NCBI RefSeq assembly: GCF_947623445.1
Contig: NC_135246.1
Span: 18,335,856-18,399,855 of the forward strand
From: Clavelina lepadiformis
Lineage: Eukaryota; Chordata; Ascidiacea; Aplousobranchia; Clavelinidae
Direction: 5' to 3'
DNA length: 64,000 nt
Shown here: positions 1-64,000 of the stretch, piece after piece
How the letters are laid out: every line of letters begins with the position of its first letter
Numbering within the stretch: the first letter of the stretch is position 1
Notes under the pieces: model-generated
Seen by the model: only the letters and a program-made list of their open reading frames with translations
The model's database searches: none
What the model was told of the DNA's origin: nothing
Translations under genes and position numbers: made by a program

Positions 1-171
1 ACCGCCCATATGTTGGGTGCAACCTAAACAGCCCACAAAGCAATCCATGAAAATTTCTAACTTGCTTGCCACTGCGATTAAGTTATTTAAACTAAGCTAA
101 ACTATTTAGGCTAACTTGGCAAAGTCGTTGCCTTAAACAATATAAAAAAGTTTTGCAAAAAAAGGTTTTAC

Positions 172-3100
172 CAACCACTGTATTTTTAGGAATAAAGTAG
201 CCAAAAAGTTCGGTATCCTCGTTTGTTTTATGAAAAAGACTGAGCGGCACCAAAGTGCGGTATCTCATAAGTTCTTGAATGAAAGCATTTGTGAACGGCA
301 TACTGGGCTTGTGCGACATGCTAGCGACACCTTCGGCACCTGCAATTAACAGTATAGTTTTCCAGTTAATTGGTTGGCAATTACAAACACGGTAAACAAT
401 GCATGGATAATGAACAATAATGGATATTACTATTCAGCAAGAAGAGCCACTAAAAACACGTCGGCGAGCCGCAGTTTGCCCACCTTTGTAATATAAGCTA
501 CAGCAAATTCCACAAACATTTAAGTGAGTATTTGTGAAATCTTGAGAGTTAAATCAGCAAAAAAATAAAATTAGGACATAGGTTTGTTAAATATGCTCTT
601 ACTAGAAACAAAATCAAAAGCATAAATTTATACCAATAACATTCAAAACTTCTTCTCTGAGTTTCTTTTGAGATTCAGGGAAATGCAGAAGACATAGGAG
701 AGCCCAGTTCAATGTGCTTGTCGTTGTTTCGGTCCCGGCAATAAAAAGTTCTCGAATGTATTGCAGAAGTTGATTGCCCTGTGCACAACTTTGCTGTATA
801 CACGCTTGTAAATATTAAACTCATTTGAAATTCAATTCTGCAAATATCTACAGGTTAAATATGACGTTTTTTTAGTTTTACCGAAAAAGCTTTGCCTTTT
901 GCTTTTTTCATCTCCTTTATAAAGGCGTCGATGAAATCTCTTAAATCCTCTTGGTCGTAACTTTCTTCATGTTGATTGATAATGTCTTGAAGAAACTCTA
1001 AATTTATATAAATTATGAACTGGAATGTGTTTCATAAACGAGGAGAAATTTGTTGTGAGTTTTTGGCCATACCGTAGGCCATACTAATCAATTGAACAAG
1101 AAATCAGCTTACCGAAAACAACCGCAGAATCGCTTTTGAACATTTCACATATTGAGGATACCGGTGGAACTTTCCTTAACCACGGTGCCAACATGAGAAT
1201 GCGAATGACAAATGCTACTGCTTGATTTTCGAATCTGAAACGAGCATATAGTTTGTAATTCACGTGGAAGATTATAGCAGGAATAAGATAACGAAAATAT
1301 TACACGGCCCAATGTGTTCACAGAGCAGCAGACGTTTAGTTGATAAAAAGCTTTTCCTAATTTTTCACTCTGACGATGACGTAATATACATCTTTGCATT
1401 TAGGTATTTCTACTTTGAAACATCACTGAATAACCTCTAAGTTACAATTTGAAAAATTTAAATATTTTTTCAACTTCAGGTTAGTTTTGAAATACTGTAT
1501 CCGTTATTATCATATGTTTTTGCTTACCCTGCCAACATTTTGTGTAAAACCTCTTCAAAAAATTTGTCATCATAGTCGTATCGTTTTCCGAAAGTCACAT
1601 TGCAAATGTTGTTAGAAATGGCCTTGTGAAGAACATTCTGGAAAAATTAATACAGTAAAACTCGCCTAAGTTGTCTTCGGCTAAGTCGCCAGTTCTCCTA
1701 AGTCGCCGCCTATCACATGGTCCCGGCAGAAAGCCTATTGTTTTCTGTAATATCAAGTTCGGCTAAGTCGTCTTCGCTTAACTCGCCACCGTTCTTCGTT
1801 GCAATTAGCGAAATAATTCGTTTAACTCAGCACCGTTCTAGCTACTATGACCAAAATAATTTGCATAAATACCCAAACCTTTAATGTACTTTGTCAACGT
1901 GATTACGGGGCGAACTTAATCTGCTACGACTACACTACAGCAGTATCGCCCAGCTGTCTGCGATCCTTGTTAACGTAACAGAACCTTAGTATACGTCACA
2001 ATGTGTATTTATGAAGGACCCGGAAACCTTGTAATTTTAGACGGTTTTTATCAGTTTTAGTTTCTCTGCAGCTAAACATGCTACAGTCTGGTGAAGCGGC
2101 CTAGCCAGAGATTACAGAATGACGATGAGAATATATAAGCTAGTCTCATTCTCATCGTCATTCTGTAATCTCTGGCTAGGCTGCTATAGTAAATAGAGAA
2201 AGTCGTTTCTATAGCGCAGTTTTGCTTTTGCTATCGAGTGGAGAGTCGTATTCTGTCTTCAGAAAACCATCAAACAGGTTATGATTGTAGCAGCCTAGGA
2301 CTGCTGGATACGACATAGTGCCTGTTAAGTAGATTTCAATCAATCATTTTGTTTTTCGTCAAAAGCGCGGTGGGGACGAAAAGGTCAAGCTAGTTGCTAC
2401 TAGTACGCGCCAATGAACGGGAAAAAGTGGCAAAGCTGAAAAGGTTTAAAATGTGCTCAAAAATAATTAGGGTAATAATTAGGGTAATAATTGGTAATAA
2501 TAATAATTGCCGGTAACAACTAGCGGTCACTAAACCCATTTAGGCTAGGAGGCTGTTCTATGTACAAAATTAAAATCTTAATATCACGACAAACATTAAC
2601 TTTTAACCAAAAACAATTTACGGAGTTTTTAATCTTAATGTAGTACTTCAAAAAATGCAATAAAAAATTCGGTTTTGTGTTGTTTGTCTAAGTCGCCAGT
2701 TGGCGTAAGTCGCCACTTTTCTGTTTCCCTTGAGGTGGCGACTTATGCAAATTTTACTGTACCAAACTAAATCGAAGCTTTTTGAAACAGTTTTTAGAAA
2801 AAAATCGTTGGTTTTCACGGAGGTTTTATAGAAGCAAAAAACAAAACAAGTTACTGAGATATTGAAAGCTTTTCCATTTTCAGATCTGATAGCTTCGTTA
2901 AGATAAGAAATTTCTTCGGACACCCGATTTTCCATACTTTTTTTTCCAACACCGAAACTGCCATAATATAGAAGTTATAACCGCAAAGGGTTGTTGTTTG
3001 TCGTTAAATAACTATTTGGCTACAATTTCAATTCTTGTACTTTTATAAAATAAACTGACCTTAGTAGACAAGTTTTGACCTTTTTTCATTAGAAACCAGT

Positions 3101-3851
3101 TGAAAAGAAGTAATATTACAGTTTATATCAATTTAATGATTGTTTATTAATAGTAATTAATTATTATAACAATTTTGTGTGTTACATATAAGTTTCTTTA
3201 TATCTCCACCACACATCGTGGTGTACATAGTAGAGTAATAAGCGTAGTTTCAAAAGCATTTAATACATTGTAAAACTTGCAAAGCCGTAATCAATATTCT
3301 AGCAGTTGAAATCCGACCTACCCTCGAAGTGTAGTTACACCAAATTTTCTCTGAGACTTCCACAATGGACCGTAATCGGCCATGGCCATACCGCCACCTT
3401 GAGTGAGTTCTTCTAGCAAAGGTGACCTTGGACGTCCTGAAAATTTAGTTGGCTGCTTCACTAAAGCCTGGAAATCAAATTAAACTCAAAGAATTTTATA
3501 TGTTTCACATATTATATCGATCGCAACTTTAAAAGTTTACTTGACACTGCTAAAGCTGACCTGGTAAATGGACTCAAAGTCGTTGAGCACAAGCATATCT
3601 TGCAATCCCATTCGAACCAACATCACTGGACCGTACGTTTTCTTCCATTTTGCCATTGTACGTTCCATGAACTTTCCAACGAATGGATACATCCCGAAGA
3701 AGGGAATTCCCCTGGGACCAGGGGGTGAATTTGCTGGGCGACGGTACCAGTATATCGAAAGCAGCACAAACGTTATCAAACTAATTTCCAACCCAGCATT
3801 GGGGAGACCAGTTAAGCCCCAAAAGTCGTAGATATAATCAAAAATACCCAT
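172..3851 (-). CDS. CYP2-like microsomal cytochrome P450, 3' end outside window
   Basis: Eight exons of a haem-thiolate monooxygenase, read from splice sites: 3561-3851, 3322-3467, 2855-2959, 1528-1637, 1113-1234, 882-997, 634-778 and 172-339. The ATG at 3851 opens an N-terminal membrane anchor followed by the proline-rich hinge [12 protein letters not shown]. Exon 2 carries the B/C-helix region with [11 protein letters not shown], exon 4 has [10 protein letters not shown], and exon 7 has the I-helix oxygen-binding motif AGTETTT. Exon 8 has the region after the K-helix ending in [10 protein letters not shown]. The exon plan matches the nine-exon CYP2 clan, so the missing ninth exon (Cys ligand, FxxGxRxCxG) should lie just left of base 1. 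The phases agree at every junction except inside exon 3, where a run of ten A (2938-2947) shifts the frame between GFGVGK and SMENRV: an assembly or homopolymer error, or a broken gene. Substrate unknown. Confidence 0.85.
1653..2759. mobile_element. pogo/Tigger-like non-autonomous DNA transposon
   Basis: It lies in intron 3 of the P450. The left end starts CAGTAAAACTCGCCTAAGT and the right end, read inward on the other strand, starts CAGTAAAATTTGCATAAGT, so 16 of 19 bases match. Each end is flanked by TA (1651-1652 and 2760-2761), the target duplication of the Tc1/mariner/pogo superfamily. Sub-terminal repeats of the type GGCTAAGTCGCC recur at both ends. I see no transposase frame inside. An A/T-rich short tandem repeat (unit about TAATAATTAGGG) sits at 2462-2515. 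Confidence 0.7.
2099..2181. repeat. Perfect 34-bp inverted repeat (hairpin) inside the Tigger-like element
   Basis: Arms 2099-2132 and 2148-2181 are exact reverse complements with a 15-base loop. The match continues outward with one mismatch. It could form a long hairpin in RNA, or mark a nested inverted insertion. Confidence 0.9.
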
Positions 3852-6094
3852 TTTTATTGTAATCAATCTTGTCTAAGTTTGCCTGGCTTACAACAAAACA
3901 GTTAGAAACAAAGGGGACCTCCTCAAGCAGTGAAACAACAGGCTACTACAAAGAGATAGCAAAGCAAACCATTGCAAACTTTGAGAAAGTCTTTTCATGT
4001 TCAAAGTAAAACAAGTTTATCATCAAACTAAAGCAAAGAAAGATAAAAAGTCTACAACGTGTCCGTTCTACTTCTCCCAACATAAGCATATAGTGCACTT
4101 ATAAACCACTACACAAGTTCATCGGATTAGAAAAACTGTGGCCTCTAAACACCACTCTCTGGATTGGTACTAAAGTAACTCAATATGCCAGAATTGTCAA
4201 ACCAGCAACTGGAGCTAAAATTGTTGCGTGCAAACGCGTTCTATGGTTAGAATGCTTCGAACGATTTTACCAAACGTTGGTTATGTTGCCGTTCGATTCA
4301 AGGCACTTCTTTCTGAAATTGTTCAAAAGTCAAACCGTTACAAACATCTCTCCGAACAACGCACTTACCATCCTGCCATTGATCGCACCCATAGTCAGAA
4401 ATTCTGTCTCAGGCTGATTTCACTACTTCCACTGAACATAAAAAGCAAGTTTTAAAACTTGGGGTCTGGTGCAAATGTGCACAAACACGTCTTGCATTTT
4501 TATATTAGAGCGTCACTTTCCAAATTATGACGTCCTTTAGTTGAGCACTTCTGCACTAGACCCAAAATTTGTAAAGATCCATAGATTCTGTCTTCTGAAA
4601 TCCAAACCCCAATGTTAGTTCTTTTCCCAGCAAGCATAGTGTAGCCTTTCAAGCAACTGTTAACGACACTTTCCCAAGAAACTTGTATCGAACAGCATTG
4701 CACCGACTTAACTAATTCTCACAACAGAACACGTTGCCTATTTGTCTTCGGAAAAGATGCTAGACTAACCAAAGACTACTGCTGTAAGTACCAAAAGCGA
4801 GTTAGTCATGTTCAACGTTTCACATTCATGAGAAAATGAGCAAAAGATGAGAACCCGCAGCCAATCGCAATCAAGATAAATATTTACCTGGTAAATATGA
4901 TGAATTACGTCACAAAGCTCGTCGTGATACAGCTGTAGCTGAAACGTTTTCCGCAACAATTTATCTGTAAAATTAATTCTAATCAAAATAAAATCATTCA
5001 TAGACCCTTGTAGCTGTACAAAACTCTTTTACTTGGTATAGGGTTCTATACAGTGGTGGGATTCAAATATTTTAACATCCGGTTCTCTCACTAGCAGCAT
5101 GCCATAGTGACCCGGGGCCGATATACACATAGGCCTATCCTATACACACGCTTGTTAACAACCGGTTCTCGGAGGTCATTAAAATTCCAAGAACCGGTTG
5201 AATCCCACCACTGGTTCTATACATACAGTACCTATGTTGGCGTGGGCAGCAGAGGATTGTGTGCGTGCCCATTTGAATGCTATTTACGAGTCCGAAACTA
5301 CAGCATTAAACAAAATCTACTCTTTTTATCTACATTTACTTGCGATTATATTCTCTTCAGCAAGTTTGTTGCACTTGGAAACAAATTCAAAGCCCACCTG
5401 CCCTGTCTGTGCGAGAAATACGACCGACTGGTAGGAATTTCCCAAGTTTTATTTTTGTTCCATAAAAAGCGGAAAGAAGCAAAGCGAGTTGAAATGTGCA
5501 ACTTGAAATACCCAGATTTAAAAACAGTTGAAAACGGAACAAAAAACCCAATCTACACAGCACACACACTTAGCAAATCACAGGATATTCACTCGTATTT
5601 TGCGTGAAGAGTGATTGTGTGTTGCTCTGTGGCGCAGCTACAAAAATGTACAGTGAAATAAGCAAAGCAGACACGGGCATCGAACATAAGTTCGACAGTA
5701 ACTTGGCAGTCCTATCTACAACCCGAGCGGCAGAGAGCAACACCAGGAACTTAACTCTCGTTCGCATCAGGTGCGATGGAAAACATTTTCGAGCATCATA
5801 TTGTGGAGATCCTAGTATTACATTTGAAGCAGCACTACGGTAAACTTCAAGAAGAATTGTACTGAATATATTGCGAAGCGCACGATTGATTAAAATGGAA
5901 GAATTAAATGGAACGAAACAACAATTGCATAAGCGCAATTACTTTGTTCTGCAGATGACTGCTACGAACTAGCAGCTTGAATCGACGAACGAGAGAGTCT
6001 GAAAAAGAGAAAAAGTGTTTAAAATATTGAATATTCTGGATTTTGGTTACGAAAAACTATGGGAAAGTTCTCGCAAATTTAATGCTTTTGCATT
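3852..6094. other. Intergenic region between the P450 5' end and the ABCA 3' end
   Basis: Apart from the MITE at 5051-5213 I find no supported gene here. Open frames on both strands around 5107-5940 cross the MITE or overlap one another, with no splice or family support. The P450 promoter should lie in the first few hundred bases to the right of 3851, but no clear TATA box was found. Confidence 0.5.
5051..5213. mobile_element. hAT-type MITE (163 bp) with 8-bp target duplication
   Basis: Perfect 16-bp terminal inverted repeats, CAGTGGTGGGATTCAA at 5051-5066 and its complement at 5198-5213. An exact 8-bp target site duplication GTTCTATA flanks it at 5043-5050 and 5214-5221. An inner inverted pair, CCGGTTCT and AGAACCGG, lies just inside the ends. 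The CAGTGG-type ends and the 8-bp duplication are diagnostic of the hAT superfamily. It is too short to encode a transposase. Confidence 0.93.
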
Positions 6095-6466
6095 TTATGA
6101 TATCTCTATGTTTTTTGAATGATTACAGCGGTCTAACTCTACTTTACCAAATACTTGGCACCATTGGTATGAAAACTTGTCACATAACATACAACCCTTA
6201 TCATTTTTAAACATTCCAGTCATTAAACCACTCGAAAGACTTTCTGAAAATGAAAAATTCCCCGCAATACTCGCCATTGATTGGTTGAAATTATACAGAG
6301 GTTGGTCCTCGCCTTCCAGCTCATCCGGTTCACTGCCGTCCGATTCGACGGTTGCGTTACTGGGACTTCCCCTCAAGTTCAGGTTACTTCTGGACATTGA
6401 ATTTGGATAATCTTCCCTTGACGCCGATCTTGGGGACAACTGGGTGTGACCAAAAGCCCTGGATTT
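6095..6466 (-). other. Predicted last ABCA exon: Ser/acidic C-terminal tail
   Basis: The preceding exon encodes [10 protein letters not shown] followed by a good donor (GTATGT, phase 0). An acceptor (ACACAG) at 6467-6472 joins it in phase to [18 protein letters not shown], then to a Ser-rich and acidic stretch ([15 protein letters not shown]) and a stop at 6095. If this splice is not used, the protein ends at 6698 after HLAMHRCRV. The join is inferred from phase and splice sites only. Confidence 0.5.
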
Positions 6467-9400
6467 CTGTGTTATTGAAAGATCTAAATGTCACTTAACT
6501 GGTAAGGAATTTGGGACAGTTGCAATAATTATTCGGTAAGAGAGCCAGCGTTTTGTAAAAGTTTATCAAAACGATATTGAAGAACATATTTAAACGATTA
6601 AAAAGTTGTTTTATTTACGAGCAAGCTATTAACAAATAATTCTATAATTCAATTTGCACCAAAGTGCCCTAGTTTTTAATAGATAACGACAGAGCTATTA
6701 TACCCGGCAACGATGCATAGCAAGATGACATACCCAGGACAAAAATCGATCTTTCCATTTCCTGAAACTAGATTTGTTTTCCTCGATCCTGCTCCTCTGA
6801 CGTTTCGCGAAGTTTATGAAAACGTCATCGAGGGTCGTCTGGCTGACCGAGTAATCTTCGACTTTTAAATCCTCGCGTCTGTCCTCCAGGAGTTGGAAGA
6901 CACGCGCCAAGCTGGAGGACCCGTCCTCCTGCGCGAATGACAGCTGGAAGACGGCTTTGTGATAATGCTGTTCCTTCAGCACAGCATCCGGGAATTCGTC
7001 GCCGAAGACTTGGACGACTTTATCAGGCTGCTGAGAACGAACCTAAGGAAGGGAGATGACGTGAGATGATGCAAGGGACTTCCCCAAACATGAAACCACA
7101 CGTTCTGTGCAGCTCAACACCTTAATATACTCAAAGGTTTTATCACGTCACAAAGGTCCGTACTACGTAATAAAAATAATTGTTAGTAAGAAAAATGGCG
7201 GCAGTAAAGGTGATTGAATTATTGTTGCAGACTTACCGACACCATATAGCCGTCGCCGAAGCGAGTTTTAAGATGTTGGGTTGGTCCAACACACTCGAAC
7301 TTGCCATTCACCATGATGGCGATTCTCCCGCACAAGACCTCACACTCTTCCATGGAGTGCGAAGTGAGGAGGACGGCTCTTCCGGACTTTGTAACATCCA
7401 GGATCAGATCCCATAAGAATCTACGCGCTCCAGGGTCCATGCCTTTCAAGGGAAATAAATTAAAACTTTTTTGCGCGGATGTCGTCGTTATCGCAGTGAT
7501 AGTGACGTAGCTAAAGTGAAGGGTCGATTAATTCTCGACGCTTAAACACGAAAGAGAAATCTTTTCCGACAAGTTTTCGCGAAATTAAACCCGGTATTAC
7601 ATGACGTAACAAAAAATTAGAGTCTTAAACAATTAGAAGATTGTTCAAGCATAAAGAGTTGGAAATACGGGAAAATAACAGACCGGCTGTGGGTTCGTCA
7701 AGCAGCACGACCGACGGATAACCGACAAGCGCGATCGCCACTGAAAGTTTTCTTCGATTACCGCCGCTCAATTCGCCGGCTATTTTGTCTTTATGACGTA
7801 GTAAGTCCAGTTTCTTTATCGCCCAATCAGCGACGCGCTTTTCGTCTTTATGAGGAATGCCGCGTAATCTGAAATTCAAAAAAATTTAGTTGTCAGAAAG
7901 AGTCTCATGTAACGCTTGTAATTCGTATCAGCGAGTCTACTGCGTTAAAGAAAAATAAGCGTAATCCAAACTACTAAAATATCTTGTAAGAAATCGCTTC
8001 GTCAGCTCTGTCTCTCAGCTCATCACATCAGTCTGCTGTGAGTCAATCAAACCCATACCAGCAGCCTTCCAGGTGCATTGTGGGACAAGTGCGAAGAGCG
8101 CGGCCTTTGCATGCCTACCTGGCGTACAAGAGGATGTGTTCCGTCGTTGTCAGCTCGTTGAAGAGGGCGTCGAACTGCGGGCAGTAGCCGGTGGCTTGCT
8201 GCGCCGACAACCTTTCTCTTGCCCGCCCGGTCGCTATGTTGTGGCCGGCTACCTTGATGTCACCTTGTGTCACCTCTGAAGCACCTGTGCGTCATAAAGG
8301 GTATCAATTGCGTAACACTTGTCATTGTCACGCCGAAATAAGGTCGATTTTTTACCTGTTATCACGTGGAACGTGGTTGTTTTTCCCGCCCCGTTAACCC
8401 CAAGCAAACCAAAACATTCTCCCCGGCCGACGCTGAAGGAAAGGCCGTCGACAGCTAGCACCCGGCCCTGGGTGAAAACGAGTGAATTTATTGGACAGGT
8501 TATAAAAGATTTGACCATAAATTGGTTAATAATTAATAATAAATCGTGCAAACAACAAGCAGCGATCTGGAGTCGTTTCTACATCGAAGAGTCGCCAACA
8601 GACGCAGTTGCTCTCATGGAAGGAATATCACAAAGCACCATCCCACCTGCTTCTTGCTGTAGACCTTGGACATGTTGTCGACGATGATCATCTCATCTGG
8701 CTCCGGATGTTCTCTCATCTGCTCCACACGATGGCGCTCGTTAGCGACATCAACATCTTCTCGACGCAAACTTCTGCTCCTCGTCGACGAATCCTTGCTC
8801 CTGGATCTTCTTGTGAAGAAGCGGACTTCGAAGAGCAACGTGATGAGGAAGAAGACCACACCCTCGATCACCATGGCAACCAGTTGCCTCGTGATCAGCT
8901 TCCACGCAAACGGCGACTGGACCTTGTCCAACTGGCCGATCTGTAACAATCGCGCACTATAACGTCACAATGCAATCAAAATAACTTAACAGAAGAAAAG
9001 TGTTTTTATTAACTAATGAAGAAAATTTCATTTCCACACAAATAACCATTAGAATGTCAAGAATGGCAAACAGATGAAGGTTTTAAGTTTTAACTCCGTA
9101 TTCTTTATTAACACGCATACCCTGTAAGGCGTAAATAAGACAAACTTATTTGCGGCAAAGTGCATCGGACAAATCAAGCAAAAGCTATATGTTTGCTGCT
9201 TGTGAATCAAACAATCAACATATTTCGGCCATCATCTGAATTTGACATTGTACAAGTATCCACGCGGCACCGTACCTTGGTGTAATATTCGTTCATGTAC
9301 TCGATGAAGGTCAAATCCATGAGACCTTTGCCCAGGTTGTAGTTGGGGAAGAGGAGGAAAGCGATCTCGAGCTTCTCGTTGAGAGCGAGGAGGTGATTAT

Positions 9401-12400
9401 CATCGCGGAACTGCGCGATCATGAATGTTGTCACCACGGTGGTGATCCCGAAGAACAAGTTGAGCACAATGAGGCAGACGTAAGCGGTGGATGGGACCGT
9501 GAAGTAGAATGATGCGGGATACATCATCGGAGTCATCGACCATCCGTACAGGAGGAAGAGTGCGACGACGGCGTAAGCGTTCTCTCCTCTGCAAAGATGA
9601 AGATTGAAGATGAAAAACACTGCTGTAGTCCATATATGATGATTTCAAAGAAAGTCGCGATAGATCTGTGACCACGACAGCCAGCAAGGTCTCAACCGAA
9701 GAACAAACCCGCACCACCACCCAAAAAAGATCAATGAAAGACGTGCGAATGCGTCTGCTCAGCCTAACCTTGTGTAGGCGGGCAGGTCAAAGAGCTGAAG
9801 TATCATGATGCAGAGCAGGGCAGGAAAGAGATAATTGAGCATGTCCCACAGGTAATTTGCCAGCCAATAGGTGACAGGGCCGGTCCCGCTGATGAACTGA
9901 AGGTGTTTAGCCCGGCTCTGTTTCTCGGCGACCAGGAACACCAGAAAACTGGCAGGGACGAAAGACATCGCGACGATGATGAATATTGCTATTATGACGT
10001 CAGAACCAGAGCGCAAGAAATCCAATGACAGCGCGCCTGTAATGGGTGACGTAATAATACGCTGTTAGTTTGATGTCATAGAGAAAAATAAAAAACATGA
10101 CACGTCACAATGAATAATTACCAGCTGTTTTGTTCATAGGGTGGTTAGTGACAGTGATGCCGTAGGCAGCAGGGTTTCCCTTTGATTTCGGAAGATTAGC
10201 CCTTAATAGCGCGTTGTTAAATACGTTCAGATATATTGGCATTGAATGGTAACCCTGGAATAAAACACAGAAATGACAATAATAAAACTATAAGAAATCT
10301 ATAACTTTTGCAATTTAACCACCAATTCAAGCAAAACAATATTCACGTCGAACAAAATCTATAAAATATCATTTTTAAAGATCGCATCTTGGTAATGACT
10401 AATGACGCGTAGTATTTACAGCTTATAGAGGTTGCCCACCATACCATATATAATATCATGTGAGATACGATATTCCCATAACTCACCTTGTGGTTGTAGA
10501 TCACTTGGGCTGCGTCACGTACCGCTATCTTCCTCAAAGGGGACGGCCAACCGGGGAAGTTTTCCTTCACCCCGTCCTTGATCTCCCCCAGCGATAGAGC
10601 CCCGTAGCGGTGCAGTCTGTAGTCGTCGGTCGTGTACTTGAGGTAGGGTAAGATGGGTTCCTCCCCCGTGACGTCAACCAACCTGTCCCCAGTCACAACC
10701 TTTCGTGTTTTGACCGACTCTCCGTAACCCTCCCGACACACGTACGAGTTCCCGTCTGCGGCACATTTGCAGGGGGTGTCCTTGTCCAAGGTCTCGCTCA
10801 TGTTTGACCCCGGGGTTACTTTTGGGTTGGTTGGGGGCACAAACTGGGACAAGGGAATTCCCCGGGTAAATGAGGATTGGCACTCAGGGTTAAAATATTT
10901 CAACACCAGCTGCATGTCGCCGGAAGCAGCCGAATTGAGGGTGACATTGAGGTCAAAGTTGAAAGTCGAGTCACTTTTTAAAACACAGGTGGCCCCGACC
11001 CCCGACGCTAACCAGAAAGTGTTGATCAAGTCCCCGGGGCCCGCATCATCTCGCTTTGCCCCATGCAGCGGGTAGATCACAGACTGATCCGAATAGGGGA
11101 TAAAGTTACCCCGCGGTTGGGTTAAATTGTGGTACTGGGATGGGGAGAGCAATATAGGTGGGGGATCTCCCGGTTTAGGAACAGTGAGGGCCACGGTCAT
11201 GGCAATGATGACAAAAAGAGCAGGGAGCATGATCTGGTAGAAAATTGCTTTCCTGTTCCTCCTGGCATAGTGGAATCTCTTCATGAGCAGACCCTGCACA
11301 AAACACGAATCCTTATCAAGTCACAATCACAACTGTTAACGGAACATGAAACTTCAAAGACCACCAACAAAAAAACTTGAGTACAAATCATGTGTGAATG
11401 CGCCAGCAGTAATCAGAACACACGGAAACAAAGTGACGTGTTTTTGCTTATCTTATAATAATTAACGTCAACACAACTGATGAGTTTGATGGAACCTGTG
11501 CATGATGGATGACCTTCTACATACTTCCATCAAAGTTGTAATCAAGTCATTTTTTTCTGACTCGAGTTACTTCGAGTTGTGACTCAAGTCGAGTCTATTT
11601 ACACTGTGACTCGACTTAAGTAAAGTCAATGACTTGAGTCATTACAACACCAGTTTCCATTAATACGGTTGTTCCGTTTTACGCTTTCTCTCTTCACCTG
11701 TAAAATCCTGATGTTGTGAACGTGAGAGGAAAGCTCGTAGCTTCCCTGACCCTCGTTCATCTGACCCTCTTCATTCAAATCGAGCAATGGAACATCATCG
11801 TCGTCATTTGGAATCGATTCAACCGTTTCTGAAAGTTTAGTACAACACTTTGAAAGTGACATTGACACCTGGACCACATGAGCCCTGTGTTTGTTTTATC
11901 ACAAACTTCGCGTTTGTTTATAGCAGCAATGTTACCTTATACAGATTCTTTAAAAGAGAAAAAACATTTGTATCAACCTGGGACTGGGTTCAGTGGAGTT
12001 GGATGCAGACCGGTCGTTGTTTTTCTTTCGAGATCGGATAAGTGATGTGTGAATGACGAATCTCCGAACGCAAAGTCCAAGAGCATAGCTTCATCATCTT
12101 CTTCGCGATGCTCTGCTACATCGAACGAGTCCTTAACTGGAGCGGAGTTGAGCCATTCCAGTGCAATTTCTGTGTCCCTGTTATCACCGGATGTGGGAGC
12201 AAGCGTGGATGTTTGAGGAGGAAGGTATCCCTGAGCAGGAACGCTACTTTTGAATGAGGTAGCTCCATCACTTGTGCTCAGACTAGAGGAGTAAGAGCAT
12301 CTGGGAGAACTCTGGGATGAAGAGGAAACTTGGTGAGAGTCTTGGTTCAACCTTCCAGTCAGGGAAGAGGAAGATTTTAATGATGATCGAGACGGACTCA

Positions 12401-15400
12401 TCCCAAGTTTGTCTCCTTTCTCAGGAAGCGAGCTTGATTCACTTTCCCATCTGAAGTGGAAGATGACAAGAGGGATGATTACGGATTCGGATCAGCGGAT
12501 TCGGACAACAGCCATATATTTATGTAACATTATGTTAAATTGAACTTTTGATATTAGTTGAAGATGTTAAGTAAGAAAGTAATATTGTACTATCTCATGT
12601 TTAATCATTGAAGTAAGTATACAAAATAAGAACAGTTACAGCAAAGTTTAAGGTGGAGATTATGCCATAGAATAATGATAACCTGAAGACAAAAACACAA
12701 TTCCTTACCATGACATGCACTGCCATAACAGTATCACTGACTACACAATTTCAAAAAAAGACCTGTTCTTTTCGTCCACTTTAAGGAAAACTTCCTCCAG
12801 TGTTGTGTCACTCAGCCCATAGCTGGACACATTTAACTCCTCCATGTTACGAGGGAGCTCCTCGAACAAGTGATGGAAGCATCCCTTCCTTGCTGCTTCG
12901 AATGGGAGGTTGTACGAAGTTTGATTGGCTGAGTTGTAAGTAACCAACGCTGATGGTACATGGCGGTGCACGAACCTGCCAAACACACACACAGCATGAC
13001 ACAGATAAAACATGTGAAGAACTGTTTACACAGAACTGGATGATGGTTCAGGAGGTCGGCATGTCATGACATATAAACAGAGTAAGCCAGAGATAAAAGA
13101 TGCAGCTCATCTTTGAGCAAAGTGACGCTCACAAATTTTAACTTATTCACATAAATTCAAACTTTTTCTGAAGAGTGCGTAGGGTGACCTACTTTGTTAA
13201 TTTATCCTGAGTCACTTCATTCTCATTGGATGGTTCCTGTGGTCCATGTGATGAATCAGCAATGTTTTCACTATTGGGCTGCATCTAAAATAAGGGATAT
13301 TGTCATATCAGTCTCCCATAATAATAGTAAATAGAACACTATTTATCACAAATGCATTCTGCCAACAGTGTCACAGGCCGGGCTACAGGTTACCAAACAC
13401 AACAATATATGATCATATTTAAAACGTGACACTTTTTCTCTCAATTCTTTTTGCCTCATCCTTTACCGCGTCCTGAAGAGGCAGAACAAACAGAATGAGC
13501 CATACTGACGACGACTGGGTTAATTGTGCGATCTACAGCTGCCAACAAGCACATGGCCAATGGCCACCTCATATACAGTTGCTCAGTTAGTGTCCAAAGT
13601 AGCACAAACCTTCTTTAGAAGAGTGAGTGAATATCCCTCCCCATACATGCTTTTAAGGAACAACGAGCTGCCACAGCATTGCAACTTTCCGTTCGATATT
13701 ATCGCGATTCTATCGCCTGCAAGTTGAGAAAGCAGTGTAACCATAATATTCCTTGTTTGTGTAATTTTGACAGTCATATGTGCAACATGGAAAGTTTGAT
13801 GTCGTGATTCGAAAACAAACAAATCGACGAAATCGTAAACAAATTCGAGTCACCCACCAAGTAAATCGGCTTCATCCATGTGATGGGTCGAAAGCAAGAT
13901 TGTTCGTCCTTCCTTGTATTTGATGATCAAATCCCAGATTGCTCTGCGTGCGTAAGGATCCACTCCTGCTGTAGGTTCATCGAGGATGACGGTACGTGAC
14001 CCGCCCACGAATGCTGAGGAAAGATTAAACTGGTAATTGTTCCATTCGCGCTTCATTATCACGATACAGTGAATGTGAAATATGAAATGAAAAATAGAAT
14101 TTATGATACAGATTTTCCAAAAGAATATGAAGAAATTAGAACTCGACTGACCTATAGCAACCGATAATTTTCTCTTCATTCCTCCAGAAAGCGTGTTCAC
14201 TTTTGACTTTCTCTTCTCTTCAAGACCAACATCAATCAAAAATTGATCCATCTCTTTCAGAATGGTCTCGGATCCAACTCCCTGGTGATGAGGAGCAAAT
14301 ATTATTTAACTCAAAACCAGGACACACTTTGAGCTCTGTGCATAGCACCGGGAAAATGTGGCTAAAATGTTTAGAAAAAGTTTGTTGACTTGGTTGTCCT
14401 ATAGTTTGTGACTGCTTGGTGTGCTACAAATTTATGTGCTTGGGGCAAGATGCAAGTGTCCCCTCGCTGTGCTGCTTTCAACTGCAAAGCAAACTTCTAT
14501 TTACAGCACACTGTTGTTGCACCATGTGTCAATTGTTTAGTTCGTGCATCAGATTGTTTAAGAGTCCAAGTAAGGCTATGTTCAGTGTTTTCCTGTATGT
14601 CTTATTTTTGCCTCATCATTTTTTCTTTGTTAGGTTGTGTTCTGGAGTTTTCCACATTTTCACAGTCACAGTCTGGTACGGTGGTAGGCCTACAGCAGGG
14701 GTGTCAAACTCAATCGCACCAAGGGCCAAAACTCAAAACTTATTTAACGCCGCGAGCCGAATGGATAAAACTTGATTGAACGTTTCCTAACACGAGTTCA
14801 TGAACTGGAACAGGCAGCAAAACAACAAATTTTTCATGTTTTTGACGATTTTTGACTGGGCTATTTTTGATTATTCTTCTCTTACGTCATTATGTTTCAT
14901 TCATCTCCTTGCAAAAGCATTAAAGAATTAACAAACAATAAAGATAAAAGCAGCCCAGATTACAGGCGTTAGAATAAATCTATTTATTCTATCGTATGGT
15001 GGGGCAACTGCTGTGCTACTCTATTGTGCGATTTGTTATAATCTTGTTTCTTGCTTGAAAAAAGTAAATTATACTGTACAATGATCTCGCGGGCCGGAAA
15101 GAGTTCAATGTATAAAATAACATTGTCGGTCAAGTTTTATTGTAAAGCGGGCCGGATGTGGCCCGCGGGCCGGGAGTTTGACACGTATGGCCTACAGTGT
15201 TCTTCACTAATATACTGACCACTCTGCTATTTTTAAATTATTTTTCAATAATTTAGTGATGGAATTTTTCACAATGCCATCTAATAAAAATCTTACAAAT
15301 ACATGTATGCTGAAAAAGTTTTCAGTAGTTGTCTAAAAATTTTATTATTTATGTGTAAAATTAGTTTCTTTGATATTTGTCATATAATATAGTGAAACAA

Positions 15401-18400
15401 AGTCATAAAATAACTTAGTTATGGGAAATATTTGTCTGCTAAACTGAATATTTATTTGCACAGTGAAAATTGTTTGTTTATTTCCTTACCTTAAGCCTTG
15501 CATAGAACCAAAGGTGCTCCTGGACAGTGAGGACATCAAACAGCGCATTGTGCTGTGGACACATACCCAGGCTCTTCCTGATGTTTAGCATGTCGTTTCT
15601 GATGTCACAATCGTACACATAGGCTGTGCCTGAGGTGGGCGGGAAGAGTCCTGGAAAAATAAAGAAAAGTTTGATGATCGATAATTATGATAAAATATTC
15701 AAACCAAAAACTTCAAAGACATAACTCATTAAGCAATTACGTTAGTGAAAACATCCAATGACAAGTTCAGGGAACAATTATTATCATGAGTTGGTCAAAG
15801 CAGAAACAACAAACAATACTAACAAAGTAGTTACTTTGCCATACAGTAATACCAATGTTGACTACACTGGTTTATCTGTTCGCCTGCTTTCTTTGTACAT
15901 TCTTTAACACTGTGATGATATAAGTGCACTAACCTGTAAGTATCGACAAAGTTGTTGTTTTTCCCGCTCCGTTGTGTCCAAGAAATGAAGTGATTTGATT
16001 TTCGTAGAAATTTAGCGACAACCTGTCCACGGCCTTCTTTCCACGACGCTTGTAAATCTGAAAAGTGAACAACGATAACAACAACAACCTACCACCTGTA
16101 GGCAATCTGCTACTATGTTGTACTCTTGTTACCGTTGCGATAGATTGTTGCACGCCTTACTCAAACACAAAATTACGACATTAGAAAACTCGAGCAAATT
16201 GTTGAAAGCTTCCGCAAGTGTGAAGAACAAAGTCAAAATAATCAATCAGTAACGCTAAATTTCTGTATAAATACAACGACCACTAGCAAAGCAAAAATAA
16301 TCACATAATTAGTTGGACAGACTGCTGAAGTTACGAAACCTCACCTTTGTCAACTTCTGTATGCTGACTCCTAGTTTCAGATGCACTGGTTCTGGTTCAA
16401 TGTCGGCGTCTTGCTGATGGTTGTCGATAGCAACCGCTTGATCTTCTTCCATGATGCTCCAACGTGTGGGTTGGAAGAGTCGTTTCCATAACGATCGGGG
16501 TGAGGGGCATTCACTCTCCGTACCACCGTGACCCATCCAGTAAGACTGAAATAATTGAGAACTGGGTTGAAAAGTTTTGATGTTGTTTCTACTTAAGGGG
16601 TAACAATAGGGTTTATGTGATCAGGGTCAACATTCTGGAAACAAAAATCTTCACGCACCCATGTCATTGGGAAGTACCATGGTCTGGGAAGGCCGTACTG
16701 GCCTGGGAAAACCGCTTCTATATACCAAGTGAGAAATGCGTAGACCACGAAATCAACAGCCAGCATGAACATCGACTGTGAAAAGATAAATTGCTGTAAA
16801 CGAGTCTAAGTAAATAAAAATAATATTTTCAGAAAACATATTCTTTTGAAGCCGGAAAAATAAGCATAAGTTAAACATATCGTACATAAAACTTAAAATG
16901 AAAATTAACACAATCAAGACATTATGCACCAGAAACTAGAAAAACCAACTGAAAAAAAATGGCAGCTAAAGGGTCAAGGCATTCAAACTGAACAATAACT
17001 GTAGCAATCAGAAAAGCATTATGGATCTTGGCGTTACCTGTTGTAAGCTAAAAGTGTCGCCTTCAATGGGAGATTGAGCCAGATTGTCCCACTGAATGCC
17101 ATATCCAGACAACTCATAGACAGCAAAGTATTTTGCTCCCAAACCAAACGCGGTGGTCGATAAAAGGCTCTGCAGACATAATCCAGCATGAGCAGCGGGT
17201 GATGTTAAAAAATATGGTGTAACACTATAACTTGGATAAAACAAAGTATTACGTAAGGGAAGTAGTTTGTTACATTTTCTACGATCACCAAAAAGCATGT
17301 TTAGATAATTGGCAGACATATGCATTTGCATAAATGGAGACACTTGTTGATGGCCGTGTGAATAAAGATGGCTGATTATTATGCTCATCATATGCTGATA
17401 TTTTCACACACTTTTGAAACAAGATAGCAAACCATATTAGCTTACTCCAAAGTTTTTCGCAAGTGAAGATATGGATTCGTGTAAAACGAACTCCTGAATC
17501 GACATGTATGCAAACGGCAGGTAGGACATGAAGTAAATAATCCCGCTACAGGCCGAAGCCACTTTTGCTTTGGAAAACAAAACACTGACGAGGAAACTGA
17601 AAAAAATTAAATTACAGGATATTTAAAATCACCAGCTTTTGGTGTGTATAGAATATGCGAATTGCATATTTAATTTATACTCAGTTGATAAGGACACAAT
17701 ATGCATTGTTATTGTAGCAGAAAAACAACCGTGACAGAGTGCGTTCTATTAAGAAAAGTATTCGCTAAGCAAGCTAATTCTAAAAGTAAGCAACTGGCAA
17801 AACGTTCAGTGAAATTCAAGACATACCAAAACATTATGGTAGCGGCAGCATAGACAGTGAAGAACAACCAAATTATCAGAAAGTTGCTTTTCGGAAGAAC
17901 CCCGCCATAATCCATGTGTGGAAGGACACCGTACTTTAGCAGCAGGGCAATCACAGTGACTGTTACTTCGAGCTGTAGGAAAATTGAAATGAACCACGCC
18001 AGCCAATGGATACCGTTGGACAAGCCCATTATTTTCATCACCTGAACAAGAAAACATGTTTTTTTAACAACAGAGGTAGAAATTCCTTGAGAGTTGAGAC
18101 ATCGTGAAAGAATATGATGTAATGTGAGCATTTCATGCAATTTCGGTATTATCATAAAAAGTCAACAACAAGAAATAGTCACCATCATAATTCAGCAATA
18201 ATAAGTAATTAACAAAGGTTCAAATAGCTCTTAAAGTGATTGAATAAGCACAAAATCGTAAACCTCCTTCAGTCTTCGTTCCTTTTCATAGACAATATGT
18301 TGGACAAACATGGCCACCGTGTAAACCCAGGATATTATCATGGCTAATGGTAATATGTGTTCGAGGTTCATCGTGAATCTAGGACACAATTACAGATCAC

Positions 18401-21400
18401 ATTTCACACCTTCCCAAATACAGTTTTTAAGTTTGTAATTTAACTACTGCAGCTAGTTGTGGAGTCATAACACAACGAATGGTTCTTACGCGTCATATCG
18501 AAAGCACGGATACGGCATCTCATGTACGTATGCTCCAGGACTTACAACATCGTGTCCGACATGGAACCAGATGATCGCGCGTTCGATCACATCTTGCAAC
18601 CAGACAAAACCAAACTGGGGGAAAAGCGTAACTTTATTCATGTAAACAAATTATCCCATTATAAACAGTAGACGATTATATAATGGAAAATATATAATGT
18701 GGTATGATATAAAACATATTATACATTACACACAAAATTAATTTCAGTATTTCAAATAGATTTGTATTGGTATTTTGCTAGTAAAATATTAACCAATAAA
18801 ATTATGCACTTGGTTAGGATAGAAATGTGATTTAAACTGTGACAAATATTGACTTTCTATAAAAGTGTTATAAGAAACTCAACAAAACCAACCCACCATA
18901 TAATACAGAAAATTCCAAGCATAGGGTTCTGGTCTCCAGTAAGACAAACGTATCAGGGTCGTGTCTTGGGTGAAGCTCGCGTTCTGACGAATTTTGTATT
19001 TCACATGAGATGGCAGCTTGCCTTCTTTGTCGACCTCAAACACCAACGCTACAAAATAACGGTCGATTTTAGCGTTAAACCACGACTGGAATCAAACAAC
19101 TACATATTACCTGACACATCAGGTTTTTATTATATTTGAAAAATAAATATTAAAGCAGGCGCTTCAAGTTTTGCATAGCACATTGTTAATTGAGCAACAG
19201 AAACCATGTATTTAAATATAGCATAATGTTGGCAAAAAGATACGGGTAACATATAAGACAATTGCCAGATTTTTGAGTAATAATAATTAATCAACAGACG
19301 CCAGGTGATGATTAACATAAGGTAACTGGACGTGGCTGGTTTCAATAACCTGGTATTCATACTTGGAATAATCCACTGTTCCCAACACTAGGACCCAGTT
19401 TGATATTAGGTTAACATTAAAGTTGTAGACTTACTGGCAAAGACAGTAGCATTGTCGTGATAAGCCTCAGAGGTAGCGTACAGAACCGCGTCATTCTCTG
19501 TACTGAAGCCTTTGAACCAATTTATACTAATTCCGGATACAAACTGTAACGAAATACAAAGATATTACCGTTAACATGGTCGTACGAAGTATTACAATTT
19601 ACTTTGTAAATCGATCGGGAGATTAAAGAAAACACAAAAATATGTGTTTTAACCATCAGCACATTCCCGATCTTTATAGATATATCGGTGATCTGCTTCG
19701 TTGCAACGTACAGTAAATGGCCTCACAACCTGCTAAATCCCTAACAAAAAAATGAATAGAGTAAAGAAATACACCAAAACTTCTTTACCGTTTTCCACCC
19801 ACATGCGGCGTTGTCAATTTCATCAAGTTGTTTCTCGATATGAGTTCGATTTGGCAGGGTTTGGTTGTCTAACACGAAGTGTTGAAGCACAGGATTTCCC
19901 AAAGTCAAATTAGAGACAAGATCCGGATTTCTTCTGTATGCTCCTTGCAACTAAGCACATGAAATGAGATATACACAGAAGCACATATGAACCAGTTACT
20001 CCAAAATCAACAAAGTATTTGAAGTGGCATTTTTGAACATAAATCACTTTAGACAAGGTATTCATAAATGTATCTAACAGACAACTGCTCTTTGTTTTGT
20101 AGAAATCCATAGAACTATAAAATTTCTTCATATTTAATTAATTCCTCACATTTTGAAAAAAGTTAAGAGTTTCCGTCACAGTTTTAGAGTTGAGATTTTT
20201 ACGAATTTCTTTTGACATATTCCTCCACATATCTCCTGCTCTTGTAATGTTGTCGATAATCGCAAAACTTGTATTCGCCTGACAAAAATGCAACATCACA
20301 CTCAAGTGTTGATGGTTCGAAGAATTTGCCATAATTAAACAGAATTATCATCCGAATTTCTGAGATTATAGTTTATTGATAAAGATGCCACAGAAACTGA
20401 AAAAACCTTTCATTTGGCGAAACATTTATTTTTATTTCAAGGCTAATATCTTGAAGAATTTATTTATAGTTGTACTTTATGAAATACCAGTAAGTAGTAA
20501 AGCAAGGGTTCATGAACAATGTTACTTTGTAAACTCACATTTTTAATCACTTGGTCAACCTGCGTGTTATTAGGCGCATAAAGAATCTTTGGGTTACTGG
20601 TTAATACATGCAAAAGCAAACCGAGGTTATGCTTCTGTGCCCAGGTTAGATGCTCTTTGGATACATTGGAATTGGTCAACGTTTTCAGATCGAACTTTCT
20701 GTGTTAGGAGAAAAATATCAAAATGCTGAAGTAAAAATAAAAACTCATGTAATTCTAATGTCACTTAAGGCACATGTAGTCACTACATAGTTCGAGTAGA
20801 ATTAATTTTACGAAATAAATTTAGATAAATATGAATTAGAATTAGCATGAGAAACATCTCATTATGAAAAATTGTCAGCTATAAAAATCATCTTCATTAA
20901 TCTTTAACTTGGACAACATAAGCACAGTGGGTCTCTGTTAGATGAAAGATGATGAGTGGGTAGATAGACTCAATAGACTTTTGAGTCAACAAACCTAACG
21001 TAACAAGCAATGTACCAACGATAACATTGCCACAAAAAACACAGCATCGCACAGAAGTTTGAGATTTTGTAAGCACCAGAGTATATTGTCAACACACATA
21101 ATAAGTCTCAATTTAACTTCTGAAGTTAGTAAAATGAACAGTACATCAATTAAGTGACACTACACCATGCCGTGTATCGTACTCAAACCTACTGTTGACA
21201 ACTGTTGTAGCCTACTTACTTCTTTTGGCCACAAATAAGCGGCTGTATTGACAACCATAGCCCCAAATAGTCACGTGATGGGTTGGATTTTCTTGGCGGT
21301 GCTTCAGTAGTTATTGGTTGAGGAGGGACAATAGTGGTGTAATTCTGAAATGGAACCGAAGCGTTCGTGGCCTTGTCTGCAAGGAAAAAGTACGTAGCCA

Positions 21401-24400
21401 TATACATCTGTACCACTGGAAGACTTAAAATACAAAACTATTCTGGTAACGACTAAAACACCTATTCAAGAAAAACGTATGCTTACAGCACAAGTTTTGT
21501 TTTCAGGCAATAACAATAAGGACCTTTATTAGCCTTCAGTATCAAACTAATTATCCAGCAACCTTACCACCTGTTACATTATGCACTGAGGAAGTGTCTG
21601 AAGTTTTCGGATGTTCAAAACTAGCGCAAGAATTTTTTGGAACAATTTTAGCGATTTCGGCCAACGAATTCACGAATGTTTCAAGTTTTCGAAGTTCATC
21701 CAGCTAAAATAAGGTAAGATTTACGCCACATACAATGCAAAGCCAAGTACACGGTCAAAGCTTCGTCTCAGCAACAAACACCATGCAATTATCACAAACA
21801 GCATATACCCTGGTTTACTGAATGACATTGTCTTTATTATACAAGGACAATTTACATCACGTATGACTGCTTCCAATGCCTTTATGTAATTGCCATCCAC
21901 CGCTGGGGCGTAGTTATTAGTTTCATCAGTAATATCTTCAAGCAGGGCCGAGTTGTTGATTTGCGAGAGAAGTTCTTGCGACAATAAATCAAACTTGTCA
22001 TTGTCTTCATTGCAGAGAGTATCAGTTACATTGTTCTGTAAAACAAAAGTAAACAATTTATTCCGATAGATCTTTTTTGACTTTTTATGACTATGCTTAG
22101 TTCAGTGGCTCTCAACCTTCTCCTACATGCGGACCTGTAACTTCATTAGATGTAATAATTCCTTTCTCATGGACCCCTAACTTCAGAATTGTTAGTTAGA
22201 GGGCCATTGAACCACAGACCCCAGGTTGGGAACCACTGTGATGAGTTTCCTGTGCATAATGCACCAACCCACAAGTTAGCAGCAAAGGCAGAACAGTATC
22301 CGGGACTCAGTGTTACTGTAGAGCCGGTACGTCACTGAACACACATACCTGGAGTGTTCTATTTGCGCTTTCTGGCATCTTTATGATGTCATAATGAGAT
22401 TGGCAAACAAGGGACCGTAACACGTGGGGTTGGAGAAGGATATGCTGAAAGACATAAAATGTTCATGATGTGAAGTCAACGAGAAAATATTATCCAACAA
22501 AGATTTAAGTTTTCCACCTGTAACGACACTGAGGCTTAAATTTATTTATCGTATATGCTTCTACATGCCAAAGTGTGCAATTATGTTCTTGTGTTCCTTT
22601 AAATGACCACATATGATAAATGTTACAAGAATTTGGTAGTGAAGCTTCCTTACCTCTAAGGCGGTAAGTTGTGCAACCTTTCCTTGTTTCTCTTTCCAAT
22701 TGCTTGAATGAGTAAAAATGCCTTTGTATAAGGCTGACTGCAGTAAGGAGTTTATGGCACTTTTGGAAGGCTGTATTGCAATTAAACTGAAAGTTATTCG
22801 AGCAGTTTTGAAAGTTGCATGATGAATACATACATCAAAAGACAACTTCCGAGAATAAATACATACTTATTTTGATTTAGTCCAAAGCTTAACATTTATT
22901 AATAATTAATTAATTGATTATTTGTAGATTTAATTCAATGATTATTTTTGACTAAGTGATGGCACAGAAATGAAAGATCTTAAAAAGAATGTGTTAAAAA
23001 TCGCCAACTGCATATTACATTGTCACGTTTATAGTTAAGAACTCAAAACGGTCTGGATCTTAGACCCTTACTTTGTACTGAGAATGTTTTATCAAATCAC
23101 TTGAGGTTCGCAGAGGTTTTTCATTATCATCGAAAAGGTTAGAAAATGGCACAAAGAATGGAACACTCCGCTTGAGTCGATGCATCTGTTCTGATTTTGG
23201 CAACAGGTTTGGCAACAGCAGATCTTCAGAGTCTAAAGCTTCGAATACCTATAAACAGCATAAATTACCAAAGGTACTAATCAAAGGTATGCAGTCAAAG
23301 GTACTAATTCAAGCAAAACGACAAGAGAAACTTGACTGTTAATGACAGGAGACATGTAACTAATTATTATGATTAAATTTTGTAACTGCAAAGCCACCAT
23401 GAACATGGAATCATTCAAATTGAGTTAAAATGCCAAACTTGTGCACAAATGCAGCCACGTCTGCGCACATACCGGTAATTGTAAACTTACGCTTTTAAAA
23501 TTAATTGTAGAGTTTAGCAAAGATGTTGCATCCTCTGAAGACAATGACACGTTATTGATTAGAAAACGTTTTAGTTCTTCAGAATTTTTAACGATTTGGA
23601 AGACATGCTGCCCTAATAAAATCATATTTCAATTTTTTAGTTAATCAATAAGATCAAAGGAATTTATGCAATTATAGGTGATTGCATAAAATGAGAAATT
23701 TAATTAAATGAACATTAACATAAATAATTGACAAAATACGACAGGTTTATCATAAGGAAAGATTATAATAATGAATCATTTAAAATATGAAGAAATAAAT
23801 CAATACTTTAAAATAGCATACTTACCTCTTATTTTATTGTTATGAAAAATGTGATTTAAATTATTTGAATCTTTGCTCATGTTTGACCAGGCTTGATTGA
23901 ACTGATCTAAGGCTTTAGAGAAATTTAAATTTTTTTGAGCAGAGGAGCTGTTTTCCCACACATGGTGAACATGGTCCAAAAATGGACCAACCCTAGCAAA
24001 TACACAAATATGGTGAGAAAATCAACAAAAAAAGCAAACACCAACAGCAAGTGAACTCACATTGAGTTCTTATGGACAGAATAACCATATTTATCTGTCC
24101 CATCATCCGACGGACAGAATTCCTGCAGGACAGACACCAACCCAGCACTGGGAAGTGGCCTTGGGTGAAAGTAACCTTCAATCAAGATGAAGTGGTTTAA
24201 CTCAGCTTTACGTGAAGTCAAATCACACTACATGTACGTATGATAATAATACAGCAAGAGAAAAGCTTTATTTTTTCTTGTTATGATGTCACGCTTGTCA
24301 GTATGTACTGACAGTATCAAGTGTTAACAAATTTAGACTATAAATAGCATATCGATATTAACTATGCTTCGATTGTGTTAAGAGAAGAAAGCTTAGAGAA

Positions 24401-25279
24401 TTTATTCACATTTAGTGTCCGAACACAATCAAGAAACAGAAACACCGATTGTCTATTGAACAAATCATTCACTTCACCAAAATAGGTGCATCGCCATTTC
24501 TAAACACAATTAGCTACCCAGTTTGAAAGGTTATTTAGTCATAAGCTAATTGATAAAAACTAAATTACTTGAAAAACTTACTGCCTTGAAGAAACTTAAT
24601 AGGTTCTTTTGCACGAAGACCGACCAAAATCAAGAAAAGGGCTATGGGCGTCGTAAGCTCGAATATTGTCACCCACTAAAAATAAAAAATATTAGCCTGT
24701 TATGAAAATAATTTCATGTGGTTTTGGTATGGACAGGAACTTTGAAATACTTGAATCGTGTCATGTATTTTGTACAAATCAATCTGTACTTGGGTGTAAC
24801 ATTGTTATATCAGTATTACTGGCATTGATTCGGCAAAGAAAAATGCTAAGCACAGATCCAGAAAAGTAACGTAACATAAATAAATAAAACGCGTCGCGAT
24901 AAATCACTAAGAACAACCAATATCTTCATCATATAACATTACATGAAGAAACCACAAAACACCGCATGATTAAGCACCGAAAGTATGGAGCCATTTAACA
25001 GCGTTCGATGTTAAACTAATGAGCAGGAGTTTAACGCACTTCAGTGCAAGCTATACTTCGTGCTCACTCAAGCGATAACATGTTGTTTTTCTCGGCGACA
25101 TAATGTTCAGAAGACACGTGGGGAATCAGCTGTTTTCTTTGTTGCGTCACGTTGGGAAAGCAATCGTGGGCAAATGAACTTACCAGCGAACTTCTTTTCA
25201 GTATCAGGTTCTTCCACAGCAAGACAAAAAGCGCGTGATCGAAGAAATTGCGGGCATAACCGCCTTCTGTCGGCATCAT
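6095..25279 (-). CDS. ABCA1/ABCA4/ABCA7-type full lipid transporter
   Basis: A multi-exon ABCA full transporter, laid out as TM1, large ectodomain 1, TMD1, NBD1, linker, TM7, ectodomain 2, TMD2, NBD2 and C-tail. The first exon, 25184-25279, starts MMPTEGG and contains [10 protein letters not shown], the cytosolic N-terminus of ABCA1-like proteins. Later N-terminal exons resolved in phase are 24582-24675, 24061-24175 (PLPSAG), 23826-23992 and 23491-23612. NBD1 has Walker [10 protein letters not shown], signature [10 protein letters not shown], Walker [13 protein letters not shown] and the H-loop [12 protein letters not shown]2 has [28 protein letters not shown] and [28 protein letters not shown] closes NBD2 as in ABCA1. 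Family members export phospholipid or sterol (or retinoid-lipid in ABCA4) across the plasma or disc membrane. I cannot tell which of the three vertebrate paralogues it matches; it may be their pre-duplication counterpart. Confidence 0.92.
6698..8500 (-). other. ABCA exons for nucleotide-binding domain 2
   Basis: Four or more exons. 8372-8401 holds Walker A ([10 protein letters not shown]). About 8118-8277 holds the Q-loop ([20 protein letters not shown]). About 7690-7870 holds signature SGGNRRKLS and Walker [11 protein letters not shown]. About 7219-7440 holds the D-loop/H-loop ([21 protein letters not shown]). 6750-7040 holds the regulatory end. All catalytic residues are present, so both ATP sites should work. 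Confidence 0.9.
8614..11292 (-). other. ABCA exons for TM7, ectodomain 2 and TMD2
   Basis: One large exon (about 10487-11292) starts with [15 protein letters not shown] and TM7, and continues into ectodomain 2 with several Cys and N-glycosylation sites. Exons at about 10125-10255, 9770-10035 ([16 protein letters not shown]), 9275-9595 ([15 protein letters not shown]) and 8640-8940 ([19 protein letters not shown]) complete TMD2. Exons here are visibly richer in G/C at third positions than those above 12 kb. Confidence 0.88.
11535..11648. repeat. Short inverted-repeat element rich in ACTCGAGT/GACTTGAGTC motifs
   Basis: The left end has GTTGTAATCAAGTCA and the right end reads TGACTTGAGTCATTACAAC, so the ends are imperfect inverted repeats around a series of GACTCGAGT-like words. 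It lies in an ABCA intron. It is probably a MITE, but I could not define a target duplication. Confidence 0.5.
11690..12410 (-). other. ABCA cytosolic linker between NBD1 and TM7
   Basis: Two exons encode a Ser-rich stretch (from [13 protein letters not shown] near 12400), then [16 protein letters not shown], and a second acidic exon (about 11697-11868) with [15 protein letters not shown] and [10 protein letters not shown]. This matches the position of the acidic linker that ends in GSYQ in ABCA1, although the Ser-rich part is not conserved and is likely disordered. Confidence 0.65.
12741..16062 (-). other. ABCA exons for nucleotide-binding domain 1
   Basis: 15950-15976 is Walker A (GHNGAGKTT). 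About 15485-15650 gives [16 protein letters not shown] and the Q-loop [18 protein letters not shown]. About 14165-14260 gives [10 protein letters not shown]. About 13858-14012 gives [16 protein letters not shown] and STHHMDEAD. 13600-13720 gives [17 protein letters not shown]. 12741-12975 ends the domain with [18 protein letters not shown] 494-bp hAT element interrupts the intron between the Q-loop and signature exons. Confidence 0.92.
14696..15189. mobile_element. hAT-type non-autonomous element (494 bp) with 8-bp target duplication
   Basis: The left end is CAGGGGTGTCAAACTC. The right end contains the complementary GAGTTTGACAC followed by a degraded terminus. An exact 8-bp duplication GCCTACAG flanks it (14688-14695, 15190-15197). 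Near the right end is a GC-rich inner part with GGCCCGCGGGCC. The CAGGGGTGTCAAACTC end is widespread among animal hAT MITEs. No transposase frame is seen. Confidence 0.9.
16309..18380 (-). other. ABCA exons for transmembrane domain 1
   Basis: Exons at about 18265-18380 ([12 protein letters not shown]), 17812-18042 ([19 protein letters not shown]), 17455-17598 ([17 protein letters not shown]), 17040-17170 ([20 protein letters not shown]) and 16660-16775 ([20 protein letters not shown]) give the six TMD1 helices and the loop into NBD1. 16345-16545 adds [14 protein letters not shown], the start of the nucleotide-binding domain. The order matches ABCA1 exon for exon. Confidence 0.88.
18490..24675 (-). 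other. ABCA exons for TM1 and the large first ectodomain
   Basis: About fifteen AT-rich exons. The first (24582-24675) is TM1. Landmarks that align with ABCA1 are PLPSAG (24061-24175), [16 protein letters not shown] (23491-23612), [16 protein letters not shown] (near 20580), [12 protein letters not shown] (near 19000) and [13 protein letters not shown] (near 18500). Many N-x-S/T sites are visible. The middle exons (about 21200-22800) are the least conserved and their borders are approximate. Confidence 0.8.
22103..22238. mobile_element. Degenerate hAT-type MITE in an ABCA intron
   Basis: Ends CAGTGGCTCTCAACCT and AGGTTGGGAACCACTG are imperfect inverted repeats of the common CAGTGGTTCTCAACCT hAT terminus. 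The flanking eight bases do not match, so the copy is old or its target duplication has decayed. Confidence 0.7.
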
Positions 25280-28200
25280 TCAAATATAAATAAACACATA
25301 ACCGTCAGCCTAAAGCGTTGTAAATGAAAAACAATTAAACGGAAATCTACGTAACATGACCAATGACATATATTGCTGCGTATACTGGGATTGTCTATCG
25401 ATAGAATGTATTTGCCAGCAGCTGAACTGTCAAGCAGACGAACATACAGGATTAGGCGGTAACCTTTGGAATGTAACTGCAATCGCACAGTAAACGTTAA
25501 ATGCTGTAGCAAGTAGGTCCTCACAAATCCATGTTACGGTACTGGCACGAAAATCTCGCATATCGTATATTTCTGTGACTGCAAAATTTCTTTAAATGAA
25601 TTTCCTTAACTGATGTTCGGATCGCCAAAAAACTTCAGTCAAGAAAATAATAAACCAGAACATACATTACCAAAAATTGCCAAAATGTCTTTTTTAAATT
25701 TGTAAAACGAATTCTAACAATCTAGATTCACTGTTTCTATTTCCATTGATGTGATTTTCCTCACTCGAATTCTCAGCGCGTCGCTTCTAAACTGCACCAA
25801 CCAACTAGAAAAACTTCATCTCTGTTTCAACCACCGAAAATGTTCTGCATCGCTATACAGTCAACTCGGCAAAAAACTGCTAACACAGTTAACAGACTAA
25901 CGCGAATCCACGTGAAACAACAAGACCGTTAAACCACACACCAACGGTAGCGGTATATTATATAAGAAGTCATGGTAGGATGAATGTGAATGCAACTCTT
26001 AAGTGCGATTCGTTAAACGTCGCACGAGTCTTATGTAGGTCAACTGTTTCCTGGTAACAAGACGTTTCCGACTTTCTGTCGATACGACATCTTACACCCG
26101 CTAAGCCAGGCTACCAACGATGCAGCTGGAATAGGTTTTCTATATCGTATTGTCATTTCCTGCGATGGCGTAGCAACCATGTACTTGAATAACGACTTTG
26201 TAGCCTTGGGGGCACAGCTGAATGAGCTGATAGCTAGACTATGGGTGGAGTTGTGTGTCTGATTTGAAAACTTTGCGTTTTAAGCATTATAACTCACATC
26301 ATGGCGAAGAAAATAAACTAAAACTATACGTCTATCTGCCATTTACACCGGATCAAATCTTCCGCATTCTTATGTCATAAACAGTGTCATACAATCACGG
26401 TTACTCGAATATCTTTCTGCCAGTAGTAACAGAGCACCAACCAAAGTGGTATCATGCTTCTTACGTTATTGACTCAGCAAAAGCCAAATGATCACCCGAA
26501 CGCAAGAAAGTTATAGCGTGGGCAAAGAATAGGAAAAAATGAGCGAACAGTGGAATCCGAAATCTTTATGGACATTAAACAAACCGCGCTTCGTACAAAA
26601 AACAACACTTTAACTGCCACAACGCGGACTGTTGCTGCGACCAAGACAGAATAAACTAATGGGAATAGGATGGGTCCCCTGTCAGAAAACGAGCTTTTGT
26701 TAGAAGTGGCTCAGTCAGCAGATAATTAATTATTGCAAGAACAAAGCTTTATTGCAAGACGCTTTTTCGTCATCTACATTCGGCACCGCATTGCCGCATG
26801 GAACGTATTAAACGATCAAAGGTGCTAAAACATGAAATCTTTGCTAATCGCTATCTCAACGTGCTGCGTTCGGTCTCTTCTGCTATCTTCCTCATACGAA
26901 TCCCGTTAAATGCAGAATAACTAAACTTACTTTCTACGGGACCAAGAAATGAAACAACGTCGGTATCAGGCTGTCTTCAAGCCACCTGCTGTACGCAAAG
27001 ATTGCCGATTTTTTCCTACTTCACTATCGTCAACGATTCAACAGTTTTTTTTTTCTAAAAAGAAATACCGCAGTTTCAATTACGCTTCCGTCTTCTGGGA
27101 ACCTCATAAAAGAAAGAGGAAAGGGAATGGCGCTAAAAGTATTAAGCGAACGTGTTAATGAGTCATCGTCGGTCTTTGATAGATACGTCACGTTTTGGTG
27201 TGATCGGCATAGAACAGGTCTGATTTCCCGCTGAATTAAAATAATACAACGGGAATTTAAGCAAATCGTCTCCTCTTTTTACTTTTTCACCGTCACCGAG
27301 TTTTAATGGACCCGGTATCGCTTTCAGTTCAAACAACAAAAGAAAACATTCTCACTGTTCAAACTCTCCCTTTAAAACTGGTGTCCGTTTACAGACCAAA
27401 TGAACACTCATCTGAAACCACCCAATGCTTGAGAACTGGGCTCATTTCTAAGAGATGTTTCTTTAACTGCCACACAGGATTGCCAGCAACCTTTAATGCT
27501 CTTAGCTTATTTTCGGTAAGGTAATACGATAGTTGATTAGTGCTTAGTTCATTGTTTTTTAAAAGCTGCGGCAACAAACATAGCAACCTACTGCATGCAG
27601 CTGAACTGCAGAGCAAAGTCTGGCAACTGATCTATGGGGCTGTGAGTTTTGAGATTAGCCATTTGCATAGTAAAGACACGTTTTCCTTTAATGACAAAAG
27701 ACGGTTGTTGCCTAACTATAAAGGATGTTTTGGTAAGACAGCCGGTTATTGTTATGGCCGGTTATGGTTATTTAAAAAAATATCAGGCTTTTAAACTCTT
27801 GTATGATAGAACGTGATATCACACCACGCACGTTATAAAAAACAGCTCCGAACTACAAGAGCTTAGTAATAACTTGATTGCAACTGGTTGTTTCCTATAG
27901 TCACGTTCATGATTGGTGACCACATGAACGTTTTACAGGGTAACTAAGCACGGACTAATTTTCACATGAAATATATAATCAGTTACAGTAATTATGGATT
28001 CAGCACCCAGTCCCTTGCCAGTGGTATTTTGCATTAATTTATGAGAATCCTTTTTTAGGTTTACACAAAAATACACCATCTGATACAACATGTTTTGATG
28101 CAGGCACAGGTATTCGTGGCATTACAAAAATTCCCTTTTGTTATATTCAGAAACAGAACCGAACTTGAAACTTGTAAATTAAGAGTGACTTCAAACAAAA

Positions 28201-30198
28201 AATCTCTAGATGTGAACAAACAGCTCTTAGGATAGGTACGAAGGTGGCAACGTGCTAGACTTAACCAAATATATAAAATCCCAGGTCTCAAAGTTTGCCA
28301 CACAACCTTATGTTGCTGCTGTTCACAGCACGTTACCTTAAGGCAACAACAAGTCTGTAGTTGACTTTCACTTTATTGGGGTTACACTAAAGAAAAACTA
28401 TTTTAGGTTACTAAAACTACACTATACAACCTGAACCGTAACAGCCAGTTGTTAAAGAAAGGCGGTTTGATATTGAAGTGAATATATTCATTATATATAT
28501 GTAAGAAGTTAAAATTAAAATCTTACGCCTATTAATACAAGACCAAAAAACGTCAGTGAAAACTCCACTCAAAAATATGACAAAATGCTCTTTGCCTACA
28601 ATGAAGTTTTAACCTGCTCTTTTTACATAGAGCAATTTGTCTTTCCGGAGAGGCAATTGCCAGCTCTGTTAAATTACTGTGGTTAAATAAATTTCAATAT
28701 TTCATGTATATAAATACCTAGCTGTTAAGTTTGTAAAGTGCAGGCAAAATATCTCATTGCTTCATATGCCAGAAGTAGAATATATTTTGTGCGCACTGCA
28801 CCTTTAGCTATCTGGTATATATGTACATATATACAGGTATATACTAGCACTCACATAACACAGGTCAACAAAATTTCACTTTTTTTTAAACAAAAATGCA
28901 AGTATATTATTTGAGATGTATTTTTTGCTCTGATTCCGAATCTGCCTTTAGTTTTTCTTTAGCTCATCACATTTTCAAGATATCGTCGAATCCGTGTTTT
29001 CAGAAAAAAGCATTAAACACTATACACCGCTATGATACATGGCACTTAAAAATGTTTAGCATATGACTTTCTTTTGTACACATGACTGGGGTCATCACGA
29101 TATAACGTCCAGCAAAAGTCCCCCATCATTCCCTCATTCCAAAAACCTTCAGTTTATGAAGTTCAACCAAACAGTTTATTTCAAATTTTCTGCTGCTTTG
29201 CTATAAGCACTATCTACATGTGGAATTAACTGCTTAATAAATCACTTATTTCGCAAAAGGTTGGCAAAAGATTCTCCCTATAATAGCATCACAACTAAAA
29301 ATTTAAAATGCAAACATCTTAAAAAACCTGATGTGCTAGAAACAAAATAAGGGCATTTTCGGAATCAGCGTCAAAAACCCCTCAAGAACCACCTAATCGC
29401 ATCTCCATTTAAAATTGGCTGTTGACCAGTGAACAATTGTAGGTATTTTGGGATTCAATGTAAAAACACAAGCCAAGTGACAATGTGGTTTAGGACACAT
29501 AAAGTTGCACTAAAACTAAGACATCAAGCACATAAACATAGTGAACTCAAACATATTACACACCATAAACTTCAATTTTATTATGTTATAATTCAAATAG
29601 GCCTATAATGCCTCATTAAATTCAATTTAAGCAATACCATAAATATAATAATAAAGTATTTACCAAATGTCGTTTCTTTATGGTCCAATTCTTCCAAAGT
29701 AAAACCAAAAGCTGATTGAAGAAACCCATTATAAAAGCGGCATCAATTCAAGTGAACATGCTCAATGAATATTAGCATTGGCTAATGCAGCAGTAATGCA
29801 GTAGTGGGACCCAATTGTTGTTGTAGTGTACACAATTCAAATGTAAATTTCCAGCATTTCAACAATAACGAAAAGCAAGTTCGATTATTTCAGGTCTTAA
29901 ACGAGCATAAACTTTCCAATTACAGAATTAAGCCACAAAGGTCTGGAGTCTGGAAAAAAATGATGCAGTACAGACATATTTCTTTTCTGTCTGTATGACA
30001 TGAATATACAGCTGGTCCGGTGCTAACTAGCCTAACTGCATATTGCTCAAGCTAAGCTGTGTCGTCTTTGTTAATCTTCGTAATTTACATTGCCAGCAAC
30101 ATGCCATGAACTTGCGTAAGCGAAATGAATTTTGCTAACGTGCCGCAAAGTTTGCACAAATGCCTTTAAAACAAAAGCTTTCACAAAGCGTAATACAT

Positions 30199-30319
30199 GG
30201 TGACGTCATAATCTCGAAACCTAAACTGCGATCAACAACATCGGTAAGCCAGCTGTTGGGAAAAGCGTTATATATGGTGACGTCATGATCTCGAAACCTA
30301 AACTACAATCAACAACATC
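30199..30319. repeat. Two-copy 44-bp direct repeat, each with a perfect CRE (TGACGTCA)
   Basis: Copies at 30199-30242 and 30276-30319 (77-bp period) differ at three positions. Both begin GGTGACGTCAT and end ATCAACAACATC. TGACGTCA is the palindromic CREB/ATF site. It may be an enhancer between the two divergent genes, or just a local tandem duplication. Confidence 0.75.
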
Positions 30320-31956
30320 ACGGAATATCGTACTTATTTTGTATGCAGGAATTATTTCACTTGATGTAAAATATGTTTTCTTGAACTGATCGAGGAAACG
30401 AGCATGCTTAATGAAAACATGTTTGCTACAAACCCAATGAACACATCGGTTGCTATAGCATAGCATCTTCAAAATCCATAGTTCAAATAAACTTTTTGAT
30501 ACAATGGAATTATCTATTATTCCCGTCACGCTTCATTTACATTAAAAACCCAGGGAGAAAGATTTCAGCGTTGTCGTATTACCGTTTTGTATACTGTATG
30601 AACATTTTTGGCTAATTGTCAACAAATATTTTACTTTTAAGTAGCTAAAAACTTTGGGTATTACACGAGAATTTTCATCAGATAATTTTTTAGACTTTGA
30701 ATAGTCTGCGTTTGTTTAGTGATTTGTTTTTCATAATGCGGAATTCAACCGCATTTTTAATGACTGGAAAGATTTCTATATGTGTTACGGTACATCAAAG
30801 GCCAAAACAAGCATTGAGATATTTTCTGGTTGAGATGGTCGCTTGATCGGGATTTGCTAATTTGTGCTGCATCATTGCAAGGTTCTATAGGTTTGGTGAT
30901 AAGTGCGTTTTAGCTTGTTAATTTGCAAGACCATCCTGATTAGCCTACGCATATAGTTTGTTAATACGGCTGCAAGACACGGCAGAAACTCTGGAAAGAC
31001 CAGCCAAAAGATCCAGGTCTGATTTTATAACGTTCTGTTTTGTTTGGTCTATATTCCTCTCTTCGTTGTTTTGCTTTACTACATTTACATATTTTATTTT
31101 TTGACCTTGTCTTGTCAATTTTTCTACTGTAATATGCTGGTAAGTTTGTGTGCTTGTGTTTTACGGTTTTATTTTATGGCCTAATATTTCGTCATGGGCT
31201 TTGGCAATTGGGTAGTTAAGAAGTTTTTTTCCTTGCGAGTCTGTCTGCTTAATTGCTGTCACACTTTGTACGCGGTTGATGATTTTATCAGTTTTATTTG
31301 CTTAAAAATTTTTTAAAACCCAAATAAAGTACACAAAAATTGTAGTCTAGTGCAGAGTATGCCTTTGAATACTTGATCCCATCCACTCAAATTATGGCGT
31401 CATCTGGTTAAATGCACTTCTGCTCTGGACTAAAAAAATTGTTTCCCACATTGTCACAATGACATCAATTTTGATCAATAATCTAAAATTTTATGTTTCC
31501 GGCTAAAGTATAACGTATAACGACAAGCAGTTATAACGCTACAAACACAGGCTAGTCTAGTTAGCTAATGTCAGACAGATTGTCAACTCTTAAATCCATT
31601 TTTTGTTCAATAATGCAAATTCTGTCAATAATAATCAACGAAAATTTGTTCTTTTATCACTCAAAATTGCCTTAATTCTTCCTCTTTCAACTCTTGAAAG
31701 TTTTACGGTTTTATTTGCACTACGTACTTCTCAAAATATTTTTTATTATTTTGACCTCATCAGGGTTTTAGCAAAGCAGACCTACTGTATCTCCTTGTAG
31801 CTGAGACAGTCACTGCAATTTGCGGAAGATCTAACCTTTTTTAATGATTTATTTTTCTCTTGTAATAGCTTATGGTACGGTTTTTATTGGCATGTAAAAA
31901 CAAAGGTGTTTAAAAGTACCCCAAACCGGATGCCTAGCTGAAGGGGTAACTAAACT

Positions 31957-32229
31957 TACCGTATTTTACGGACCATAAGGCGCAATTTAAATCCTTTTTT
32001 TTCCTCATAAATTGATCGTGCGCCTTATAAGCCGGTGCGCCTAATGTATGGATCAAGTAGTGCTTTATTGCCTAATGCTTCAGTGTTTTATTGTTTAATG
32101 AGCTTTATACGGTAACCCATACTCCTTAAAATACGTTGCGTTCTATAGCCCGGTGCGCCTTATGTATGAACAAAAAACTAATCAAAGCAATTTATTGACA
32201 GTGCGCCTTATGGTCCGTAAAATGCGGTA
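31957..32229. mobile_element. Tc1/mariner-like MITE (273 bp including TA duplications)
   Basis: 28-bp terminal inverted repeats including the TA differ at one base. The left end reads TACCGTATTTTACGGACC and both ends continue into ATAAGGCGCA. Inside, the words GTGCGCCTTAT and GCCGGTGCGCC recur, giving further dyads. It has TA at both edges and no coding capacity. This TIR type is widespread in animal genomes. Confidence 0.88.
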
Positions 32230-32767
32230 ATAAGAAAATTACCTTTGTCAAGATTACTGATTTGATGCGATCATGCAGTAATGCAGTTGCAAAGATCTAA
32301 ACAGCCATCAATTTGATCTTTTTATTTTCTGGTAGACATAGGCTAATAACGTTTTCATTTTAAGCATTCCGTTAATATCTTATTCTTAGTTTTAAAATGA
32401 AAGCAGAATATTTGATAGTACTTTAACGTTACCTTTTATTAATACATTCTCGACACAATTTTATTCTAGTATGGTAGTCCATATCCTTGTGAAAAGGACA
32501 TCACAATTAGGTCAGTGATCTGTATATAGTAGATGCGGTTTTTGCACTCCCGTACTAAGCCCCATATTTTTAAGCGATTTAATGACAATAAAAATGTCAC
32601 CGCACCATGAAATTGAGCCAGTCTTGTTCTTTAAGTCATTGGAAGTGGAACTGTTTCATAGCATAGTGTGACTGGCAGTATTATATATATCATGTCTTTA
32701 AAATTTTAGGTTTGGCTGAAAGTAGGTTTTGACTGATAATTGTTATTCTGGTTTTTATTCCAGGCTG

Positions 32768-35700
32768 ATGTCTGGTGAATCATTAGAAAATGATCCTCCA
32801 ACCTTGGACCGATCGAAAAATGGAATTTCTTTGCGCGGTGTGCAGTCACCTATTGGTACGAAACCAGGAGGCGCCAAGAAGTTGACCATTAAAAACTTCA
32901 GAGGTTAGCACATACCCGCTCTGATCCATAGCAAATTTTTTAGGCTCAACTATTGTATATGTTATATACATCTTACTCTGTGCATATGAGAATTAGTTCA
33001 TTTTAGCTTGGTTTAATTCCATCTTTCTGTTTTATTTCTTGCCGTGACGATTACTTATTTCTGGTCAAATGATACATCTCTGATTCGCTGCAGTATTGCT
33101 ATGTTAAATAAACCTTGCTTTTAAACGTTGGCTGCTTTATGAGAATAATATTACTAATTCATGTTGTAAAAAGCTTTGATAAAAATGCTGATAATTAAGG
33201 ATTTATTGAAAAATATATAATTTTGGTTTTCATCAATTTTCAGCCAAACCAACCTTACCTGAAAATTATGAAAAGGAAACTTGGAGAAAGCTTCAAGAGG
33301 CAGTGTCAGCCATACACAGGTGAAGTTTAATTCACTTCTTACTGCACTGCTTAAATGTGCAAGTTGTTGTCTTACTGCAAGCCAAATATTACTTGCAATT
33401 GCTCTGTTTCTTTTAAACAGTTTCTGAGAGTCTTATTATTTGACACATGTCGTAATGAATATGCCCCAAATGTAATGTAGTAAAATCATAATTATCTTGT
33501 AAGTGATTTAATCCATGTACCAGTTCGTTGCTGAGCCATTCTGTCGTGCCTGAAACTCAGTTCATGTGGGTTACATTTATCATGGCATCCCACGCCATAA
33601 TCGGTGCGCATTGCTTTTCTTGGGCTATAATGGGTCATTCTAGTTTTGCGGTTGTAATAAAAGCTTCGCTGTTTCTGACGCCTAATGTCATTAATAAATC
33701 ATTACTCTGTAACTACCTAACTTGAGACGACACATTTGTGCAGGTCATCATTTATTCGCTACAGTTTAGAGGAATTGTATAAAGCAGTGGAGAATCTTTG
33801 TTCTCATAAAATTGCAAAAAATCTATATTCTCAGGTGAGTAAACTTGAAAAACATTGATTTTATTGTCGTTGCTTGCCGCTATCATCATCATTTGCCATT
33901 ATTTTGTCGAGTAACTTGCCCTGTGCTCAAATCACGGAGAACTTCGTTTACTTTTATCGTGTTTTTATAACTTGATTTTATTGAATTAGCTGAAAGAAGT
34001 GTGTGAGAGCCACATAAAGCAGCAAGTTCATATCTTTGACGACGACGTGGACGGAGAAGCGTTCTTGAGGAGATTGGATCAACTTTGGCAGGATCATTGC
34101 CAACAGACGGTCAGTCCTGTCATAACCTTGTATTAACTTGTAGTCAGTGTCTTAACAGATGCTTATGACATGGTTCACAACTTCACGTACAAATTTTTTA
34201 TCAAAATTTGGATGCAAGCTTGAGTTGCTTTTCCTTGCTTGTCTTCGCAGATAATGATCCGATGCATTTTCCTTGTGCTTGACCGGACTTACGTTTTACA
34301 AAATTCTATGCTGCCTTCATTGTGGTGAGTTTAAGTTATTTTCCTCTAGCATAGGTGGGCAGTATAGCTGTACTACAGTACCAAATTACTGTACTTTTTT
34401 AGCACCGATACCGGTACTGTCGGTACTATTTTTCAAAAGTACCAAATTACTTTTTTCAAGAAATTTCAATTCATCTCGGCACGTTTCATACGATAATTTC
34501 AAAATTTTAACAAGTATCATATGTTTTCAAAAATACATCTTAATTAATCCTTATGACTAATTTTAGCGTCTGTTGGTATTTTTTAATCTAGAAATGTCAA
34601 CTAAAGTTGCAAGCGATGGACGTTACATATGTTTTAACTTGGAGTAACCTTTACAAGGGACATAATTGCTGCAAATATTGCATTTGCAGCATCATCTTTT
34701 ACACAAAAAGTACCGAGTACCGACAAAGTACCGAACTACTTTTTTAAAAATAGTACCGGAACCGTCGGTACATTTTTTGCCAAATACTGTTACCGTTACT
34801 GACGGTACTTTCAAAGTACCAACTGGCCACCAGTATGTACAAAAAGTATAATATATATGGTCAATAAAATTGTTCCTGGTACTGTCGATGCAAAGGGTTT
34901 AATCTTAATGGCAATGCTAATAATTACTTACCAAAGTTGGAATTTATTAAATTTATTTGTTTGATGGTAAACTAGGTTTTTGCGTTGTATCATTCAATAT
35001 AGCTTTTACGTTCTTTTATATGGAGTTAAATCGTGTGTAGGGACCTTGGGTTGGACTTATTTCGAGAAAATGTTTTGAATCTTGAACATGTCCGAGATCG
35101 TAGCTTGGGAGGATTGCTTCAACTTATAAAGCGTGAGAGACACGGAGACACAATTAATCGAACCCTGCTCCGGAATCTCTTGTCCATGTTCAGCGATTTA
35201 CAGGTAACATACATACAACTTGTCATATTTTTATTCGTTTTCATAGTTGTTGTAATTCCTTGCTTATAAGATTGAGCTTTTATTTGTTTGTAACGGTGTT
35301 GGTCTGCAAGGGACTTGTATAGAATGGTTGGCATAGTTTTTGTGATTTGTGTGTCCCTTCATCAACAAATGAAATGGCAGATTTACCATTCGCTATTCGA
35401 GAAAAGATTCCTGATAGAAACCGAGCAAATGTATGCTGAGGAGGGGAGGGCAAAGAAGAATGAGCTCGAGGTCCACGACTATCTTCTACACACTGAGAGG
35501 AGGATAGCAGAAGAGCGGGATCTCTGTCTCTCATGCATGGACAGCTCCACCTTGTAAGGATCTGAAATACTTTGAATTTTTGTCGTCTTATTCATGACAT
35601 TTTTGTCGTGATTGTTTGAGTCATGTCATTTGGTTTTCCTTCTTTATTATATCTACCCTATGGCTGACTATGACTGCTGTTGAAGTAAATGGACTGGATT

Positions 35701-38700
35701 TGCTGCCATGGGTGGGAAATTTACTAAATGTTCATCAATATTTCACAGACCCCTTCTTATAACTCGAGTCGAAGAACAACTTATTGCTGAACACACGGAG
35801 TCGCTACTGAGCAAGGGTTTTAGTTACCTTGTCGTTGAAAACCGAACTGATGATCTGAAGAGGTTTTACAAATTGCTCTCTGCCGTAAAAGATGGGACAA
35901 AATCATTATGTGCACATTTCAACAAACATGTCAAAGTACTTGGACTAGATTTAGACTAGATACTCGTATTTAAAAATTACCAATTCTGATTCTCAGATCC
36001 ATAGTTTTATGCCTAAGTTAAAACAAAGTTTCAGTGGAAAGTATGATAGTATTGAATTTTATCAAAAGCACAAGTTTAAGTAGTTAATGAAGAATCATGT
36101 TTGGATACGCATCACGCTTCCTACTTCGCGTTCTACCCTACTCTGTGAGGTCGATAGTTAAAGTTGACTCACTGCCATTGTATTATGTCCATGTCATATG
36201 AAATATTCACGCAGAATGTTGCTTCGTCCATTGTCCTTGACACGGCGGCTGACAACTCGATGGTGCAGGATTTATTGGATCTTAAAGAAAAACTCGACCA
36301 CATTGTTGAGATTTGCTTTGAAAAAGATCCTAAATTTGTTGAAAGCTTGCGAGAAGCTTTTGAAAGTTCGGTGAACAGGAGACAGAACAAACCAGCAGAA
36401 TTAATAGGTGAGATTGCTGCCACTTTTGGTATCGTTTTGTATGTTGTGTGTTTGGTTGTGCCGATATAACATTCAGTAAACCTGACAACGTAATTTTAAG
36501 CATAATAACTGAAAAGTTACTTTTAACCATAAAGATTGAATTGTCAGCAATGAAATTGGGTACAATTGCTTCGATTTTCAAGTAGAATAAGCTTATTAAC
36601 AAGCTTAGTCTTGTAATGTTTAATTCAGCTCCAAGTCTGTTTACCATGTAATGGACATCCATAATAATTGTTCTCTACAGCGAAATATGTTGACCAAAAA
36701 ATGAAGTCGGGCAACAAGGAAGCCACTGAATCGGAACTCGATCGCACGCTTGATCGAATCATGCTGCTCTTCCGATTTATACACGGTTTGCTTGATTTCT
36801 ATCCTGTGCATTTTGGTATTGTGTTTATAATCCACAGATATGACTCTCACCGAAATCCCCCTGCATATGGCAAACTAATCTTTTATTATGACACGGAGCG
36901 TGACTTTAGTCGCAAACCTCATTATAACCTGTAGTTGATGTTTTAATGTTTAATAATATATATACACAAGCAATATGTTTTGTATGAATGTAGGAAAGGA
37001 CATTTTTGAGGCTTTTTACAAGAAAGATTTAGCAAAACGACTTCTGGTTGGAAAAAGTGCATCAGTAGACGCAGAGAAGTCGATGCTGTCCAAGCTGAAG
37101 CAGGAGTGCGGCGGAATGTTCACAAGCAAATTGGAAGGCATGTTTAAGGACATGTCTCACTCCAAGGAACTATTGTCTCAGTACAGGCAGGTTAGATCAA
37201 ATCATGCATAATCTCTAGCATAGCGAATTGTGTTAAGTTCTAGGATTTTACTCACTTAAGTATGCGCACGCACTTAACGTAGTTGCACACGGTGATTAAT
37301 GCTGCAATTAGACAGCGCACGATTTAGTTTATGAACCTTTCAAAGGAACCACTTTCAGTAATAACAGCAAAGCTCACCTTGAGAAAGCATAATCCATATA
37401 TAAGCCTAAAGCAGTCTTTGTCCCTGCAATTCAGCACCAAGCCAATAAGCCTGACATGGAAAGCTGTGGTGTTGAGATGACGGTCAATATTCTAACTATG
37501 GGATACTGGCCGACATACACGCCGCTGGAAGTTCGACTCCCAACCTACATGGTAAGCAACTACTACATTAGACTGTTGTAATAGAAGGATTAATATAGTT
37601 TGGTTTATGTCCAGCTATAATAAACGATGAGCTTCACTGCTGTAAGCTTAGTTGATGTTCTCGTAAACAGCTGCATGATGTTATCTTTCACTTTTCTCCA
37701 AATAACTTTGAGCACGATCTTGTATTTATTGCTCATTAATAAAATGTCTTGTTGATGAGCGGTTCTTTGTTTTTAACTACAGGTACAACTACAAGAAAGT
37801 TTTCGAAAATTTTACCTGAGCAAACACTCAGGCAGGAAGCTGACGTTTCAATCAACTCTCGGCCACTGTGTGTTAAAAAGCAAATTCAAAAATGTAATTG
37901 TCAAGATGCATTGTTTTGTGAATTAGTAAATCATGAATAGTCACTAAGTTAATTATTATTGTGTTGTTCATTTTTACATTTCACCAATTTTTGTTTCTGT
38001 TCTTATTTCCTTGTTCATAATTGAGAAACTTTTGCATCATCATCACCAGGGCAACAAGGAGCTGCAGGTCTCTTTATTCCAGACCCTTGTGCTCCTCCTC
38101 TTCAACGAGGGAGACTCATTTTCCTTCCCTGAGATCAGTGATGCGACCGCGATCAGTGAAGCAGAGTTGAAGCGGACACTCCAGTCTCTCGCTTGCGGAA
38201 AAGCTCGCGTTCTCACTAAAGTAAGTCCCACATCACTCTGTCCAATGCATGGGCAATGGACTAATTCTTTGATATAGTTATAATTTGCCTGATTTGAAGT
38301 TGTACATTTTGTTCTTGGTATTTTCTCTGCTGTTGTTCCTCTGTTAACTGCTTGACTGTATCCAGGGTGGCTGTGTCAGCTTGTTTTTTGTTACCACCCT
38401 CTTGAGTTTCTTTACTTTAAGGTTCCAAAAGGTAAAGATGTTGCAGTAACTGATCGCTTCGAGTTTAATGCTTCGTTCAAACACAAACTTATCCGAATCA
38501 AAATCAACCAAATCCAGTTAAAAGAAACGGTAACCTTACTATCATTTCAAAGTTCTATTGTCAAATCACTTTTGTATCAAACAACTAAAAGATGTTTATT
38601 GTTTATGGCAGATACATGTTGATATTTTATGTTTAATTGTTTATATTATTGTAATTTAAAATAACAATCTCGTCGTTCTATCTTCAGGTCGAGGAAAACG

Positions 38701-39377
38701 TCGACACGACCGAAAGAGTGTTCCAGGATCGTCAATATCAGATCGATGCTGCCATCGTGCGGATAATGAAAATGAGGAAAACGTTGTCTCATCAACTCCT
38801 CATGTCCGAACTATACGAGCAACTCAAATTTCCACTCAAAGTAAGTCAAATTAAATTTCAACTTTCAGTAATCCCCGTTACAGTATAGTCATGCACAGTA
38901 GCAATAACAAAAGTTTGAAGATGAACCAACACTGATAACAAACGAGTTTTAATCATTTTGATCTCAGTGATACCGAGTTATAAGTTATAACTTTATTATA
39001 GCGTTGAACTAGATCTCTAGATGTTGGTTCCTGGTGTTTATTCTTTACACAGTAGTGGTTGGTTGGTTCGTAGTTAGACTGTTACTGTGTATGTGGGTCG
39101 TAAGTAAATCTTTTAATGATCCGACAAACCGACATTGGCGTTTGTGTGACTGTGTACAATTATACATTAACTTATTGTCAGCGTAATTAAAGTAAAGTTT
39201 TTAAAAAATTGATCGCATTCATTGTTCAAACTCACAGCACTATTTTTCAAGCGTGTAATTGAGTTCTTTTTCTTACAACAGCCGACCGACATAAAGAAAC
39301 GCATCGAGAGTCTCATTGACAGAGATTACATGGAGAGAGATACAGACAATACGACGCAGTACCATTACGTAGCCTAA
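32768..39377 (+). CDS. CUL4: Cullin-4, scaffold of the CRL4 ubiquitin ligase
   Basis: Seventeen coding exons: 32768-32903, 33244-33319, 33744-33834, 33990-34109, 34251-34324, 35041-35203, 35381-35553, 35749-35935, 36215-36407, 36681-36785, 36994-37190, 37435-37551, 37783-37893, 38050-38220, 38422-38529, 38688-38840, 39282-39377. All phases agree and the sum is 2271 nt, 756 aa plus stop, close to human CUL4A. In CRL4 the N-terminal cullin repeats bind the DDB1 adaptor and the C-terminal half binds the RING protein Rbx1, directing ubiquitination of replication, repair and chromatin proteins. Near-invariant blocks include [42 protein letters not shown] and [20 protein letters not shown]. The NEDD8 acceptor lysine lies in [11 protein letters not shown]. 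The protein ends QYHYVA, as cullin-4 does. The exon 8 donor (AAA|GTACTT) is weaker than the others. Confidence 0.97.
34352..34838. repeat. Inverted-repeat element with GTACCG/CGGTAC words in a CUL4 intron
   Basis: It lies in the intron between 34325 and 35040. The ends carry GGTGGGCAGT and ACTGGCCACC, imperfect inverted repeats. The sub-terminal parts hold many copies of GTACC, CGGTACTGTCGGTAC and complements. It is probably a non-autonomous hAT-like element. No clean target duplication was seen, so the borders are approximate. Confidence 0.55.
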
Positions 39378-41472
39378 TAATTAGGCCTAAGATAGCAGTG
39401 TTATGCGCGAAGAACTATTGTGACCGCCACACTGAGACGTTTACGGATGCACAAACTGATTTATGCCCCGCGAAAGTTGCGAATAAGAGACTTTTGTTTC
39501 GGAGACGGTCTAGACTCTAGAATAATTAAATTTGAAATCATGGTTTAATTCCTATCTCGCTGCAGAACACAATAACTGTTGATGCTGCGTTTCTGTTTAC
39601 TTTTTGGTAATGACCAAGCTATGGGAGTTGCAGAGCGATGACGACACTGACGTAATCGGTATGACGCTGCAAGATTATGAAACCGCAGAAAATTGCTCGC
39701 GATTCGCTCTCAGCAGTGCTTACTTGGTCACTTGGCAAGCGTTGAATTCTTCTTTCTCAGCGTGACGCCCAATTAAGTCACACCAATAGGCAATTTATTC
39801 CTGTTGCAAACATGTGCATTCGTTTGTTTTCACGGGCTACGTCTGTGAAAAACAATGACCTTTGACCTCCATATCACATTGCTTATTTCGACAAGAAGCG
39901 CTTTCAGCAGAGCGATCGTTGCTGTCTTTATGGAGTTGTTTGTATCAATATAGAGAGGGATTAACGCCTTTTTGTAAAAAGCTTTTCGGTCATTTATTGC
40001 CACTTCTAAAGTTTCCATGGTTCTAAAATTTCTTTCGCTAAACGCTTTTACGGACAATAAACGTTCTACTGGAGTTGGCTGTGTTCTTGCTTTTGAGAAG
40101 TTGAGCAGATGCAGTTGGCAATAGTCTGTCTGGTGGAAGGCGATTTAACGCAAATAAAACGTTTTTTTCACGAGCGAATTACAATATTTTCATGAGATGA
40201 ACCACCTTAAGAATCGTTGAAATGGATACAGAAAGTTGCTAGGAGAAAATCTAGAAATATTCTAATGCACACTCGATTACGATGATAAAGAAATAACAGC
40301 GGTTTACTCCAACATTAGAAAGTTTGGAATTTCTATGTGATTCGTTACAATGAACAGAATCATCGACACGGAAACAATGAAAATGATTAAAATGCTTGGA
40401 AAGGGAAATCAAGAAATATTCTACTGCGTGCAATTACAACATGAAGCTTGACACGAAAAACACAAAGTACTTTCATTGTAACAAATCAAGGCACTAAAAG
40501 GTTTGGAATAAAGGTAGCATTTGATAAGTCAGCCTTCTGCATTAAGTCAATTTAGCATAATACATAATTAATAATATTGGCATTGGAATAGGATGTATAT
40601 TGAATGACGTCACTGCATTCGCTTAAGAACATATATGTTCATGACAAATCAAGAAACGCATCGAATACCAGGATAAGCAACAGCAATTTTGAAAACAGGT
40701 CTACTGTATCTGGCAGTTTTTAATCAGGTTTGAGAGACAAAAGCTTCCTTTTGTTTATCTCTCTAGTGAGTCTAGTTCCACGTAAAAATGACTTTCCGAC
40801 ATTCAACTTTGCATGAGTTTACATGTATGAATTATCAACACAAGAGACAAGCTGACTAAAGTTGTTCGTCTATTTCTTAATGCCATTTCAGTACTCTGTT
40901 ATAGTTAGTTAGTTAGTTCTTATGAAAGTTTACTTGCACTTAAATACTTAACGGAAATCAGATGATACGTTTTTGCTATTTGGATTAAGATATCTTGTTT
41001 TACACATAACTGCATAAAGTATTAAACACCCGGAAAAATTTGAAGTAGTCTATAAGTTTATGGTGCTTGCACTATAATTTGCTAAATGCTTTCCACTTTG
41101 GACTAAATTCTTTATCCACTTTAGCTTTCCTGTTTACACTTATTACGTCACGACCACATAATGATGTCATCCCAAGTTTATCTAGAATGTGGTTAAAATT
41201 CAGACTCAAAAAGAGAATAAAATATGACTTTGTCATTTTGAGGCAATGAAAACTACAACTTGTTTTAACTAAATAAATAAACACAATAAAACAAAACGTC
41301 TGAATATTGCATTTTATTATTTAATCACTTTATAACCAGTAATGTCTGCCCAAATAGCTGTTGGCGTTTTCCTTCTGAAAAATAAAAACGTTTGAAAAAC
41401 GTTATTGTTTAAAGTGTACTCACATGAAGCGAAGATGTTTAGAATAACAAACTAAAGAAGTCATATTACTTG
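39378..41472. other. CUL4 3' region and spacer before the small-gene cluster
   Basis: No supported gene. A minus-strand frame of about 105 codons (39830-40144) lacks an upstream ATG and has no recognised domain. From about 41060 rightward the sequence is the downstream flank of gene A and matches, in inverted orientation, the flank downstream of gene C near 46540-46850. Confidence 0.5.
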
Positions 41473-41962
41473 CTAATAGCGGATACAACAAGGACAGAAG
41501 GAGCGGCAACAACAAGCACAGAAGGAGCGGCAAATAGTGCAACACTCGCCTTCAATATAGGAGTCAGCTGCAAAATATGATTGATCCACAACTTAAGAAT
41601 AAGTTAAAGCAAAAATACTGACTACATTGAGTTTATTTAAGTCACAATATTTAGCTTAATTAGTTCTACTGTATACCGATATTTTAGGTGCAAAATAAAA
41701 CACGAAAACTCAAGTTAAAATGACTTACCGCTCACTTTTAATGGGATTCTACCATCGTTGTTTCTGCATTTGTGACAAAACTACTTAACTCAACACATAT
41801 TTCAAAATTACTACAATAATTTGTTAAAATACAAAAGTTAAAATCAAATAAACTTAATCGTTAAATCACCAAAACTTGATCTTACTTGAAGTAGGGCACG
41901 GCAGAGATTGTGGCTGCGCACAGAAGTGCAAAGACAACGACGTAGATGAGAAGTTTGTTCAT
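41473..41962 (-). CDS. Family I gene A: secreted Cys-rich peptide with expanded cysteine array
   Basis: Three coding exons: 41886-41962, 41729-41763 and 41473-41567, with introns in phase 2 and phase 1; 68 aa. Exon 1 is a signal peptide (MNKLLIYVVVFALLCAATIS, then AVPYFK), probably cut after Ala. Exon 2 adds NNDGRIPLKVS. Exon 3 starts ADSY and holds CCTICRSFCACCCRSFCPCC, ten Cys in 20 residues, produced by a 24-bp tandem duplication of the RSFCxCCC unit. A further 3' untranslated exon (about 41280-41370) ends with a poly-A signal, as in genes C and E. The body resembles C and E, but its promoter side resembles D and F. Cys density recalls hepcidin-like or metallothionein-like peptides; I see no homology to either. 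Confidence 0.8.
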
Positions 41963-42234
41963 CGTCAAAGTGGAAGAAACTTTCAGGAACAAAAATAATT
42001 CTACTTCTCTTCAGTTTTACGGATGCTGAACTAAGCTCATATCACTCACAAATGCCTTCAAGTCTAGAATTTACTAAAAAACACTTCTTTCTTCACTTCG
42101 CGTGCTCACATGCAGGTTTGTCACGTTTCGCAATCATGTCAGCTACAGACGTTCTATATATAACAGTTTATTTAGATACAGAAAAATCTTGTCCGACTTC
42201 CATTTAAAATTTTACAAAGCATCACGTCTGGCAT

Positions 42235-42410
42235 TTATAGGTTATAGAATGTAAAGTAAATGAAACGTAACTAATGTACGAAAAGTGGATGTTACTTAAT
42301 ATCTTTAAGTTTTTTGTCAAATTACTTTGTCTCCAATAATTAGCTTCAATTTTTATTTAATTTTCCGATGCATTTGTAAGTGTCTAATTACGTTCAAACT
42401 TTGTTGTACA
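42235..42410 (+). repeat. Direct repeat bounding a cluster unit (partner 44803-44965)
   Basis: About 165 bp (from TAGAAnnTAAAGTAAATGAAA through TCCGATGCATTTGTAA) recurs nearly unchanged at 44803-44965. The pair brackets gene B and the truncated family II gene, so unequal crossing-over between the copies could amplify or delete that unit. Confidence 0.7.
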
Positions 42411-42603
42411 TCGGTTGACGATTGTATAGGATGGACGATTGTAGCAAATACAGAAGGTGTGAATATACATGAACATTTTAGGATGTTTGACATTGCTGAC
42501 TACTTGTACATTCTGACGAAAATGTGTATGAACGGAGAAATAGGCAAAACTCTGTCTCTATAGATACAAATGGGTGATTTTATTCAAGCTTCTGTTGCAT
42601 TGA

Positions 42604-42650
42604 AGATAAGTAGAGTTCGCATTTGTTCAAAGGGGAGTAACTGCTTATCT
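42604..42650 (+). promoter_or_regulatory. Paired GATA-type motifs upstream of gene B
   Basis: AGATAAG (42604-42610) and inverted CTTATCT (42644-42650) lie about 240-280 bp before the ATG. The same pair at the same spacing precedes gene E. The downstream TATA seen in E and G is degenerate here (AAAATAAAC near 42677). Confidence 0.5.
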
Positions 42651-42689
42651 TACTAGGCAAGCTTTCTTTTGCATTTAAAATAAACTGTT

Positions 42690-44650
42690 GCACACAGGAA
42701 GTCAGTGACTAAACGCATGCTTTCAAAACGTGACAAATCTAAGCACGAACTAGTGACAAAAAACGGATTTTTGGCAAAATACCAACTTAAAGACAGTTGT
42801 TAGTAACATGAGTTTAGTTGATAAGTAAATAAGTTGAGGAGAAGTAGAATTATTTTTGTTTCCAAAAGTTTATTCAAGTTTGACGATGAACAAGCTTCTC
42901 ATCTACGTCGTTGTCTTTGCACTTCTGTGCGCAGCCACAATCTCTGCCTTGCCCTACTTCAAGTAAGATCATGTGTTAGTGGTTTAAAAATTTATTGGCT
43001 TAACTGTCTTATTAGTCATTTACTTTAGACGATTTTAAATTTGTAAAACAAAATTATTTGTTTAATTTATAGAAACACTGCTGGTAGGGGTCTATTGCGA
43101 GAGAGCGGTAAGTTTTCTAAACATATACAATATATTTACATGTACTATATATCTAAATTAGTTATGTAGGCTAGTGTATAATTTAATTAAACAAAGTTTT
43201 ATAACTGAACTCGATCCACAGTAAAGCTTAATCGTTGCTATTTTTCTGCAGCGAATGTCGAAAATCCTGGACGTTTTTGTATTCCTATTTGCGGTTCGCC
43301 TTACTGTTGTATCGCTTAGAAGCAAATGATATAATAAAATTCCTATGCAGACATTTTTATTGTACTCGGACAATTTACAAATATGGGAGTGTTGTTTTTA
43401 ATGTCTACTTTCAATTTCATTAACAACCTTTACATATGGTCACGAAAACAAAGAAAAATCATTGCTCGTTATAAATGAAATAAAATAAAATTATCGGATG
43501 CTTTGAAGGTTTTATTTTGTTAACATTCGTTTAGTTATGTTCACATTTTCAAAAGTAGAAAAGTGTTACGTACCGAGAAATATACCAGGAAAAAAATTAG
43601 GGTGACAAAACTGGCAATCATTTTTATCAGCAAAAGTTTTAAGTTTATAACTCATTTTCAATGCAGTGGACAACCTTAAGCAAACAGGGAATATAGGAGG
43701 AATTAACTTCTGGCGGAAAAGAAGGACTTATGGTTGAAAAAAATAAGTTTAAAAAGTGTTTGAGATCTTTTGTTTGGATATTTGTTTCGCTTTTATTCTT
43801 TTTCGAGCGGAAGTTTTAAATCCAGCTTTAACATATTTTGATCGTACCTACATGAATAGCAAACAGCGTTTGTAATGATGACGTCAAAACACGACTTTCA
43901 AATCAAATGTAAGATGTCGCTGTGAAAAGGTAGAGTTATTCAACGGTAAAAAACTCTTTATAATTCTCTAGAAGACCACCAGAGTCGCAAACAGGAATAG
44001 TAGGTGATCAAGGAAACTTCTTGAACATACAATTAATGTTATTCGCTTGAAAGCCATGACATGACGCAATTATTTCTGACATAAGTAATAACACGCGCAG
44101 AAATAAATCCAATTTCTAACCAAAAATTCGCTGACATTCGATGATGATCAGACATGTCCTAGGAGCACGTCAACTTATGTCGGCGTCAAAACAAAGAAGT
44201 CATTAAAATTGGCTTGAAGGGTGTAAATATTTTGTAATCAATAATTCGATGCAAATATGGCAACGTGCAGGTCTGCCTATGTGGCGTATATATAACTCTA
44301 CGTTAATCATCAGTTGTGCACATCTGAAAAGTTTAGGTCTAGATTTGAATGTAAAGTTACAAAGCTGCAAAAAGTTAGTTAGTGCAGCTCAACAGACGAG
44401 GAGCATTTTTCTGAAACCATCAAATTTGTACCAAATCCGAAAGAGACGGAAGATACTTTGGGTCCATTCTCTAATACTGTACGCTATAAGCTTTTTCTTA
44501 ATTGCTGTCTATGACGCAACAATTAATGGATCAAAGTGACGCACCGGCGACACAATTTTCGGAGGAGACTTCGATGATGATTTTAATTTTTGGACTGCTC
44601 CTTTTCCTTGCAACGAAAATTTACAGGTTGAATTTTCTGCCAGGTTCTAT
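42690..44650 (+). repeat. Segmental duplication, partner 57738-59500
   Basis: Gene B, its downstream flank and the family II first exon recur in the same order as gene G and the 59.4-kb family II gene. The left copy has about 205 extra bases at 43663-43870. Outside that indel the copies differ mostly by single bases. Confidence 0.85.
42886..43319 (+). CDS. Family I gene B: secreted four-Cys peptide
   Basis: Exons 42886-42962, 43073-43107 and 43252-43319 total 180 nt, 59 aa, with intron phases 2 and 1 as in every family member. Exon 1 is the shared signal peptide ending SALPYFK. Exon 2 gives NTAGRGLLRES and exon 3 gives ANVENPGRFCIPICGSPYCC plus IA. The Cys pattern is C-x3-C-x4-C-C. A poly-A signal (AATAAA, 43333-43338) follows the stop at once. 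A TTG-started frame that overlaps exon 1 in another register is a shadow, because it lacks splice agreement. Gene G is its duplicate. Confidence 0.8.
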
Positions 44651-44725
44651 TTGTTAAATTTTATGGTAAATCTTCACCCATTTTTCGCAAACCTCGAGAA
44701 GGGAATATTTGTATATATCACGTGA
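44526..44725 (+). pseudogene. Family II gene 1: membrane microprotein with truncated exon 2
   Basis: Exon 1 (44526-44626) is intact: MDQSDAPATQFSEE, a hydrophobic segment MMILIFGLLLFLA, then TKIY and a donor after AG. In the duplicate at 59 kb, exon 2 starts about 390 bases later. Here a deletion removes the intron 3' end, the acceptor and the first half of exon 2, leaving only ANLEKG..YIT and the stop at 44725. Unspliced translation would stop after a few residues. A TATATATAA box at 44287-44295 is shared with the 59-kb copy. Confidence 0.65.
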
Positions 44726-45980
44726 ACAATTGTGGGAAGACGAAACAAATACTTTTGTCTTCTAAATGCGGAAGTTCAGGGAGCTTACCGTTAGCTTAGG
44801 TCATAGAACATAAAGTAAATGAAAGGTAACTAATATACGAAAAGTGGATGTTACTTAATATCTTTAAGTTTAATGTCAAATTACTTTGTCTCCAATAATT
44901 AGCTTCAATTTTTATTTAATTTTCCGATGCATTTGTAAATGTCTGATTACGATCAAACTTAGTTGTTTAAGATTTTATTGTTCTGGCGAATAACATGCTT
45001 TAAATAATTATTTATAATAACGATTATAATCGTTGTCAACAGATGAACAAGTGCAAGACTGGAGCGTTGCCACAAACAACATTTTTCCTTAAATGCTGAA
45101 AGAAACACGATTATAGGGATCAATAACCTATGCTGCTGTAACTTAGGACTGAAAAATGTGAAAATATGAAAGTTGCAGTCTTTCTATTACATGGTATCCG
45201 TATTACGCTTCTCTCAATCGATCAGAAGATGGTTGCTTATACTAACAGCCCATAGCACTATAACGAGTTATATGACGGGCAGAAAACATTTACCGTGATA
45301 ATGAAGGTAAAAGTGGTTTAACTTTCTTGCTATAACTATAGACCGCAGACAAAAAAAACCACAAAGATATTACGTAAATACGCGATCGTTGGCTTAATAT
45401 TTGGCTGCTAAATGTTTCAGGAGTTGTTAAAATTTTAATTTGTCAAACGAATACGTTAATTTTATCGTAACGATCGCAACGAGCGACTTAAAGTGTAAAA
45501 AGGAAAGCTACTTCAACAAAAGATGATACATATACTTGCACCAACATGTACAGTGTGCATGGTTTTGTTTGCGGTATTTTTGAACAATTCTGAGGATTGT
45601 AGCAAAACATTATAAGGTTTTATCCTGAAAAAGTTTTAAAAGAGATGAGTTTGGTGATCGTAGAAACGCGGTTGCAGGCACAAAGCATTGTTATTTCCTT
45701 GCGCGAATGTAAAAGCAAAACCAACTTTTCAGAAACGTAATTAATTTTCTCTTTGTTTCCGGCTTCTGACTGCGTCATGCTTCCACAACGTGACCGAAAT
45801 AAACACGAACTATCAACAAGATAAATTGTTTTTCATCAGATTTTGAACAACAATCTACAGCAAACCGCGGAGAGTCAGTTGACAAAGGAAGAACTGTTGT
45901 TTTCAGCAGCTTGTAAACTTACGAGCGTCTTTTGACGAAAAGTGCAGTCTTTAATCGCAAAAGCTCCTTCCACTTTGACG

Positions 45981-46440
45981 ATGAACAAACTTCTCATCTA
46001 CGTCGTTGTCTTTGCACTTCTGTGCGCAGCCACAATCTCTGCCTTGCCCTACTTCAAGTAAGATCAAGTGTTAGTTGTTTATCGATTAAGTTTGTTTGAT
46101 TTTAACTATTTATTTTAATAAATTGTCGTAGCTCTTTTGAAATATGTGTTGAGTTAAGTAGTTTTGTCATAAATGCAGAAACAACGATGGTAGAATCCCA
46201 TTAAAAGTGAGCGGTAAGTCATTTAAACTTGAGTGTTCTTGTTTCATTTTGCACCTAAAATCGGCATAGAGTAGAGCTAATTAAGTTAAATATTGTGACT
46301 TAAATAAACTTAATTTTGTCATTATTTTTGCTTTAACTTATTCTTTAGTTGTTGATCAATCATATTTTGCAGCTGACTCCTATCTTGACAAGGGTTGTTG
46401 CGTTGTTTGCCGCTCCTACTGTACTTGTTGTTACACCTAG
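45981..46440 (+). CDS. Family I gene C: secreted six-Cys peptide
   Basis: Exons 45981-46057, 46179-46213 and 46373-46440; 59 aa. After the shared signal peptide (MNKLLIYVVVFALLCAATIS, then ALPYFK), exon 2 encodes NNDGRIPLKVS and exon 3 ADSYLDKGCCVVCRSYCTCC then YT. The Cys pattern is C-C-x2-C-x3-C-x-C-C. Just after the stop there is a donor (AGCAA|GTAATA). A 3' untranslated exon starts at 46542 and carries AATAAA at 46598-46603, so the gene probably has four exons. The promoter side differs from B, E and G. E is its closest relative; A shares exons 2 and 3. Confidence 0.82.
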
Positions 46441-47106
46441 AAGCAAGTAATATGACTTCTTTAGTTTCTTATTCGAAACATCTTAGCTTCATGTGAGTAC
46501 ACATTAAACAATAACGTTTTTCTAACGTTTTTATTTTTCAGAAGAAAAACGCCAACAGCTATTTGGGCAGACATCACCGGTTATAAAGAGATTAAATAAT
46601 AAAATACAATACTCAGACGTTTTGTTTTATTGTGTTTATTTATTTAGTTAAGGCCAGTTGTAGTTTTCATTGCCTCAAAATAAAAATGTCATATTTTTTT
46701 CTGCCCCTGTTTATCATATATTGTGATCACCCGGAGTACTTAAATTGAAAATTCTAACCATCACATTCTGGATAAACTTGGGACGACATCATAATGTGGC
46801 CGTGACGTAATACGTTTTTGCATAGGAAATTTTAAGAGGAGAAAGCATTCAGTCAAAAGTGATAGCATTAGCACATTAAGCTTATATGTCGAAAGTATGA
46901 TGTAAATTAAAACAAGAGCTATGCTGCACAACGAACGAGAAAGGTGCATCACAAATTTAGTTTAGGCCAGGGCTAGATCCAAAACTATTGCGTAGAAAGC
47001 GGAGGAAGACTCGATGTGAAATGTCTTGTAAGCTTTTCATAAATGAAAACGTGCATATGTGCATGAGAATATAACAGACGTTAAAAAGAAGGATTGGTTT
47101 GGTTGC

Positions 47107-47246
47107 AAGAATGCAATGTAGGCCCAATGCGGCGTCACCATCTATGCCACGTCTCTGAAACCTGTTTCCATATTGCAGTTGACTCGAACTACGCCGGACA
47201 ATGTTGCTTTGCTTGCCTTCATGCTGGGCTTGCTGTTACGTCTTGA
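47107..47246 (+). pseudogene. Relic I: decayed family I copy, signal exon joined to Cys exon
   Basis: 47111-47155 resembles the second half of the signal exon, but the register is broken. It runs straight into an intron end (CATATTGCAG) and a third-exon frame, 47179-47246, encoding DSNYAGQCCFACLHAG, whose DSY and CC-x2-C match gene C. Most of intron 1, exon 2 and intron 2 is missing. The flank after it resembles the 3' side of gene C. Confidence 0.6.
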
Positions 47247-48535
47247 GGTGAACAACTCTCACTATACTTTGTACGCTGGATATTTAAGCTTCATTTGAGC
47301 ACATTTTAAGCGATAAGTCGTCGATTACTTTTTGGTTGTGTGGAAAGGGAAACAACAAGTTTACTGCCAGACGCTACTGATTGTTTAAGAATGGTAATGT
47401 CGTTAAATAAAGCACAATTTTCCAACGGCTTCTTGTTTAATTTTTCTGTACGTTGGTGTTCACAGTAAAATCATAAGTTTAATATTTGGAGACATATTTG
47501 AATTGTTTATAGTTTGTGTGACGAAAAAGGCTTCCTTGTCATGTAGTGTCTACTGTTTTTATTGTCGCTGACTTCAACTGCACGCAAGTGACGCAATAAT
47601 AATATCTTGTCAATTCTGTTTCTGATAAATCTTTTCGAAACTAAGCTTTTGAGTTTTGAGGTTTTTCTAGTTTTAAGGACGTGACGATAATCTTTTAACA
47701 AAAAACATATTTTGCTGTTCATTTTCTCTATGTGTTGTAATAACCACAACAACATTTGCGTCTTATGCATTCTCCTTGAAGACGCGTGACGCTGTTTCCT
47801 AATTAGAAAATAAGCAATTGCATGATGCTGTGATTTGTATGGCTCATAACTATAAACACAATTAATTAACCTGCGCACTTTATTAAGATTTTGTTTAAAT
47901 AAACACAATTAAACTTGACAGCGAAATACTTTAGTGTTACATTTCATATTTCTTCACATTATTATTCTTGAAGCCAGTCTGAAAATACAAAACAATATTA
48001 ACAAAATTCATTAATTGAAAATAAAGTATCATATGCTGAAAAATAAAACGTTTTACGGTTCAGCTTTATGATTCTTAAACGTTTTCCCAGAACAGACTTT
48101 TAAATTTTTACAGAAAACATTTGTCATGTTGACCTCAACAGCTGGCGCCTATCAAGTTTAATTATCATCATATTGGATAGTTACAAATGTTACATAGCCT
48201 AGTTTTTAACGTACATGTTATAAAATCAGAACAAATGCCAAAAGCTATACAAATACTTAACATCTAAATTATCAACGCAAGATCCATTCAAAAACACAAC
48301 GCTTTTCTGTCAAAACTAGGAGGTGAAGCACATAAATTCTCATTCACAATGGTCTACCCATCCCGAAATATACTGAAGTAACAGGAATACGAGACTGACA
48401 AATGTTTAAGGTTAAAAACTAGAAACAAACTTCAAATCCAACTCTACAAGTTTTACGTGAACGAAAATTTAAGTTTTTGTTTGTAGAATGCGGCAAAATG
48501 TTTCCATATCCAGCTCTGATAGCCCATCAATTACT

Positions 48536-49003
48536 CTACACAAGCTTATGTTCAGCTTCGGTTGAAAACCATAATACTTTAAAGGCAAAATTTGAAAACC
48601 TACCGCAGTCTGGAGAACATTCAAAACTGGGGTATTTGGCATCGACTGCAAAAAAATTAACATTTGTATCCAAGCACAGTAGTAATTTTTAAATATTTTT
48701 CACATATTTTTACAAACATTTGTTTTGACAAGCTGAATGTTAAGTGTAATATTGAGGAAGAGAATTGGCAAAGAAAATATGCAACACCAAAGAACAACTT
48801 ACCGCTCTTTTCTAAGGAAACCTTTGCATCGACAGCCCTGCCAATAAAACAGAGAACTTAGTTTACGAACCTACTCAGTAGTAGTCCAACGTTACGACTC
48901 GCAAAAGCACTCAAACATGATCTTACTTGAAGTAGGGCAAGGCAGAGATTGTGGCTGCGCACAGAAGTGCAAAGACAACGACGTAGATGAGAAGTTTGTT
49001 CAT
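48536..49003 (-). CDS. Family I gene D: two-Cys variant
   Basis: Exon 1 (48927-49003) is the shared signal peptide and exon 2 (48803-48837) gives AVDAKVSLEKS with the usual phases. Exon 3 starts at 48645 with VDAKYPSFECSPDC (pattern C-x3-C, as at the start of gene B's Cys part). There are two ways to end. A donor GTAGGT after 48604 could join an acceptor at 47979-47981, giving DWLQE and a stop (47962). Otherwise exon 3 reads on to the stop at 48536, adding about 23 residues without Cys. The donor is kept in copy F while the read-through differs there, which mildly favours splicing. Confidence 0.6.
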
Positions 49004-51370
49004 CGTCAAAATGGAAGAAACTTAGGAACAAAAATAATGCTCAATTCTCTTCAATTTAGCGAATGCTGAACTGAACTGGTATCACTCACAAACGTTTTCA
49101 AATTTAGAAATTTCTGCAAAAAGTGTCTTCCTTTACTTTCGTGCCTATAGCTTTGTCACGTTTCGCAATCATGCGCTTGTAGACTTGGAACAAAAAAGCT
49201 TGGCCAGTAAGATAAAAGATCACTTCCGTTTGAACTTTAGTCTTTTACAAAGAAAGTCTGGCATTAAGGGAAAGAATATCAAGTAAATTGAACGTGATTA
49301 CTTTCAGAAAAATTGATGTTATGGGCAAAATAAATTTTTTGGTAAAAACGCTTTGTCCTTAATAATTAACTTGTGCACTTCTCGTCAAAGATGATCATAT
49401 AAAATTGCTCATAACGATCTTAGAGTTTACAAACTGCTGAAAAAAACTTCTTCCTTTGCACTAGATTTTCTGGCCTTTGCTGGACTGTTGCGTGTAAACT
49501 GGCCTGAAGACAGTTTTCCTGTTTTCTAATTGATGTATATTTTTGTAAAGTTCTGAAAAATCGGTTTGATTTTTTTTATTTTTACAGGAAAGTCGCAATG
49601 CATCATGCCTGTAGCCACGTGTCTACGATCACCAAATTTGCATCTCTTTAAAATTGTTTGCTGATGAAACCGGATGATGTCTTTATCTACAAAGTTCGCA
49701 ATCCTTCGAAAATACTGCAAAGAAAAATACATACACTTTGGTGCAAGTGCATGAATCATTTGTAAGTCGCTTTGTGGGGAATTGAAGGAGTCGTCAACTT
49801 TGTAAATATATTTAAAGACAAGTTGGTAAAATTGACTTGACTTAATTGCTACTATTAGCGGAATACTATATACGCGCTTTTTGATCTCAATTACATATGA
49901 TTATTAATAACCAATCAAGCCAAAGCGGCAGGCACAATTAGGGGCAAAGTTTAATCGTGAAAAATTTCAGAAACTATATAATTACAAAATAACAGCAACT
50001 TGTTTGCGCACAGTTATTCGACGAGTAGAAATTTTATGTAATTTATCATCTCTTTCCACTTTATTTCGGAGATATGCACACACTAATGTTCAGATATATT
50101 AAAACCATGTTTAAACAGGGTAACGTCAAACAGACAGCTTTAAAACTGTATCAAATGATTCGTCACATCATGGCTTTATCACAAGTGTAAAGCAAATTGG
50201 CTGGAACTAGTTTTGTCGAGAAGACATAAGACTAAACACATAAGACAAGATGGAGCAAGTCTAACTGCCATGAAGATATCTCATCTAAGCCTAATCTTCT
50301 GAGGCCAGAAAACACTTAAACATATTAATTCACAATGTTTATTTTGTTTCTTTTTTAACAGCTTTTTTAGCAGTTTTTCCAATTGTTGGAATGCAGAATA
50401 CATCACGATCGAGGCCGAAGTCAGGATAATGTCAAGTTCAATAACGTTCAAAGAAAAACAAAATGCCACTGCATGATTCCATTCTATTTGAATGAATAAG
50501 ACAACTGTCGATAAAACAAAGAAATGATTAAAATTGCTGAGTAAATCCAAAGAATATCTTATAATCAATAATTCGATTCCTGCAAAACCATTCATTGACC
50601 ATGACTGTGACATAAATATGCGTTTGATGTAGGTGAAGGTGCAGTTTGATGTTCTCATGAAGATGGAGATTTTTAGTAGATTTTAGATGTTATGGTTTCA
50701 TTTTTAGTTTACGACTCCAGGTTTCATTCAATTTGCAGCAGAGTGATTCATAAAATAAACAATAAACTTTTCACAATAACCTTTATGGTGGTTATGAAAA
50801 GCATGATTATTATAAGCACGTATAAATTGCATATCTCTGCACAAAGGCTGTACGGCATGGTTAAACATCTGCAGTTCTACAATTTCACGATTCTACGTTT
50901 AAAATTACCCTTACATAAGACCTACGTTGCTATACTTTTATTTGTTTTATAACAGACCTTTTTTCAGTCAGAAGTTTTCGAATAATTATAAATGTTTTAT
51001 GGAAAAGGATGTGGAAGCACAAACGTCAAAAAATTAATTTATACAGAAATTAATATTTCGATAATTAACATTCCAAACTTCGTAATATAAATCTTAAAGC
51101 AAATTATTTTGACATTTCTTTATCAATTTTATTTAACTCTATTGATCAAACTAATTCAAATTCTTCAATTTAACCAAAAATATCAGAATTTTTGACCTTT
51201 TGTTTTATCCCATTTGCTGTTGGGATATTTCAGTGTAGTTAATATATTTACGTGTAGTAACATTTTTTCTGGCCTTAAATATGCAAAAGATAGTTTTAAA
51301 AAGATAGTTTTGGTTTTAAAATTTGTAATATATTGTTTTGTCACAGTTTCGTTGATGACGCCAATCATCG
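49004..51370. other. Spacer between gene D and family II gene 2
   Basis: The first 200 bases are the gene D promoter side, which resembles that of gene A (shared GTTTGTCACGTTT-type words and a run of CTCACAAA). No other gene is supported. Frames near 49526-49759, 50281-50658 and 50692-50952 have no duplicate, domain or splice support. Confidence 0.4.
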
Positions 51371-52169
51371 ATGGATCAAACTGCTACAACTGAGACGACT
51401 TTCTACTCAGAAGAGATTTTGGTGACGATTCTTGTCTGCGGACTGTTCATTTTTCTTTTTCTTAAAATTTATAGGTTCGGTTATTGCTGATTATTACGTA
51501 GTTGATATCTTCACTCGTCTAACATGTTAAGTTAAATTTAGCTACTAAATTTGTAAAATGAACTTTAATTTTCTAAAGGAGGGATTAAGATAGCCTACAT
51601 ATATATGTTTAGATATTAGTACAGTATGTACAAACACTAAACGTGTATTTATTTGTCATTTAATGTTACTTTGCAAAGGACATCTTCGTTCGCCTTTGTT
51701 ACGACAGTGCTTTAATTATAGTCTCCAATCGCCATTGACAAACGTAACACGCGCGCGTGTGCAATGTTTCTTAATTATGACGTAATTGGCTCATTACCTT
51801 TGCGGTTGGCTGTGGTTCAGTCATAAGCTGACAACTGTTTCAGTTTTCGCCTTGAGTGCTGTCTGCTTCTTCTTGTAAAGCTTTAATTCTCTTTTGAGCA
51901 CCGAGAAAATACGAGAATGTGTTGAGGCTTTTCCACTGGCGTTAACAACGTTGTAACAACGACTTATACTGTGCAACGAGACCTTCTACGGAATACACAA
52001 TAACAGCTGCGCAGAAGTGACGCGACAGTGAGTTGTGTAGATTTTAAGGTTTTGAAGCTCAGTTGCTTGTATACGCAGGTGTGCAAAGATGATCATTGAC
52101 CCGTACGGCAACATAGATGCGGAGGCTTTGTCAAATCTCGAGAAAGGAACTTTGCAAAGTTTCATGTGA
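51371..52169 (+). CDS. Family II gene 2: single-pass membrane microprotein
   Basis: Exons 51371-51474 and 52079-52169; phase-2 intron; 64 aa. The N-terminus MDQTATTETTFYSEE is acidic and Thr-rich. A helix ILVTILVCGLFIFLFL follows, then KIYR across the splice, CAKMIIDPYGNIDAEALS, and NLEKGTLQSFM. With no signal peptide and one helix followed by K and R, the positive-inside rule predicts N-out, C-in. The start was chosen because MDQ aligns with the other loci. Compared with the 59- and 62-kb genes, the sequence diverges while the helix, IYRCA, DPY and KGT are kept. Function unknown. Confidence 0.75.
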
Positions 52170-53741
52170 ACGATGGTGGAAAACGAGAGGAGATTCTTTC
52201 GTAACCCAATTAGGAAAGCTGTTAAATTTCCTGATTTTTGGTTTCGGCTTCTGATGAAAAAGAGCGGCAGCTTAAACATGACGATTCATCGTTGACGACA
52301 ACTCGAATTTCTTCTCCAACGCTGCATTATCGGTTGAACCAACGATATGGTTGAACTATCACTATAATGGCAGTTGCAAAAACACTTTGACCTTGTCGTT
52401 AAATAAGTTGACAAAAGACTTCAACATCAATTAGAGTTTGAATTTCAGCAAGTTTTATTTCGTTTTTTTTGTGTTTGTTGGTGTTCTTGTTTGTTAATTT
52501 ATTTTGATATCCCACCCCGGTGCAATTTAAAACTTTAGACAATTAATTATGAAAAGAAAACTCAGTCGATTTGAAAGAAACTTAAAGTAGTCTGCAAACG
52601 TAGAAATGTGATCGTAAAGAAATTTGTTTTCTTTTAATTTATAAAGAAGGTCAATCTATAGCCCTTGACAACATGTTTTTCTATGCACACCCCAGAATAC
52701 GATTACGGACGTGTAGATGAAACACGGAATTTCTTGTTTGCTTTTGATCAAGTAGCTTTTTGATCGGTTTGCGTTTGAGACAAATTTTCCACATTGTCTT
52801 GGTGATTTTTTCATTTTGACGCATTGTTTGTGTTTTCCGTGCAGGTATACTCGCGCACAGCTGGAGTGCAACATAAAAATTCCATAGCTTGAGCGTGCGT
52901 GTCCATACGTTATGGGCAAACTCAGAATTAAACCGCTGTTTTAGAATCTTGGCGAAAAGTTCAACAATCGATCATTCATTTTACTTTGATCATTTAGCAA
53001 CAATCATTCGCTTAATTCGTGGCTTGTCTATACTTATGGTGTTCTTAATTGATTATTGATTTCAATTAAAAATCTTATATGCTCGTGGCGTCGCTCCATT
53101 ATCCTTGTGGACGTTCTAGAATTAGGCTGCTGTAATTATACAACATGTTAAAAACTAAATTTGCAGTATTTAGGCGTGCAATTATCCACATGTCCAAGAA
53201 CAGGAAATAACTTTTCGCGAAAATTTGTGATGTGATAAAATTACAAAATGTTTCGTAGCGTAAGGGGCAAATTGAACATGCCATGCAGGATTACCAATCC
53301 AGGATCAGTGTTATAAGCCCTAACGGTAATCGGTAAATACGGAAAACAGCCAAGTAAAATTGCACCCTTAGGCTTAAGGATTTGCAATAATCGTTTAGAA
53401 ATAAGACACGTTTATGAAATTTATAACTAGGTTTCTCCGTTAGTTTCATGTGTGAGTGACAACTATAGAAATTCTCCAAATGACATGTTTTTCATTCACA
53501 GCACGGCATTGTAGGAAGAGAAAGGTCGTCTCCGTAGAAGAACGTTTGAAGATCTTTTGATCGATTTAAATGTTTCTGCTTTCTATGTTTGAAATATTTA
53601 TTGTCTCCTTAGTATTTTTTCTATATAGTGCAAAGGTTAAAGACTTTGTTTATTCGTGGAACCCTTCGCTTTCCGTCCACAGCTCCCTGTTTGAAGCCAG
53701 ATATGTTTATTTTTGGAAATTCGTTCTTGTGTTGGTGTCAC
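52170..53741. other. Spacer, no supported gene
   Basis: Short minus-strand frames near 52656-52919 and 53099-53479 have no domain, duplicate or splice support. I see no element with clear ends. Confidence 0.4.
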
Positions 53742-53818
53742 TTGAAGTAGGGCAAGGCAGAGGTCGTGCAGGCTGCGCATAAAGGGTCAAGCACAACGAC
53801 GTAGAGAAGTTTGTTCAT
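53742..53818 (-). pseudogene. Relic H: orphan, diverged family I signal exon
   Basis: A 77-nt exon-1 homologue of the standard length, with ATG and a GT donor, reading MNKLLYVVVLDPLCAACTTS then ALPYFK. An Asp-Pro in the hydrophobic core would weaken a signal peptide. I find no exon 2 or 3 on its left. Its start codon abuts the gene E promoter block, so its own promoter appears lost. Confidence 0.6.
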
Positions 53819-53828
53819 GGTCAAACTG

Positions 53829-54283
53829 GACGATTGTAGAAAATACAGAAGGCGTGAATGAATATGAACATTTTAGGATGTTTAACATTGCTGACTACTT
53901 GTACATTCTGACGAAAATGTGTATGAACAGAGAAATAGACAAAACTCTGTCTCTATAGATACAAATGGGTAATTTTATTCAAGCTTTTGTTGCATTGAAG
54001 ATAAGTAGAGTTGGCATTTGTTCAAACGGAAGTAACTCCTTATCTTACTAGGCAAGCTTTCTTTTGCATTTATATAAACTGTTGCACACAGGAAGTCATT
54101 GACTAAACGCATGCTTTCAAAACGTGACAAACCTAAGCACGAACTAGTGACGAAAAACTGATTTTTGGAAAAATACCAACTTAAAGACAGTTGTTAGTAA
54201 CGTGAGTTTAGTTGACAAGTAAATAAGTTGAGGAGAAGTAGAATTATTTTTGTTTCCAAAAGTTTATTCCATTTTGACGATGA
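53829..54283 (+). repeat. Promoter block of gene E, duplicated from the gene B upstream region
   Basis: The stretch from GGACGATTGTAG to the ATG matches 42430-42890 with only scattered differences, and its last 200 bases also match 57738-57949 before gene G. Three genes with different mature peptides therefore share related upstream sequence. Confidence 0.85.
53999..54078 (+). promoter_or_regulatory. GATA pair plus TATA box upstream of gene E
   Basis: AGATAAG (53999-54005), inverted CTTATCT (54039-54045) and TATATAAA (54071-54078), about 200 bp before the ATG. The arrangement fits a TATA promoter driven by a GATA factor, as is common in gut or blood-cell genes of animals; the tissue is inference. 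Confidence 0.55.
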
Positions 54284-54739
54284 ACAAACTTCTCATCTAC
54301 GCCGTTGTCTTTGCACTTCTGTGCGCAGCCACAATCTCTGCCTTGCCCTACTTCAAGTAAGATCAAGTTTCGTTGTTTGTCGATTAAGTTTGTTTGATTT
54401 TAACTTTTTATTTTAACAAATTATCGTAGCTATTTTGAAATATGTGTTGAGTTACGTAATTTTGTTATAAATGCAGAAACAACGATGGTAGGATCCCATT
54501 GAAAGTGAGCGGTGAGTCATTTAAACTTGAGTTTTCTTGTTTCATTTTGCACCTTAAAATCGGCAAAGAGTAAAGCTAATTAAGTTAGATATTGTGACTT
54601 AAATAAACTTAATTTTGTCATTATTTTTGCTTTAATTTATTCTTTAGCTGTTGATCCATCATATTTTGCAGCTGACTCCTATCTTGACAAGGGTTGTTGC
54701 GTTGTTTGCCGCTCCTACTGTACTTGTTGTTACGCCTAG
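54280..54739 (+). CDS. Family I gene E: secreted six-Cys peptide, duplicate of C
   Basis: Exons 54280-54356, 54477-54511 and 54672-54739; 59 aa. It differs from gene C at two residues, one in the signal peptide (Ala for Val in LIYAVV) and the last residue (CCYA for CCYT). The exon 2 donor is GTGAGT rather than GTAAGT. The 3' untranslated exon (after CAG near 54840) and its AATAAA are kept. The promoter, however, is of the B/G type, so this copy pairs a C-type body with a B-type upstream region. Confidence 0.82.
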
Positions 54740-55399
54740 AAGCAAGTAATATGACTTCTTTAGTTTCTTATTCTAAACATCTTAGCTTCATGTGAGTACA
54801 CTTTAAACAAAAACGTTTTTTAACGTTTTTATTTTTCAGAAGGAAAACGCCAACAGTAATTAGGGCAGACATTACCGGCTATAAAGAGATTAAATAATAA
54901 AATGCAATATTCAGACCTTTTGTTTTATTGTCTTTATTTATGTAGTTAAGACCAGTTATAGTTTTCATTGCCTCAAAATAAGAAAGTTATATTTTTTTCT
55001 GCGCCTGTTTATCATATATTGTGGTCACCCGGAATACTTAAGTTGAAAATTCTAACCATCACATTCTGGACAAATTTGGGATGACATTATAATGTGGTCG
55101 TGACGTAATACGTTTATGCCTAGGAAATTTTAAGAGGTAAAAGCATTCAGTCAAAAGTGATACCCTTAGCACATTCAGCATAAATGTCGAAAATATGATA
55201 TAAATTGAAACAAGAGTTATGCTGTAGAACGAACGACAAACGTGCATCACAAATTTAGTTTAAGCAAGGGCTAGATCCAAAACTATTGCGTAGAAAGCGG
55301 CGGAAGACTCGATGTGAAATGTCTTTTAAGCTTTTCATAAATAAAAACGTGCATATGTGCATGAGAATAAAACAGAAGTTAAAATGAAGGATTGGTTTG

Positions 55400-55493
55400 G
55401 TTGCAAGAACGCCATGTTATGCGAAGCCACCATATCTGCCACGTCTCTGAAACCTGTTTCCATATTGCAGTTGACTCGAACTACACCGGATAA
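55400..55493 (+). pseudogene. Relic J: duplicate of relic I with in-frame stop
   Basis: The signal-exon remnant (about 55410-55450, with LCEATISA) is followed by CATATTGCAG and a third-exon frame, DSNYTG, that ends in TAA at 55491-55493 where relic I has CAA, before any Cys. It is clearly non-functional as a Cys peptide. Confidence 0.65.
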
Positions 55494-56905
55494 TGTTGCT
55501 TTGCTTGCCTTCATGCTGGGCTTGCTGTTAAATCTTGAGGTGAACAACTCTCACTATGCTTTGTACGCTAGGCATTGAAGTTTCTTTTGAACACATTTGA
55601 AGCGATAAGTCGTCTATTCCTTTTTTTGCTGTGGAGAAAGGGAGACAACAAGTTTAGTGCCAGCCGCTACTGATTGTTCAAGAATGGTAATGTCGTTAAA
55701 TGAAACACAATTCTCCAACGGCTTCTTGTTTAATTGTTCTTTGCGTAAGTGTTCCCAGTAAAATCATAAGTTTAATATTTGGAGCCATATTTGAATTGTT
55801 TATAGTTTGTGTGACGACAAAGGCTTGCTTGTCATGTAGTATCTCGTGTTATTATTGTCGCTGACTTCAACTGCTCGCAAGTGACGCAATAATAATATCT
55901 TGTCGCTTTTGTTTATGACGAATCTCTTCGAAAATAAGCTTTCGAGTTTTGAGGCTTTTCGAGTTTTAAGGACGTGACGATAATTTTTTCACAAAAAACA
56001 TATTTTGCTTTTCATTTTCCTCTATGTGTTGTAACAACAACAACAACATTTGCTTCTTATGCATTCTCCTTGAAGACGCGTGACGCTGTTTCCTAATTAA
56101 AAAAAAAGCAATTGCATGATGCTGTGATTTGTATGGCTCATAACTATAAGCACAATAAATTAACCTGTGCACTTTATTGAGATTTTGTTTAAATAAACAC
56201 AATTAAGTTTGACAGCAAATTACTTCAGTGTTACATTTCATATTTCTTCACATTATTGTTCTTGAAGCCAGTCTGAAAAAACAAACCAATGTTAACAAAA
56301 TTATTATTTAAATAATAAAGTATCTTATGCTGAAAAACCGAAAAGTTTTACGGTTCAGCTTAATGGTTCTTAAACGTTTTCTCAGAACAGACTTTTAAAT
56401 TTTTACAAAAAACATTTGCCACGTTGACCTCAACAGCTGGCGCCTATCAAGTTTAAATATCATGATATTGGATAGTTACAAATGTTACATAGCCTAGTTT
56501 TTTTACATACATGTTGTAAAATCAGAACAAATGCAAAAAGCTATACAAATACTTAACACCTAAATTATCAACGCAATTAAAAGATCCATTCGAAATCACA
56601 ACGCTTTTCTGTCAAAACTAGGATGTGAAACACATAAATTCTCATTCACAATGGCCTACCCATCCCGAAATATACTAAAGTGACAAGAATACGAGACTGA
56701 CAAATGCTTAAGGCTAAAAAGTAGAAACAAACTTAAACTCCAACTCTACAAGTTTTACGAGAACGAAAAATTAAGTTTTTGTTTGTAGAACGCGGCAAAA
56801 TGTTTCCATATCCATCTCTGATAGCGCATCAATTGCTCTACACAAGTTTATGTTCAACTCCGGTTAAAACCCATAATACTTAAAAGGCAAAATTTGTAAA
56901 CCTAC

Positions 56906-57321
56906 CGCACTCTGGAGAACATTCAAAACTGGGGTATATGGCATCGACTGCAAAAAAATTAACATTTGTATACAAGCACAGTAGCAATTTTTAAATATTT
57001 TTCACATATTTGTACTTACAACAATTTTTACAAACATTTGTTTTGACAAGCTGAATGTTAAGTGTAATATTGAGGAACATAATTGGCAAATAAAATATGC
57101 AGCACCAAAGAACAACTTACCGCTCTTTTCTAAGGAGACCTTTGCATCGACAGCCCTGCCAATAAAATAGAGAACTTAGTTTACGAACCTACTCAGTAGT
57201 AGTCCAACGTTAGGACCCGCAAAAGCACCTAAACATGATCTTACTTGAAGTAGGGCAAGGCAGAGATTGTGGCTGCGCACAGAAGTGCAAAGACAACGAC
57301 GTAGATGAGAAGTTTGTTTAT
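56906..57321 (-). pseudogene. Family I copy F: duplicate of gene D without its start codon
   Basis: Exon 1 (57245-57321), exon 2 (57121-57155) and exon 3 (56906-56947, VDAIYPSFECSPEC) keep the splice sites and phases of gene D. The initiator is ATA instead of ATG (57319-57321), and no in-frame ATG lies in the rest of the signal exon. It is a likely pseudogene, unless translation starts elsewhere or the base is an error or polymorphism. The putative fourth exon near 56265 is also kept, with one more codon than in D. Confidence 0.7.
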
Positions 57322-57737
57322 CGTCAAAATGGAAGAAACTTAGGAACAAAAATAACTCTCAATTCTCTTCAATTTAGCGAACGCTGAACTGAACTGGTAT
57401 CGCTCACAAATGTTTTCAAATTTAGAAATTTCTGAAAAGCATTTCTTCCTTTACTTTCGTGCCTATAGCTTTGTCACGTTTTACAATCATGCGCTTGTAG
57501 ACTTAGAACAAAAAAGCTCGGCCAGTAAGATAAAACGTCACTTCCGTTTGAACTTTTAGTCTTTTACAAAGAAAGTCTGGCATTTAGGGAAAGAATATCA
57601 AGTAAATTGAACGTGATTACTTTCAGAAAAATTGATGTTATACGCAATATAAATTTTTTGGTAAAAACGCTTTGTCCCTAACTACGCTTTCTTTTGCATT
57701 TATATTCTTTGTCCCTAACTACGCTTCCTTTTGCATT

Positions 57738-57745
57738 TATATAAA
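57738..57745 (+). promoter_or_regulatory. TATA box upstream of gene G
   Basis: TATATAAA, in the same context as before gene E (TTTTGCATT..ACTGTT), about 200 bp before the ATG. The GATA pair seen before B and E is not retained here, because the duplicated block starts close to this point. Confidence 0.5.
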
Positions 57746-57946
57746 CTGTTACACACAGAAAGTCAGTGACTAAACGCATGCTTTCAAAACGTGACAAAAC
57801 TAAGCACGAACTAGTGACGAAAAACAGATTTTTGGTAAAATACCAACTTAAAGACAATTGTTAATAACGCGAGTTTAGTTGACAAGTAAACGAGTTGAGG
57901 AGAAGTAGAATTATTTTTTTTTCCAAAAGTTTATTCAAGTTTGACG

Positions 57947-58373
57947 ATGAACAAGCTTCTCATCTACGCCGTTGTCTTTGCACTTCTGTGCGCAGCCACA
58001 ATCTCTGCCTTGCCCTACTTCAAGTAAGATCATGTGTTAGTGGTTTAAACATTTATTGGCTTAACTGTCTTATTAGTCATTTACTTTAGACGATTTTAAA
58101 TTTGTAAAACAAAATTATTTGTTTAATTTATAGAAACACTGCTACTTTGATTCCATTGCGAGAGAGTGGTAAGTTAAACATATACAATATATTTACATGT
58201 ACTATATATCTAAATTAGTTATGTAGGCTAGTGTATAATTTAATTAAACAAAGTTTTATAACTGAACTCGATCCACAGTAAAGCTTAATCGTTGCTATTT
58301 TTCTGCAGCGAATGTCGAAAATCCTGGACTTATTTGTAGTCCTATTTGTGCGCCTTCCTGTTGTATCGCTTAG
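57947..58373 (+). CDS. Family I gene G: secreted four-Cys peptide, duplicate of B
   Basis: Exons 57947-58023, 58134-58168 and 58309-58373; 177 nt, 58 aa. The signal peptide has LIYAVV. Exon 2 is NTATLIPLRES and exon 3 ANVENPGLICSPICAPSCC then IA, with Cys pattern C-x3-C-x3-C-C. Compared with gene B, the signal exon and the flanking introns are nearly identical, but exon 2 and the Cys loop carry several replacements and a net one-codon deletion. That concentration suggests positive selection or relaxed constraint on the mature part. Confidence 0.8.
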
Positions 58374-59374
58374 AAGCAAATGATATAATAAAATTCCTAA
58401 GCAAACATTTTTATTGTACTCGGACAATTTACAAATATGGGAGTGTTGTTTTTAATGTGTAGTTTCAAATTCATTAACAACCTGTACATATGGTCACGAA
58501 AACAAAGAGAAATCATTGCTAGTTGTAAATGAAATAAAATAAAATTATCGGATGCTTTGAAGGTTTTTTTTGTTGACATTCGTTTAGTTATGTTGACATG
58601 TTCAAAAGTAGAAAAGTGTGAGGAACCGAGAACTATACCAAGAAAACAAATAGGGTGACAAAACTGGCGATCATTTTTATCCTCAAAAGTTTCAAGTTTA
58701 TAACTCATTTTCATTTCATTGTAATGATGACGTCAAAACACGACTTTCAAATCAAATGTAAGATGTCGCTGTGAAAAGGTAGAGTCATTCAATGGTAAAA
58801 AACTCTTTATAATTCTCTAGAAGACCACCAGAGTCGCAAACAGGAATAGTAGGTTATCAAGGAAACTTCTTGAACATACAATTAATGTTATTCGCTTGAT
58901 AGCCATAACATGACGCAATAATTTCTGACATAATTAATAACACGCGCAGAAATAAATCCAATTTCTAACCAAAAATTCGCTGACATTCGATGATGATCAG
59001 ACATGTCCTGGGAGCACGTCAACTTAAGTCGGCGTCAAAACAAAGAAGTCATTAAAATTGGCTTGAAGGGTGTAAATATTTTGCAATCAATAATTCGATG
59101 CAAATATGGCAACGTGCAAGTCTGTCTATGTGGCGTATATATAACTCTACGATAATTATCAGTTGTGCACATCTGAAAAGTTTGGGTCTAGATATGAATG
59201 TAAAGTTACAAAGCTGCAAAAAATTAGTTAGTGCAGCACAATAAACGAGGAGCATTTTTCCGAAACCACCAACTTTGTACCAAATCCGAAAGAGCCGGAA
59301 GATAATTTGGGTCCATTTTCTAAAACTGTACGCTATAAGCTTTTTCTTAATTGCTGTCTATGACGCAACAATTA

Positions 59375-59960
59375 ATGGATCAAAATGGCGCATCGGCGAC
59401 ACAATTTTCGGAGGAGAGTTTGATGATGATTTTAATCTTTGGACTGCTCCTTTTCCTTGCAACGAAAATTTACAGGTTAACTTTTCTGCCAGATTCTATT
59501 TGATAAAATTTATTCAGCCATTTAACATGGGCTTTTGACATTAAAAATTAAACGTTTGCGAATGGAGGCTTATTTGCTACGACGCACTAATAGCTGACTG
59601 TAGAATTTGTGAAGGTTTATGAGAAAACCTTTAACACATATATATTTTTAATTTGATCGTTACAAGCAATTTGTTATGAAATAACGAGATCGCGTTGAGT
59701 CAATTTTAAAAGCGTCTGTTTAATATCAACCTAAAAGAATTAATTAGATCCCTGAAGGATACACTTATTCACAGCCAGTATTTTTAAAAGGCGTCGTCAC
59801 AGCAACGTAAAAGCGTATACCAGAGAATCATGTACATTTCGAGATTTTGACGCTCAGTTATATACACAGGTGTGCAAAGGTGATCGTGGATCCATACGGC
59901 GATCTAGATGACGACGTTTTCACAAACCTCGAGAAGGGAACATTTCCATATATCACGTGA
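59375..59960 (+). CDS. Family II gene 3: single-pass membrane microprotein
   Basis: Exons 59375-59475 and 59870-59960; 63 aa; phase-2 intron. MDQNGASATQFSEE, helix LMMILIFGLLLFLA, TKIYR, then CAKVIVDPYGDLDDDVFTN, LEKGTFPYIT. A second frame through exon 1 (59275-59538) is longer as a raw ORF but is not shared with the 51- and 62-kb loci, so I reject it. TATATATAA at 59136-59144 is about 230 bp upstream. It is the intact sister of the truncated gene at 44.5 kb. Confidence 0.75.
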
Positions 59961-62165
59961 ACAATTGTGATAAAACGAAACAAATACTTCCGTGTTCTAA
60001 ATGCGGAAGCTCACGGAGCTCACCGTTAATTGTTTTCAGCTTGTGAAAAAAATTAATTTAAATCAAACTAAATAAAACAAACGGAAAGTTAATTTTGCCA
60101 AATCTTTGATTACGAAAACACATTTGCTTTCCCAGTATTAGATTTATCGATTTGACTTATGACCATGAATAAGTATTTCTTGCCGTTTCACAGACTTAAA
60201 ATTTGATAAAATGATACAACAGGTCGACTTTCGGAAAAAGTACCCCGTAGCTTTTGAAGTTTATGTTAATGTCTGTCTTCAATATTTCAGGCAATGTTTT
60301 GAGATATTGTGCCCAACCGATTGGTAAAATAACGGCTACTAATTAGATAATTATTAGTACTAATTACTAGTAATTAACTATTTATGCAAATAACCTTAAC
60401 CTTAATAAGAAATTTGTAATATCGTACTGAAAATTATAAGTCGTCCACAGCATAGAAAACAAAACATCTTTTTCCCGCTTCTTGATATCGGAAGAATTTC
60501 GGCAGTGAGATTTGGCCTGATGTGTGGCCTGGATTGATAACGGAATGTTGGAAAATGACGACTACACTTCTCGTTTTTAAGCTGTGATTCAATAACTTGC
60601 TTTGAAAGCTAGATGGCGCACTTTATCCAAAGTTTATAAAATGGAAAACGAATACATGATTGTTTCGACACAAGTTTGAAAGTAAATTACCAAAATATCA
60701 TAAATATGAAACTTAAAATTTAAAATTTTTCCCCCTACCCTTCAATGGGCTTTGGCGCTGGCATCAGGAATCGTCCACAAAGGATTTGTCATGATATGTT
60801 GATGGTTGTCGTTCAGGAACAAAATATTACGATGCATCATTACACGTTAAATTGATAACTGCGCAACTGAGTAACATTTTTTCAGATCAACTCTCTTGCG
60901 AAGAGAGGTATTCAAAGTTAATTAAATAATGATGGTTAAACTTATATATCATTGTTGTGAGTCACTTGTTTAAATAAAGTCGTGTCTTAATAGATTGGTA
61001 TACAGATGTAGATGGATAGATGCATGGACATAGATGGTTATAACAGAAATGCAAGTAATTCGAATATGTTGCTCTGTGGAGTGTATGCTTTAATAAAATG
61101 ATTCTATTAATTTGTTGACGTTGATTTTTCGGTTCAAAAGTCAAATCGTTGACCGACATTTCTCGGTGAGTTATCTGCTGAACAATATTTTTACTCGTAA
61201 GTGTTCATGTTGATCACGAATCAAATCATCGACATGTTCATGCGGGACATTTTAATGGAATTCTTGGATATTCAGTGGTAAAAAACTTATCAGAGACGGT
61301 GGCCATTTAAGTAATCCATTTCGAGAATAATGTAGACAAAAACAAAACAACCGTGACAACGAAATTCCCAACAATGAATTCGACGATTTGAGTCATATTT
61401 TCATCGAACGACGACTTGGCTTAGGTTCACAGCAAAGAGGTCGTGAATTGATTAAAAAGCTTGCAAGAAATATATAAATCAATAATTGGATACACTTCTC
61501 TTGCAACGACGCGAACCTGGTGGCAAAGTTGGGTTACTCTGAAGACGAAGTTGCTTGGCGCGGTTATGTAGAAAAAGATTTTACTTGAGATAAACAAGTA
61601 ACAGATATAGGCTACAACTGTTACGATGGATCTGCTGTTAACAAAAACACAAACTTAGATAATCGTGTAATATCGTATCTTAAATACATGATTCATTAAC
61701 GCAAAACTGTCAGGCAATTTTATTTTGTCAATCTTTCTCAACTATACGGTAGAATAACTATAGCAGGAAGCTTATTTTACAAACAAAGTCCCTTGGGATG
61801 AAATGATCTCCTTTTTTTGGGCGTTAACAATCTGTCAGGCAGGAATACTCGCCTGGGACCTTGATTAACGACTGCAATGATAATAATTTTTTAGGCGCTT
61901 GGTCTGAAATCCCAGCCGAATAGGTTTAGCATAGCAGCTGTGAAAAGGTAAAGCGTTGCAAATGAAGGCACAGAGTCTATGTCAAGCATCATCAAGAGTT
62001 CAGAGGTCAGTAAAAATAGAGGCAGTCTAAATTTTATGTAACTGCTTACCAGCAGTTTTCCGTGTTTTAGATTACATCCTAAAAATGTTTTGCGTCTTTT
62101 TAGTTCAATTCCGTACTAAAATAAATCATTTCCTGTATGCTCTGACCTTTCTGGCGGATTATATG
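59961..62165. other. Spacer between family II genes 3 and 4
   Basis: No complete gene is seen. Between about 61205 and 61590 several consecutive plus-strand frames look protein-like but are broken by stops and shifts (for example DDLSHIFIERRLGLGS, then LVAKLGYSEDEVAWRGY), possibly a decayed gene. I do not recognise the family. Confidence 0.35.
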
Positions 62166-62595
62166 ATGGGCCAGTTATCAACAGATGACGCTTACTTCTG
62201 GGGAGGATTGGAAGAATTTTTCATTGTGCTCCTACTCGTCGGTTTGGTCGTTTTTCTCCTCCTGCAAATTTACAGGTTTGAATTCTGCTGGTTATGTTAA
62301 CTAATTTGTGGTTTACTTGCTGTGGTTAACTACATTAAACTTATATGTTAACTTAAACAGTTAGTGCAGTTTGTATTTAATGTGTTCAGATATGATGTCA
62401 ACATAACAAGACTTTTGCATATTTATGAGGTCTTACGCAAAAGTGACGTAACGTAGAGTGGCGTTTACTTCGAGATTTTTAAAGTTCAGCTGTCAATGCA
62501 GGTGCGCCATGGTGGTTTTGGATCCCTACGCCAACCTGGACCAAGAAGCTTGGGCGGAGAACCTCGGGAAGGGAACTCTGCAAAGTCTCGTGTGA
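62166..62595 (+). CDS. Family II gene 4: single-pass membrane microprotein, divergent
   Basis: Exons 62166-62275 and 62502-62595; 67 aa. MGQLSTDDAYFWGGLEE, helix FFIVLLLVGLVVFLLL, QIYR, CAMVVLDPYANLDQEAWAE, NLGKGTLQSLV. This is the most diverged member, so the residues it shares (G/D-Q near the start, E-E before the helix, IYRCA, DPY, N-L-x-K-G-T) should mark function. A second ATG lies one codon upstream (62163), and the same frame stays open to 62085; I prefer the start aligned with MDQ. Confidence 0.75.
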
Positions 62596-63589
62596 ACCGG
62601 AAGTAAACGATAGTGAGAAAATTGACGAAAAAGTTTCGTCACTGAAACGCGGAAGTTACCGACAAAAACAATTCACGTCACTCTAGGACTTTGACTTGAT
62701 GACTGGACCGGTCCCAAGTTGGCAGTATGTCAAAATATAGGCTAATAAGCGAAGAAAGACATGTAAGTTGATAAATTTCTCAAGAAAGTCAAAACTGGAA
62801 ACTTTGCGTTTCACTGAGTAAATTTGGTAATAGCCTATGCACCAACAAAATGTTTTGACGGCTTTCCAATATCGTAGTTATTAATTTGGTTTAACTGTTT
62901 TCCAATAAAACAGTGTTGTTTGAACATGAAACATAGGTTGATTTGACTACGACTAATCACAAGATGTCAAACTACGCATAAGGTTTGTAATATTCATTTA
63001 TAAGGCAATCTAGTGTAGTCTAACGGATGTTATGATAGCCTATTAAGATATCTTCTAGAATCTAGATCTTTTTTCACTTTAGTAAAACCTTCAGTGCAAG
63101 CTCTTGTGATATAAGGGAATGTTTACGCAAAACTTTACACACGCAAAGAACATAATTATAACTGGTTATGTTGGTGAATAACAGGAGCAGCCTTACATAT
63201 ACCTTGCGATGGTGTAATTGAAGAACTCTACCGGCTCATTTTAATCTAATTGTTCTTATTACATTAGCTACGTCATCGCGTAATACCATGCAAGTAATAG
63301 CGACTGCTCATTTTGCAGCGTGTGTGCTTTATTTGGTGAAGTATAGGTTGTTCAATATAGAGCTGTTCTTGTAAGTGCTGTCATAACCGTGCATTTGATT
63401 GGACGTATATGGCCAACTTGTACCTACTGTGTTGATAGAATTATCTCAAGCTCGTTTTGTGAAATGTGCCATGCAAAAAGAATGTGGTTTTATTTACCGT
63501 CAATAAATAGATGATAATTGTACCGCGAAAATAGCTACAGAACGATAATAAAGGTTTATATTTTGCCTGCTTAGAATATAATATGAAGG
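62596..63589. other. Intergenic, nothing recognised
   Basis: AT-rich sequence without a supported frame, repeat ends or RNA gene. Confidence 0.4.
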
Positions 63590-64000
63590 TCATGGCGTCA
63601 TTACGTCATTGCTCTTTGGATCTAGTCTTCGACCCAAGTGTTAAACCATTCCTTGCATTTCTTATTGACCCGGTTCAGAGACGCCGCCTCTTGGCTGCAG
63701 CGTTTTTGCATTATGACGTAATAAGGTGAGGTAGAATTGGCGGGCAACGTTGTCTGCCCGATGCGTTGGTTATGATTGGTTCGTTTGAAATAAGTCGCTG
63801 ACAAATTAGGCGTCATTTCTTTGTTTGAAAAGAATAAGTTGGGATTTCCGTAGTGTGCTTTCCGCCATTTTATTTCTTGCTGCTCCCTGTGTGACGCTTC
63901 TAAAATCTGTCTGTGACGTAATAATAGAGCGTGATGACCGGAAGCGAGACCGGTGGGTCGTTGTTGGCCACGTGGGTAGCGGGCGGGAAGTTCGTAGGCG
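63590..64000 (+). promoter_or_regulatory. Likely TATA-less promoter of a gene beyond the right edge
   Basis: This stretch concentrates housekeeping-type sites: CRE/ATF-like words TTACGTCATT (63601), TATGACGTAATAA (63713) and TGTGACGTAATAA (63912), a YY1-like CCGCCATTTTA (63863), an ETS-like ACCGGAAGCG (63939) and an E-box CCACGTGG (63968). GC content rises sharply at the end. Orientation toward the right is inferred; no coding start is seen. Confidence 0.4.

Follow-up and report, generated by a model that had tools for sequence, protein, structure and literature searches.

A cluster of small split genes predicted to encode secreted cysteine-rich peptides in Clavelina lepadiformis

Background

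The known mature peptides that appear closest to the putative products described here are the St-CRPs of Synoicum turgens (PMC13208793), with homology unproven. S. turgens belongs, like Clavelina, to the order Aplousobranchia, and its St-CRPs are short, near-neutral peptides with the framework CC-C-C-CC and the disulfides C1-C6, C2-C4 and C3-C5; the peptides were isolated, and the excerpted text of PMC13208793 gives no gene for them. The same framework is found in most of the conotoxin M family (PMC13208793). The antibacterial activity of St-CRP-1 was only moderate and selective, and the authors of that study considered that direct action on bacteria could be assumed not to be its main function; brine shrimp and two mammalian cell lines were unaffected (PMC13208793).

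Turgencins A and B, also from S. turgens, are Cys-rich as well and, as described in PMC7024374, have 35-36 residues, are cationic and amidated and contain no adjacent Cys. Conotoxin genes, those of the M superfamily in particular, consist of three exons that roughly correspond to signal, pro-region and mature part (PMC3862624). In Mytilus, the CRP-I family comprises clustered paralogues and pseudogenes with a conserved signal, a diverse Cys exon and, in some members, multiplied Cys arrays; a defence role has been proposed for it, and antibacterial activity was judged unlikely (PMC10138031).

Structure of the gene cluster

In the 64,000-nt stretch of Clavelina lepadiformis DNA analysed (the window), eight 77-nt signal exons, four per strand and all located where the original prediction had placed them, form a cluster of small split genes between 41.5 and 58.4 kb (Table 1), corresponding to 18,377,328-18,394,228 on chromosome 7. 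When the whole 209-Mb genome was searched with the full signal exon, 10 places were matched (weakest E = 6.4e-14): the eight window copies, an intact gene (H) lying 0.5 Mb away outside the window (region 18,889,551-18,890,250 of chromosome 7), and a relic on chromosome 2 (copy I). Searching with a degenerate 14-base start pattern that tolerated up to one mismatch yielded 13 matches, including the eight signal-exon copies, against 4.85 expected (sd 2.18), and none of 100 shuffles reached 13; on the basis of this test and the full-exon genome matches, a chance run of start-like patterns was rejected. A mobile element was also rejected, since all ten places are gene copies sharing exon order, or their relics. 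A match to a known peptide family, named beforehand as grounds for abandoning the idea, was not found above cut-off in Pfam or PDB. The array consists largely of one 8.3-kb duplication plus the B/G pair about 15 kb apart; therefore, the eight copies are not independent observations.

For the seven copies (A-G) traced earlier beyond the signal exon, the 35-nt exon 2, the Cys exon and the intron phases (2, then 1) were confirmed: together with H, all have equal exon 1 and exon 2 lengths, the same phases and GT-AG at all borders, with introns of 89-173 nt. The start, splice sites and stop are retained in A, B, C, D, E and G. Copy D, earlier called plausible, is best completed by a proposed fourth coding exon; the resulting product of 56 aa widens the previously given range of 58-68 aa to 56-68 aa. 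The three-exon structure holds for some genes, whereas others have four; A, C, E and H possess one further downstream exon beyond the Cys exon.

The predicted product starts with a signal-like hydrophobic stretch, LIYVVVFALLCAATI (mean Kyte-Doolittle 2.78, judged on the hydropathy scale alone), followed by S-A. C, E and H share the Cys core CC-x2-C-x3-C-x-CC, to which A adds a second C-x3-C-x-CC unit, giving the ten Cys in 20 residues noted originally; the core is C-x3-C-x3/4-CC in B and G (four Cys each) and C-x3-C in D (two Cys). The net charge of the mature parts ranges from -3 to +2 and is not strongly cationic, unlike that of classic antimicrobial peptides. None of seven members contains a dibasic cleavage site, and a basic residue lies within two positions of the first Cys in four of the seven (B, C, E and H). 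In C, E and H the last two residues before the stop are Y-T or Y-A, and the Gly that C-terminal amidation requires is absent.

Table 1. Exons and relics of the gene family in the window
Feature	Position	Strand	Basis
Copy A exon 1, signal peptide	41886..41962	-	
Copy A exon 2, spacer	41729..41763	-	
Copy A exon 3, ten Cys, C-R-S-F-C-x-C-C unit twice	41473..41567	-	
Copy A downstream exon 4 up to AATAAA; start used by P0002	41313..41374	-	
Copy B exon 1	42886..42962	+	
Copy B exon 2	43073..43107	+	
Copy B exon 3 with four Cys; AATAAA starts 14 nt past stop	43252..43319	+	
Copy C exon 1	45981..46057	+	
Copy C exon 2	46179..46213	+	
Copy C exon 3, CC-x2-C-x3-C-x-CC	46373..46440	+	
Copy C downstream exon 4 up to AATAAA, untranslated in Cys frame	46542..46603	+	
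H-type Cys exon relic, best-matching core	47188..47216	+	
Copy D exon 1, identical to copy C exon 1	48927..49003	-	
Copy D exon 2	48803..48837	-	
Copy D exon 3, two Cys, GT donor at end	48604..48645	-	
Copy D exon 4, proposed here, with the final codons and the stop	47962..47978	-	counterpart in F at 56253-56272
Decayed signal exon	53742..53818	-	
Copy E exon 1	54280..54356	+	
Copy E exon 2	54477..54511	+	
Copy E exon 3, CC-x2-C-x3-C-x-CC	54672..54739	+	
Copy E downstream exon 4 up to AATAAA	54840..54901	+	
Second H-type Cys exon relic	55480..55508	+	placed via duplicate 47188-47216 (90%, spacing 8292)
Copy F exon 1, ATA in place of start codon	57245..57321	-	
Copy F exon 2	57121..57155	-	
Copy F exon 3	56906..56947	-	
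Copy F exon 4, proposed, as in D	56253..56272	-	
Copy G exon 1	57947..58023	+	
Copy G exon 2	58134..58168	+	
Copy G exon 3 with four Cys; AATAAA starts 14 nt past stop	58309..58373	+	

Conservation and relatives

Between C and H, 25 of 68 bases differ in exon 3 and all six Cys are kept (null p about 2e-4). For exons 2-3, dN/dS values were 0.31/1.21 for C-H and 0.012/0.10 for C-E, and two of the three differences between C and E are silent; purifying constraint acts in the Cys frame for these two pairs. Meanwhile, D-F (0.033/0.066) showed little constraint. Because the extra unit of A distorts its exon 3 alignment to C and E, that alignment was left out.

The signal exon is more conserved than its neighbours, at silent sites too; a conserved signal is also a feature of conotoxin genes. 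Specifically, C and D are identical in exon 1 (77/77) versus 18/35 in exon 2, and beside exon 1 their identity is 4-5/20 per ungapped bin 41-80 nt upstream and 10-11/20 per intron bin 20-79 nt downstream. Moreover, C and H differ at just one of the 14 fourfold sites in exon 1 (P = 5.9e-5, given the C-H dS). Between B and G, changes amount to 13/100 in exons 2-3 versus 38/779 outside the coding sequence (p = 0.0046), but seven of the 13 fall in one 11-nt cluster, and p becomes 0.32 when this cluster is treated as a single event. Strong positive selection was rejected because the B-G excess over noncoding sequence rests on this cluster, and faster evolution of the Cys exons is not established.

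For two members, NCBI/UniRef already has unnamed protein entries from Clavelina lepadiformis: P0001, corresponding to H, and P0002, corresponding to A. Among eight members searched against Pfam, none scored above cut-off, five had no match at all and no peptide-toxin family was hit; the sub-threshold matches were to dystroglycan for C and E (12.6 and 11.3 versus 23.3 bits) and to TetR_C_42 for D (E 8.7e-4, 20.1 versus 27 bits). The PDB search gave no match at E <= 10, and the AlphaFold model of P0001 alone (mean pLDDT 66, pTM 0.39) was too poor for a fold search. Protein database searches with C, with the eight-member alignment and with the St-CRP-1 letters placed behind a Clavelina leader returned the two Clavelina proteins and nothing else, the last of them finding P0001 alone; these searches detect just relatives of similar length with common five-residue words. 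Searching the genome with the H Cys-exon peptide or the H exon 2-4 DNA found H alone, but these searches are insensitive, since A, C, E and the relics were missed, and divergent members may exist elsewhere in the genome. No family name or description was found among the literature matches listed. Within the scope searched, a Clavelina-specific gene family for putatively secreted Cys-rich peptides is well supported.

The loops CC-x2-C-x3-C and the final CC of St-CRP-1 and -2 (PMC13208793) recur in C, E and H as well as in the first of the arrays in A, whereas B, G and D have other Cys patterns. Given CC..CC ends, the chance of matching both loop lengths is about 3.5%. The fourth loop differs, with 5-6 residues in the St-CRPs (CC-x2-C-x3-C-x5/6-CC) versus one in Clavelina (PMC13208793). 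St-CRP-1 and H both read CC-x2-C-Y-x-aromatic-C-R, in which R is W in P0001, and the St-CRPs are C-terminally amidated, unlike the predicted ends of C, E and H (PMC13208793). With the turgencins, which differ in the features given above, B, G and D share C-x3-C for the first two Cys (PMC7024374). The conotoxin parallel is a works-like comparison only: in that different phylum, intron phases are 1 then 2 in most superfamilies, including M, and introns exceed 3 kb, against phases 2 then 1 and far shorter introns here (PMC3862624). The Clavelina family resembles Mytilus CRP-I in the features listed above, whereas neither the C-C-CC-C-C knottin array nor the dibasic cleavage site of CRP-I occurs in it (PMC10138031).

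Proposed function and alternatives

The family products are likely secreted peptides. We consider it fairly probable that the cluster consists of lineage-specific, locally duplicated genes for short secreted disulfide-rich peptides acting in host defence, in which the defence role is a plausible guess by analogy. A cleavable signal peptide would be encoded by exon 1 and a compact Cys core by the last part of exon 3, with exon 2 and the first part of exon 3 supplying a spacer between them. After secretion, trimming near the core and oxidation would yield a small cross-linked peptide that might act extracellularly in host defence, as has been discussed for the St-CRPs; splicing, secretion, trimming and disulfides are all predicted here from sequence. 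New copies would arise by local, partly inverted duplication, and the signal exon would be kept near-identical, most likely by in-cluster gene conversion, by constraint at the nucleotide level or by both, whereas the spacer and Cys exons diverge.

Instead of antimicrobial defence, the same genes and peptides might serve to deter predators or to signal (as a neuropeptide, or as a cue specific to colonies or for gametes), which is possible but rather unlikely. The near-neutral Cys cores are consistent with such roles, as are the moderate, selective activity of St-CRP-1 and the doubts of its authors (PMC13208793). However, copy-number change, relics and varied Cys scaffolds would be expected of a defence family more than of a conserved hormone, and the inactivity of St-CRP-1 on brine shrimp and mammalian cells argues against deterrence, if the comparison holds (PMC13208793).

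A decaying array, made up mostly of pseudogenes or untranscribed duplicates and with only H or one or two members of importance, is improbable. Copy F has lost its ATG, and the 53.7-kb copy, for which no exon 2 or 3 was found, and two relics are dead. These relics, predicted at 47.1 and 55.4 kb, were borne out: the former contains a core of 29 nt that matches the H Cys exon at 86% identity, and the latter, by itself below the exon-scan threshold, is its 90% duplicate. Copy I has also drifted from D (9/77 differences in exon 1, 14/88 in intron 1), with no exon 3 found nearby, and the D-F values fit decay. Against this, six copies retain start, splice sites and stop, and the C-E differences are mostly silent.

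The reading frame bears on a further alternative. P0001 is the spliced Cys-frame product of H except for one residue, whereas P0002 corresponds to copy A in a Cys-free frame, reached via an upstream exon-2 donor and exon 4, apart from a single differing residue. The claim that ORF-based annotation misses these genes therefore fails for two members, although the frame chosen in P0002 is Cys-free; the two proteins exemplify how automatic annotation stumbles on such genes. That the real product is the Cys-free one, the Cys reading being accidental, is very improbable: besides the fit of P0002, tandem exon-2 GT donors (the alternative 7 nt upstream) are present in A, C, E and H, but they are absent in B, D, F and G, P0001 carries the Cys frame, the six Cys are retained between C and H, and, read in the Cys frame, C-E and C-H both have dN lower than dS. 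That the overlapping frame stays open is to be expected, since TGY codons give GYN when shifted by one base, and codon-position counts in exon 3 did not decide between the frames. Sequence comparison supports the Cys frame as the probable reading frame of the family.

Secreted metal-binding, metallothionein-like peptides are the least probable reading, as the Cys density, above all in A, would fit, but B, G and D have only four, four and two Cys and a signal peptide is unusual among metallothioneins.

Returning to genes for secreted defence peptides, we tentatively suggest, as possible rather than probable, that the cluster holds the first precursor genes known for a class of very short CC-C-C-CC peptides in use across aplousobranch ascidians, with the St-CRPs as mature products of relatives, and that they represent conotoxin-like diversification in a chordate, with the signal exon held identical, also at silent sites, by conversion tracts fading near its borders while the peptide exons diverge. 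The cluster provides candidate precursor genes, a chromosomal locus and predicted peptide masses in a second aplousobranch. The calculated monoisotopic masses of the oxidised cores are near 1656.5 (C), 1626.5 (E), 1702.5 (H) and 1484.6 Da (B), and those of the 38-residue forms 4290.9 (C) and 4265.8 Da (H). The locus is also a compact case of one exon retaining its silent sites as its neighbours diverge, alongside a relic that shows the unconstrained rate.

Remnants outside the cluster

The all-exon scan covered 9-10-kb stretches around H, around I and on both window flanks, as well as three more stretches around H. Nothing was found in the two flanks (9-10 kb each), and short matches in the three extra stretches (E 0.017-0.08), as well as an 18-nt match at window position 34882 (E 0.006), were taken as chance. 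A D-type 3' part lies close to I (positions 2157-2221 of the 9-10-kb stretch around it), and an H-like Cys-exon relic, its frame broken as judged by eye, lies 1.7 kb upstream of H (positions 3359-3419 of the stretch).

Organisation of the family

All eight 77-nt signal exons (exon 1) of the original prediction were recovered where it had placed them, both by genome search and by direct check. As it had also claimed, seven of the eight copies (A to G) run into a 35-nt spacer exon (exon 2) and a Cys exon (exon 3) with intron phases 2 and 1, the remaining one, at 53.7 kb, being a decayed copy. Exon 1 starts with ATGAAC (ATAAAC in F) and is followed by the donor GTAAG (GTGAC in the decayed copy). 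Introns 1 and 2 measure 89-122 and 140-173 nt in the window copies, and 168 and 155 nt in H, an intact member 0.5 Mb away.

Searches of the genome (209 Mb in 95 contigs, with the window at C7:18335856-18399855; the published assembly kaClaLepa1.1 is given as 210.1 Mb in 102 scaffolds, PMC10884593) with the signal exon as DNA or protein query returned the same ten places: the eight in the window, H, and I, a drifted relic on chromosome 2. Ten is a lower bound, because such searches are insensitive to divergent members and two of them missed known members. As DNA queries, the exon 2-4 region of C matched A, C and E, exons 2-3 of B matched B and G, and exons 2-3 of D matched D, F and part of I. 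The array is largely an 8.3-kb duplication (C to D versus E to F) plus the B/G pair, approximately 15 kb apart.

Genes of the Cys-peptide family and neighbouring membrane-span microproteins
Feature	Location	Strand	Product	Cys after signal
A			68 aa	10
B			59 aa	4
C			59 aa	6
D			56 aa	2
E			59 aa	6
F			57 codons, without ATG	2
G			58 aa	4
H	chromosome 7, from 18,889,551		59 aa	6
Microprotein copy 1	51371-51474 + 52079-52169	+	two-exon, single membrane span	
Microprotein copy 2	59375-59475 + 59870-59960	+	two-exon, single membrane span	
Microprotein copy 3	44526-44626, possible second exon near 44692	+	two-exon, single membrane span	

A, C, E and H have in common an exon further downstream that carries AATAAA and is not translated in the Cys-rich reading (Cys frame), while AATAAA directly follows the stop in B and G; for D and F, we propose a common fourth exon that ends the frame after a few codons. 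By eye, several copies carry a pyrimidine-rich stretch ending in AAG just upstream of the ATG (e.g., ~54243-54279), which could be a candidate spliced-leader acceptor. Signal exon blocks also occur as inverted head-to-head pairs (42835-42992 and 41856-42013, 821 nt apart; 57916-58046 and 57222-57352, 563 nt apart), an arrangement that might promote gene conversion or palindrome instability.

The relics at 47.1 and 55.4 kb are indeed decayed family pieces, and can be specified as H-type Cys exons: the former matches the H Cys exon at 86% over 29 nt, and the latter, below the scan threshold alone, is its 90% duplicate. When both were aligned to H, the likeness was confined to the Cys-exon part. 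Another H-like Cys-exon relic, with a frame that appears broken by eye, lies 1.7 kb upstream of H (L036:3359-3419, in the stretch around H).

Coding status and reading frame

The family had been said to escape annotation, which does not hold for two members, H and A, already present as the unnamed Clavelina lepadiformis database proteins P0001 and P0002. P0001 is the Cys-frame translation of spliced H, with one residue different. P0002, also with one residue different, derives from A by use of a donor lying 7 nt further upstream, so that the frame is moved and a Cys-free tail runs through exon 4. Both are on a 15.4-Mb contig and therefore apparently come from another assembly; as database protein models, they are consistent with the exon 1-2-3 joins. 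Of the eight genes A to H, four (A, C, E, H) have the upstream exon-2 donor and the other four lack it; in those that have it, the tandem donors sit 7 nt apart (e.g., 46207-46219). The alternative frame that continues into exon 4 in A is, by eye, also open in C, E and H.

Several comparisons speak for the Cys frame. Between C and H, all six Cys of exon 3 are retained despite changes at 25 of 68 bases (null p 2.2e-4 in one direction, 3.2e-4 in the other), and between C and A all six despite 15 of 66 (p 0.009). For exons 2-3, dN/dS was 0.012/0.10 (C-E), 0.31/1.21 (C-H), 0.033/0.066 (D-F) and 0.18/0.09 (B-G). Exon 3 changes at codon positions 1, 2 and 3 (C-H 6, 8, 11; A-C 6, 6, 3; B-G 2, 3, 1) left the frame undecided. 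The genes and the Cys frame are well supported.

Signal exon conservation and Cys exon divergence

C and D are identical at 77/77 positions of exon 1 and at 18/35 of exon 2. In ungapped 20-nt bins moving outward from exon 1, they match at 17, 9, 5 and 4 positions upstream and at 15, 10, 10 and 11 in the intron, a plain drop in identity that nevertheless stays above chance level on the intron side. D and H share 73/77 positions of exon 1, with 5-8/20 per bin upstream of -20 and 4-7/20 beyond +20. B and G are near-identical from exon 1 through intron 2 except in exon 2, whereas their outer flanks differ by 7%, and this looks like patchy gene conversion. At the 14 fourfold sites of exon 1, A, B, D, E, F and G all agree with C, and H has a single difference, for which P = 5.9e-5 under the C-H dS, and 0.05 or 0.20 if a gentler divergence of 0.3 or 0.2 is assumed. 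In I, by contrast, 9/77 positions of exon 1 are changed relative to D, not far under the 14/88 of intron 1. From these comparisons, we favour conversion within the cluster as the source of signal exon sameness; nucleotide-level constraint on exon 1 is a possible alternative, above all for H.

The products differ at their tips in how many Cys they carry and in how these are spaced, but the comparisons do not prove driven change. In one alignment, B and G differ at 13/100 sites of exons 2-3 versus 38/779 of all noncoding sites (p = 0.0046) and 1/250 intron sites (5/250 in a separate intron alignment). Seven of the 13 differences fall in 11 nt, and with this cluster taken as one event, p = 0.32 against all noncoding sites and 6e-4 against introns alone; the B-G introns may have been homogenised. 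Exons 2-3 showed no excess of change over introns in C-E and D-F.

Products and relatives

The products are likely secreted, and disulfides are expected. Trimming near the Cys core is uncertain from the cleavage-site counts, as a dibasic site occurs in 0/7 and a basic residue at most two from the first Cys in 4/7. The AlphaFold model of P0001 was too poor for use. A host defence role is a reasoned guess, with roughly even chances.

No relative was found outside Clavelina among ~5.8 billion proteins, within the search tool's reach, or in the PDB, and no Pfam family scored above its cut-off: D matched TetR_C_42 with an E of 8.7e-4, yet at 20.1 versus the required 27 bits, and C and E had a weak dystroglycan match below cut-off. 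No literature description was recognised among the titles and abstract starts listed, a coverage that leaves preprints and most subscription papers outside and gives weak evidence of absence.

Among described peptides, St-CRP-1 and St-CRP-2 of Synoicum turgens, of the same order as Clavelina, come closest. They are short neutral peptides, CC-x2-C-x3-C-x5/6-CC, isolated without gene data, and their authors note that characterising the genes could show the peptides' relationships (PMC13208793). In C, E and H, and in A for its first unit, the core is CC-x2-C-x3-C-x-CC, with equal first loops, an agreement with ~3.5% chance among shuffles keeping CC at both ends. Because of this chance, the fourth loop (x5/6 there, x here) and the amidation Gly absent here, we keep the family apart from the St-CRPs. 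In terms of how such genes would work, the family also recalls conotoxin genes and mussel CRP-I, whose intron phases and Cys arrays differ.

Neighbouring sequences

The three membrane-span microprotein copies interleave with or adjoin the Cys-peptide genes and may have been co-duplicated with them. The two spliceable ones match Pfam Cortexin (PF11057) at 26.0 and 26.3 bits, barely above the cut-off of 25. An ABC transporter ATPase-like fragment, slightly below the Pfam cut-offs, lies at 13850-14251 on the minus strand, and ABC transporter genes may be present in this left part of the window. Adjoining I, a decayed-looking heat-shock-protein-70-like sequence was recognised by eye alone (L037:400-1240, in the stretch around I).
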